The notes under the pieces: model-generated | What the model was told of the DNA's origin: nothing | Database searches by the model: none | What the model saw: only the letters and a program-made list of their open reading frames with translations | Part shown: positions 1-64,000 of the stretch, one piece after another | Layout of the letters: each line of letters starts with the position of its first letter | How positions within the stretch are numbered: position 1 is the first letter of the stretch | Position numbers and translations under genes: made by a program | Source: Apostichopus japonicus | Taxonomy: Eukaryota; Echinodermata; Holothuroidea; Aspidochirotida; Stichopodidae | Direction: 5' to 3' | DNA length: 64,000 nt | Assembly: GCF_037975245.1 (NCBI RefSeq) | Contig: NC_092570.1 | Span: 18,205,918 to 18,269,917, forward strand

Positions 1-1
1 G

Positions 2-1252
2 TCGTTTCACTGTGTGTCAAAGGGTATGGAGAGGAACACCAACTTACAGGAAACAGATATCGATGTGTTGTGTTCGGGAACAAAACCTGTTCTATCAAAC
101 TATCCAAACACTGGTCATCTTGAAATTAAAAAGCAGCTCGAAATCGCCGATCGAATCATCCAGATTTCGGAGAGCAGAAACTGCAAGCAGGAGGAGAACA
201 ATAATCTGAAAACTGTGTCTGCATCGACAGAAGCAAGTAGTAGATTTGGAACCTGTGTGGATGGGGATCCTCATCCTGTTAGAGTCCATCGGAAAAATAG
301 CCTTATCTTAGCTCTCGAAGACGGACAGCTCGATATGAACGATGTCACAGAGAGATCACTAGACATTGAATCTGACATCAACGTAATTGCACAATTGAAT
401 CAATTAAATCAGCAATTTGATGAGCTTAATCTAAAAGCCCATGACAGCTGGGTTCAACCAACATCACAGACAACTAGGGCCAAACCTCCACTCACCAAGT
501 CACATAGCATTGCTAGCACAAACAGTGCTGGCTTGAGCAGCGAAGCAATGAGTTCATCAACCCCCATACTTACTAGGAGTGGCTCTGAATCACAGATGCC
601 AAAAAGACAAAAATTTCCGTTGGACGTCAGACCCTCATCGTCTATGGGGAGATCCAGCAGCAACTCGAAGCTTTCTCGTCAAAGGTCGAAAGAAAAACTT
701 CAGTCGAGTCCAGAGGAAAGCCCTAAAACCAGTTCACCTCAAAAGAGGTCAAAGCTCAAACCTGCTTTAAGATTACAAGTTGATGTCAATACTTCAACTG
801 GAAAATTATCTGAAGGTAAACCTGCCTCTCCAACTTTCGTAGCACGTTTGAAAAACAGAATTCTCTCACCCAAAAGTTCTAGTCCGTTAAAGTCACCCAC
901 GAAGGTGAGCGACGAGGCAGTTAGAAATGAAACAGTATCTCTCGTTTCAAATGCTGATAAAACCGAGACCAGAGTATCTCTGCGGAAGAAAAGCCCGGGC
1001 AGGAAAGGAGATGGTGTGAGGCTTACCTGGCCATTTTCAGCCCTGATATCCGAAGGAGATGCAGAAGGGGATGCAGTTAACAAAGAAAGCTCACCAAAGG
1101 AGGTAAAGATTAGTAGGAAGATGGGAGTTGTGCAATTAGATGAAGAAGAATCCTTAACAGTCACAAACGATGAGTCACATGAGACAGGGAGCAGTGACAG
1201 TGGTATGGGGAAAGAGTGGACTTCAAAATCAAATGATGATCTTGTAACCGAG
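2..1252 (+). CDS. RhoGEF exon 1 in window (Ser-rich N-terminal region)
   Basis: This long exon is open from base 2 and ends on a complete GAG codon before the donor GTGAGT at 1253. It encodes 417 residues rich in Ser, Lys and Pro with many SP/RSxS phosphorylation-type sites and a short heptad-like stretch (INVIAQLNQLNQQFDELNL) that could coil. No catalytic domain is visible. A GTG at 14 and an ATG at 26 are in frame, but neither is a convincing start because the frame continues upstream. The last 81 bases are the founder of the intron 1 tandem array. Confidence 0.85.
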
Positions 1253-4200
1253 GTGAGTAGGTTTAACCCTTACGAATATTCATAATATTAGTCATATGAG
1301 TCACATGAGATGGGAAGGAGAGACAGTGGTATGGGGAAAGAGTGGACTTCAAAATCAAATGATGATCTTGTAACCGAGGTGAGTACAGTAGGTTTAACCC
1401 TTACGAATATTCATAATATTAGTCATGTGAGTCACATGAGACAGGGAGCAGTGACAGTGGTATGGGGAAAGAGTGGACTTCCAAATCAAATGATGATCTT
1501 GTAACCGAGGTGAGTACAGTAGGTTTAACCCTTACGAATATTCATAATATTAGTCATGTGAGTCACATGAAGCAGTGACAGTAGTATGGGGAAAGAGTGG
1601 ACTTCAAAATCAAATGATGATCTTGTAACCGAGGTGAGTAGCTTTAACTGTCACGATTATTCATAATATTAGTCATGTGAGTCACATGAGACTGGAAGCA
1701 GTGACAGTGGGATGGTGAAAGAGTGGACTTCAAAATCAAATGATGATCTTGTAACCGAGGTGAGTAGCTTTAACTGTCACGAATATTCATAATATTAGTC
1801 ATGTGAGTCACATGAGATGGGAAGTAGTGACAGTGGTATGGGGAAAGAGTGGAATTCAAAATCAAATGATGATCTTGTAACCGAGGTGAGTACAGTAGGT
1901 TTAACCCTTACGAATATTCATAATATTAGTCATGTGAGTCACATGAGATGGTTGGTATGGGAAAAAGATTTCAAATCATGGTCTTGCAACCGAGGAGAGT
2001 TTCCTTAAATTTGATGAATATTCATTTCATAATAATATACTGTAAGTTACGTCATGTGAGTCAAATGAGATGGGAAGCAGAGACATTTGGTATGGGGAAA
2101 GACTGGAATTAAAAGTCAACTTATGATCTTGTAACTGAGGGTTAGTATTTTGAAGTATTATGAAAATTGATTATGTATGATAAGGTAGGTTGATTATGTA
2201 TGATAAGTATGCATAGTTCAACTTTCACTTGTGCCACTTGATGTCAGGATTTCATTTGAAATAGGTCAAATCAGTTATTAAGTTTAATTTTCACTTTCAT
2301 CACTCAAATGCTTAAGATGATCTAGGTACTATAAACGTTAGTACTTTTCATTAGTCAAATGATAACCTAATGGATGTTTGTTTTGTCACTGTGAATATGC
2401 ATGATATAATTCAGTTTGTCGTACCTGGGATCATCCGATGCAAATTAACAGTTCTGTTAATTTGCATCGGATGATCCCAGGTACGACAAACTGAATTATT
2501 TTATCAGTTAAATTATAACCCTGGGAGGGGGCAGAGTCAATTTCTTTCACTATGAATATTCATAATATAAATTGCAAATTTTGCTTTGGATGTTTTCAGT
2601 GACTATAATCGTTTATCTCTTTTATTAGTCAATTAATGAACTGTTACTATAGTAACACATATTATAAGTATTCTCAGCACTTGTTATTAATGTTCAGTGT
2701 GTACTCACAGGTCAATTAATGACATAATATCGGTTGAGATATAATTACATCTGCATTGTAACTTCCTTCCGGTTGAAATTAATGAATAGTGATCGAGAGG
2801 TTAATCCCATCTGACGTACGACAAAATAGTCAATAATATTTCAGGACTCGACACTTCCCATTCCAATTATGTCTGTTACCTGTTTGTGCATACTGTGATT
2901 GTTTAACCTTGTGTGTTAAGGCATGCTGTCAATGCAGTATTGAGGTTCTGTTTCAACTTTTATATCACTGCAGCTCATTCCAGAGGCAAGGAAAGGTACG
3001 CTGTCATCTGACATGAGTCGATCCGTCTCTCGCCCTCAGTCGCTCTGTACCAGACCCCACCTGTACCCTTCATCTGCCCCAATGAGTCCATATAGGACTC
3101 CTTACAACACTAGCAGGGAAGACATCCTTGAGATGAACGATGCCCCACAATCTTTGCCAATGTCTCCACAGTTCAGGAGCGCTGACAACATCATCGATGA
3201 GTCCGGACAGAAAGGAGATGGAGGGGATGTTGTAGAGAGGCCACCGAAGCCGAAACATCGCCCAAAGAGGAGAAGCAGATCGGATTTACCAACAGATTTC
3301 AAAGCTATACTTGCTGAATTGAAGGAAACTTCAACTGAAGGTAAGTGGCAGCAGCCACTGTGTGTTATAGAAAGTACCTGTAAGCGTGTGTGAGTGTGTG
3401 TACTGTAGGAGAAATGTATGTTAATTGTACTGCCATATTTAAAACATGTTGTAAAGAAATATTACTTAGTAAGATATTGAAATGCATGGTTTGGTTGTGC
3501 TTAAAATGTGGCAATTTTAAATAGCAGTAGTTTTAGTCACAATAGTTATTGACAAGGACATGTTTATCCCTGATTTTTATATGTAAAGTACAGTAGTTTA
3601 GGCTAGGTACCACTGCTGTGAATGTGTGGTAGACTAGGCTTGGGTATCATGTATGTGGGTGTGTAGTAGACTAGGCTTAATTACCATGTATGTGGATGTG
3701 CAGTAGACTAGACTTAGGTACCACTGTTGTGAATGTGTGGTAGACTAGGCGTAGGGACTATGTATGTGGATGTGTGGTAGACTAGGTTTAGGCACCATTT
3801 ATGTGGATATGTGGTAGCTAGAATACACTAATATACCATGTATGTGGATGTGTAGTAGACTAGGCTAAGGTACCATGTATGTGGATGTGTGGTAGAATAC
3901 ACAAGTTTAGGTACCATGTATGTGTGGTGGGCTCGGCTTAGGTACCATGTATGTGGTTGTGTGGTACACTAGGCTTACTTACCATGTATGTGGTTGTGCA
4001 GTAGACTAGGCTTAGTTACCACTGTTGTGGATGTGTGGTAGACTAGGCTTAGGTACCATGTATGTGTGGATGTGTGGTAGACAGCTAGGCTTAGGTACCA
4101 TGTATGTGGATGTGTGGTGGCCTAGGCTTAGGTACCATGTATGTGGTTGTGTGGTACACTAGGCTTACTTACCATGTATGTGGTTGTGCAGTAGACTAGG

Positions 4201-7200
4201 CTTAGTTACCACTGTTGTGGATGTGTGGTAGACTAGGCTTAGGTACCATGTATGTGTGGATGTGTGGTAGACAGCTAGGCTTAGGTACCATGTATGTGGA
4301 TGTGTGGTGGCCTAGGCTTAGGTACCATGTATGTGGTTGTGTGGTACACTAGGCTTACTTACCATGTATGTGGATGTTCAGTAGACTAGGCTTAGTTACC
4401 ACTGTTGTGAATGTGTGGTAGACTAGGCTTAGGTACTATGTATGTGGATATGTGGTAGACTTTTTATTCAGACAGTAGACAACACAATGTTTGAATACCA
4501 ATATTACATCAGATAGGTATGCATTCATGTTTATATTCAGACAGTAGACAACATAATGTTTGAATGTGTAATGTCATGGCAGATACTCTTCATTCAAAAG
4601 CTTTGCTTTCCTAGTATAATTTTCTTGTTGATTTATTGTTGATATTTTTGGAATGTATGCTTAGTTTTTAATGTTCTTTGTATTTAGGATTCCATCAAAA
4701 CTGCAGTTTTTGTAGAAATATGAATTTCCTCTGTGAATTTAAGCAAATTAAATATTGTTGAGAAAAACTTGAGAACAACAAACTAGCTATGCTCAATTGC
4801 CATGACATCATTCACTTTTATGTTGCCAGAAACTAGCACAATGTATCACCAAATTTTAATAAATCATTCATATCTTTGGCATAGAAATTACAAAGAGGAT
4901 TTGGTTTTGGCTTAAAAAGTGTAAACCATCTTCAAGATGTTTGTCAAGTGTTTTTGGAATCAAGGAATCAAAATGTTGATATAAGATGTCATTTCTCAAC
5001 TTTACAGAAAATTCCTCAGAGGTCACAAGAAGGAGGAAAAGCCTTTCCCAGAGGCGTCCTTTGTCTGCATATGGAAAGCTAGGACATATTTCTCATGAGG
5101 GAACCCCAGAAAAATCAGTAAGTATCAATTTCAAGGTTATCTACATGAAAAAGTTCAAAGAAAGAGTTATGAACTTTGTCAGGAATTTGTTTAACAGGAC
5201 AATATACTTTTGCTTAATGTGGGTGTGATAGGGAACAAAAATGCTCGAAAGAAAGTCTGCGTAATTTTCTTTCACAGTTTGAAAGAGATCAGTTTATTTG
5301 TTGGCTTTGTTTGGGCTAGTCATAGTTTTTTAGTCATAGTTTGTGCATGCTCCCTCCATACAACCAAATTGGTGCTGTTGGCACTGAGGGTCATAGGTGA
5401 AAGGTAGCCTGAAAAATATGAGGGTGGAGGAGGGGGAGGGGGAGGGAGGGGGAGGTGTTATAATGTGTTATAATTAAGTGGTAGCGTATCCAACATGACA
5501 GGTAGCAGTGAGGAAGGGGTTGGGAGAAAGAGTTGGAGAATACATGTGCCTTTGTTCACATGATTGGTCCATTGACAGGGTTGCACTGGGGGTCTTCTCC
5601 CTTATGCTACTTCTGACAGAGCATGAGGCTATGCTTACAGGATAGATGGATGTAGAGAATACTAACACATTCTTGTAAGGCGGAGATTGCTACTGTAATC
5701 ACTGCCGTTCTGTGTATAATTTGCTCTCCAAAATAACAGACTCACTGGAATGTTCAGCATCTCGACTGGTGACGTACGACGGATAATTCATCACATTTTG
5801 TTTGTTTTTCAGCCGACTTCTCCACTGGCAAAGCTGGAGCAAAGAAGAAGTTCATCTTTTGACGCTCTGCAATTAGTGGCGGAAACAGAAAGCCCTGAAA
5901 AATTGCCACGCAGTCGGTCTCTGACGACGTTGAACGAGGCAACTTCACAACCTCCGTCCAGTATCAACAGAACTCTCTCATTACCTGCTGGTGAGAAACA
6001 TTTATCAAATGCTCCGAGTAGCAGGTGCATTTGGAATGAGGAATTTTTCGGGAGGCACCTGCCACACATTACTGAGAGAAATTAGGACATTTATTCTCTT
6101 ATATTTAGTTGTCTCTGAAGGAAAATGGTTTGAACAGATTTCTGTTGCTTCAAGGTCTGTTTTATCAAAGGTTTCTTCAGAAATTAGCCTCTCCTCGCTA
6201 ACCTCTGAATGTGGTGGAAGTTGTGCATTTCATCGCCTTGAAATGAACATATTTTTAAATACTTTAAAGGCAAACCATAGTCTATAGATTTATATAAAAT
6301 TGTTTTTGATGGTCTTCAAATATCTAATAAACTGTGTTTGGTAACAAGATAATTGGATGTGAAGTATTATAAACCCAAGCAATTTTAATATTTCACTTTT
6401 ATTGATGCCTTTTTGCCTCTTCTTACCCATCCATTGCCAATCAGGCAAGCTTTCTATGAGGCGTTTTGATAAACTGCTCTCTTTCCTTGAAACATTTTCA
6501 GGTTTAGGTGACGATAGAGAGCTGCTAAGGTGCAAGCCAAGATACAGAAAGCTTCAACACAAGTCAAGGAGCAGGCTCTCAGAGGTAAGTCTACAAAACA
6601 AACCAGATCACCCACCCCCTTGCCCCACCCTTCAGAAGTAATATCTGTCAAAAGTCTGTCAAAAAGATTTAAAAAAAACTTTCGAAATGTGCACATATAG
6701 AGCAGAACGAATGGACACCTCCTATTCTGTATTTAGGGATCAGGGAGAATGAAGGGGATAGAAAAGGGGTGCAGGGGGAAAGGATAAATCCACAGTATGG
6801 AGGGGGGGGGGGTAAAGACTTGTCCAAAGTAATAAAATGCTGATGTCACCCATTGACCACTCCCTTCCCATTCAACCTACCTGCATGCTCAATGATTATA
6901 GACCATAAATTGTGAATTAAATAATGATTATTTGTGCGGAAATTTCACAGTATATAGTGAATTTACTGCAGATTAAAATGCTAGTAGAGAGGAGAATGTG
7001 AGATACATACAGAGTGAAAAAAGAGTGAAATAAGGAAAAGTAAATCAGGTTTTACACGAAGGAGATTAGGTTTTGTGACTTTGGTCCCCCCTACTCCTTC
7101 CCCATTCCCCTTTCAAAAGCTAACGGGAACAGTTTCCTCCTTCATTGTACTGAGTAGAACATTTGATGCTATTTATAGCAAGGCATGGATTTTATTTATT

Positions 7201-10200
7201 TTCATACACAAAAAGGCAAAAAAAATTTGTGGCTTCATTCTGGGATGTGTTTAATGATATTGAGGTTTGATATTGGTACTGTAGCTTCTGGCTAGCACTC
7301 CAACAAAGAAATGTTTACATAGGGATCACCAGCATAGGATATGTTTACATAGGGATCGCCAGCACAGGATTCGTTTACATAGGGATCACCAGCACAGGAT
7401 TTGTTTACATAGGGAGCATCAGCACAGGATTTGTTTACATACGGATCACCAGCACAGGATTTGTTTACATACGGATCACCAGCACAGGATTTGTTATCCT
7501 GAAGCCACTCATCATATGAATCCTGTACTAAGTAATGATTGCTTTGCTTATCAAAATAAGTTTAAAAACTTTTTCCAGTCAGATATCTGTTTTCATATTA
7601 CTAGCAACGATTATTAAATTTAATTAATAATAATTTATATCTGCTTTGTTTCTGTATCGGTAGTGTTATGACCAAGAGAATGTGCCAGTCTTTGCAGAAG
7701 CAATATGGGATAACGTCAGCATGGATGAATCAGAACTGGTCTTTCAAGTTGGTGATGTCATCGAGATAACAGACACGACCGACAATAATTGGTGGTGGGG
7801 GCATATCGGTAGTCGAGAAGGATGGCTACCCGTGGCATGTGTTAGGGTAAGTGTCAAAGGTCGGCTTGTGGTCATATTATATCTAATGCTTTACATTTAA
7901 TGTATTGTTTTCACTCAATCAATCAGAAGACATTTATATAGCGCCAAAGTCAACAGAAATTGTTCAAATGAGCTAAATGTACTATAGCGTGTACAACTTA
8001 GCCTTGGTCATTGGTAACTTGTCACACCTACACACCAAAGTGTGCGCAATTCAAACAATCTCTCCTGGGGCGGCACCACAGTGCACCACAACCATGTGTC
8101 CCCCTGGGGTCTTCCCATAAGGTGCAGCCACAAACCGATGCACGCAACTATATTTACAAGTTACCTCACAAGTCTGCATTTCTACACCTGGGTGAAGAGA
8201 GGCAATGGAGATAAAGTGCCTTGCCCAAGGACACAACGCAATGATCTGGCCAGGGCTCGAACCTGTAATCCTTAAATCACCAGTCCACTGCCTTAACCAC
8301 TTGACCACAACGTCCGTTTAATGTTCTACAGCTAATGCTCTCATGAGAAAGAACATCATCGTAAGGAATCGCTATAAAGCCTGTTGGAATTGTGGATGTA
8401 GGTTAGGTATTTGGCAAAGATTGGATCTTAATACTGGTCATCTGGATCTACCTGAATGAGTACAAGAATCTTTTTAATCTTAGAGGTTAAATATGGTTTA
8501 TATTCTCAAGAGAGGTCAATGTTAATGTTTTAGCATCTGAAGAAGACCCTGCTACGGTCGAAACCTCAGGCCCACTTTACTATAACACATTGTCATACAC
8601 AGGCTCTTTAGTGGTTAAGCAGTTTGCTAACAGTTTTTGCTTTATTTTTATTTTTATTTAAATACCATTTTGTCAGCAATGCTCAAAACTTGTCAATATT
8701 TTGTGCACTCTACTATTAAATGTTCTCTATGTGGCATTTAGGAAACACTAAAACCTGTTGGCTTTCTGGTGTATCCAGTTTCCTTTCTGATTGACATCAA
8801 CGATATGGCATGATTCCATGAGACTCGATTCCGTGTATATTGTCAGAAATAAAGTGAGAAAGCATCAAATACAAGGAAGTGTGAAAGATAACACTTTGAA
8901 CTTTTCTTTACTTTTGATTACAGTTGTAACAAAGTTTCAATTTCACAGTATATCACATTTCAGTTTAATCCTTTCCTTTTGAGCAGTGAACGCTGTAAAA
9001 GAATCCTTACGGCAAAAAAATAAATCATACGAGAAAAATCAAAGAAATTGATCCTTCAAGTTTGTATACGTCCATGAATACTGTGGATCAGGTACTCTGA
9101 TATTTCATATTTATGGGAACATGGATGGGTTTCATTATTCTCTTTGTGCGAAAATGCACACAGGATTTTGATTGATAATTTTTGAAAGATTTCTAGTATG
9201 TGCAGTAATTTGAAGCAAGTTAGTTTTGTGTAGTTGTAGGAGGATATCAGAAGACCAGAGTAGGGGTTGGGGTAGGGGTTACTGATCATGTTAAGTGCAT
9301 AGATATGGTTGAAGAGGTAGGGTTTACTGATCATGTTAAATGGATAGGAATGGTGGAATATTCTTCAGTTGGGTAGGGCTTACTGATCACGTCAAATGGA
9401 TAGGAATGGTGTAAGATTCTTCAGTTGGGTAGGGTTTACTGATCATGATAAATGGATATGAATGGTGGAAGATTCTTCAGTTGAGTAGGGGTTACTGATC
9501 ACGTTAAATGGATAAGAATGGTGGAAGATTCTTCAGTTGGGTAGGTTACTGATCACGTTAAATGGATAGGAATGGTGGAAGATTCTTCAGTTGGGTAGGT
9601 TACTGATCACGTTAAATGGATAGGAATGGTGGAAGATTCTTCAGTTGGGTAGGGGTTACTGATCACGTTAAATGGATAAGAATGGTGGAAGATTCTTCAG
9701 TTGGGTAGGTTACTGATCACGTTAAATGGATAAGAATGGTGGAAGATTCTTCAGTTGGGTAGGGGTTACTGATCATGTTAAATGGATAGGAATGGTTGAA
9801 GATTCTTCAGTTGGGTAGGGTTTACTGATCACGATAAATGGAGGATAGGAATGGTGGAAGCTTCTTCAGTTGGGTAGGGGTAATACTGATCTCGAAACAT
9901 TGTCAGCCAGTTTATCCTCAAGGTGTGCAGTTGCAACTGGAAAGATTGGAGTGAAGAGCAAATAAATGACATCATGAGTGGAAATTGTTGATTCTCTTAT
10001 AGGTAACTAACTGTGACTCAACAGCGTTCATTACTTGATGAACATAGATCTATAACTTTGAATGCCCTGCTTGAAATCCAGTTGCATTTACAAAGTAGAG
10101 AATTTTACCATGAAGGGACAGAAGGCCATCTAAAATTTGATTTGTGTAGTTCATTTAAACATGAAACCTTTCACTGATGTTATTGACAGGGCATTTCATC

Positions 10201-13200
10201 AATACCTCCAAAATGGAGACAAACTACAACAGTTCATCATGTCTGGGATCAGAGAAGTTTTTTGAAAGTGTTTCAAAAGGCGTTGAGTAACTGTCCAGTA
10301 ATCAATTATTTAATGTGTATGTGTTGAAGATGTGCTGCTTGTTGTAGGATACTGATTTGAGAATTAAAAACCTCTTTGGATTCCTTAATTCATTCAAATT
10401 GTTTGCCTAAACATGGATAGCAGTATGCAGACTGCTTCACTACTAACATGGGAGAGCAGGCTTTTCTTGATTGACTGTGAAGTCTCAACAAGCAATCACA
10501 CAGTCACAATAATTATCTTTTCAATAATCACAGCACACAGATACCTTAATACACTCAAAGCACTATCTTATTTGTTCATGCATTAATCATTGTACAGTTT
10601 TACGTCTTTTGTGTATCATTGTGTCCTATTTATAAATTTTGTAATTTATACTTGAAGAAAGAAATTGAAATTGAATTGAAATCACTAGCTCAAGAAACCA
10701 TACAAACCACAAAAGGAAATCCTAAATCACAGTACATGATTAAATGGAAGAAGTAATATAACACTTGGATTAGCTGTAAAACAAACTTGATGGTAAGGAA
10801 AAGGAAACGTTAAAGGGGGACAATCTTAGTTTGATTTAAGGTAGAAAGTGAGGAGCTTAACCAATGTTGGTTGCTATAGTAAGTTTTTCAACTACTTAAG
10901 ATGGATTAGCATCAATATTTAAATGAAGCTGGTTACAACCAAGCAAGAGTAGTTCCTTTGGCAGACCATTATCCTTGAATCTCGAGTTAACTTTTTACTG
11001 ACGGTGGGCCGAGAACGGTGATAGCATGTGTTTCAATGATTAATGTTACACTATACACCTTTAACACAGATCCAGGAAGCTTTCTGGATTGTGTTACATG
11101 AATATGATATATGCAGTGTCTGTGTCTGATCTTTTAATGGAAATTTTAATATGATATGAAATATGCAATAGTTGATGAAGTTTGCACAGCTAAGCAGATG
11201 GTATTTGATCAATAATGCACTTTAAGTTTGAAGTAACTGATACAGCTTGGTAAAATACCGACATGCCACACAAGTAATGTTTAATAGCAAGATATATATA
11301 TATATATATATATATAGTTATATATAAATGAAATTGTAGATACATATAACATATTTATATACTACAGTGATTCTACTGGTGTGTTAATGCGTATGTGGTG
11401 ACAGTTATACAAAGCCAATTTATACGCATTAACACACCAGTAAATTCACTGTTGTTGAGTGGTACAGACTTCAGTCTGTGACACAAGATCCGGGGGTTCG
11501 ATTCCTACCTTCGCCTGATGAGTCCCAAAAAAGGACGAAACCGGTCGGAAGTGGAATTTTTCTGGTGTGTTATTCTTTATTTATTTACTATCTATCTGTC
11601 ATACCACTTGCTACATGTTCATTATATATACATATTATATATATATTTCACAGAATCTTGTCTAAACAATCATTGCTCTCTCAAAATTAACTGAAATCAA
11701 AGTTGAAAGCTTCTTCATATATTATTTCATATCGTTCCATGTAAAAGTGACTGTAAGTTGCTCTTTCATTTTCAGCTAAGAGTGGGGCAAGGAGAGACTA
11801 TTGAGGACTGCATTGAGAGGCTCAGTCAAAAACCACTTCTGAATGTCAAAAATACCAATACAGAGAAACAGAGCAAGGGCAATATGAGAAAGATTAGTTT
11901 GAATCTGCTCAGCAACGACCAAGTCAGAGCAAATGTGGTGCAGGAAATTCTCACAACGGAAAAAGACTATGTCAAGTTACTCCAGGATATATGTAAAGTA
12001 AGTTGATATGCAAAGTTTAAATGAATAGGAATGAGTATTTCACTCTTTAATCCACTTTCAAAATCACTAGAGTACTTGTACTAGCTTTATAGATGGAAGG
12101 GATACTCAGTGTCATGTATTAATACTATTGTTGTAACGTTAGCAACACCTTATGTAATTTTCAACAAGTCTTCTCCCTTAGAAGTTTTAATTAAATTTCC
12201 TATTGAAACAGGACTCTTTGTCTACAAGAGTAAATTTGTTAATTGATATTAAATTTGATATCCCCACTGCATTTATATCTCTGAGAACATGATTAATCAG
12301 GATGCTTATTGTTTCTTCCGTAACAAGAACGTAACGCAATTAACTCCTACATGGTACACCCCTGTTAGGATCTTCACACTTAAATTAATATGATGGCTCA
12401 TACTTCAAGGCTATGAGAAATAAGTCAGTGTGACCTATGGCAACTTCAGTAATTGTCTTAAATGTGTTCTGCTTCAGACTATGTCCCACTTTGGAGGGAG
12501 GGGGGGGTAGGGAGGGGGAGCAGAAAGAGACTAAGTTGAAAAACACAAGTCAATCTGTAATACGAAAATCCATCATAACCATAGTAACAAAAATTAAATC
12601 TTAGGAAAACTTCATTAACCTTTTTTCTTTTTTCTTTTGTTTTAACAGGGTTTTATTTGTCAAGCTACAAACAAAGAAGACATCTTTACCAAACAACAAA
12701 TGACAGTTATATTTGGAAATATTGAAGAGATTTACAAGTTCCATCAATCTTTCCTATCATCTCTAGAAAGTTGTATAGACACTGAGATGCCCCACCTTAG
12801 CGAAATAGGAGAGTGCTTCCTAAGGAATGTAAGTACAGATCTTTCCTCTCAGCTGGTCATAAATCATAAACTAACAATGAAATGAAATATTTCATATACA
12901 TGAGTAGAGTCATGGACTAGGATAGGGGCTTTAAGAATATCTTGCTTGACCAAAAAATTAGGCCCTCAGTCTTCAAGTTCATGCACTAAACGGTTATGTT
13001 GTCTATAGGCTTGAGCACCCTCTGTACCAACCTATACCCTGCAGATTGCTGAATTAAGGGTATAGTGTTTAAAGTGGGTCTCTTTGACACTTTGTTCCAA
13101 GCAGTGTTTCTCTTTATCCCTTGGAAAAATTGAATTCAGCACAGATAGAGTACAATATTTCAAATCTCAGAGTATATTAGATTATGACAATATTAGTTAC

Positions 13201-16200
13201 CATGGATCCAGACTTATGTGTCGAAGTAACAGGCTCTAAGGTAGCATATGCCCATTAAAAGCCCCATTGACTTACACACTAAATCACAAAAGTAAGGTGG
13301 TCTTTAAGTCTAGATAGAAGTTCTCACTATATAAACGCTACCTATCACTAGATAGCTGACAAGTTGGCCTTTCATCGTAAATTTTCCGTATCATGACAAT
13401 GCAGACTTTTTTTTTGCTATTCGAGCCTGAAGTGTTCGTCACTTGTAAACTAATCTCTTCACTCAGTAGTAAACAATTTTCATACGCTGCTCCTGGGAGG
13501 CCTAAAGGGAGCTAAAATTGCCTCAATTGACCCAAGTTTTGCACCACATGTACTTCTATTCGTTCTCTTCAACATGCAAGCTACAAACAACCAGATCCTG
13601 ATTGATAATATATATCAAAATAGATGTTCTCCTACTCCATTTTGGCACTTTTCCTGAGTATGCCAGGAGTATGCCACCTTATGGTTTGACTGGTGTGAAT
13701 AGCACCAGAGAGATTAGAAACACTACTTTTCAAGACTACCAACAAATAAATCTCACTCTTCCTTTTTTCTCTTTCAGAGGGAGCAATTTCTACTATATAG
13801 CAAGTATTGTAATAACTACCCATCAGCTCTCTCAGAACTCAAGGGCCTTTACAAGAAGCCCAGAATAAGTCAGTTTTTGGAGGAGTGCCGTATACAACAA
13901 GATATGATTAAAATAACTCTTGACGGATTCCTTCTGACTCCCGTACAAAAGATCTGTAAATATCCCTTGCAACTAAACGAACTGCTGAAATACACCAAAC
14001 CCGTCCATGCCGACCACAGACGATTGAAAGATGCATTCCAAATGATGAGAGAGACAGCATTGGATATTAACGAGAAGAAGAGGCAGGTCGAAAATGTACA
14101 GAAGATGGCCGATTGGCAGAGAACTATAGCAGATTGGGAGGTAATAAAGCTTCATCTTCTAAAATTCATCGATTTCTTTAAAATACCACAAAAAATTAGT
14201 CAAGCAATGTGTCCATGTGGCCATGTTGTACTCTTCCTAGGATCATTCTTTAATACGGATTCTGGACAGAAAAATTTGTAACATTGTGGGTACTGCTTGA
14301 GGGTTTGACCTGTCAAATAAAGTTGACCCCTTGCAGATGCATTGTGGGATGTCACACGGAAGTGGAGCATAGGCAAATAATTGACGCATATCTTTTGAAA
14401 CTTCTTGTATAATCGCCAGTTCTTGAATATGCAAGGATATCTTTCTATCAAATTAATCTTTTTTCTTCTTTCGTTCTCATCTATCAGGGTGATGATCTCC
14501 TTGCCAGAAGCTCCAAACTCATCCACTCTGGAGATGTTCACAGGATGACAAACAGGAGAAAGTTTGTTCTCAGAAGACTATTTCTCTTTGACCACCAACT
14601 CATCATCTGTAAAAAAGTAAGCCTCAGAAAACCACCGGAAATATTTGATACATTTGAGATCATTGATTGGTGTATCGATACATTGAGAGCATTGCTGTGA
14701 TCAAACTTGAAAGCATTGCTACACTGATACTAGAGAGCTTTTCCTGCCATGTAAACTAAAAATTATTACATATAGCGAAGACTACCATGAATGAGAGCAT
14801 TACTACTTAAAGCATTACACCATTGATGTATTTAGAATATTAAAGCAATGCTACTTGAGAGCATTGTTTAGAGCATGAATACATTGATATCTGGGAGCTT
14901 TACTGCTTTAGAGCATTGAAGTAATGCTATTTGAGAGCATTGCATGATGGCTGCTCCATTGCATAGAGAGCATTACTACAATGATATTTGAGAGCATTAC
15001 TACTTTAGAACATTGAAGTAATGCTACTTGAGAGCATTGTATGATGGCTGCTCCATTGCATAGAAAACATTACTACAATGATATTTGAGAGCATTACTAC
15101 TTTAGAGCATTGAAGTAATGCTACTTGAGAGCATTGCATGATGGCTGCTCCATTACATTGAGAGCATTACTACATTGATATTTCGGAGCATTACTGCTAA
15201 AAAGCATTGCACCATTGATTCATTTGCATTGAGAGCATTTACTATGTTGATATTTGAGATTGAGAGTATTGCCTATTTATAATTGAGGACATAATTTTGT
15301 GTGTGAGCCAATGCTCGGACTTTGCCTGGGTTAACCTGACACGAAGCATGGATATCTATGTATTTTAACATGCCAATGATACATCAGTGCTGTTTATACA
15401 TAACATTTAAACTTAACGGAAGTGAATATTTCTTATAAACCCGTATGTGTTCTAATATGATTTGTTGGGTGCATTTTGATACACACCTTTGTAATGGCCC
15501 TATTTATCTACCTTTTTTTGTCTTCTGCTGCTCATTTTTCCAGGATTTACTGAAAAGGAATGGATTTGTATTCAAAGGAAGACTCAACATGGAGGAATAC
15601 GAAGCTCTAAGTCTTGACGAGTCCAAAGGTTTGAAAATAAAATTTGATCCTTAGTAATCTTACTGTTGCATATAGGCCTTTATGAGCCTGCGGAAGGAAC
15701 CATAGGTAGATTTGAGAGACACGGAACATCTTAATAGCAGGTTTTAGTGTATAGTATGATTAGGGACATTAGGCCCTAGGCTAAAAAGTCATAAGAATAC
15801 ATTTGACTAGTCAAGTGAAAGACCCCAAATTGTTTAATATTTCTGATTTGCAGTGGTGTTGCCGCCATTTAAGTTAAACTATTAACTGAACGAAACATAT
15901 TAAACGTTTACAGAAATTGTGTTTTCCGTTAATGGCCAGTCAGTCCTGTCACCTAGCATTTCTAGCAATTTGTGGAGAACAACATCTTTTGTAATGTAAT
16001 TCTACACATTTGTGTTTGAAATATTTGTAACGGTACAGGCACAAGTTATGTAAACTTGATTGTAAAATACATGCTTTGCATACATTATATAAAGTGAAAA
16101 GTCTCAGTCTGGTGGAAGATCTGACCGCTCACTTTTGCAGTGAATTTGTGCTATGAAAGAAGGGTTTTCCATGTGCTGTAGTAGGCTCAGTAGGACTGAG

Positions 16201-18678
16201 TGTTTACAAATTGTCTTGGGCTTCTGCCAAGATTGTTTCCAAATTGTCTTGGGCTTTGCCAAGATTGTTGACAAATTGTCTTGGGCTTTTGCGAAGATTG
16301 TTTACCAAGAAACAAGTGTCTATGGGCTAAGGGGATCATTACAGCACAATAGTGAAAGATAGACTTGTTGTTTATAACAATAAAAATTATAACAGTAAAA
16401 TTTGTATATGTCCTGTCTTATAATTGTGAATGGCATAGTTGTGAACAAGGAAATTGTGGAAAGCAGGTGGGACCTGTCCGTGAATAGCTCCATAGGCAAA
16501 TGTGGCTACATATACATTTCTTAAATCAGGGAGCTTGAGGATGTTAAGATCTTTGAAAAGTTTACTTGTATGTTCATTATAATTGGCAAATGAAACTTGT
16601 CTAATTTCTCTTTTAAATTAACTTTAACTCCCATTGTGTGTCTTTTGCTGCTACAGATACGCCAGCATTTTCATGGAAGCTTTCCCATCTCAAAGATGAC
16701 AGTCTCTCACTGACCTTTGTGTCAAGGACCAAAAATGACCGGGACGTTTGGATGGAGGCTCTGGAGGAAGAGAGGAAAGTAGTCATCCATTTTGAGAAAA
16801 CAGGTAAGCAAATACACATATTTAAAACAAAGTGTTATTTTTGTTCTCTTCATCATTGTGACAGCTCAGCTCCTTGCAGTGACTGTTAGAGTTTGACATC
16901 ACATTATCATATCGGAAACTTTCCCACTTTGGAAATTGTCCAGTAATAGTTGGCAGTGGTAGTAAACTTCTTTTTGCCCTGTATGACACAGTTTCTGATT
17001 GTAGTCTTCATCACCCAAGTAACTAACTATCATTATCTTCTCTCTCCCCCCCCCCTTTTATATTAGTTATTTTTCCTGCTGACATATTTTATGACTCCTC
17101 TTTGTAAATTTGATATTTATATGATGGAATCAATAAATAAATGATAAATATCAACTGTGTTCACAGTTGTATTTCCTCTAAGGTGTAACAATATTAACAT
17201 TTGGTAAATGTTGGATATCCTGCTTGACTAGGTTTGTTTTGTCAATCATTGTCAATTACATAGTGCCATTACTATTTGGATTATTGGATGCCTGTAAAGA
17301 CATCACATTCGTACTCTTTGATTCCTTGCTGGAGGCAAAGGAATCTTTGCAATGGTGATGGTGCGATTACACATACTTGTAAACATGGTATCTCCAAAAT
17401 TTTGTGTGGATTACCTTCATACTTGGTATGTGGATCTGTCTTATTGAGCAAAAGAGCCCTTTTTGTCTCTAAAGGTCAAAGGTCATTTGATGTCAATAGG
17501 GGTCAAAGTCTGAAAAATTTGTAAACATGATAACTCAAAAAGTACATCTTTGTTGAACTTCTTGTTGAACATATGTGGTATGTTGATTCAGCTTAGCAAG
17601 CACAAAAAGCCTATCAAATTGGTAGATCTATGTCAAAGGTCATGTGAGGTCAACAGGTGTCAAAAGTCTGAAATCCTTGTAAACTTGATAACATTAATTA
17701 ATCTGTGAGTTCTCTGATGATAATTTGTTTTGGTGAACATAGTCAACTTCAGTTCAGTTTTGTTTTGTGAAGGAGCTCAATATTCAATAGGTTTTCAACA
17801 ATACATGAAGTCATCAAGGAAATGAAATCTCCTTCTAAGATACTCTTGTGTTAGGTGATTTAAACAAACTAACTGGCCCTTATTTTAGTTTTTGCACTCC
17901 CAGCTTTAAGGGGTCAATGGGTTATCTCAAAATGGTCTCAAAATTGGCTAAAGGGTTCAACATGTTATCTCAATGGTCAAAAACTTGGCCTCATTCTCTG
18001 TGATATATATCAGCTGACTTTTAGCATTGGCAGAAGTTGTGAAATATTTCACAGTGAATAAACAAGGCCATGTAACGCTCATTCATTAATAACAATTATT
18101 ATAGGGATGGTTGGTGACAGAGCTGATTTGCTAGAATGTCAATTTGTTCATATGAACAACATCTATGTGTCTATATTTCACATAGGAAGACTCTTCTTTC
18201 TGGATATTGAAACATTTTGGAATAAAAATATATACTGTAAAAATCCTTACTATTTAATTTATTGGTTGATGGCCAGAAGTGAGTGCTACAAATAAGAGAT
18301 AAACATCTCTAATCTTTTCTGGTTCTAACTTAGCTCTTGTTCAAAGTTAGCTCACTTGCTCTACATATGTCAGATATGTGGAAGTTTGAGCGAATTATCT
18401 TTCAAGGATTCACAAATCCTACTGACTTTCTGGTTAAATGTCTTTGATTTTAATTAAAAGAACTCTCATTCGAAGATATTGTATGAATGTTTGAGGACAT
18501 TTTGTAAGAAGATGTAATATCTAGTTCAGTTAAAATATCACTGTTCTTCTATTTTTTCTTTCTGGTAGGAGAATATCAAATGAGGCGGTCCTATACAACA
18601 CCTCTTCTAAAGAATGAAGAAGATACTCCGAGGAAGAAAATACTGACAGCGCTGATCGGACTTGGAACTAAGAAATAA
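2..18678 (+). CDS. Asef-family RhoGEF (SH3-DH-PH), 5'-truncated gene
   Basis: Rho-family guanine-nucleotide exchange factor that would activate Cdc42/Rac at membranes and the actin cortex. Exons join at 2-1252, 2974-3340, 5008-5117, 5813-5990, 6502-6584, 7664-7846, 11776-11997, 12649-12828, 13778-14140, 14488-14616, 15544-15628, 16657-16803 and 18569-18678, all GT-AG and frame-consistent, giving 1135 residues within the window. Counting from base 2, a Ser/Arg/Pro-rich, probably disordered region (1-660) is followed by SH3 (about 670-722), DH (about 773-960, with the signature LLTPVQKICKYPLQLNELL) and PH (about 985-1093). The domain order and DH/PH sequence match ARHGEF4 (Asef), SPATA13 (Asef2) and ARHGEF9 (collybistin). 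An invertebrate may have a single gene for all three, so no vertebrate symbol is assigned. The tail after PH is only about 36 residues. The reading frame is open to the window edge, so the start codon is outside. Intron 1 holds an unusual array copied from the exon 1 edge. Confidence 0.93.
1172..2150 (+). repeat. ~126-bp tandem array copied from RhoGEF exon 1 edge and donor
   Basis: The first unit is the last 81 coding bases of exon 1 (from GAGTCACATGAG) plus about 45 intronic bases. Donor-bearing copies follow with the GAG|GTGAGT junction at 1253, 1379, 1510, 1634, 1760 and 1886. Two decayed copies near 1995 and 2140 have lost the donor. Unit spacing is 124-131 bases. Confidence 0.93.
2406..2499. 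repeat. 46-bp perfect inverted repeat with 2-nt loop
   Basis: Arms 2406-2451 and 2454-2499 are exact reverse complements separated by TT. Each arm carries the POU octamer ATGCAAAT (2438-2445 and its mirror). It lies in RhoGEF intron 1 and could be a palindromic MITE or an RNA hairpin. It encodes no protein. Confidence 0.95.
2974..3340 (+). CDS. RhoGEF exon 2
   Basis: The acceptor CACTGCAG precedes 2974 and the donor GTAAGT is at 3341. It enters in phase 0 and leaves in phase 1. It encodes about 122 residues of Ser/Pro-rich sequence with a basic proline stretch (PPKPKHRPKRRSRS) that could be an SH3 ligand or phosphosite cluster. Confidence 0.85.
3596..4460 (+). repeat. ~37-bp minisatellite with 190-bp higher-order period
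   Basis: Units resemble TACCATGTATGTGGATGTG followed by GTGGTAGACTAGGCTTAGG. A multi-unit block recurs at an exact 190-base step: GTGGTACACT starts at 3961, 4151 and 4341. It fills much of RhoGEF intron 2. Confidence 0.92.
5008..5117 (+). CDS. RhoGEF exon 3
   Basis: The acceptor TTTACAG is before 5008 and the donor GTAAGT is at 5118. It enters in phase 1 and exits in phase 0. It encodes 36 full codons of basic, Ser-rich linker. Confidence 0.82.
5421..5455 (+). repeat. G-rich simple repeat (G-quadruplex type)
   Basis: At least four runs of three or more G separated by single A bases lie on the sense strand of RhoGEF intron 4 (after exon 3). The pattern fits an intramolecular G-quadruplex. 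Confidence 0.75.
5813..5990 (+). CDS. RhoGEF exon 4
   Basis: A strong pyrimidine tract with acceptor TTTTTCAG precedes 5813, and the donor GTGAGA is at 5991. It enters in phase 0 and exits in phase 1. It encodes a Ser-rich linker with RRSSSFDAL and RSRSLTTL, which resemble basophilic kinase or 14-3-3 sites. Confidence 0.82.
6502..6584 (+). CDS. RhoGEF exon 5
   Basis: The acceptor CATTTTCAG is before 6502 and the donor GTAAGT is at 6585. It enters in phase 1 and exits in phase 0. It encodes 27 full codons of strongly basic linker just before the SH3 exon. Confidence 0.8.
7313..7492 (+). repeat. 30-bp minisatellite, six units
   Basis: GTTTACAT recurs at 7313, 7343, 7373, 7403, 7433 and 7463, an exact 30-base step, with the core GGATCACCAGCACAGGAT. 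It lies in the intron just before the SH3 exon. Confidence 0.95.
7664..7846 (+). CDS. RhoGEF exon 6 (SH3 domain)
   Basis: The acceptor ATCGGTAG precedes 7664 and the donor GTAAGT is at 7847; both boundaries are phase 0. Its 61 residues form an SH3 domain: an Ala-x-Trp-Asp ALYDY-like strand (AEAIWDN), an acidic RT loop (MDESELVFQVGDVIEI), the Trp cluster NNWWWGHI and the 3-10 helix motif REGWLPVACV. This fits the Asef/collybistin SH3, which in vertebrates folds back on the DH domain to autoinhibit it. Confidence 0.93.
7911..8316 (-). mobile_element. tRNA-derived SINE with L2-like tail
   Basis: On the minus strand a tRNA-like head begins near 8315. The pol III A box is TGGTCAAGTGG (8307-8297) and the B box is GGTTCGAGCCC (8263-8253). 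The body ends in the 3' tail TTTGGCGCTATATAAA followed by short ATTG repeats. The same tail occurs in the L2-type LINE at 44402-44760, as expected if the SINE uses that LINE's machinery. It lies in the intron after the RhoGEF SH3 exon. Confidence 0.87.
8534..8650 (+). mobile_element. hammerhead-like repeat family, copy 1 (degenerate)
   Basis: This copy has CTGAAGA, a GACC/GGTC stem and GAAA, then sequence shared with the copy at 62340-62475 (AAGCAGTTTGCTAACAG). The short stem III is broken here (CCTC rather than CGTC), so this copy is probably inactive. Confidence 0.6.
9280..9890 (+). repeat. 54-57-bp minisatellite, about 11 units
   Basis: Units contain ACTGATCACGTTAAATGGAT followed by an AGGAATGGTGGAAGATTCTT segment. 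It lies in the long RhoGEF intron between the SH3 and DH exons. Confidence 0.92.
11289..11318. repeat. (TA)n microsatellite
   Basis: An uninterrupted TA dinucleotide tract lies in the intron before the first DH exon. Confidence 0.9.
11365..11570 (+). mobile_element. retroelement fragment with hammerhead-ribozyme motif
   Basis: A 20-bp inverted repeat (ACTGGTGTGTTAATGCGTAT and its complement) is followed by a pol III B-box-like GTTCGATTCC, then the hammerhead motif at 11509-11555, then a direct copy of CTGGTGTGTTA. Hammerheads of this type are known from Penelope-like elements and retrozymes in animals. No reverse transcriptase is seen here. Confidence 0.65.
11509..11555 (+). ncRNA. type I hammerhead ribozyme motif
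   Basis: The invariant core CTGATGA is at 11515-11521. Stem II is GTCC/GGAC (11522-11525 with 11533-11536) closed by a CAAAAAA loop. GAAA follows at 11537-11540. A minimal stem III ACC/GGT (11540-11545) is followed by C11546, the expected cleavage residue. Flanks 11509-11514 and 11547-11551 pair as stem I (CTTC with GAAG, bulged G). The core is nearly the same as that of the schistosome satellite hammerhead. The loopless stem III suggests activity as a dimer. Confidence 0.82.
11776..11997 (+). CDS. RhoGEF exon 7 (linker and start of DH)
   Basis: The acceptor CATTTTCAG is before 11776 and the donor GTAAGT is at 11998; both boundaries are phase 0. It encodes 74 residues. The end (RANVVQEILTTEKDYVKLL) is conserved region 1 of a Dbl-homology domain, including the Thr-Glu pair that contacts the GTPase switch I in Dbl-family exchange factors. 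Confidence 0.93.
12649..12828 (+). CDS. RhoGEF exon 8 (DH)
   Basis: The acceptor TTTTAACAG is before 12649 and the donor GTAAGT is at 12829; both boundaries are phase 0. It encodes 60 residues of DH domain including the typical Asef segment VIFGNIEEIYKFHQSFL and the HLSEIGECFL helix. Confidence 0.93.
13778..14140 (+). CDS. RhoGEF exon 9 (DH core)
   Basis: The acceptor CTCTTTCAG is before 13778 and the donor GTAATA is at 14141; both boundaries are phase 0. It encodes 121 residues covering DH conserved region 3 (DGFLLTPVQKICKYPLQL), the most diagnostic RhoGEF signature, and the long last DH helix leading to the PH domain. Confidence 0.95.
14488..14616 (+). CDS. RhoGEF exon 10 (PH start)
   Basis: The acceptor CTATCAG is before 14488 and the donor GTAAGC is at 14617; both boundaries are phase 0. 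It encodes 43 residues: the first PH strands SSKLIHSGDV and RRLFLFDHQLIICKK, close to the human Asef PH. A long AGAGCATT-type minisatellite starts soon after the donor. Confidence 0.93.
14660..15275 (+). repeat. AGAGCATT-type minisatellite with ~97-bp units
   Basis: Short monomers of the type GAGAGCATTACTAC are organised into a larger unit. GATGGCTGCTCCATT recurs at 14946, 15043 and 15140. It lies in the intron after RhoGEF exon 10. Confidence 0.9.
15544..15628 (+). CDS. RhoGEF exon 11 (PH)
   Basis: The acceptor TTTTTCCAG is before 15544. The donor is the weak GTTTGA at 15629, chosen because it alone keeps frame (phase 1) with exon 12. It encodes 28 PH residues including FVFKGRLNMEEYEALSL. 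Read-through would end after nine further codons at the TAG at 15653-15655. Confidence 0.87.
16208..16306 (+). repeat. ~33-bp tandem repeat, three units
   Basis: CAAATTGTCTTGGGCTT followed by a CCAAGATTGTTT-type half is repeated three times in the intron before RhoGEF exon 12. Confidence 0.85.
16657..16803 (+). CDS. RhoGEF exon 12 (PH end)
   Basis: The acceptor GCTACAG is before 16657 and the donor GTAAGC is at 16804; both boundaries are phase 1. It encodes the last PH strands and the C-terminal PH helix (DVWMEALEEERKVV), whose invariant PH Trp is present. Confidence 0.9.
17276..17700 (+). repeat. dispersed repeat with hairpin head and nuclear-receptor-like sites
   Basis: It starts near a hairpin (ATTCCTTGCT...AAGGAAT, 17321-17344) that resembles the one at 20743-20768. 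It contains two related internal halves, each with 'TTGTAAACATG(A/G)T' and AGGTCA words, including a perfect DR1 at 17473-17485 and a DR4 at 17637-17652. No ORF of note. Confidence 0.6.
18290..18445 (+). repeat. dispersed repeat, copy related to 34862-35030
   Basis: It shares AATCTTTTCTGGTTCT, ACTCACTTGCTCTACA and an AAGGAATCAC-like segment in the same order and orientation with 34862-35030. It lies in the last RhoGEF intron, so it is probably an old non-coding transposon remnant. Confidence 0.6.
18569..18678 (+). CDS. RhoGEF exon 13 (C-terminus and stop)
   Basis: The acceptor TTCTGGTAG is before 18569, and a TAA stop lies at 18676-18678. It encodes a basic 36-residue tail ending LIGLGTKK. 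It is much shorter than the Asef tail in vertebrates, so a longer alternative 3' exon cannot be excluded. Confidence 0.82.
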
Positions 18679-20640
18679 AGTACAACAAACCGATGGTTCT
18701 GTTTAACAGCTTATCACTGCAGGTGTTATGATAGTAGTATGTCATAATTGTGTGCTCTGAATGTTGCATTTTGGGTTGTACCTGTTTTACATGATCAAGC
18801 CATGTATCTTACTAGGTAGCATTCGACAGACTTTGAAGAGAACTAGTTGGTCGCAATCGGTGGAAGTTCCAATGAGCGATTTATTGAAATTTGTGGTAAC
18901 TATGGTAATCTTGTAGTAAAACCTTGGTTACGGAGGTCGATAAAACTGTATTTGACCAAACTGTTGGAGACACTGAAGATGATAATGACAACAACAACAA
19001 CAACAGCAACAGAGAAAAAACTCTTAAGCAAGAAAATAACATCAGCAGGGAATAAAAATATATAAGAATAGTGTCGTAAACATGACCAAGCTAAATACTG
19101 TGAGGCAATACTGTTTCCCTTCAGTGAATGAGAATCTAATGGGTAATATAAACCATCCTTAAATATTTGTACAGGAGATGTGTACGGATAAATATGGTCA
19201 TATTTATGACAATCAGTAACTAATGTCTCTGCTAAATATGATCTTATTTATGACCATCAGTATTACTAATGTCTCAGAAAAGTTCACAGGGAGTGTCTTG
19301 AGTGTAATGTCATATTTTGGTACTTTATGGTAAAATATAGCTGTCAAAGAATTTCTTGATCAGCTACGGTTATGCATAAATTAGTTGTCAGAGTTGACAA
19401 AAACATGAATGTTATAAAGCAGCCAAGAATTCATTCCAGAATATGGATTTTTGGAATGAAACTATTTGCTGCTATGTTAGTTATCACATTAGTAGTGATC
19501 TTTGATATAAACTAAAAGCTAACAACCAATATTTGGTAACATGACCACTCTTGAACCTAAATAGAATGAGACCAGCTTTGCATTTGATTTCACTTCACAA
19601 TTACAAAGCAAATACCATAATCAGGACAAGTTTGACTATGACCAAGATATATTTTTGTTACAGAAAGAGTTAAGTTTGTAGATATAATTTTTTTTTTACA
19701 AAGTTGATTACTTGCATAATATGACCAAACTTTAGAAGTTTGTTTTTTTAAATATTTATTTAATCATTATTAATTTACTCATTATTTCTGTTTTGATTGT
19801 TTTATAAATCAATTTCATATAATTTTTTTCACCTTGCTTTGAACTTGTGTGATGTATCATTTAATTCCATTACTGTCATAGACATGTTGTTCTTAATCAG
19901 CTTCTTTTTAATTAGTTTTAATTATCTCTCTCTTAATTGTACAGAATCTATTCTTTATTCATTCTCATTTACCTTTTGTCCTGTCATTCATCATAAAGTG
20001 TGCTCTCTTCATTGTTGACTTAATTCAAAACTACTAACTTTATTAAAACATTACTTGATAAATTTTTTGGGAAGTCATAGAGACAAATATCAAGTGAAAT
20101 TTTCCTTAATGAACAAAGTAATCTGTTTGGGGAAAAGAGGATATAAAACAATGATATTAGAGAGGAGACCTATGCACTTCCAAATAATGCTCTTCTAGAC
20201 TTTTACTGAGCTGATACCAAAGCTTGTAATTATTCTAAGCAAGGGACGTTCTCATTTGAGCTAGGTTGGCAGACAATTCAATAACAGTGCAACTCAAAGA
20301 CTGGTATTTTTCCCAAAACACTAAGAAATGATGAACTCGCAGGATATTTGATGTTTAAACAGGGAACTTGGGACAGTATTTACAGATGACTGTGGACTGT
20401 TTTGTACCAAATAGAAAATTGATCTCAACGAAGGCTTGGGTAGCTACGCTGCTCTTTCAAGTTTTGTTTACATTGTTTTTTGTCGGTGTTCTCGTTATGA
20501 AAATGTTAAGAATGCATTAACTCCTACCTTGATCTTTCAATCTTGAAATGGAACCACCTTTTGCTGTAAAAAAAATAAAGGGATATTCATCAACAGTATT
20601 TTGAAATGATTGTAGGATTTTTGGAACTGATAACAAATGA
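18679..20640. other. RhoGEF 3' flank, no gene seen
   Basis: AT-rich sequence with a short CAA-type run near 18990. It probably includes the RhoGEF 3' UTR. Open frames are short and show no recognisable protein. Confidence 0.5.
19051..19056 (+). promoter_or_regulatory. possible polyadenylation signal of the RhoGEF
   Basis: AATAAA lies about 370 bases after the stop, the first good match downstream. AT-rich DNA contains this hexamer by chance, so this is only a candidate. Confidence 0.3.
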
Positions 20641-20740
20641 GTAGAAATCTATACAGAAAATAAAGATATCTGCTGAAATAATTCAAAGAAATCTGTCAAC
20701 ATTGAAGAAAGGGGTGTTTGTTGATAATTGAAATCTTGTT

Positions 20741-21390
20741 TTGGTTCCTTGCTGGAAGCAAAGGAACCTACCCAGTCAGGTTGGTGGGTGTGTCTGTGAC
20801 ACTGCTTGGGTCTGTGATAACTCAACAACGGCATGATGGATATTTGTCATACTTGCGGTGTACATGTATTATAGTGAGGTGTGCCCAATGGTTTTTGGCG
20901 CGAACCTTATGAATAGTAATGCGTTTATGGGATGAAACGTAAAAATCTTATTAAACAGTGCATATATACAACACCGTACTATAGAATCATCACAGCCCTC
21001 CACTGAAGTGGTTTTCATTTCACAGATGATCGGAATTGAGCCACTGCAGCATTGTTGCTCTAGTTTCCACCTCAAATGCATTTTGGTTCACAATCTTTGG
21101 GCCTGAATTTGTGGGGCCTGATATATTTGGGACCATTTGGGCCCACATTTTCTTAACATTGCAATTACTCCGCAACTGTGTAAGTTGGATTGTAGCCAAA
21201 CTTGGTATACAGTTGTTGGTTAATTCCTGGTATATGTTGGCCAGCTGGGCCAATTTATTTTTATTTTCACCTCAAATGCATTTTGGGACACTTCCTTTGG
21301 GCCAGAATTTTAATGCAAGAACTTTCATGATGAAGTACTGTTTCAGAAGCATCATACAGATTAGTTTTGATGGTAGTTTATCTTGACAGA
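20741..21390 (+). repeat. dispersed repeat with GGTTCCTTGCT hairpin head
   Basis: The start is a hairpin at 20743-20768. The body around 21090-21240 matches 29860-30060 (GGGACCATTT, CCAAACTTGG and ATACAGTTGTTGGTTAAT in the same order). The small open frames here (for example 21036-21386) belong to the repeat and are not genes. Confidence 0.65.
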
Positions 21391-22859
21391 ATTTTTCCAA
21401 AATGGTGTTTGTTAAATGTTTGCTGTATCAAGAAGCAAGGACTAGCACTATGTACTTTAAATACACTTAATGAAATGGTCATAATATAGCAAAGCCATTA
21501 TACTCACTGGTGAAATTTGAATAATTATATTATCTACATTTTTTTTGGGACATCTTTGCTATTAATAAGTTTGTTTGTTTTCCTATTTTAAATTAACATA
21601 CTTGTTCTAAATTTTCTGAGATTACACCATCAGAATAACATTCAGTTCATGTCAATTCTCTTGAAGCTTTTAAGCAAACATATTCCTCATCAAATTTAAC
21701 CAACTCTTCTTTTATCCATCTTTATTCTGTTTCTTTTTGTGGTTGTTGAAGATTGTTAATTTGGAGAATTTTGGGTATATTTGACTAAAACTGTGAAGTA
21801 ACATGGTGTTAGACATAGAGGAGAAGCGTTTAATATTTTCAACAGAAAACACAAGCATCTTGTGCTCTTATGTATATAACTCTCTCCTTTCATTAGATGT
21901 ACAGTGTATATTATCAGAGAATAGTGGTTTACACACAATAACAATTGTTAGCCACAATAAAGACAAGATATAGAATGAAAAGTTGTGTTTTTGGTTTCCC
22001 CTTCTTTTTCTTGTTTTCTGTGATCATATTTCCTTTCGGTTTTCATATATGCAGGATTATAGGACCCCAGGGAGGGGGGGGGTTGGTTTCACCCTTCCTA
22101 CCAAAATTTTGCCATGAAAATTTCACAATAACTGCTCTTCCTCAACATACTTCTGTGCTTGAAAACAGCTATGAGATATCAAATCTAACAATGCTGCAGC
22201 ATCCAGGGGCCCCAAGATCCCTGTTATGACAGCCATCCGTAGGAGCCGGGGGCCACTGGGGAGGGTCCAAGCCCCCCTACTTCTTTCCAAAATAGCAAAT
22301 GTGCCCTACTGGCAAATAAAATTTGCCCCTTTGATGAAGAACTGTCTTTTGGAAATCTTAAGCCTTTGTTAATTTTAATATTTTATTTTAATTAATTATT
22401 TTTGGTCATGTACATGCTATTTTTAAAATGGCATCCCATATCTTTTTGTAGCACGGTTACATGATAATAAACAATCTCAATAAATAGTATTGATAGCATA
22501 CTAATACATCATATATATTTAAGTGATATGGACGGTGTGCATCGGTTTATAGCATAACGAGTGGTGGTTGTGGAATGAGAAAGTGCCCCTCTGATGTTGT
22601 GCCCACCCCTTACTTTTTGGAAGCTTCCTATACCCCCAACCTCCATTACATCGAAACTGTAACAAGTTTGGCTCGCTTGTCGTGCCCAGCATTTACATTC
22701 ATTATAGTCGCCAGACAATCTACATTTACTATCTCAGGAATTTTACTTGAATTTCATCGAACTGCAACAATATTTTGGTTGGTAAACAATTTGTCGTCGT
22801 TAAGTAACAGTCGAAGAAATTGCTGAAAATGTCGATAGGATGGGTGTCTTTTATCAATT

Positions 22860-23000
22860 ATAATCTTATTTATTCAGCCTCTGAAGAAGATCCTGCTAGG
22901 ATCGAAACGTCAGGCCCAATACTTTTACACATAATCTTAATTTTACTTTACTTTCCATTACTTTTACACATAATCTTAATTTGTGTAAGGGTTTGGTAAT
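22860..23000 (+). mobile_element. hammerhead-like repeat family, copy 2
   Basis: The best-folding copy spans 22877-22915. GCCT (22877-22880) pairs with AGGC (22912-22915). It has CTGAAGA, one extra A, a GATCC/GGATC stem, GAAA and CGTC. The position-7 A is allowed in hammerheads, but the extra base before stem II is not canonical. The flanking text 'ACTTTTACACA' is shared with the 62.4-kb copy. Confidence 0.68.
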
Positions 23001-23141
23001 CCGGAAACTGTTGGGTCTGAAACGCACATATGTAAATGTCGATAAAAAAGGCGAACGCCCTCCTTTTCATTCGCAGCAGCGAGCATCTGGCTAGCTGATA
23101 ACTATTGTATGTACGTGTATGTATGTATATTATGTTAGATC

Positions 23142-23165
23142 CTCCTGCAAGCAGGAACTCGCGAA
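23142..23165 (+). repeat. 24-nt shared hairpin motif, copy A
   Basis: CTCCTGCAAGCAGGAACTC then GCGAA matches 52033-52056 at 23 of 24 bases. CCTGC/GCAGG can form a 5-bp stem with an AA loop. Function unknown. Confidence 0.6.
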
Positions 23166-24557
23166 GAATCCTCATTGGCTTATCAAAGCCGCAAGCTGAC
23201 CGAAGTCAGTCTCTTACATTCATATTTAACGTCCATGATTATGAATTGTTAATTGTCAACAACTCTGTAACTGGACGACATACATTAATCTGGGATGAAA
23301 CATTGTTTATTTGATACAATCAATGCGACCAGCATATCGGGGTATTATTGTCATATTACATTTATATGGTGACCCAACAGCTGTTGTTATGTCGGAGGCT
23401 GTCTTCTCTTCTCTCACCAAAAAATGTGCTGCCATAGGCACATACGACCGGCCATGAGAGGGACTTGATGCGTAAGTATAAATTGCATTCCTTTATTAAA
23501 AATAAGAAGAAGAAAGCTAAAACAAATTGAAAGAGTAGAACCGACTCGATGTTGAAAGCCACAGGCGCAAGAATTGATAGTACTGTTATAGTATACGTCA
23601 CAGCATGACCATCACAAACATGCCTGCTCAGAGTAGGCCTTCATAGGTAGGTACCTAGATTATCAACATGGCTGAGTTCCGCGAAACAGTAGCATTCTTC
23701 ACGGGAAAATTTCCTAGTAGCATGGTGGGCTCATAATTGACGCACTTAAGGATTTGATCAACGATATCTATCAAGGAAAAATCCAAATCACTTGACTGTA
23801 TGTGTTTTACATATGTGTAGTTCCTCAGATATGTTATGATCTCAAAATATTTAAGGTTCTGTGCATATGCAACGTACAATTGAGCAGAACTTGAACACAA
23901 AATGTCTGCCGTGTCAAGTTCTTTCATACCCCTAAATTGACACATTCGTTGTAAAGCTAACTGTAGTGTAGGCTATAGTATACATCCATTGACTTTAGAT
24001 GCTGTTTGCTATGCTCTGAGCCTCTAAGCTCAGACTGGTCAGGTTCCAGAGAGCAGTGTTATCATATTGAGGTAATGTTGGTTATTTTTAGGGAGTAAGA
24101 TTTCCAAATGACCAAAAAATGTGCAAAACTGGTGGGAGGGTGTTAAAAGCTTAAAAAATACCACAATTTGGTCAGCAAATAGCTGAAATGGATTCAAACT
24201 CATGAAATATGTCATTCTGCTTGACTGCAAAAAGTTTAGGTGGCCTGCTGTATCGTTGCTAGTAATAATTGAAGGTGCGTCAATTACGGGGGTGCGTCAA
24301 TTATGAAGCCTTTACTATACTAGTCGCATGTGTAAAATTGTCACCGAACTAATTTGATGGGATATTGGGGTCAGGATCTTGTAATTTGTAGTGGCTGAGT
24401 AGTCTATCAATACAAGACCTCGGAATTTTGGCTATTTACTGTTTGATGGTTTACAGTTTTTTCGGAATATTTAGTAGGCCTAAAGAAAGGCAACAATGTT
24501 CTTCAAAGGGTAGCAGTAATGACGATCTTGCTGATTTTGCTACGTGGGTTAGTTCTA

Positions 24558-24835
24558 GGCCGTGGCTATTCTTACGACTAGTCGTAACAATTATTTATAA
24601 ACTATTCTTACGACAAAGGCGAATTCAAGCGCAGTAAAGTAAATAAAGCAACTGCGCATGTAGTAGGGGTAACCCTAACTCTAACCCTAAACCCCAATCC
24701 TAACCGTAACACTAACCCTAACCGGAAATTATTGTTACTCCTGGTCGTAAAAATAGTACTCCTGTCATAAAAATAGCAACTGCGCATGCGTAATCGGAAA
24801 TTATTCTTACAAATCGTCGTAAGAATAGCCACTTT
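24558..24835. mobile_element. MITE with GTGGCTATTCTTACGAC TIRs, telomere-like interior
   Basis: Ends GTGGCTATTCTTACGAC (from 24562) and its reverse complement (to 24832) match exactly. They are flanked by the direct repeat GTTAGTTCTA at 24548-24557 and 24836-24845. A 9-10-base duplication fits Mutator-like elements better than hAT. The left end contains the palindrome TTACGACTAGTCGTAA. The interior 24669-24722 is a degenerate AACCCT array. No transposase is encoded. Confidence 0.85.
24669..24722 (+). repeat. interstitial telomere-like (AACCCT)n tract
   Basis: About nine degenerate AACCCT units, the complement of TTAGGG, lie inside the MITE at 24558-24835. Confidence 0.85.
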
Positions 24836-25253
24836 GTTAGTTCTATCCTTCAGCTATGTGATTTCATCGGGGGTTTGACCAAATTCCGCCATTGTACATG
24901 TAAAGGTCAGGAGTCAAACTGCTCAAAGCAAGGAATAATTTCCTGTAGATTGTGCATGCATTGAGGTTTACTCTATAATTCAGCTGAACAAAGGAATAAT
25001 TTACTAAAATGTTTTAAAAAAATACAAAATTGATGTTCCCTTGTTTCACTGTGGCAATTTTGGCCATTTCCATACATTAAAGTTGCGATTGAAACAGTGG
25101 TTACAATTTGGCTTAAAAAACATGGCAACTATTGCCTAGCAGCGCAGCCACATATGTAAAACACAGTATGTGAATTTAGGGAACACACAAAATTCCTGTA
25201 TTGTACAAAGTAAGTTGGGACCAAATAATATGTTGGTTCAAATTATGAAGCAG

Positions 25254-28246
25254 GGCAATTCCGTAAAGTCGGACGTACATTTCGGACAGTTTGTTGATCC
25301 ATATCTCAATGGCTATATATAGGAGATAACTTTTCATTTGGGTTTTATGGAACATCTACCTTGTACTATTCTTGTATGGAGTTTCATTCCTTGCCAATCT
25401 AAATAAACTACAAAAATACTCAAAAAACCTCCCTGTGACGGACGTACCCAGAGAAAGTGACTTTTTCAGATCGTAATTTTCTTTTGAAAATTTCTGTGAA
25501 TTGGGATGGGATGCAATTTAAAACTACTATACATGTTATGAAGAAGACTCTTAACTACACATATCAGTAAACAAGCAGTTGATACCTATATCACTTCCCT
25601 GCAATATATTCAAAAATTCCTCTGTGACGGACGTACAATTTTTTGTGACGGACGTACACGTGTGAAATTATATAGTAAATGTACGTCCGTCACAAACAAA
25701 AGTGCTACTTGGTATCCCTAAAATTTTAATTTGTGACAGAGCTTCACCCAGAGTTTCCATTGTTGACAGATGTACACAATAATGCAGCTCATTTACTTGT
25801 GGCTAATGGAACAACTTAGGTAAAAGTAATAGCGAAAAGGTTTACCCTCTCACAAAATTTCTATTCTATTGGAAATCTATATTTTACTTTAAGTTTTATG
25901 CAAATCATCAATGGTAAGCTCATTTAAAATTTTGTGTGCATCATTTCAAACAATACAGATGTTAGACCCCTAGGAAGTTGAAGTTCTCTAGTGGGTCAGA
26001 ATGATGGGTCTTTATTAATGGTATGAGCACCAAACCATTTTTCTTTCACTTTTCTTCACACCCTGTTTATTTACTTGACATTTTTTTTATTAAAATAAAT
26101 GTACTGCAAGCTTCTGTATGGATGATATAACAGCACATTTCAGCAAACAAGAAATTCAGAACTTCAGATGTGTGATACATTGTGTTGTATTGCTTCAGGA
26201 GTTCTTAGGCTGTGTTCACATTGGATCCCCTGTTCTTAGTCCTGTGTTGACAATTTAACCGCAAATATGTTTCCAAAATCTCCTATAGTGTTCACACTTG
26301 AACTCATGCTCCAGCTCTGATTTCCCACTCTGAGTCAAAGAAGAGGAAGTTACAATATTTGTATGGTGACTCTCACAAAAGTGCAAATGCACAAAGTGTA
26401 TGGCAAATTTCTAATAAAGATGAGTGTCACTAACTTCTGCATGCAATGTATTGATTCAATATATTGAGGTGAAAGTGGGAGAAAGAAGTCAGTGTTATAA
26501 CACTGTTATAACAAGTGAAGTCAGTGTTATAACCAGGGTGTGCATACTGTACTACAAATAGCTACTGTATTCAGCAGTATTGCTGAATAGCTATGAGAGC
26601 ATTAACTGGCAATAGTTCTTAAATATCTCATGCCAAGATACAGAGATACAGTGGCACACCCTTGGTTAGTATAGCAACTATGAAACATACATGTATAAAG
26701 GTAATACACACAAACACTGTGAAGTTAAGGAAGAACCATCTGGTAACTCTGTCCACCAACATAAAACTATGAGCACATGTGGTTCAAAATTAACTTTTCT
26801 TCCACATAATGATACCTGAAACCCAACACAAAAGGTAATGAACCTAAAGCAAATGTAGAACAAATTACATCAAAACAATAACATGCATACCTGTACTACA
26901 GCATTAACAAAATACTAACAATTGCAATAACAGTTCTTGATGACTCTCAGACAATCTTCTTTCTAAAACTGATTAATTATTTACTAAAAACTAGTTGAAC
27001 ACAGTGTAAAATATACAGTGTGTTGGATATTGAAAGGAAACCTCATGGTCAGAGGGAAGAATAAATGGCAGAACTACAAGAAACAATGTTGTACACAAAT
27101 AAAAAGTTTGTAGCTAATAGTTCCATATATGTCCATGGTTAGTTTGCCTAATAGTGAGTGTAACAGACATGGTGTTATGTAGTTTGTTTGCCTTGATCTC
27201 CGGTCACTTTGGTCCCGAGTCTTCACACTCTGGAACTGATATCCCCCAGAACAGGGGATCAACATGTCGCGGTCTGACCCTGAGAAGGATAGTATTTACA
27301 CTAGGATGTTGATCTCTAGCAGGGGATATGATTCGGTCGGATCCCCTCTGTGTGTTTTCTAATGTGAACAAGGCTTTCAGATGAAAGTGTTATATCAATG
27401 TAGACAATAGATTAGCATACTGAACATGTTGTTCAATACCATGCCATTTCTTTGATATCTTGCCAAGTGCTAATTCCAATAACACAAATATATGCTAGTT
27501 GACACTGAAGTATGCAATGTTTGCATACCACTACATTTATGCTAATGAAGCAACCACAAAACTACCTAATATCTGTGTTAATGACTAAATGGGTTTGATA
27601 ATTAAATTCAGAGGTACTGTAGTGATAAACATGTTAAAATACATTGTTTATCTAAACAAAAATAATGTGACGGACGTACGCGTGACGGACGTACGTGACG
27701 GACGTACGAAAATACGTACGTCTGTCACAGCATTTTCTGAAAAAATAAAATCCTAGGGATTAAAGGCACATTATGTAGTTATTGAGTGTTCAAGATGTGC
27801 ATTGAATTGTAGATGTCTTGAAATCTGGGTACCTCCTTCTGTATGAAATTTTAAAAAATGTGATTTTTCTGTGACGGACGTACACATGACAATTTACATT
27901 TGTAAAAGAAGTTATTCTCAGAAAACTGAAAATCCCTGCAACTTTATCTGTTTGTCAACTGAATCTATATATTATATCACTTCAGCAAATCTAAGAATAT
28001 TTATTCCTCTGAAGATACACAGGCAAAAATAGGTATTTTGTTTTTGGGAAATTTTTGTGAAGCAAATTTGAGATTTTTTCGGTTGACTAATACACACCTT
28101 AATCTGCCTGAAAACAATGTGTTCTGTGAAAATTAGCTAAATATTATGAAACTTCAGAGTTTTAGCTTTCATCTGATACCCTACATGTAATGATTCAACG
28201 TTTTTTAAGTTTTGGTGAAAAGGTTTACTAGTTTACGGAACTGCCC
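25254..28246. mobile_element. ~3-kb non-autonomous DNA transposon with repeated 14-mer
   Basis: The left end GGGCAATTCCGTAAA and the reverse complement of the right end, GGGCAGTTCCGTAAA, form a TIR with one mismatch. AGCA flanks both ends as a possible 4-bp target duplication. Copies of TGTGACGGACGTAC cluster near both ends in both orientations. Left copies are at 25434, 25623, 25644 and inverted 25681, with a partial at 25268. Right copies are at 27666, 27681, 27694, inverted 27716 and 27870. Subterminal arrays like this are typical of transposase-binding sites. No transposase frame was found; the longest frames are about 60 residues. Confidence 0.78.
26207..27374. mobile_element. possible nested element with TGTTCACATT ends
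   Basis: GGCTGTGTTCACATT near 26210 and AATGTGAACAAGGC near 27361 are imperfect inverted repeats within the larger element. GGATCCCC is found inside both ends. No clear target duplication was found. Confidence 0.4.
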
Positions 28247-29859
28247 AGCATTTAAGACTCTGAACTGGCACAGTTTACTCACTGCTGAATGAATCTCTAT
28301 ATCTAGAATATGTTACCAACATGCACATCTACAGTCATAGTTTGACAAAATTATGACAAAACTCTGGGCAGTGCCAGCATCTTCACAAGAAATGGTGCAC
28401 TATTATGACACTATCTACTTAAAGAGCAGAATGAATCCAGAATTCACTTGAATGATCTTAAATGATTTCAATTACTATCCTTTGTTTAATTGCAAATCTA
28501 ACAAGTTCAACAAAATAATTATTGAATTAATTTTTTGGGCATATTTCTTTCATTTTTAACATCAGACACTGTAAACAAATAACACTGGTCTAGCAGATGT
28601 AAGATTTATAAGTAATCTAACACAAAGGAAGTTATTTTGAACGTGATGTAGCTCTGAAAAACTTATGTCACATTGGGACAAAAGTGTTTCATAATTTAAG
28701 TCCTGCATTGTAATACATAGTTCTACATAACTACACTAAATGTCAGTGGATTTCTCCATTGCCAGTAGGTAAAAAAGGCTCTTGAATTTGTCTGTCTGTA
28801 GACATCAAGAACAAAAATGTGTGATAAGTTGGGTAACAATCATCATGTCTAAAGGTTACAACATTTAAAAATCTGCCGTTTAGTAAGACTTGGCACAGGT
28901 CTTGACTTTTTTTCGCCACTGGCCACTTCTGCACCTATAAAAGTTATTAGTTTTGGAACTACTTGGCCTGTGTGTTACATAATCAATTCTCCAAGCCCTT
29001 TCAAGGAAACCGGCATGGAAAAGCCACTTCCTCAGCTCAAATTAACAGCCAGTTACGAAAGCTAATTAAAATGCCTGGGACAGGTAAACTGTCATGGCAG
29101 TGGTATTAAAGGGCCATTTTCAAATGCTAATCTCCATACATAACATAGCCAGTATTACTGTTGCTTATCTGTAAGTGATGTGTGCAAGGAAATGCCATTG
29201 GGAAGTCAGGAACTTGATGATAGCCAGTAGATATTTTAAGCATTCATTATGGCAAAAATTGCAAAATTCTTGGCCTGACTACAGTAGCTGCATGCCATAA
29301 CTCAATGCAAAATTAGTTGGACTTGGCTTGGGATATTCACTAGACATTCAACTTATTTTCAAATGTTAATGATTCAAAACTCCTTTATAGCTGATCTGCA
29401 GAAAATCAAATCCAAAACACGATTATCTGTCATTTTGGTAAAAAACATTTTTGCCGACAAAACATGGCTAATCCTGCCAATTTGGTTAGGCTTCACTGTG
29501 CCATGTATACACACTAACAATGGATGGATAGTATAAGGTTTGTTAACAGAAAAAAATATTTCGTGTAAAGAATACCAATACACTTAATTTGGCCAAGTAG
29601 GTCCACTTTATTTAGTGACGCATTTTGTACATGCTATCAGTTATAATTTGAAAAATATACAAAATGTATTAGAGAAATGTTTGCTGTCATTCACTGCCAT
29701 TATTTTTTCAAAGAGTTTTCATATTGTCACTTGCCAAAGGTTGCAAGTGGAAGATATTAATTTTAAATGACTCTGTGACATGTTTTATGTTGCTCATCAC
29801 ATTCTGTTGATGGAAAAATTTAACTTTCATACTGCACAGAAAAACAACTTTGGGGACAA

Positions 29860-30145
29860 ATATATTTTTAGCCACTTGAGTCTGGGCCAAATATTTTGGG
29901 GACCATTTATGGGCAAACATTTTATCGAGCCCAATTTTTTTGGGAGGGACCAAAATTTAAAAATTGCAACATCTCCACAACCTTAATTCAGATTATATCC
30001 AAACTTGGAATACAGTTGTTGGTTAATAGCTTGGTACATGTGGGCATAAATATTATGATATTGGGGAATGACATACAACAGTGCTTTAATATTCCACTTG
30101 AATAATATTAAGCAAGGCACTATGGTTCCTTGGGCTCTTGTTAAA
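29860..30145 (+). repeat. dispersed repeat, copy of 20741-21390 family
   Basis: It shares the GGGACCATTT / CCAAACTTGG / ATACAGTTGTTGGTTAAT order with the earlier copy. It ends near GGTTCCTTGGGCTCTTGTT, a family 3' edge. Confidence 0.6.
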
Positions 30146-32297
30146 AAATTATTTCACCTAATATTCCCTCAATGGAATGAATAAAACTTGTTGTTCAAAA
30201 TTGACAAGAATCAAAAAAATAAATTCTCATATTTTCTTTTAAGGGATGCTGGATTCAGAGTAGACCCAACAACAATTTTAGCATCAACTTTGAAGGGCTG
30301 GGTATATCCACATTATATTTGTGTTTAGTTTTCCAACTGATTCTTTACAGTTGTGGCTTCATGTATGACACTGTGCGCTACAATAGTTCTTGGTGGTTGA
30401 TATGGCGTAGATTGCCATATATATGTGTTTCATTCTGTCGAAAATAAACAGTATTTAATAGTTATTCCTAACCCTTCAAAGGAAGATCTCTATGTGAAAC
30501 GTCACCCCCTTCTTTACCGTAAAGAAAGTGATGGATTGTTTCAATTTCCAACATCCAGTAAATCCAGCTGGAATTCGGGCAGGATTAAAAGTTCCAAATC
30601 CTCTGCATCCCTAGCATTGTCAGACTGTTGCTTTCCATAACTAATCCTTGCACCAATACACTGTACCATAGAAGTACCATAATAATGCTGAACTGGGCAT
30701 TAGGACAGGGGATAAGGGAAGGGGATATAAAAGGAAAGGAATGGGATATGGGGAGACCTGAAGGAAAAAAGAATTGAAGAAGAAGTGAAGGAAGGATTTA
30801 CTGCAGTACTCTCTTACCGGATCTGATCTGGGCTGCAGGTCATTGCCACCTTCCTTCTGATACTATATGCTCTCCAATATATCTAGTTTGCAACAATTTA
30901 TAACAGATCTGACCCGGGCTGCAGGTCATTGCCCCCTTCTGATACGTTATGCTCTGTGTATATATATCCGATTTTCCAAAACTTTCGCTAATCCAGCAGA
31001 AATCAGTAGTCCCATTGACTTCACTGCCATGCTGACACACTGCTCTATTCTTCTTAATTCCTGCTACTCCTTGTCACTTTCGGTGATCATGCACTGAAGA
31101 AGAGCTAGTTTTGCTCGGAAGCTCTGCAAAAACCAAACATTGGCTGTTTTACCTCCAAACATTTTTTTTACCAAATTTCATTTTTTATCTCACTGGAGAT
31201 CTAAACTTTCTCTAAATGCTCATGTATTTATATATATATGTATATATATATTATGTATATTATATGGATATTATATGGATATGTATATATGTATAGTGTT
31301 CCACTAGTCTAAACTAGTCTCAATATGTATATATATGCAGAGATGTACAGTATATTTGTGTTGGTACCCAGTGACTGAAGTTTCTTTTCATGGAGAGGAT
31401 AAAGGATTATGTATAGGGACACTGCTTGAAATATTGTTTCGATGACACAGATGTTATCCTGTGTTAGCACATTCCATGTCTACACATCAATACTGCATAC
31501 AGTATGTTAATGTTGTAATGAATGATGAACTGGGGAGAAGGACGAGACTACGAGAGAGGAAAGGGAGATGAAAGGGAAAATTAAGAGAGGCTGCTTGAAG
31601 TGCTGGTTGTTTAATTTTCACAGAGTTCTCTATCCAACATTGATGTATTAAAGCATGGTCTCAGATCAATATTTCTTATACAGTAAGTGTCCAATGCTGA
31701 CAGTTGTGGGTCAAGTTGTTGCTTCAATAACCTCCTGGCTGATTCATTAATTTGTTCCAATTAGGTAAAGCAGGAAACGTGGACTTTGTGATGTCAGCAT
31801 TGTATAACACTGATAGGCTATAGGATAGGAGGTTGTATAGTACTGACATTGCTAAACCTCTCTCAGATAAAAAACCTGCCAGGGTAGAGTTAACTGATCC
31901 ATGTTATACATATTGTTATTAGGACTATGTAGTATATTGGGGGCAGGCACTGAAGCGATAATTAATTAATCTAGGCTTCGACCTTTAAGAATCCGCGTAG
32001 TGTAATTGCAACAAGATGATATATATAGCTTTATTATTATTCAGGAAGTAGATGCCAGCTGTGGTTAGATCATCTCATAGTTAACAGTCATTTTGTCATA
32101 CCTACTTGCGTGCATGTATAGTACAGTAGGAGTCTTGACTAACAATTGTCTGTAACCGAGCACTGTCTGCATAAAATTAGTTAAAGACTTGGTTCTTTTC
32201 CATCATTTATTTTACAATTTCTTTACTAAATTCCATTAGGAGGACACTTCATTAGCATTACTCTTCTAAAATTCTTGTCAATTTAAAAAAAAGAAAG
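30146..32297. other. intergenic, no gene seen
   Basis: Contains a short duplicated block (GGGCTGCAGGTCATTGCC at about 30831 and 30918) and a TA-rich tract near 31230-31300. No supported coding region. Confidence 0.5.
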
Positions 32298-32459
32298 TGT
32301 GTTCGATACCCAGCCGGGTCATGGTAAGGTCGATTTTCATCCAAGAGCAATCTACGGTTTTCCCATCTGAAATGACTTTCTAAATTGAAAAGAGTCCAAA
32401 TTTGAGTTACAATGTTGAATTGGAACCCACCGGACGTAATAGTTATAATCCATGTACGG
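32298..32459 (+). mobile_element. 5'-truncated tRNA-type SINE (family of 39049)
   Basis: Starts at the B-box part (GTTCGATACCCAGCCGGGTC) and continues with the same body as 39049-39270 (CATCCAAGAGCAATC, GGTTTTCCCATCTGAAATGA). The A box is missing. Confidence 0.8.
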
Positions 32460-33345
32460 ACTTACAGGTGTCTCCCACATTTTTGGTCGCTTAAGCATCG
32501 TAAAAAATTAACTGCCGATCATTATCATTATTATTGGAGTTCAAAGTCACATTCAATATGAAATTGCATCCGTTTTGTCTGATGTATGACCAAACTGCTA
32601 AATTTACTCCTAATAATGAGAAAAACCTCCGACATATTTATATCATCCGTTCAATTTCCTTCCTGTTCTTGTCTCGTATTTTTTTTATGTTTTTAGCAGC
32701 CTTTGTGAATCACATTTGGATCAACCTGACCTCAGACATTGTATATTAGTTTTGCCATTTTTCTGTCTGTGTTCTCCTTGTTAAAAGCTCATTTGTTTTA
32801 CATGATAAAATCTTATCAAAAGAGCTCAGGCCAGAGACTGTAGCAAAAGCTGTGCAACTTTGCATGCTTTTACTGTCCTTCTGATGGCCCTAAGGAAACA
32901 TTTAACTATATTTAAAACAAAATGTCACACCTCTCAGGCAAAGGAAGAAATTATGAAAGCAACAGGACATATAGAGGCTGAGAAAATTGTAACGAATCAT
33001 TAATTAGTGCTCTAGTGCAAAGAAGTTGAGCTGTGGGTCTAATGACTGAGATTTATAAAAGTTGGTCATTTGAATCCTAATTTTTTTTTCAAATGTTTTT
33101 GAATTTCTTCATACAGTACATGAATATTCTACAAACCACTTGCATTGGAAATGGTGTGAAGTGATAGTAAAATGCCCAAAATATTAATCTTAAATTTACA
33201 AAACTTTCGATTTGAGGTTCTTGCTGCTTCTGTTGTTCTTGATTCGTAGGGAATCCTTCAGCAATCATTTTGAAGTTCTTGTTTTCTTTATTCTTTTTGA
33301 ATTAATGTTTGGAAAAAATAATGACAAGCAGGATGAAGGTATTAA

Positions 33346-33711
33346 AGGCATTGAAGACTCACCCAAACCGCATGCGGCCATCTGAAAAAGTTAACTTTCC
33401 GTTGCTTGCAAGTGACGTTTTGTTTGTGTCGCTACAAAATGCAGACAGTACATTAATGAAACGTGAAACCTTGTTATCTTTAGCTGGACCTGAAATGTCC
33501 ATCGCTGTATTGTTTGTACACTGTGCTGTGGGTATTGACCGCAGCTCTATGTGCTGACTGTACACTAGTGTCTAATTACCGATGGTAGCGAGCTGTGTGT
33601 GTGTATTTTCTGGGATCTATGGTGGTTTCTAACACTTCTGTTACACCTCATTCGAAACTAGGTCAGATTACCGGCATTAGACGTTTCTTTTTGCACGAGT
33701 CTTCACACCCC
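33346..33711 (+). mobile_element. piggyBac-like MITE, copy 1
   Basis: TTAA is found at 33342-33345 and 33712-33715. Inner ends TTGAAGACTC and GAGTCTTCA are inverted repeats. The sequence matches 54383-54733 (minus strand) along its whole length. The 82-residue open frame at 33309-33557 belongs to the element and is partly conserved between copies, but resembles no known protein. Confidence 0.7.
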
Positions 33712-33878
33712 TTAACAAAGTTGAACTCTCCATAACAAAAATAATAAAATATATAATTTTTTTCCCCGGAAAAAATGAAATACAAAGTTTTCACCAGAGG
33801 CGATCATCCATATTAAACGTTCAATTCTGATACTTTGAAATACTTTAAAATACAATCCAGCTTTAACATACTGTATAC

Positions 33879-34259
33879 TAGGAGTAGGCAACCTTTTTTG
33901 AATGAATGGGCCATATATACTGTATATAAGGAGTGAAAAATTGACTGGGCCTCACCTAACCAACGACCTGCTGTTGATTTCAAACCTTTGATTCCGAGGA
34001 CTTTCAAGCAATAGGTTTGTGTAATTAATCTGTATTCACAAAAACATAATGTCAATACAGTACAGCTGATAATTAATGGGGATAAAAGGCCTACCTGACG
34101 GCATCATTTGTGCCAGTAAATTCTAAGTAGCTAGCTCGTTTTTGTGATGATGTAAAATAGATTGATTTTTTTTTCTTTTTCTTGAGACATCTCACAGGCC
34201 GCAAAAAAAATCACTGGCGGGCCTCATGTGGCCTGCGGGCCCTAGGTTGCCCACCCCAG
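33879..34259. mobile_element. hAT-type MITE
   Basis: The left end CTAGGAGTAGGCAACCTTTT and the right end with complement CTGGGGTGGGCAACCT match the widespread hAT terminal motif. The internal text GGCCTCATGTGGCCTGCGGG is also typical of hAT ends. The target duplication is not clean. Confidence 0.65.
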
Positions 34260-34861
34260 CTACAGTATATATACAGTTTGTAGGCCTACTACTGTACTGC
34301 TACAGTACAACTCTGCATCAATAGACTCATTAGATTTGGACTCTCACACAAAGTAGGAACCTGGACAGTGTATCGATCCGGTAGCTGACGTTGGCACACA
34401 AAGCACAGACAAATGTTTTAATACCATGTCTAAATACAGATCATATTAAGGAAAATTAACGAGTTAAATCGGACTCTAATTAATAAGTGGCTCCTTTAAT
34501 ATGTATTGGAAGACTGTATTGTAAGCCTTCTAGTATATCATAGAGCTGACATGGGATGAACCCGTGTGGTGAAGGATGTTGACATGTGGTCGCATTGTTC
34601 CTGTATGTTGGTATGTTGAAATATTTATGAATATTGATGTAATCATGCGTATCCTCTTTCTCTGTCTTGTTGTGGTAACTATGTCAAACAAATGAAGTGA
34701 ATCACGATTTGCTGACTATGTCAGACAAATAAGTCTTTATAGCTTGTAAGAATGGTAATATTTTGATCACTATGTACTTGTATAATGGATATGTTAGTAA
34801 TGAAAGGATGTTTAAAATTCTATTCTGTAAAATCCTTATGAGTGAAGACATGGTTGATGCC

Positions 34862-35030
34862 TACAAGAGATTTCTACAAATCTTTTCTGGTTCTCATTGA
34901 ATTGTTGGACAAATTAAACTCACTTGCTCTACAATTAGTCAGATAGTTACATTATTTTTTATTTTTGAGCACATTGTATGGCAAGGAATCACAAAGCTAA
35001 AGGTGGCTTTCTAGTTTATTTATGAATTAC
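34862..35030 (+). repeat. dispersed repeat, copy related to 18290-18445
   Basis: Same word order as the copy in the last RhoGEF intron. It is non-coding. Confidence 0.55.
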
Positions 35031-37497
35031 TGGATTTAGACCAAGCGAAATTGTCATTGTCAGTATTCTAAAGCAGATGGCATCATCTTGTATTCCCTGT
35101 CTAATTTCCAATGGTTCTTTAAAGTATGTAGACCAACCACCCCCCCCCCACCCTCTCCCACCACATTCTTTACCTAAAGAAACTATGATTATATGTTAAT
35201 TGTCCGAGTTCAGCAGATGTCCTTGGCTGAATTCAGCATCCTTCCAGGTTTGCAATAAATTATCCTGTGCATGCTAAGTAATGCTGTATCTTCAGTAGTC
35301 TCTGCTCACCTGGAAAACCCACTCTACTATACTATATATACAGTATGTGCATGTAAAAAGTGCTAACAGCCATAGGATGACACTGCATGTGTATTAAAAA
35401 ATCATGCAAGTAAAGAGGTCTAACCATTTCCATGGGTTGTGAAGTTTTCTACTAAAATAAACTGTGGGACAGATGCACAAATTAATGTTGTCGATGACGG
35501 TAGTACTGTCACATACATAGGTGTGTGGAATAGGTTGGGAGGGAACACATTAATCCCACCATCAAAGTTGTGGGACATGGTGTCCCTCGTTTCCACTCCC
35601 ACTCTTTCCCATCCAATTTGTATTGGTGCCTCTGTACAGTAATTAGTAGAGTAAGTTAGACCTGCTATGCATAGTATCCACTGTGCACTGTACATTGAAT
35701 AGTATTATACTTTCTCCTTGAGATGGGAGACTAACTGGTTGTTTGCGTATGGATGTGTGTGTGAAACGTACCGTCGAATTGCATGGTCTGTTGAACTTTA
35801 ATAAAGAAGATGCAGACATTTCTTGCTGAAGTACTTGAGGTATCAAGTTCCACGGCCTTGCATGAGATGCCCAGTGGATTGTTTACTGCGATCACTGTAG
35901 TAACTTACATAGTGTAAATATGTGCACTGTCTGTAGAACTAAAACTATTTAGCCATAGCAACAAAAGCTTATTTATTCTGACAATATGTATTCATTCCCG
36001 GGAAGTGGATTTTAATGTGCTTCTTTACCACTAGTTGGTTCTTATCAGTACATTATTTTGTAATGTTTGAAGGAACTAGTAGCAAAATGTATTCATGAAT
36101 AGTCATATAAGGGCATTGTTATCACAATACCCATTTTTTTTTTTTTTTTTGTAGAAAGAAAATATATCTTGTTGAGCAGATTAGCATCTTGCAAATGAGT
36201 CATCAATTTAATGACTGCCCAACAGCATGCACTGGACTGCACAGATATTACGGCTATAATAAACACAGAATGGAAAAATGTGGTATTTGAAAATTATGAA
36301 CAGCCTTACAAATCAGGCTCAAAGAACTGTACAATAAGTGATAAGCCACAATCTAAAAATTGTGAATGTGATAGTGCCATTTTCATCCATGTAACCTTTT
36401 TGTTTGTCCAGGAGGCAATGTTTTAAGGAAGTTTTGCAATTCTAGTGTTATCTTATACATGTGTAGATTATCCAGGATATTATCTTTGTCTTTCTTGTGC
36501 TTTGCTCCTGTGTTGTGTCCAGGTGCATTTGTACAATTAAATAATAATAGATATAAAAATACAATGACAATTTGCTTGACTCTGATTTGGTCATCTAGCT
36601 ACTTCTGTTTTAGCTATAATTTTTTGTCAATAGTGACAGTTCTTCAACTGAACTGTTCAGCTTTCATGGCATATATATCAAAACTTAGGGTTGGGTTTTC
36701 AAATATCAGTGCAGAGAATCTCCAGCATTATTTTAAAACGGTCTTCTTTTTCCTTTCACTCCACAGTTTGATCCATGAAGCCTTGGTCTTTGGATGGAAT
36801 TTGATTCTCTCTCTCCAGGAGTGGCAACTTTGAATGGAGTCGAATTCGCACAACTTTGCATATTTTATGATAATCATGTGGTTTCCATAGCATCTGGTCT
36901 CTGAATAAAACATTTACACTTGTTTACAAGAGTATTCAGAGGAACACGATGTATACATAGAAATATCCTGAAACTTCATAGGGTGCAAAACCAGTGCTAT
37001 GAAGTACCATTTAGAGATTGTGTGTAGATCCATACACCCATAGCTAGATACAGTTTGCCATAGATTTGATTAAATTTGTATTAATAGTCTCATATGATAC
37101 ATACAAACATTGTGCTCTGGAATAATAATATAATAACACAAAAAAGGTTGCATTATTAGTAAATAAAATATACAATCTGAATGATTTCTCCATCGGTTTC
37201 AGCAAGGGAAAATAGGTTTCTGTCTGATCCTGAAACTTATGGATTTCGTGGAAATTTGCAATTTGCTGCATACCCTTGACTCTTTCAATCTCAAAAATTT
37301 GTTATGACAAGCTTCGGAACAAAAGTTGTGCTTTAAATTGTGCATTATTTTAATTAGCCAGGATTCAATTAGGCAGGATAAAGACAGGAAAATTTTGTCC
37401 CAGATGAAGATAATGACAATTAATTGAAGACAGCAGCAATCGCAGAAGATCTGACCATTATAGTTTTGCGCTAACTTTTGTCATTTTTATCGACAGA
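35031..37497. other. upstream flank of the sulfotransferase
   Basis: AT-rich, with a poly-C run near 35140 and a poly-T run near 36134. A plausible acceptor TTTTTATCGACAG ends at 37496, just before the start codon, so one or more non-coding 5' exons may lie here. No coding region is recognised. Confidence 0.5.
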
Positions 37498-38751
37498 ATG
37501 AGTCGCACAGGTTCCTTGTTTGTTCTTCTTCTTCTCCTCCTCTGCACATTGCTCTACATTTATCAATTTGATTCTGCCCGATATCTACTGAAGCTTTCCC
37601 ACAAAGACAAAACCCTGGCGAAACTCTCCGTCAGCGACGTCCTGTCTTCCTTGAGTTCGGACAACAGTTTTGTTGCGACTTCTTCAGAAGTGGAATTGGA
37701 CAGTTTTGATAATTCTCTGGGGGATATCGCGATAAATACGACGAAGGTGGAAGGCCCCGTCCAGGTCATAGTCTTAGCCCGCATGAGAACCGGTTCCACC
37801 CTCTGTGGAGAAATTTTTAACCAGAATCCGGAGTTGTTTTTCATTTTTGAGCCCTTACATTCCTTCAAGGTTCTCCAGATGTCGGAAGATGACAGTCTGG
37901 AGGAAGAATCCACCGATTTGCTCAAAAAGTTGTACAAATGTAAATTTCCGAGGATGTTCATACAGACTTTAGCGAGATGGAGTATTGGCAAAGGCAAGAG
38001 TAGAAAGATACTGCCGATCTGTCAGGAAACCGACGGTTGTGCGAAAGCTACACCGAGTCAGTTTCAGAGAGTGTGCACAAAATCTGGCCACGTCGTCACA
38101 AAGACTATCCGAGCAAATGTCAAAATGCTGAAGCCGCTGATCAAATTCCACGGCATCAATCTGAAAATTCTACATCTGATGCGGGATCCTCGAGGCACCG
38201 CGAGTTCCCGGCGATCATATTATACACCTAAGAAGAGAGGGGGACCCGAGGGTGTGGGCAAGAGAAGTCTTCACGAGTTGGGGTTACTATCGACGTCACA
38301 AGACAGTAAAAAAAACACCATTCCAAAACTCTGTGCGTGGATGAAAGAGACATTAAAAGATGCCCTGAATAAACCGACCTGGTTGCAGGATCAATACCGG
38401 CTGGTAAGGTACGAAGACCTCGCAGAGGATCCGATAAGACTCAGCCAACATATTTATGATTTCATCGGTTTGGAATTGCCACCGGTGGTCTTAAAGTGGA
38501 TACACAATAACACGGAGAGTGATAATTCCAGGAGCAAACACCAATTCAGTACCCGTAAGAATTCATCTCGAGCTTCCACGTCGTGGCGAGGCAGACTCTC
38601 GTTGGAAGAAGTACTAGCAGTTCAAGACATTTGCGGCGATGTCATGGCATCCTTAGGATATAAGAAACTTTACACTCAGGAGGAGTTAGAAAACTACTCA
38701 TTACCTTTAGTCGAACCTATTAAGTTAGATAAAGACCTTATGATCATGTAG
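37498..38751 (+). CDS. Golgi carbohydrate 6-O-sulfotransferase (CHST1/CHST3 type)
   Basis: Type II Golgi enzyme that transfers sulfate from PAPS to a sugar hydroxyl, by family usually C6 of Gal, GlcNAc or GalNAc on keratan or chondroitin sulfate. The frame has 417 residues and no intron, close to the ~411 of human CHST1. A short cytoplasmic tail precedes a membrane anchor (about 6-23, Leu-rich). The 5'-phosphosulfate loop is RMRTGSTLCGEIFNQNPELF (95-114). The 3'-phosphate motif is LMRDPRG (227-233), and the C-terminal block is YRLVRYEDLAEDP (300-312). Later conserved text includes KWIHNNT and SWRGRLS. N-glycosylation sequons occur at N80, N337, N355 and N399. The first ATG sits 2 bases after a possible acceptor. 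Substrate specificity cannot be read from sequence, so no vertebrate symbol is given. Confidence 0.93.
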   Translation: MSRTGSLFVLLLLLLCTLLYIYQFDSARYLLKLSHKDKTLAKLSVSDVLSSLSSDNSFVATSSEVELDSFDNSLGDIAINTTKVEGPVQVIVLARMRTGSTLCGEIFNQNPELFFIFEPLHSFKVLQMSEDDSLEEESTDLLKKLYKCKFPRMFIQTLARWSIGKGKSRKILPICQETDGCAKATPSQFQRVCTKSGHVVTKTIRANVKMLKPLIKFHGINLKILHLMRDPRGTASSRRSYYTPKKRGGPEGVGKRSLHELGLLSTSQDSKKNTIPKLCAWMKETLKDALNKPTWLQDQYRLVRYEDLAEDPIRLSQHIYDFIGLELPPVVLKWIHNNTESDNSRSKHQFSTRKNSSRASTSWRGRLSLEEVLAVQDICGDVMASLGYKKLYTQEELENYSLPLVEPIKLDKDLMIM

Positions 38752-39001
38752 AGGAGTAGTTATGGTTATTGTACTAGTATTAGAAATAATTTTTGAATAT
38801 TGTCAAATAACACCGATCACATTAATTTGCCTAAATGATCAAGATCATGCCTAGTACAGTAGCTGTAGTGATATGTTATAGCCTCATACATTTAATCTAA
38901 ACAATAATTGTTGTACTATTGTGTCGTGAGAAGTCATGACTTGAGTCACTAAAAGTCAAGTACACTTGAAGTTTATGAATAGCATTTCCCTATATAGTGA
39001 T

Positions 39002-39030
39002 AATAAAGTGACCTAATTATATTTAATAAA
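39002..39030 (+). promoter_or_regulatory. duplicated polyadenylation signal of the sulfotransferase
   Basis: AATAAAGTGACCTAATTATA is directly repeated, placing AATAAA at 39002 and 39025, about 250 bases after the stop and just before a SINE. Confidence 0.55.
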
Positions 39031-39048
39031 GTGACCTAATTATATAAT

Positions 39049-39270
39049 GGTGCTGTGGCCGAGTGGATAAAGGCAGTGGCATTTGAAGCAATGAGGCTTA
39101 GCAATTAGGAGATTCGATCCCGGCCGGGTCATAGTATGGTGGGTTTTGTCATCCAAGAGCAATCAATGGTTTTCCCATCTGAAATGACTTACTAAATTTG
39201 AAAAGATTCCAAATTTGAATTAAAATGTTGCATTTGAAGCCACCCAACATGTAAGTTGTAATCCATAAAC
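39049..39270 (+). mobile_element. tRNA-derived SINE, full head
   Basis: A box TGGCCGAGTGG (39056-39066) and B box GATTCGATCC (39111-39120) sit at tRNA-like spacing. The body matches the truncated copy at 32298-32459. The head lacks a convincing cloverleaf end, so it is a SINE and not a tRNA gene. Confidence 0.83.
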
Positions 39271-39460
39271 CCTCGAGGTGCCACAAGGTGTTGTGAGGTG
39301 CCACAGGGCATCATGAGGTGCCACGGGCATTATGAGGTGCCACAGGGCAACATGAGGTACCACGGGTTGACGTGAGGTGCCACGGGGCATTGTGAGGTGC
39401 CACAGGGTGTCGTGAGGTGCCACTGGCGTCGGGAGATGCCACAGACGTCGTGCGGTATCA
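39270..39460 (+). repeat. ~22-bp GAGGTGCCAC minisatellite
   Basis: GAGGTGCCAC recurs about eight times with variable spacers. The frames across it are repeat artefacts. Confidence 0.88.
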
Positions 39461-40189
39461 TAGTGTGATCATCTCTTTTAAATTTCATCAAAAGTATGCA
39501 TCTCTAAATTTAATGTTGAGCACATGTTACGCAGCTGAGGCTTTCAATGATACATTATTTTTTTTTAAGGGGAGGGAATTGTTAAGGTGGTTGAGGTTCT
39601 CTCTGGTTTAAATCACTGAGTCTGACCCATGTTGTTTTTAAATACTTGATTATACTAAAAGAAGCACTGTATTGTAGTGGCTCGAAGAGTATGATGTTGA
39701 ATGTGATCTTGTTACTCTTAGTTTTCATTACCAAGAAAGAAGAAAATAGACTGAAATATTATTTGGGTGTTTATGACAATTGTATTTGCAATGGCATAAT
39801 TATCTCTTTGCCAAAATGTTTATCCCATGTGTGATTACTTTGCAGAAAACTTTATCACTTTTCGTTTGTCGAGATTTTTATGATGCTCCCATACAGTTAA
39901 TTGTGTTTCGTCCTGTAGATATTTGTGCTGATGTTTTGTTCAACATTTACATGTACTTAAAAATGGAGAAACGTATACATTTTACATAGGCAATCTATAC
40001 CGTTGGCAAGTACTGTACCAGTAAAGGATCAAAGTAAGAAGCACAAGTAACATTCATAGATCCGTTCTAATGATGAGAGATCTTACACTGAAAATTTGAC
40101 TAGCTGCATCCAAGAAACCTTGTTAAAGGATTCAACATTAGACATTTGGTTATTATTTTATTGCAACACTTTATACATGCAGGTCAGAG

Positions 40190-40860
40190 GTGTGCACAGG
40201 ATTTCAAATGTGGTGGGAGGGGGAATAAAAATGTTCCCATCAAGGCAGGAGCTAGGTAGGTCCTATGAAGGTAGGAGCCTGATCTTTTGTGGTATGGTCA
40301 GAGGTGATTGAAGGATGTCATAAAAGGAGGGAACTGTTCTGAGGTCATTGACCCCTATGGAAGGTGGTCTGGGGGTCAGTCGCCAGAAAAAATATAAAAC
40401 TTTGAAATGTCAAATGCTGCATTCAGAGGCCTATTTAGATTGTAATTTAGGTCTGTGTAAGTAGATCTAAAATGCATTAAGGTCAGAGGCTGAACTTTTG
40501 TGGAATGGACTAGAGGCAAATGAAGGATTTTATTAAGGAGGGGACCGTACTGGGGTCATCGAAGTCGATTCCTTTACAGGGTAGTCTAGGGCTTCTCCCC
40601 AAGACAAAACTTAAACTTTTATATGTCAAATGGTGCATTCTTAGGCATATTTAGACTATAAATCAGGTTTATATATGTAGCCCAAACTTTTGCTAATAAA
40701 TACTTGAGCAAAAGGTTGAAAAAAAGGGAGGTTGAGGGAGAGAGGGGTGGTGATGCACCCGTAGAAATGGTCCAGTGTTTCCCCGACTGACAGTCGGAGG
40801 TGGGGGCCATGCCCCACCCCCACCCATCCCCCCTTTGTGAATGCCGCTTATTCATGTTAC
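40190..40860 (+). repeat. dispersed repeat with two related halves
   Basis: Two halves share 'AAAACTT..ATGTCAAATG.TGCATTC' and 'TAGATCTAAAATG'/'TTTAGACTATAAATC' type words. G-rich GAGGGGACC and CCCCACCCCC stretches are typical of low-copy invertebrate repeats. No coding content. Confidence 0.45.
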
Positions 40861-41479
40861 ACAACTTAACTATTGTCATCTTGAATGTAGTTATATGGAA
40901 CCCACCATTCAGTATGTATTGTTCAATGTGACATCCATTTCAAATTTATTTTCTCAACACATGTAACACAACATTTAATAAAGGTGACTTAACCTGTCTG
41001 TAGCTTTGCATGTATTGCGAATGTGCCAGCTAGTGACATACACCGTAATAAATCATATTAGCGTTACACATTAATGTATGACAATCTTTTACGAAACCTT
41101 AGTTACAGAAAAGCATCATAACATAGTCATGTTATTTCTTGGATATATATTGGGGCATATTTATTTTAAAAAAATCTCTCAAAACTTGGAAAAAAATGAA
41201 AATTGTCACAACGTTTCTTTTATTATAATGTTTTAAATAAAAACAGTTTGTATATTTGTTGATATAGTTATTAACCTAAGGCTTCAAGTTGTGTGCTGAA
41301 ATATATATTTTGTATATTTGTAAAAGACAAATTTCCTTAGTTGGACAATTTTTTGAACCTGTTTTGTATAATAACATATTTTGTTGCTTGTTTAGTTTTT
41401 GTCTGTGCATTGTAAGAAAGGAAGAAGGAGAGGGGGAGAGGGGGGTGTCTTTTACTGGAGGAAGTAAAAGAAAAACAGA

Positions 41480-42190
41480 AGTTGGAATTGAACCAGGGAC
41501 CTTGTGATTGTCAAAAAATTCCTCTACCATTAGACCATTAGGTGGGAAACTATAAAATGAAGCTTTTCAAATACTTAAAGATCCAGTTATTTGGACTTAG
41601 GTTTTTTTTTCAAAACATTTTCTCCCCTGGTCCTCGTCCGATCAGGGAACCTTGTCAGGGGGGAGGGTGTCCGTGCAACTCACCTATTCCGCTTGGGAAC
41701 CTTGTCAGGGGGGAGGGGGGCCGCGCAGCTCACCTATTCCGCTTGGGAACCTTGTCAGGGGGGAGGGGGGCCGCGCAACTCACCTTGTCCGCTTGGGAAT
41801 TCGCCTCACTTGGAAACTTTGGATGGTGATTGCCCAGCCAGGGTTTGAACCGGGAAAATGTAAATTGCTCACGGCACTACCAATCACACCATTTTGGTTC
41901 CCAAGAAATAAACTTTGTTTTTTACCTTTATACTTCCACCTACTCCAAAGAACAGAAAATCAAAATGCTCTAGCTGGACTTGAACCGCAGACATGGAGAT
42001 TGTCTGACACTTAAGTCCAGAGCACTAACCACTGTGCCACTTGAACTGTTGAGAAGTAAAGCTCGTTTCTAATATTTGAACCTCACAATGGAAAGATTAA
42101 AAGAGCAAAAAATCAAAATGCTCAAGATGGGACTTGAACCACGCACATGGAGATTGCAGTCCAGAGCACTAACCACTGCACCACTGTAAT
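41480..42190 (-). repeat. cluster of four tRNA-like units
   Basis: Four minus-strand segments each have a B box: GGTTCAATTCC (41494-41484), GGTTTGAACCC-type (41851-41841), GGTTCAAGTCC (41986-41976), and a fourth at about 42131-42141. A-box-like text lies upstream of each (TGGTCTAATGGTAGAGG, TGATTGGTAGTGC, TGGCACAGTGG). The last two sit in a ~145-bp tandem unit. Acceptor stems are not convincing, so they are pseudo-tRNAs or SINE heads. Confidence 0.65.
41651..41800 (+). repeat. 50-bp tandem repeat, three units
   Basis: CTTGTCAGGGGGGAGGG starts at 41651, 41701 and 41751, an exact 50-base step. GC-rich compared with its surroundings. Confidence 0.95.
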
Positions 42191-42284
42191 TGTTGAGAAA
42201 TAATGCTCGTTTCTAATATTTGAACCTCAGAATGGAATGGTGGAAAAGAGCAAAATATCAAAATGCTCAAGCTGGAACTGTATA

Positions 42285-43138
42285 TGGGGTACATTCATGG
42301 GTATGAGTTATATTAATGTGTATGGGGTGATTTTATGTGTATGGGGTACATTATTGTGTATGGGGTACATTATTGTGTATGGGGTACATTTATGTGTATT
42401 GGGTTCATATATGGGTATCAGGTACATTTATGTGTTTGGGGTACATTAATGTGTAAGGGGTACATTTATGTGTATGGGGTACATTATTGTGTATGGGGTA
42501 CATTTATGTGTATTGAGTTCATATATGGGTATTAGGTACATTCATGTATATGGGGTACGTTCGTGTGTATGTGGTACATTAATGTGTAAGGGGTACATTT
42601 ATGGGTATGGGGTACAGTACTGTATATGGGGTAATTTTATGTGTATTGGGTACATTGATGTGTAAAGGGGTTCATTTATGGGTATGAATTTCATTAATGA
42701 ACATGGGGTGATTTTTTGTGTATGGGGTACATTAATATGTATGGTGTACGTGTATGTGTATTGGTTACATCTACGTGTATGGGGTACATTTTTGTGTTTT
42801 AGGTACATTTATGTGATTGGGTTCATTTTTGGGTATGAGGTACATTAATGTATATGGGGTGATTTTATGTGTATGGGGTACATTTATGGGTATGAGGTAC
42901 ATTCATGTATATGGGGTGATATTATTTGTACGGGGATACATTTATGTGTATGGGTACATCACTGTGTACGGGGTACATTCATGTGTAAGGGGTACATTTA
43001 TGGGTATGGGATACATTATTGTACATGGGGTGATTTTATGTGTATTGGGTATATTAATGTGTAAGGGGTACATTAATGTTTATGGGGTGATTTTATGTGT
43101 ATGGGGTACATTAATGTTTATGGGGTACATTAACTCAA
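42285..43138 (+). repeat. ~20-bp GTATGGGGTACATT minisatellite
   Basis: About 40 variants of TGTATGGGGTACATTTATG. The open frames here (repeated CMGYIYVYGVH-like text) are translated repeat, not genes. Confidence 0.93.
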
Positions 43139-43785
43139 AATAATAAAGCGAGAGGTAAAAGATTCAATGGTGTTTGTAAGCTTGATGACTTACAGTCTTT
43201 TTTATTGAGTAGATGTTAAACTAGATTATAAACTTACTTCAATGTTGAACAAGAAAGAACTGTTTACATGGCTATTCTATGATACCAATGTTCCACTTGA
43301 CATCTCGGGGATGATAAATACTTGGTAGTGGTGGTACTCAGGTGTGTCAAGGAAACTAATCCATTTGATTGGATTGTTGTCCTGGTCAATGACACACAAA
43401 GCTTGACCTGTTTAACTGACCTTTTGAAGTAGCCAGATCATTTCTTCATCTCAAGCCTTGGTTGTGTTTTTTGATAAAGTAAATTATTCTAAGTTTTGGT
43501 GGTCACAAGAAGCCGTAATAGAATGACTGATTTCTGTAAAATAAATACATTATTGAAGTCTCAAAGTTTGTCAAAAGAATTTACTAAATGATATCATATG
43601 ATTCAGCAGGTGGAAAATCATTTTTGTCACAATAATGACCATTAATTATTTACTCAAATTGGGGACATGTTTCTATGAAGCATTGAACTTGAGTTAAATA
43701 TATCTCTAAACTAAATTAAATGTCAGAGACTTGAGCAAGTTGCATTAAGCAAAACATCACCTGTCACCATATTACAGAATCTCCA

Positions 43786-44166
43786 CAAGCATACTCCCAG
43801 AACACACAAGCATACTCTCAGAACACACAAGCATACTCTCAGAACAACACAAGCATACTCTCACAACATACAAGCATACTCTCAGAACAACACAAGCATA
43901 CTCTCAGAACACACAAGCATACTCTCAGAACACACAAGCATACTCTCAGAACACACGAGCATACTCTCAGAACACACAAGCATACTCTCAGAACACACCA
44001 GCATACTCTCAGAACACACAAGCATACTCTCAGAACACACAAGCATACTCTCAGAACACACAAGCATACTCTCACAACAACACAAGCATACTCTCAGAAC
44101 AACACAAGCATACTCTCAGAACACACAATCACACTCTCAGAACACACCAGCATACTCTCAGAACAA
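43786..44166. repeat. ~21-bp CACAAGCATACTCTCAGAA minisatellite
   Basis: About 17 head-to-tail units. Minus-strand frames through it (VCLCVLR / SMLVCSE repeats) are artefacts. Confidence 0.93.
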
Positions 44167-44401
44167 ATAAGGTTGTTGGTTCATAGCAAGAAACCAACTG
44201 GATCCTAGGACTGAGGAATGGAGCTATTTCACCTGCTATCTTGTTCTAATAAGGTTCCAGTTTTTCAATTTCAAATTTATTTCTCATACAATTGTACAAG
44301 AATATTACAAAAATAACATTACAGTAGGAAGATTACTATACAAAGGCCACCAGAAATACCTAATAGCTTAATATCTCAGCTAGTGACCAAGTAGACCAGT
44401 T

Positions 44402-44760
44402 AATAATAATAATAATACATAATTTTTATATAGCGCCAAACAAACTATGAAATCATTCTCGTAGCGCTTAACATAATAATAACAATTATAACATATATGC
44501 TTTGGTGAAAAGATACGTTTTGAGAGCTGATTTGAAACCGTTCACAGTATTGCACATTTTTACATGTTCTGGAAGTGAGTTCCACAGGCACGGTGCACTG
44601 GATGCGAACATTCTCAAGCCGTAAGTCTGTGTTTTTACTCTAGGGATGAGTAACATCAGCGATGAATTAGAGCGAAGTGAGCGTGTGGATGATGGTCGGA
44701 GCTGAAACAAGTTGGTGAGGTAGCTTGGTCCTACATTGTGCATACATTTGAACACAATTC
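44402..44760 (-). mobile_element. L2-type LINE 3' end, truncated
   Basis: Minus-strand frame 44755-44486 encodes the C-terminal end typical of L2/CR1-type reverse-transcriptase proteins: HNVGPSYLTNLF, a PRVKTQTYG block, SAPCLWNSLPEHVK and FKSALKTYLF, then a stop. The 3' tail TTTGGCGCTATATAAA and an ATT-repeat end follow at about 44440-44402. The 5' part is missing. The element lies just beyond the COG6 3' array. Confidence 0.87.
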
Positions 44761-44793
44761 AGTCCTACTACTTATCTCAGGACATGTGCCCTG

Positions 44794-45482
44794 TTGTGTT
44801 GTTCTAAGCCACATCTCAATTGGATGCTATGACTAATCTCAGAACAGAAACTCTTGACCCGTTGCTGTGTTTTAAGCATGATACCAGTTGGACCCTAATC
44901 TCAGGCCAGAAGACTCTTGACCTGTTGTGGCGTTCTAACCATGACACCAGTTGGACCCTAGGACTAATCTCAGAACAGAAACTCTTGACCTGTTGCTGTG
45001 TTTTAAGCATGATACCAGTTGGACCCTAATCTCAGGCCAGAAGACTCTTGACCTGTTGTGGTGTTCTAACCATGATACCAGTTGGACCCTAGGACTAATC
45101 TCAGGACAGAAACTCTTGACCTGTTGTGGTGTACTAACCATGACATCAGTTGGACCCTAGGACTAATCTCAGGACAGAAACTCTTGACCCGTTGCTGTGT
45201 TTTAAGCATAACACCAGTTGGACCCTAGGACTAATCTCAGGACAGAAACTCTTGACCTGTTGTGGTGTACTAACCATGACACCAGTTGGACCCTAGGACT
45301 AATATCAGGACAGAAAGTCATGACCCGTTGCTGTGTTTTAAGCATAACACCAGTTGGACCCTAGGACTAATCTCAGGACAGAAACTCTTGACCTGTTGTG
45401 GTGTTCTAACCATGACATCATTTGGACCCTAAACTCAGGACAGAAGACTCTTAACCTGTTGTGGTGTCCTAACCATCATACT
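44794..45482 (-). repeat. 63-68-bp tandem array derived from the COG6 terminal exon
   Basis: About ten units in two alternating types: GTTGTGGTGTTCTAACCATG and GTTGCTGTGTTTTAAGCAT, each followed by a CCAGTTGGACCCTAG block. Read on the minus strand, the unit carries the COG6 end TPQQVKS. The unit nearest the gene (45482-45435) is the real coding end with stop. Later units mostly lack one base and read FCPEISPRVQLV instead. Confidence 0.93.
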
Positions 45483-45582
45483 GTTTGTTTCCTGGTATTG
45501 GTTTATTGGGTTTTGAATAGCTGTATACATCAATTCATAAGCTCCATGGATAAGGCTCATAGCTCTTTGGTGGATTTTCTCC
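45435..45582 (-). CDS. COG6: COG6 exon 18 (C-terminus and stop)
   Basis: A long pyrimidine tract precedes the acceptor ATTTTAG, and TGA is at 45437-45435. It encodes [18 protein letters not shown] and the conserved end [10 protein letters not shown]. The last ~48 bases are the founder of the downstream array. Confidence 0.96.
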
Positions 45583-48500
45583 CTAAAATTGAAGAAGAAA
45601 AAATAAAATAATAATAATTCACATTGCAAAGGAATAAGAATTCCAGTATTCACAATTTAAAGTACACAGGCATATCCAAACAACTCCATCAATTACTTCT
45701 AACTAAAAGAGTGCATTGCACAACAGAACAAATCAAGATATTGAGTTAGCAAACATGCAATGCCAATGTGGTTATGTAACTATTCAGTATTTCCTGATAA
45801 ATATGCTACAATGTCCTATGATGGTCGCTTATTGTCAAACTTGAGATGTTTTCTACCTCTACCCTCGGAGCATATCTCCTCATCTGAGATAATTAATTGT
45901 CCAACTGAACGCTCCTCAAATGACTTGAAATACCATCTAAAGGTCAAATCCTCCAGGAAGGTTTGTAGTTGTAGCAACTCGAAACATTTTGGCAGTTTTA
46001 GGTTTTTTTTTTTAGCAATTTGAAAAGACTTTAAAAAAAATATATAACAAAATCGAGCTCAAACACACTAATTAACAACTACCGACCTATAGCAATTTGA
46101 GGAAGCTAAAAAACTTGGGGCTATGGACCTCTCATGCAGAGTTTGTTCTTACCTTACAGCTGTGCTTTGGATAAACTCACACTGGGGCAGAACGTAGTTG
46201 TCCGGTGTTGACAAAAAGCTGTCAAAGTGATTCTGTAACGAGAAAGGATTAAACTTAAGAAGGGTTGGAGGCATGCTTGCCAAATGAACATTGCCTTATA
46301 AACACTAAAAAATATAATTATTTGAAAGACATAAATGAATTTCCTACTCCTCATTTTTTTTGTATTAGATGTTGTGATCAAATTATGGACAACCTGATTC
46401 ATTTCTTAGGAGATTTTGGGATGATAAGTATTTTTTTAAATTATGATAAGCATTTCCTGTTCCTTCTTCTGATGGACCTGGTAAAGATCAACAGTTGAGA
46501 ATGTTGTGGAAGTTTACAAAATAATAACTATCATACACTAATTGCAAATTGTATTTTCAAGTTTACATCTACAATCTCCCAACCTTCAATTCAAGTTATA
46601 AACATGAATATATACATATTTAGATTGTAGGGTTGGTGTTCACTAGACCTCAGGGTTTGTGTTTACATTTCAACCTCGGGCTGGAAGTTTACGTTTATAT
46701 TTAGACCGTAGGGTTGGTGTTCATATTTCAACATCGGGCTGACTATTCACATTTAAACCTTGGGCTGGGTGTTCACATTTAATCCTCGTGGTGGGTGTTC
46801 ACACTTGAACCTCAGGTCAGTGTTTACACGTAGATTTCGTGGTGGGTGTTTACATTAGACCTCGGGCCTGGTATTTACATTTAGACCATGTGATACGAGA
46901 AGGACCTTGCAGATTCAAACATTAATAGATTTATCTGGTTAATCACTGCTTACAGAAAAATCCTGCAAAATACACAAAGTGTTCACATGGAAAGAAGGTA
47001 CTTCAACACATCACCATAGAATGGTTCATTGACAGCAAATCAAACTGACTCGATCCATCTCTGCCACAATACACAAGTTTGCACCACTTAACAATAGGGT
47101 GACCCTCCTTTTTGCTTGGGACTTTACAAAGGGTAACAGAGTGAAAGTAACAACATTCCACTTGTTTACTTGCTATCCTAGCCACATCCTAGCCACATAT
47201 TCAAGTTCACTTAATCGTTTTTCCCAATTTTTACCTCTTCTACCTCTTTTCTTCATCTTTATTTAATTTATAATATTCTATAGCTCTAATCCGAGAATGT
47301 AACCTCAACATTTTAAATTCAGCAGAAATACTACAGCACCGAAAACTTTGCTCTAAAAACCAAATCATTGCCAAAGTTTCTCAAAAATAAAAAGTCTTTC
47401 TTACCATGCCATCCTTGATAGCACTTGTGTTCATTCCTGGTAAGGATGCTAGAGGCCCCTACGGACAACAATAATGATAATGAAAATTATGATACCATTA
47501 AAGATATGTGTTTAATATTGTATCATGTCAACTTTACATGTCACACTCAGGGAAGCATCCAAACCTTTATTTCTGTGAAGTTTGGTTTGTCAGGATCTGT
47601 TGACAAGCCAATCTATCTAGTTAACAGCACAGGGGGCTCAAATAAAAGCAAAAGGAATAGCAGGAAATAATTTGATCTGGTTGGCATTGCAAAATGCTAC
47701 CCAATATGTGCAAGATCACAGTTTATACACAATATTTTATACGAGAAAGTTCTTTAGTGAGTACTTTAGTCTCCAAAAGCATGAGTACAAGTAGGTTATC
47801 TTCCTTAGTGTCTGTACCAGATTTGAATATACTATGTGTGTCCACCCTCATGGGATTCTGAATTAGCAGTAGAAACACACAGAACATTCATATTACCTCA
47901 TATACTATGTGTGTACACCCTACTGGGATTCTGAATTAGCAGTAGAAACACACAGAACATTCATATTACCTCATATACTATGTGTGTCCACCCTCATGGG
48001 ATTCTGAATTAGCAGCAGAAACACACAGAACATTCATATTACCTCATATACTATGTGTGTACACCCTACTGGGATTCTGAATTAGCAGTAGAAACACACA
48101 GAACATTCATATTACCTCATATACTATGTGTGTACACCCTACTGGGATTCTAAATTAGCAGCAGAAACACACAGAACATTCATATTACCTCATATACTAT
48201 GTGTGTCCACCCTACTGGGATTCTGAATTAGCAGTAGAAACACACAGAACATTCATATTACCTCATATACTATGTGTGTACACCCTACTGGGATTCTAAA
48301 TTAGCAGCAGAAAAACACACAGAACATTCATATTACCTCATATACTATGTGTGTACACCCTACTGGGATTCTGAATTAGCAGTAGAAACACACAGAACAT
48401 TCATATTACCTCATATGCTATGTATGCCCACCCTACTGGGATTCTGAATTAGCAGCAGAAACACACACAGAACATTCATAGTACCTCATATACTATGTGT

Positions 48501-51500
48501 GTCCACCCTCATGGGATTCTGAATTAGCAGCAGAAACACACAGAACATTCATATTACCTCATATACTATGTGTGTCCACCCTACTGGGATTCTGAATTAG
48601 CAGTAGAAACACACAGAACATTCATATTACCTCATATACTATGTGTGTACACCCTACTGGGATTCTAAATTAGCAGCAGAAAAACACACAGAACATTCAT
48701 ATTACCTCATATACTATGTGTGTACACCCTACTGGGATTCTAAATTAGTAGCAGAAAAACACACAGAACATTCATATTACCTCATATACTATGTGTGCCC
48801 ACCCTAATGGGATTCTGAATTAGCAGCAGAAACACACAGAACATTCATATTACCTCATATACTATGTGTGTACACCCTACTGGGATTCTAAATTAGCAGC
48901 AGAAACACAGAACATTCATATTCACTTATATACTATGTGTGCCCACCCTCATGGGATTCTAATTAGCAGCAGAAACACACAAAACATTCTCTAGGTGAAT
49001 TCCCTCCTTTAATCTTTGCGTCCACCCTCATGGGATTCTAAATTAGCAGCTGTAACACAGAACATTCTCTAGGTAAATTCCCTTATACACTCTTTTGATT
49101 CTTCAAAAGCATACATAGATGTTATCATTACCTCTTCTGGGTTGTGTTGTAGTATGATGCTATATACTTGTAGTAGGGCTGTTCGTGATAAAATGAAAGA
49201 CGCTTGCTCGTTTACTAATGTATCCAAGTGAGCATCCGTCTGTGGAAACAAAAATAAAGACATGTTTTTTTTATCTGCACACAGGCCAGTACATATTTGT
49301 TTTAACTGAAACAAGAGCAGCTCAAAAAGCTAAAATCTGTATGAAAACAGGACAAGGCTCATTCCCTAAACAAGAATGATGAACTCCCAATGTGACACAC
49401 AACGTAACTCCCATATTAGAGAAAAACATTGCACTATGTTAGTTGGAAACCTCAATATTTTGTCTCAAAGTCGAGATGTGGTTGATTAAATGTTATCTAT
49501 TTCAAAAGGCTATAACGATTCTTTTTAATCCAGGAAGTGCAGAACAGGAGGTGTCAGTGATGTCATCAGGGCACAAGTTGTTCAAAATGTTGAGATGATA
49601 ATCTTCTTGTCGATGTGGTACATTCGGAACGTTTGCTAATTTTGGTTTATAATGTCCTCAAAACTTTCATTACAATGCAACTTTTGTAGTGGGGTGGATA
49701 CATGCTTTGGATGTTAAAAAGAAGAAGTAAAACATTTCCAGATATATTTCAATGAGATCATTCACACTGTTTCTGTCAGGTGGTGGTTTTCACAAACATC
49801 ACCAAAGTGGCCACATTCGTATTTTCATCTATGAAGTGCTATGATTTGACTTAACAACACAAACATCTCCATTAATTTTGTTGAGCAATCAACTTAAGCA
49901 ACTGAAATAACCCTTCCAGTTTAATACCAGTGTTTAAGAGATCGTTAAATATGATCATAAATTACAAACTTGCAAATAACAGACTGTCACAAGTGGATCG
50001 AACTGAGCAATATATTTCTTTTCAATATTTTCAGGTCACATATTTCATGCTACATTCAAAATTAGCACATTTGAACATTTACACAAATGTCAATGAGCAT
50101 TGAAACAATTTTGACACAGACCGACTGTCAAAACTAGTAACATGATTATCATTATCTGGACATACCTGAGCCTCTAACATCTCCAGACGTTGGTCCGTGT
50201 ATTCATACAAGGATAGTGTAGTCTGCATGGCATGGAGACAGTTTATCATGTAGGTGGCCATATCTGCAGGGTTGAGACGGCTAGCCGATAACGTACACAT
50301 CTGCATCAGCGGATCCAGGACAGAAGTTAGTATCTACAGTAAAAATTGAAATTACATCAACTGAAATTTTATCTTAGGCGTGAGCTGATTGGCTGATTGA
50401 TAATATTGTCAAGTTTATATTAGGTCTAATCAGAATGGTTAGTTAAACATACTGTGCACATACAACATAACATACATACATAACATAACATACATACATA
50501 ACATACATACATAACATACATAACATGCATAACATACTGTACACATATGCTTCAGAGAGTCCAGAACCCAACCTGCAGACCGGTCTTTCACAAAATAATC
50601 GGTATAAGATTCAGACCAAATAGGTAAAATTTGGTTAAATCCAACCAAAACAACATTGTGATATAAAAAGTTAGATTTGACTTTTACATGTCACCTCTGA
50701 AATAACATAGGCCATGTATAGTAACTATTGCACTAAAGTTAGCACTGCAATCACCTAATGGATTTTCTCCATGTTTCTACGGCAAGTAGAAACATACACA
50801 TGCTTCATATCCGATCGCAATTTAGAAAACAAATTGGGAATCAATTATTGCCGGGAGATTAGTACATGAAATTGTGAGAGCATAAGATTGCCTAAAAAAC
50901 TGGGAAATCCATCCCGAGTTAAACCAGGAGAGTTGTCATGTGTGAAGACCAGTATTATCTACAGGCAATGATAAGAAACGAATCATTGAAAGTAATGTTA
51001 TGTCTCATTGGCTGGCTGATAATCTTCACGTATAGTATAGCTTAGCTGATTGGTCAGTTGATATATTGTACACATCTACATCAGACGATCCAGAACAGAT
51101 GTTATGGAAAATACAGAAAATCATATTAAGAACTTACATCAACTGATATCTTAGGTTGTCCAACCTGCATACATGTCAACTCTCATGGATTTATGGTAAG
51201 ACGCAGTCAGTTTTATGTATCATCGCAGCATGGGATCTACAAATCTCACACGGGAATAGCTCACACAGGGTAAGGCACCATAAAACAGATTTTCATGGCT
51301 TTGTGGATATTTTAATGTTAGAACAATGACTTATTCTACTTGAGTACAGTTTGTTAAATCTGCAGGGCTTCAGGCACCATCTCGAGGGTGACCTTTGGAA
51401 CCTTTGGCCAACCTTTGGAAGGTTCAGACCTGCTAGGCAAGTTGATACTATTCATAGCAAGGCTATATAAAGTTGGAATCTTGATTGGTTGGTTGACATC

Positions 51501-53851
51501 TCATACTACACATTGGCTTCAGAGGTTACTTCATGCTGACGACTTGTTATGCCTGCTAAATTACAAAATCCTTTATAAATTGCTGTGTTTAAACTTCTTT
51601 CTCTTTACACTGGTTTTAACAGATACAAATATTCATTAATGGTCATGTACACTATTACACTAGAGAAAGATAACAATCTTACTCTTGCAAAATCCTGTTC
51701 TCTCAAGTTCATGCTGACCACTGATGAATCATGAGAAGCGAGTACTTCCTGAAGCAGCCGGAGAGATTGTGAGAGTGTTGCTGTCGGACCGAGGTCGGCT
51801 GGCGGTAGCTCCACTTTCTCCACCAGTTTGGATGCAAGGACATTGAGAGCGTTAAAGAACACCTTCTGAGCAAACTCCTCCATCTCGGAGAGAGTGCTGG
51901 TCAATGCAGCCTCTTTGTTTAAATGTTGACTGGACAAATGGAGAGAGGAGAGAAAAGTAAGAAAATTTCTTTTTGTCTTTATATTCATAAACACATAGAA
52001 AGCATATAGAGATTACTAATGTATTTTATATTCTCCTGCAAGCAGGAACTTGCGAATATATTCCTGTACATTCTACTGTTTCCTACAGTTTCCTTCAGCT
52101 GTTAAGTTATATTGAAAACCTGATCACTGACTGGGTTGTACAGATTAGGGCTGGAGGTTTTCTCAATATGACTGATATATCTCTCCCAAAGTGAGGTGTT
52201 CTGTATATTACTTCCATGCTACCTCTTTGGATTTTATCTCATGGTTTGTAACAAAGGTGTACAAACATATTTAAAACTTGCAGCAGTACGAGGATTTGCA
52301 GGATATCAAAATTATGAAAGGATGGGTATGGGATCGGGGTTATTCAGGAATTGGATGAAAGATTTTGGAATAATCCAAGGGTTACACATAAATTACATAA
52401 AACTGGAACAAGTGCTACAAAAGTTAAGAATGCTCTCATATGTGGTGCCAACATGTGTGTACTTACCCTATAGTATATTTATAAAATTTCAATAAATTTG
52501 CAAGCTTGTAGAGAACTACAGGACCCGGTTCTGCTACTATAACCTGTTCCACTCTAACCTAAAGGAGAGAAAAATAAAGAGTTATGCAAGTTTAGTAGAC
52601 AAACTACAAATACTGCACAAAGGGACAAATTACAAATACTGCACTGAGGCTGTAAACTAGATTATGAAAAAAGCATACAATACACTAATCTGATTTAATA
52701 GCAAGTATCAAAGTTACAAGCTTAAGAAGGAAATAACAAAAAGAATGTAGTGCTATATGTCTTAATGACTCACACCTAAATATAGTGCTCCAGGTGATTG
52801 AGGAGAGGTGGAAATATCATGATATGAACAAATATGTGAAGAATGAACTTATCGTAATCATTTGTACCTTGAAAGGTCTGCAAATTCCTTCTGTAATATG
52901 GCCCAATACCTCTTCAATTTTACTGTCTCTTGCTGTGGAGGGAAGAGACAATAAATTCTTGTAAACCTCAACAGACCCAGAAATGAAGTAAACAAATTGA
53001 AATGATAGTATTCATTTCCTCTTTTGAAATTTCCGTTTTGTATATACACCAAAAGGTAGGTTTGATGCGAAAAAGTAGTTTGCATGAAACAACATCAACC
53101 TCATTTTTACAGCTCAATCACAATAAAACACAAACCTCATTTTACAGCTCAATCACAATAAAACACAAACCTCATTTTACAGGCCAATCACAATAAACCA
53201 CATACCTCAATTCACAGCTCAATCACAGTAATACACCAACCTCACTTTACGATTCCAATAGAAATTTGTTTTGAATCTAAAGGAGCATTTCAAAACCTAT
53301 TTAGACATAAAATACACAAAAGAAACTGGCAAACACTACAAATTTTCCTTCCAATACTCACGTTGACCTGTAGCCATGCGTAAGAGGCTGACCAATTGTT
53401 CCTTCTCGGTTGCAGACGCTTGATGCAGCCAAGCCAACATATCCCCCACATATCGCAAAGGATCATGGGAATGCAGCTCTATTGGTCTAGGTGTGCCACC
53501 AGGTCCTGCAGAGAAAACCGAACAATTTAAAAGGATCTCACAAAATATTATCTAAGCGCACATTTTGAGAGAGACGTCTTACTCAAAACTGAAAGAGTAA
53601 ATAAAGAATGAACCACTAGTATCCACAATCAAGAATGGTATTGTATTCGTAGTATTTTGTCATTCTGTGAAAAGTGAGAATAACGAAATGCTTCAAAAAA
53701 TGATCTGTGATGACCAAAATGAACTTCGACCTCAAGTTCCTGGATACCCCAAGTTAAGAACTACTCATTAGTATTTATAAGTAGTTAGTATTAAGTTTAG
53801 TGAGTGTCTATGTTTAAATTGTGGACAATACAGATTTCTAGAGAGACAGAG

Positions 53852-53896
<45 letters not shown>

Positions 53897-56800
53897 GGTA
53901 ATTATATGTCAAGTTCACTCAGGCAAATCTGAGTCACAAAATGATCCCACTCAAATCCAAGTCACGACTCCAGTCGCCAAAACTATTGCCTAAGCAGGCT
54001 TTCTGCAGTACATGAGCAATTTGTAAACCCAGGTTTGCTATATTTCATTTGAAAATCTTTGATGAAAAAGTCATGATTAAGCACAAGCCCATTACCTCCT
54101 CTCGTTAAAGCATCAATAAATCCTCTTACAACAGCTGTCCTTCTAGCGGTGCCAAACTCGTCCAGGACATATCTGACAATAAATTAAAAATATGTCTGTA
54201 AAAGTTTGTCGCCAAGACACTTGTCTTATAGATATTAACATCAATCAACAATCTAACTGCAAATGTTAAAATACTTTTCATTACTTGATTATTTGATATG
54301 AAAATTTGACTTGACAAAATTAATTCACAATTTTTGAATGACAAATTTCTGAAATATCACGCAGGAACCTACATAAAAAGTTGTGAAGACTCGCGCATAA
54401 AGAAACGTCTCATGCCGGTAATCTGACATAGTTTCAAATGAGGTGTAACAGAAGTGTTAGACACCACCATCGATCCCTGAAAATACACACACAGCTTGCT
54501 ACCGTCGGTGATTAGACATTAGTGTACAGTCAATACATACAGCTATGGTCAATACCCACAACACAGTGTACATAGCAGCGATGAACATCTCAGGTCTAGA
54601 TAAATGATAGCAAGGTATCACCTTTCATTACTGTCTGCATTTTGTAGCGACAAGAAGAAAACTTCACTTGCAAGCAACGGAAAGTTAACTTTTTCAGAGG
54701 GCGGCAGGCGGTTTGGGCGAGTCTTCAATGCCTTTAAGCCTTCAGTATTAAGAAGTAAGGACCATGTGCTGACCTGAAGAGTACTGGTCTGTCTTGCAAT
54801 GCTTCCATTGCCCTGCAATGAATAGACGTTACATCCACAGAGTCACTTGTCAGGCTTCGACACTCTCCTAGCACGAAAGACAAACATTCACAAAATGATT
54901 AATTCATCACATCATAACTTGTATATACATATTGATAGAAATAAACAGAATGGCAGGTGATCTGCATTCTGAACAATGACTAAATGTTAAGCCATTTAAG
55001 ATCTCTTAAAGTCTGGCTAACATAAAACCAGAAAGAATTAAAAATAATGACAAAAGTTAGAGATTAATTCTTTGTCAAACTGGACAATGGCACTAACTAA
55101 ATACTACAATATAGTTGGTAAAATATTCAGAAAAAGAAAGGGGTGGTTTGGGGCTTACTACTTTCAGTTACTGAATGTTAATATTTCAACCCCGTTCTAA
55201 TAATTTATCTGACTTGGCATATATTCATTGTCACAAAAGTATAGTATGACACACATATATCTGTGTTTGCTGTAAAGTTTCTTTAACTAGTTAGCAATAG
55301 ACAAGGGTTTGACATTAGGTAGAATTGTAACTTAGCAAAGGGTGACCTTTATGATAAACTTAGGAATTAAGGTGTACGAAGCACTAATCAATTGATAAAG
55401 CCTGACATCAGCACTACCTTACTAGTATGACACATATCTGTGATTGCTGTAAAGTTTCTTTAACTAGTTAGCAATAGAGAAGTGGTGGACAGTTTTACCA
55501 ACCTAAGAATTGTTTTATATTACAATAATAGGTTAATTAGCTCTAATTGTAATGCTCTATGGTTGTGAAATTTGGCAAAAAATTGCATGGCTTTTGTGAT
55601 TGCTAGAGGTGTTTTAGAGCTATTCATGACAATGACATTTATATTTCTCATGGGATTGTTAAAGTAAACATATTTTAGTCTGGGTGTCTAACATTCCTTA
55701 CATTATGTTGTTGTGTTATTTGTACATCACATTGTTCAGTCTCTGAACTGAAAAACCTTGCAAACAAATAGCAATACTTAATAGCCGCAGCCTACCACAC
55801 ATTCGTACCGGTTGTCACGGTGCCTAGCCTAATTTGCATATATATTGAGCTTGCCAGCAACATTGTATTGCCAGGAAGAATGATGATCTAATTTCTTATA
55901 AAGTGACATTATATCTCATCTTGATCTGAGTATCACACTCAAAAGGATGATTCCTTTGCTTACCTTGTGTCCAGCGATAAAGACGTTCGTAAGCTGTCTC
56001 CTGGTGAAGTGCCATTGACTCCATGATTTCAAGTCTGAAATGAAAGAATCTTATATTGTTCACTTTTGAATATATATACTTCCAAAATTCAGTTTCATAA
56101 AACTAAATTTCAACAATTAAATTCCAGTCATCAACAATAATGATGCACTTGCAAAATGTTGGCTGGAGAAAATGATGAAGTTTGATACACAGCACAAAAT
56201 AACTTTACTGGTTTAGACATACATTTTGTCTATACATCAAAATTGTAAGGTTGGAAGGGTAGCTCTGTTCACAGAACAAGAGATTATGCTGTACCAGCAT
56301 TGTTCTTTAGTACACAACACAGCAGGCTCGATGGGTTTATTCTTGATATTTGATCTAATAGAAACATGTCACATAATTCCTCTTAAAGCAACTGCTCTGC
56401 ACTTACCCTGCTGTTTGCTGATTGGTCCTTAAGAGTACCTTACAGTCGCTGTGGATCTGTTTGACTCGGTTTAGTGCATTGAAAAAATTCTGCAGATATT
56501 AAAGAAATAGACCTTTGTTTAGTATAATGGAAATGAAAGTAGTGTTGATGAGTGGGCAATGATTACTAGCTAAAATCCATGAAAATGGACCAAAGGTGCC
56601 GATACAAAGTTTGTCGAAAAAAATATTGATATTTAAGATAGGAAATGTGAACAGAAATTTTTTAAGTAAAGACCTCCTAGTTAGAACTCCTTTTACAAAA
56701 CAAAAATCTTTTGTATCTATTAAACTGTGAACATTCCTAAAAATGTTACCTCATGCAGATGGCCTTCTCGTGTTCCTCTTAAGACTTTAGCCTCTTCTGA

Positions 56801-59800
56801 TTTCAGCTGATATTTGGCAAGGAATGCATCTGCAACTTTGGCCCTCATGTCCAACTTGTGACTGAAAAAAAAAAAATCAAAGTTAACATTCATGGATTAA
56901 ACAAAATTTCATCAACATGACTCACATATGACAACAGTTGCAAAATAAGGCAAGAAATGATAGCTAACATCGTTAAAAGTTGGTGAAATATATCATCGAA
57001 TCAATAATTTCAGTGATACACAAAGACTGGTCTTTCATTTGATTGTTACATGATTTTCTACCTTTCTTTTTGTAAATCTGTTGTTTTGTTGATTAGGTCA
57101 GCGGTTTGGTTCCTGGCAGCCTAGGATAAAAAAGAGAGTCAAGAATTGATAATTCCAACCTGATTGAGGTTAGGTTTAATAGTGAGCACTGTTAGTCCCT
57201 TCATCTAGTGTTCTGACATGTACAATATTCCCCAAACATATTCCAGCCACGGAAATATCAGTTTACATATGCAATTTCCCATCTACTGTATCTTATGTGT
57301 GAGCACTGTGTCAGTAAGTATAAACCTCTTCCAGGACACAGCCAGGATCTCCTTCCAAATCGACACAAGTTAACTACACATGTGTATTTCTTCAGACTTT
57401 TTCATCCATGATTTTCAACTTCTCTTTAGCATTGGTGATGATCTATTTGAACCTATTTTGTCTTTAACAAGATTTCCTTCACAATGTTAAATCCTCTTGA
57501 CTTTCCATACGCATTCTTGTATGAGTTTGATCTCCATGTAAGCCCCTCACTTGCTATTAGTTTGTACAGGTATTGGCTTTGCCATATTGCCCGTTTATTA
57601 ATGCATATGTCCATATGTCATGGCTGTACTTACATTCACAGTGCTGTATATAATTAATGCTTATATATATATATATATATATGTCATGGCTGTACTTACA
57701 TTCACAGTGCTGTATAATTGGATACTTCTACATTTACTATAGCTAAGGGATCTATAAAGGTGACTAATTTGGTTATAGAGTTCATAACTGTTAATTCCTG
57801 TACTGAAGTTTGGTCTCCCAGAAACTTAAAATGTTAATTAGTTTCATTGTCAAACTTTATACTAAATTTCTTCACTCCTGTTACAAATTTGGTGGACTAA
57901 AAACAGAGATTATGTGTTCAGGTACTGGTATGTACATCAAGTTTAGCAAACATAAACAAATTTTAACATAAACAACTTTGAAGAATAGTACAAGGTGTCA
58001 CCATCAAAAAAGCCTGGCCTGTGGCAACATTATCAAAAATCAAAAGGGGACTTTCCCAGAGAATCTTCAAATCAAGAGCTTGGGATTTGCTACTTCAACA
58101 TTCATTCTATTGGCAAAAAATAGAATTAGAGCTATGACTTTTGGTAATATGAATAATAAATGTAGCAAAATTTAGATAAATTGACCACCTCAAAAATCAT
58201 CATGGTTGATTTTTACATCAATTTTGTTGACCCTTATGACACCTCCCACCCCCCCCCCACCCCCTCTGGCTGTTTCCCAAACATGAATTTTGCATTTCCA
58301 AATAAAACAGACAATACGATAAATAAGATCAGGGGGAAACGTTACTGTAGTTAGAAATTGACAATGTCACCATTACTAAGAAAAACATGATTTAAGCTTT
58401 CAAATCAGGTGGGAAGGGTGTTTCTATTGCATTATTCTGCAAAATTACTAACCTTCAGCCTCCGAACCATATCTTCACAACTATGATTCATTGCCTGTAC
58501 ATCTTGAGTAATACTGTCCAGTTGCTGTTGCAAATGGGAAAGAAAAATACTAAGTCTGTTACTGACTTGTTAAAAAAAAAAGGGAGACTGAAGTTGGCTA
58601 TTCAGTCCACAAATGAAGCACATCTTTTGAAGAAGAGCATACATAGGTACAGCAGCATAAATGGGACCTCAAATGAGAGTCCAAACTTACCCAAGCCCAA
58701 CCATGGTTTGTGGTTGGTTTTGGGAGAGAATTTTACATTTTTTTAGTGGGCTGGTTTAAGTGGATGGGTTTTTTTCCCGGTACTTACCTACCATACCTAA
58801 TCTGTCCATTGGTCATTGGTGGAGTGTTATCTGATTTGGCCCGTAATTTCTGCAAATTTGGCAGATGAAGCCATTAGCATAAGGTGACCAGACGTCCCCG
58901 ATTTTCGGGGACAGTCCCCGATTACAGTGTGCTGTCCCCGAAAATGTCCCCGATTCGTCAAATGTCCAGGAATTTCGAAAATATCCCACATTATTAGTAA
59001 AATAATTGTAAAAACAAAATTTAGTCAAGTGTGCAGTCACAAAACGGAACTAACCAGTATTTCAGGTGGGCCAGTGTAAAGTGGAATATGCTAGATCGAT
59101 CTAGCCTAGCACTCTTTTGTAAAGTAAGTTAATTTCATCTAAGAAAAAGCTACATTTTTGGAAATAAAATTGATTTAAAAGTGCTTCTAAGTGCTCCCCC
59201 ATATCAGTCACGCAATAAATGTCCCTGATTCCAGTCAGGGAAATATGGTCACCTTACATTAGCAACCTCTTAGGATCGTCTCTCAAGGTAGGGGGGTGGG
59301 GGGTTACAGTAGATAAATATTAGACTGAATAGCTTTATTGAGACTGAATGCAGTTTTTCTGGCCAAGCAATGTTTCAAACTGTATTATTAACAACAAATT
59401 CGCAATAAGTTTTATAATTACGGCTTAACAATCAGATAGGTAGGAAGTATTTCTGATTGTGTACACTATTATTGATTGGGAGTACCCACAGACGCTGTAG
59501 CATAGATAGTTCTTCGATAGCCTCTGCTAGACTTTTGAGCACATAAATATTTGTGAGAAAGAGGATTTCCTTTTCTTTTACATTTTGGAATTTATCTTAG
59601 AGCCCTATAGTGGGCAGTCTCCCCACTTCCCCTTTCCCCAGAAGCTATGTACAGTATTACACACCCCCCCCCCCCCTTTCTGATGCCCATGGTCACATTA
59701 TCTGTCACAATGATATCCATCACAACATATTGTGAAGGTGAAGCCTGTTAAGCTACAATGCTACAGGATAACAACAATTATGCTTACACTCTTTACACCA

Positions 59801-60843
59801 CTGAATGCTTCAGCAAATTCCTCACTGATTGATAAACTTCTTCGTTCAATGTCCCCTCTCAAATTTCTCCTCGTTCTTAAATTGTTTTCATGAAAGAAAG
59901 TGGAAAGAGCTTTCAATGCCTCCAGGGTTTCCTAAGAGATAAGAAAGTAAAGGGAATGATTAGTCTTAGAACTTTGTGAAATTTGGATCATTCATGTAGT
60001 AATATAAGGATTCTTACAAAGCTACAGTCAACAGTTTCTGACTTTCTGTTTCAAAATGCTCTCATTGGCTACAGATAAAGGTACTAATTTAGAATCCGTA
60101 CCATTCGACTACCCGACTAACCCCTAACCCTACTTCCTAACCCTTTAATTCATTCCAGCAAATCATTCACGCGATGCACCTATTCACTGACTGTTATTCT
60201 ATTGAGCACACACGTTCAGCCGGATTATACAGTTGTTATTCTGCCGATTCGAAGTAAGCTTTCCCATTCATATGGTACGGATTCTTAAGTTAGGCCCAGA
60301 TAAAAACCAAAGTGACATGCTGGTAGGGCATCAATTGAAAAACAAGGAAATTCTGGATTATCTATGAATGACAGTCTAACACCGGCAACTGGGGTATAGA
60401 CTTACAAATACATTATCATTCATTTAGCTGAATATCTATAACGTCTATATTATTATCCCTAGGCTTGCATAAGCCTTATTTTATCTCTCTTTTACCTAAC
60501 ATAACTTAGACCTAGGCCCAATTTGCAGTAGTTCGTCCTAGCCTAAATTGTAACGCTAGTACCAGTAGTACTAGTAGGCCCTAGGCCTACTCAGTTAGGC
60601 CAAATGTAGCCTAGCCTTCTAAGTTACAATACATTTGCAAATGCAAAGTACCGATTTTGCGACATAAGCCTAACGTAGGGAACACTAACGCATCAACATA
60701 AGCCAAGAGTCAATCAGCCAACCAACCTTGTCATTTTCCAACCTTGTCTCTAATATTTTGTTGAGCTTTCTTGACAACGGATTACTGTTCGCATTTCCCT
60801 CATTAGTTAGCTGAGGCTGAGAGGGGCTCTCTTTATCAGCCAT
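45435..60843 (-). CDS. COG6: COG6, conserved oligomeric Golgi complex subunit 6
   Basis: COG6 is a lobe B subunit of the COG tethering complex, which recycles Golgi glycosylation enzymes in retrograde vesicles. Eighteen exons join from ATG at 60843 to TGA at 45435, all GT-AG and in frame: 644 residues against about 657 in human COG6. Anchors throughout match: [19 protein letters not shown] (21-39), [18 protein letters not shown] (58-75), an N-terminal coiled coil (about 60-170), [11 protein letters not shown] (252-262), [60 protein letters not shown] and the C-terminal [10 protein letters not shown]. There is no signal peptide or membrane segment, as expected for a peripheral Golgi protein. 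Introns carry several minisatellites and two MITEs. Confidence 0.97.
45998..46015 (+). repeat. poly-T tract in COG6 intron 17
   Basis: A T-rich run in the intron between exons 17 and 18; nothing else of note in this intron. Confidence 0.5.
46153..46232 (-). CDS. COG6: COG6 exon 17
   Basis: Acceptor TCGTTACAG and donor GTAAGA; exits in phase 2. It encodes [20 protein letters not shown], matching the family FDRYLSAPDN segment. Confidence 0.92.
46620..46890 (+). repeat. degenerate ~35-bp repeat (GGTGTTCACATTTAGACCT)
   Basis: About eight imperfect units with GGGTTGGTGTTCAC, TTTACATTTAGACC and CTCGGGCTG words. It lies in COG6 intron 16. Confidence 0.8.
47405..47458 (-). CDS. COG6: COG6 exon 16
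   Basis: Acceptor TGTCCGTAG and donor GTAAGA; phase 0 both sides. Only 18 codons ([18 protein letters not shown]), aligned with human GSLANMPNLDSVTLKAAM. It is the only frame-consistent link between exons 15 and 17. Confidence 0.88.
47827..49070. repeat. 73-bp minisatellite, about 16 units
   Basis: The unit runs ATATACTATGTGTGTACACC, GGGATTCTGAATTAGCAGTA, then GAAACACACAGAACATTCAT. It fills most of COG6 intron 15 and ends about 60 bases from the exon 15 donor. Confidence 0.95.
49132..49239 (-). CDS. COG6: COG6 exon 15
   Basis: Acceptor TTTCCACAG and donor GTAATG; phase 0 both sides. It encodes [20 protein letters not shown] and then [15 protein letters not shown]. Confidence 0.96.
50166..50333 (-). 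CDS. COG6: COG6 exon 14
   Basis: Acceptor TACTGTAG and donor GTATGT; phase 0 both sides. It encodes 56 residues including [20 protein letters not shown] and RLEMLEAQ. Its 5' part has decayed copies in intron 13. Confidence 0.96.
50455..50535. repeat. CATAACATA simple repeat
   Basis: An irregular tetranucleotide/pentanucleotide CATA/ACATA tract just 5' of exon 14 in gene sense (intron 13). Confidence 0.85.
51067..51155 (-). pseudogene. decayed copy of COG6 exon 14 start plus intron
   Basis: The text matches the first ~40 coding bases of exon 14 and ~45 bases of its upstream intron in the same order. Shared words are GTACACATCT, GATCCAG, ACAGA, TACATCAACTGA and TATCTTAGG. Read as exon 14, codon CAG has become TAG (51078-51080 region), so it cannot code. 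Weaker copies are near 50539-50567 and 51485-51528. Confidence 0.75.
51683..51929 (-). CDS. COG6: COG6 exon 13
   Basis: Acceptor TTGTCCAG and donor GTAAGA; phase 2 in, phase 0 out. It encodes 82 full codons including [20 protein letters not shown] and [12 protein letters not shown]. Confidence 0.96.
52033..52056 (+). repeat. 24-nt shared hairpin motif, copy B
   Basis: 23 of 24 bases match 23142-23165, in the same orientation, within COG6 intron 12. Confidence 0.6.
52467..52558 (-). CDS. COG6: COG6 exon 12
   Basis: Acceptor CCTTTAG and donor GTAAGT; exits in phase 2. It encodes [20 protein letters not shown] and NLLKFY. Confidence 0.95.
52868..52932 (-). CDS. COG6: COG6 exon 11
   Basis: Acceptor CCTCCACAG and donor GTACAA; phase 1 in, phase 0 out. 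It encodes [17 protein letters not shown]. Confidence 0.94.
53098..53250. repeat. ~36-bp tandem repeat, four units
   Basis: ACCTCATTTTACAGCTCAAT followed by CACAATAAAACACAA is repeated in COG6 intron 10. Each unit contains TTTTACAG. Confidence 0.9.
53362..53505 (-). CDS. COG6: COG6 exon 10
   Basis: Acceptor TCTGCAG and donor GTGAGT; phase 1 in and out. It encodes [20 protein letters not shown] and then [17 protein letters not shown]. Confidence 0.96.
53857..53897. repeat. (GACA)n microsatellite
   Basis: About ten GACA units in COG6 intron 9. Confidence 0.93.
54096..54172 (-). CDS. COG6: COG6 exon 9
   Basis: Acceptor ATTGTCAG and donor GTAATG; phase 2 in, phase 1 out. It encodes [20 protein letters not shown] and ALTRG. 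Confidence 0.95.
54383..54733 (-). mobile_element. piggyBac-like MITE, copy 2
   Basis: Reverse-oriented copy of 33346-33711, similar along its whole length with small indels. TTAA is at 54734-54737 on one side; the other target site has decayed. It lies in COG6 intron 8. Confidence 0.7.
54774..54867 (-). CDS. COG6: COG6 exon 8
   Basis: Acceptor GTGCTAG (an NAGNAG site: GCTAGGAG) and donor GTCAGC; phase 1 in, phase 2 out. It encodes [14 protein letters not shown] and [12 protein letters not shown]. The piggyBac-like MITE begins only about 40 bases after its donor. Confidence 0.92.
55964..56034 (-). CDS. COG6: COG6 exon 7
   Basis: Acceptor CATTTCAG and donor GTAAGC; phase 2 in, phase 1 out. 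It encodes [20 protein letters not shown], one of the most conserved segments. Confidence 0.95.
56407..56489 (-). CDS. COG6: COG6 exon 6
   Basis: Acceptor ATCTGCAG and donor GTAAGT; exits in phase 2. It encodes [13 protein letters not shown] and [11 protein letters not shown]. Confidence 0.95.
56750..56861 (-). CDS. COG6: COG6 exon 5
   Basis: A poly-T tract leads to the acceptor TTTTCAG; the donor is GTAACA. It enters in phase 2 and exits in phase 0. It encodes [16 protein letters not shown] and LRGTREG. Confidence 0.95.
57062..57120 (-). CDS. COG6: COG6 exon 4
   Basis: Acceptor TATCCTAG and donor GTAGAA; exits in phase 2. It encodes [19 protein letters not shown], matching the family coiled coil. 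Confidence 0.93.
57661..57682. repeat. (TA)n between two copies of a 38-bp segment
   Basis: A TA run is flanked by direct copies of ATGTCATGGCTGTACTTACA plus following CTGTATA, a local duplication in COG6 intron 3. Confidence 0.8.
58453..58524 (-). CDS. COG6: COG6 exon 3
   Basis: Acceptor TTGCAACAG and donor GTTAGT; phase 0 in and out. It encodes 24 residues of coiled coil ([17 protein letters not shown]). A second AG 12 bases in (GGACAG) is a possible alternative acceptor. Confidence 0.88.
58880..59256. mobile_element. hAT MITE with perfect 8-bp target duplication
   Basis: The ends TAAGGTGACCA and TGGTCACCTTA are inverted repeats. CATTAGCA is found on both sides (58872-58879 and 59257-59264). 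The interior has GTCCCCGA repeats. It lies in COG6 intron 2 and encodes no transposase. Confidence 0.93.
59788..59931 (-). CDS. COG6: COG6 exon 2
   Basis: Acceptor TCTCTTAG and donor GTAAGC; phase 0 in and out. It encodes residues 40-87, including [12 protein letters not shown] and [12 protein letters not shown]. Confidence 0.95.
60115..60148 (+). repeat. short telomere-like CTAACCC tract
   Basis: Three CTAACCC-type words with interruptions in COG6 intron 1; too short to be more than suggestive. Confidence 0.4.
60727..60843 (-). CDS. COG6: COG6 exon 1 (start)
   Basis: The ATG is at 60843-60841 and the donor GTTGGT follows AAG at 60727. It encodes residues 1-39, ending with the conserved [10 protein letters not shown]. 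The start matches the family N-terminal length. Confidence 0.93.
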
Positions 60844-61495
60844 GGTTTTGAAAGTTAGTGGTCAGTGCAATGTTTACGTGGAATATCTGTGTACAATACA
60901 ACCGGTTTGAAGCTAACATCAATATACAGCACTCAGCGATGCAATTAGTAGCGTACTTTAGAAGTAAAACCTTTACACGATGTTCCATTCCACTTTCACA
61001 TCAAATCGCCAACAGGAGTATCGAGTCTTGGGAAAGTATTCGCAAGACCTTCCCAAACTATATCATCGTAACTGATAGGTTTTTCATTAGTGTAAGACAA
61101 CTTTTTTTCCTTATGCTACTTGAAATGCAACTGTATGTGACCAAGGAGTTGATGTGTCTTTCAAGTTATGTAATACATTATTTATTCGTACAGTATCTTT
61201 ACATTTTCCCTATTTTTTCTTGTTTCTGTTTATTCCAATGGAGTTGTGAAATTCACATGACGTAACAAGGTCATGATCATACCGTCAGTCTCGATGTAAG
61301 GGGAATGGGGTCAGAGTGGAGTCAAGTTGTTTGGTCTTCGTGCCCAGGCTCTGTCCTAAGGTGACTTTCAGTACTCTATTCTTATTACCGTCATGTCCCA
61401 CAGATCTCACCTCGGGGACATAAAACAACACAATTTCAATTTTCGGCCATTAAATATTGCATTGTAACTATAGGCTATGCAACTTACATAGTATA

Positions 61496-61497
<2 letters not shown>
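60844..61497. other. COG6 upstream flank
   Basis: Presumed COG6 promoter side. No TATA box at a clear position. A 135-codon plus-strand frame (60858-61265) starts 15 bases from the COG6 ATG, but shows no family resemblance. Confidence 0.4.

Positions 61498-61543
<46 letters not shown>
61498..61543. repeat. (TA)n microsatellite
   Basis: About 22 uninterrupted TA units. Confidence 0.96.
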
Positions 61544-61545
<2 letters not shown>

Positions 61546-61649
61546 TACGGGTGTTTATCTCCTTCCACTTATTTTAACATGGAACAACGTAGGTATTAGC
61601 AAAACATTGCGTTTAGGGCTACTAACATATATCTAATTTATAAAAACAT

Positions 61650-62060
61650 TCTGGTTAGGACCCCAACCCCTCCCCCATCCCCATACATAGGAGACGGCTT
61701 CAGTGACCCCCAGGGCAGTTCACTCCCTGATTTATAAAATCCTTGATTCGCCTCTGGCCCTCCCATAAAAGTTCATAACTCTACCTAAATCAGACAACAG
61801 GTAATTTGAACTTATTATTAATGATTAGCAGAATCCCACACTTAGAGCTACTTATGCAGACCTAAATTACGGTCTAAATACCCCTGATATTGCACCACTT
61901 TATGCCTATTTTTGCTCTGGGGCGAGGACCCCAAAACATTGGAGTCTGTTTCAAGGTAGAATGTCCTCTTTATAAATCCTTCTTTCGCCTCTGACTCTTC
62001 CGCAAAAGTTAAATCCTCTACCTAAGTCGGGGGAGGGGGTAATTTCCACCACATTTTAAG
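61650..62060. repeat. dispersed repeat with two related halves
   Basis: Both halves contain GAGGACCCC-like text, TTATAAATCC / TTATAAAATCC, TTCGCCTCTG and 'AAAGTT..(A/T)..TCTACCTAA' in the same order, about 240 bases apart. It is non-coding. Confidence 0.55.
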
Positions 62061-62339
62061 TAATTTGCTGACATATGTACCACAGTTTGGTTATACTCTA
62101 CTGTTCTTATTTTCCTCCTACTCTCTTTGTCATTTTGCTAGCATATAGTGGCAAGCATATAATGAAAACATAAACATGGTCATCATATTTTGTATCTATA
62201 GTATTTAGCATTTTATTCATTTCATATTAAATATACAGTTCATAAAATACTATCTGGTTAATTACATAAAGCTAAACTTGATGAAAAATAAAGAAACCAT
62301 TGATTAGTGATACTGTAGTACTTGAAATAGACTGAACAA

Positions 62340-62600
62340 TGTTTCTGCTAAATTAAAAGATTAAATAAATATAACTGTTAGCAAACTGCTTATCTACCAA
62401 AGTGCCTGTGTAAGAGAATATGTAAAAGTAAGTGTGCCTGACGTTTCGATCCTAGCAGGATCTTCTTCAGAGGCTGAATGACAAGTAACAGTAACAGAAG
62501 GGACAAATACAAGCACAGAATACAGTCTGTTTTTTGTATTTGTCCCTTCTGTTACTCTCACTCACCATCAGGCCCACATACTTTTACACAAATTAAAAGA
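62340..62600 (-). mobile_element. hammerhead-like repeat family, copy 3
   Basis: On the minus strand 62474-62436 is the same motif as at 22877-22915. A ~21-bp inverted repeat (AGTAACAGAAGGGACAAATA and complement) lies at 62490-62560. AAGCAGTTTGCTAACAG at about 62390-62374 is shared with the copy at 8534. Confidence 0.7.
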
Positions 62601-64000
62601 CTGATAGAATTGTGTTTATTGTCAGTGTTTATTGATAAAATCTATATTTAAAATATTATACACATATCATACATTCAAATGTAAAACACACAGTCAAGTC
62701 CTACACATTTTGTACTAAGAATTGCTCCTTGTCTATGGAATCCTCGACCTTAGGCAAGGTATTCATTTTGGATTTAAACAATCTTCCTTTTTTCTAGGGC
62801 CCTTCACACATACTTTTTTTTTGGTCATAATCATGAACCCTCTAATGTATTTGAGTCAGTATGAGAAAAAAACATTTGAATTTGATCGAACCGCGCCCAA
62901 GACATGACTCACATGAGGACACTTTTATATCTTGCACCACATGACAACCTGCTGTGTGACGATCATTGCATTGGCAAACTTTTATACCATAAAGATGAGA
63001 GTTGAAGAGGGTAAAAAACCAACACTACCTCCCCCACCCCAACATACATATACTTCCATGCCCCAAAAGGATCTACAAGTAAGCCGTATATAATCATCAA
63101 TTGGAAGCATTTCCATTCATTTTTCATTAATCAAGTAGACTCTTTGACCATGGATCATTTTATTAGATATATGGCAGTCTAGAGTATAGAAATGTAACAC
63201 TTTTAAATCATAAAATATAAAAAATATAAAAAAAACTCGAGACTGATAAGTCACACAGAAAATACTTATTTACAATAAAATGTTCTCCAAACTTGCCAAA
63301 TTTTCAGTAAGCTAAGAATCCCTTTTAAACTACGTTTGCAAAAGATAGAGAATTGGTACGTTTTAAACCATCCCTGAGAGATATTTCGCAACGAGTTATA
63401 TAGGGATATAAATTCTCTTGAAAATCTTTGCTTTTTTTTATTAAATCACTTTTTGCTTTTATGATTCATGAAGGGCGCTGCTACTCGGTCATTTAAAGCA
63501 CTGTGATTTAAAGTGCATTGGCCCAATTACTTTCTTTTCGTTTGAAATTCCATCCTGACTTTACATCAATAACACAGTATTCCTTTACAGAATGATGCAA
63601 TTTGCGTAATAGAAAAAAATAAATTCCAGTCAGATCATACTATACTATGTTTGTTAACCGACTATCACGAATATCACAATGTAGAGCCCCCTCTATCCTA
63701 CCCTACCTGGACTAGCTCACACATTGCTGCAGGGTGACTGCAATTATATACTTATGAAGGCTACTTGTCTCTCCTGGAACAGTTTCATCAAGGACCTACG
63801 CAGATTTTGCGCCTGGGTGTGGTGAGGAGAGGGGGAGAGGAGGGGGTGGAGAAAGAGTCAGCCCAACTTTCAGTGATGTTGAAATTGTTGCCTGTGGTGG
63901 CACCTAAATGCCGGCAAGAATATGATAGACCATCGTCCCTCGTGTAAGGGGTGCGTTCCGGGTTGGGGACTTCTTTTGCCTGTAAATTGTTACACGATGG
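62601..64000. other. no feature recognised
   Basis: AT-rich flank with short open frames only; a purine-rich segment near 63830. Nothing that can be supported as a gene. Confidence 0.4.

Follow-up and report, generated by a model that had tools for sequence, protein, structure and literature searches.

The last codons of COG6 and its stop codon lie inside the first unit of a tandem array, and this arrangement raises the question of which is the older, the coding end or the array, and what the array might mean for the gene. The window, i.e., the whole 64-kb stretch of DNA that was analysed (C10:18205918-18269917), was studied together with searches of the genome assembly, which has 35 contigs and 671,581,487 bases. 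We consider it highly probable that a segment spanning the COG6 stop was duplicated in tandem as a neutral event with local turnover; the outcome would be a minisatellite, probably located in the 3'UTR, with the functional coding end as its first unit.

COG6 and the units behind its stop codon

COG6 (conserved oligomeric Golgi complex subunit 6) is a housekeeping gene of Golgi trafficking, and the gene in the window is identified as COG6 by matches over the cut-off to both of its domains. In a Pfam profile search, PF20653 (COG6_C) had seven matches in the genome, all inside the window on the minus strand and five of them over the cut-off. The best of eight matches to PF06419 (COG6_N; 36.9 bits, over the cut-off) lies in the window at the upstream end of the gene; six of the other seven are on other contigs, and one (C8) needs its in-frame neighbours to exceed the cut-off. 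Our conclusions on COG6 use its last two exons only; the first exon chain was out of frame over long stretches, and small exons were unplaced. The terminal exon consists of one split-codon base, 48 whole codons and the stop TGA at 45437-45435, and its acceptor is normal (AG at 45584-45583, cttcaattttag). By itself it stays below the PF20653 cut-off (26.4 bits), with 22.8 bits in one search and 25.3 bits in another over profile positions 414-462 of 462, while exons 14 and 15 joined reach 48.2 bits over positions 390-462, the last of which is also the end of the profile. A search of the PDB with the terminal exon gave a single match, to a STOP axonemal protein (E 1.7).

Behind this exon, TRF reported a tandem array at 44790-45476 (period 68, 10.3 copies, score 869), which, once anchored on the minus strand, resolves into ten full units of 63 or 68 bp (45476-44812, 665 bp in total) and a degenerate eleventh (Table 1). 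Minisatellites are made of head-to-tail units of roughly 10-100 bp that amount to hundreds of bp in total, and the array is one by this definition. The coding part of u1 reads in frame with the exon, and the original prediction, made from the sequence, that the coding end of COG6 is the first of about ten units of 63-68 bp was borne out. As the COG6 reading frame stops at the TGA within u1, only this first unit is predicted to be translated.

Table 1. Coordinates of the COG6 terminal exon, the array units and other repeats in the window
Feature	Position	Strand	Remarks
COG6 terminal exon (148 nt)	45435..45582	-	PF20653 match; joins exon 46232-46153 in frame
u1, founder unit (supported), 63 bp	45414..45476	-	39 nt coding (13 codons) + TGA + 21 nt; in frame with terminal exon
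u2-u6, 68-bp units	45074..45413	-	apparent classes A,B,A,B,A; each minus one base in LLS codons
u7-u9, 63, 68 and 63 bp	44880..45073	-	apparent classes A',B,A'; u7 and u9 closest to u1
u10, 68-bp unit	44812..44879	-	apparent class B; end diverged
u11, degenerate truncated last unit	44760..44811	-	start called at 44811; lower end approximate
Dispersed repeat adjoining array	44401..44758		39 other copies among 40 scored of 287 candidates, 91-97% identity
Second dispersed repeat	44259..44395		39 others among 40 scored of 159 candidates, 77-83% identity
Possible further diverged unit	44172..44212	-	far side of dispersed repeats; suggestive only
126-bp array, about six copies	1171-1948	+	TRF; first unit is the end of an open frame

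The units differ in length and frame. In the 68-bp units (u2-u6, u8 and u10), the LLS codons are short of one base and six extra bases follow the stop, while the two other 63-bp units, u7 and u9, retain the length and frame of the founder, including the in-frame ten-residue peptide. The loss of one base that had been ascribed to most units is therefore found in seven of the nine downstream full units, u7 and u9 being complete. Identity to u1 is 0.889 for u7 and 0.873 for u9, and 0.68-0.81 for the other seven full units. By our reading of the unit alignment, there appear to be three classes, A and B (both 68 bp) and A' (63 bp). Clear alternation is seen between A and B within u2-u5 and between A' and B within u7-u10, with interruptions at u1-u2 and u6-u7; the alternation that had been predicted is real, with three classes instead of two unit types and with these two breaks. 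Mean unit identity is 0.828 at lag 1, 0.894 at lag 2, 0.848 at lag 3, 0.825 at lag 4 and 0.863 at lag 5. The higher identity at lag 2 than at lag 1 partly supports the dimer-wise growth that had been suggested, although the pattern is interrupted.

Tandem arrays are error-prone in assembly, and the array could in principle have been mis-assembled or collapsed. However, the ten full units are mutually different (identity 0.68-0.99), and if the window comes from the published HiFi assembly, as we infer, any read exceeding the 0.7 kb of the array should span it (PMC10344927); an artefact is therefore extremely unlikely.

Age and turnover of the units

The exon tail (45435-45479, 45 nt) scored 70 against the rest of the array, a score that none of 300 shuffles reached (shuffle maximum 24), while the remainder of the exon (45480-45582, the first 103 nt) scored 13, with 289 of 300 shuffles as good. 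Since only the last 42 of the 148 nt of the exon lie in u1 and the first 103 nt are unrelated to the array, it would be the stop-spanning segment that was amplified, and the amplification of the stop-codon exon as such, as first proposed, is not supported. The claim that the coding end is the founder and the array derived fared better. The COG6_C profile is matched to 462 of 462, and removal of the last ten residues lowers the score of the joined exons by 11.5 bits, to 36.7 bits. As the family profile includes the terminal peptide, the coding end would be the source and older part of the array, and it is also for this reason that the founder of this minisatellite can be named; the evidence supports the coding end as founder. 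With the coding end ancestral, the unit form one base shorter would be the derived one.

The opposite order, in which the array is older and the end of COG6 was captured by exonising an existing minisatellite so that the first unit became its last codons, would agree with the first unit belonging to the array by sequence. It is nevertheless very unlikely, as a peptide within the COG6_C profile is older than an array found at a single locus in a single genome, and the one-base loss disrupts the frame in copies only. When the whole array was used as a query across the genome, in a search that skips very common words, the one candidate was the array itself, and no founder unit was found elsewhere unlinked to COG6; such a unit, according to the original prediction, would have counted against it. 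A transposon-derived or satellite array was rejected on the same search, because with very common words skipped the unit was not found at many genomic places.

The non-coding part of the units fits less simply. The 21 non-coding nt of u1 are of a short form common to u7 and u9, while u11 and the possible far unit seem, by our reading, to carry longer TCCTAGG-like forms after the stop, so that the ancestral non-coding length is uncertain; in its non-coding part, u1 itself may have taken part in exchange with the array. The nearest relatives of u1 (u7 and u9) are not its neighbours, which counts against our preferred explanation. Of the codon changes that separate u1 from these units, two of three (u7) and three of four (u9) are synonymous, numbers too small for a test and not the pattern that pure neutrality most favours.

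In the stop-spanning duplication that we favour, a local tandem duplication would have copied a 63-bp segment across the COG6 stop, comprising 13 codons, the TGA and the 21 nt after it. Such a duplication would be invisible to selection, with the extra copies all on the non-coding side, and might have been tolerated, as the first stop would still terminate translation. Slippage or unequal exchange would then have raised the copy number, in part by adding dimers, most units would have lost one base, and dispersed repeats would have come to border the array and supply the first AATAAA. We infer this order of events, their neutrality and transcription through the array from what is observed, namely the anatomy, the conserved peptide, the one locus in the assembly and the unit relationships. 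The array resembles an ordinary local expansion of tandem repeats and is most likely neutral. It suggests why arrays seeded by a coding end extend on the non-coding side only, the first stop or donor being still functional, and it offers a checkable site at which repeat turnover reaches the stop codon of a housekeeping gene.

The gene's own stop codon is now within range of repeat rearrangement, and the array might instead serve as a reservoir of alternative COG6 C-termini, in which exchange or conversion puts another unit first and alleles differ in their last residues. Computed replacements of u1 would add 18-55 residues for seven of the nine units, and u7 or u9 in first place would give the native length with a change of S to A; frames through the array are open for up to 73 codons from stop to stop, and the COG6_C score is still 44.3 bits with a u2-type end, against 48.2 bits with the native end, and 48.2 bits with the u7 end. 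The swap of the natural stop for a longer C-terminus, as originally suggested, is therefore possible on paper, but nothing shows its occurrence. The one assembly examined has the native stop, the frame is lost in seven of the nine downstream units, and a peptide within the family profile argues for the removal of such swaps, so that we regard a reservoir as quite unlikely.

The probable 3'UTR and known systems

The array had been described as running into the 3' flank of COG6. Of eight poly(A) hexamers sought, none starts between the COG6 stop and 44640, hence none in the array, and since none does, the array is probably located in the 3'UTR, with the COG6 mRNA running through it, rather than in flanking DNA. 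Just past u11, two different dispersed repeats adjoin each other (44259-44758). The first, which we take to resemble a 5'-truncated LINE end, contains AGTAAA (44639) and TATAAA (44430), and its open frame had no Pfam match; counting from the COG6 stop, the first AATAAA (44281, minus strand) is inside the second, and the COG6 poly(A) site may thus be transposon-derived. On the far side of these repeats, a stretch resembling a further array unit scored 27 against u2-u3 (shuffle maximum 26, n=300) and 22 against u10-u11 (matched by 8 of 300 shuffles); in a scan of 2292 window tiles one other place scored higher (28) and one was equal, and its assignment to the array is suggestive only.

An array in the probable 3'UTR, with the first AATAAA beyond it in a dispersed repeat, could be regulatory, either through repeated protein- or microRNA-binding sites or by controlling the choice of poly(A) site. 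Such a role is quite unlikely, as structure beyond that of 20 shuffles was not found in the array RNA (z +2.3, none of the 20 being less stable) and arrays are common in the genome.

A minisatellite VNTR is also present in the 3'UTR of the dopamine transporter gene, which is similar to the COG6 array as a minisatellite in the (here probable) 3'UTR of a protein gene; the dopamine transporter repeat is not known to be a copy of a coding end. Minisatellites have reportedly been explained by Taylor and Breden (2000) as born by slipped-strand mispairing at non-contiguous repeats. The COG6 array agrees with that model in that a new array would be born locally from unique sequence; the model predicts short flanking repeats, and the original right flank of the COG6 founder is gone.

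The VNTR in the last exon of CEL (carboxyl ester lipase) consists of 33-bp repeats of 11 residues each, which are translated, and single-base deletions in it were described for MODY8 (PMC8692231). The two systems are alike in having 3'-terminal repeats in a gene, where a single base lost from one unit alters the C-terminal tail, for COG6 on paper, and they are unlike in that CEL repeats are translated while in COG6 only the first unit is, the stop lying inside the unit (PMC8692231). A coding C-terminal VNTR of the CEL type, with several translated units in frame, was accordingly rejected for COG6, whose frame ends in u1. Overlap of human minisatellite VNTRs with exons and UTRs is reported to be widespread, the whole set overlapping 3512 exons, and in the available text of that study the term 'stop codon' occurs 0 times, so that stop-seeded arrays are not singled out by name there (PMC8096271). 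In the titles and abstract openings that were screened, neither an array at COG6 nor one said to be seeded by a stop codon turned up. The closest parallels are 3'UTR VNTRs and the last-exon VNTR of CEL (PMC8692231), from which the COG6 array differs by the stop inside its repeated unit.

Arrays elsewhere in the window and the genome

Array density was sampled in twenty 10-kb pieces (200 kb) from hand-picked places on 20 contigs, one of the pieces being two-thirds N. Arrays with a period of at least 10 cover 12.9% of the samples (8.3% without the all-satellite piece L023) and 11.3% of the window, but the samples are very uneven, with a median of about 4% and values above that of the window in five of 20. 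Arrays of at least 150 bp number 20 per 100 kb in the window and 8 per 100 kb in the samples; the window thus exceeds most samples in its array content. Long satellite stretches were also encountered: all 10,000 bases of L023 and 58% of L024 are tandem repeat.

The 13 window arrays of at least 150 bp were placed at random over the window in 20,000 trials and compared with 16 COG6 exons, i.e., those of the exon chain, with exon 2 shifted by one base, plus 47400-47459, which was read by eye. On average 1.8 arrays fell on COG6 exons, against one observed, and the COG6 stop was covered in 10.2% of trials, a figure that is valid for the window and not for the genome since the window is array-rich. 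The position of the array is by itself therefore unremarkable. In a second run, in which the six arrays starting at 42000 or beyond were randomised within 42000-61000, the mean was 3.0 arrays on an exon against one observed, and one or none occurred in 7.9% of trials; if anything, arrays avoid exons.

The 126-bp array near the edge of the window would be a second case seeded by a coding end, with a geometry like that of the COG6 array. A frame of 427 residues without a Pfam family match, open at the edge of the window, enters its first unit, where a donor-like GAG|GTGAGT is found; GAGGTGAGT is kept in six copies, the first of them at a possible exon end, and the candidates for the coding end are this donor or a stop at 1283-1285. 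In the genome, its sequence has five matches, all within 1171-2140 and in no other place. A further proposal is that the COG6 stop codon belongs to a recombining array, that the population carries alleles whose C-termini are coded by other repeat units (up to 55 extra residues), and that u7 and u9 persist because they preserve the frame and can donate the native end again; more broadly, with two such cases in one 64-kb window, coding ends would be recurrent minisatellite seeds in this genome. We find this proposal quite improbable.

A 73-bp array of about 16 copies lies in a COG6 intron (47827-49095). Seeding of this array by exon 13 was rejected, as it shares only GAGGTAAT with the donor region (score 16, with 124 of 300 shuffles as good), and partial copies of it occur between exon 13 and the array (48990-49131, score 70) and none in the exon. 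Seeding by exon 14 was also rejected (score 14, 166 of 300 shuffles as good), as was a relation of the 35-bp array at 53097-53250 to exons 8 and 9 (83 and 40 of 300 shuffles as good, respectively). Derivation of a 21-bp array downstream of COG6 from the 68-bp unit is not claimed, the one 13-bp match scoring 21 with 9 of 300 shuffles as good. This array has 18 copies at 43784-44165; also downstream of the gene, an array at 42279-43131 consists of 45 copies of a 19-bp unit.
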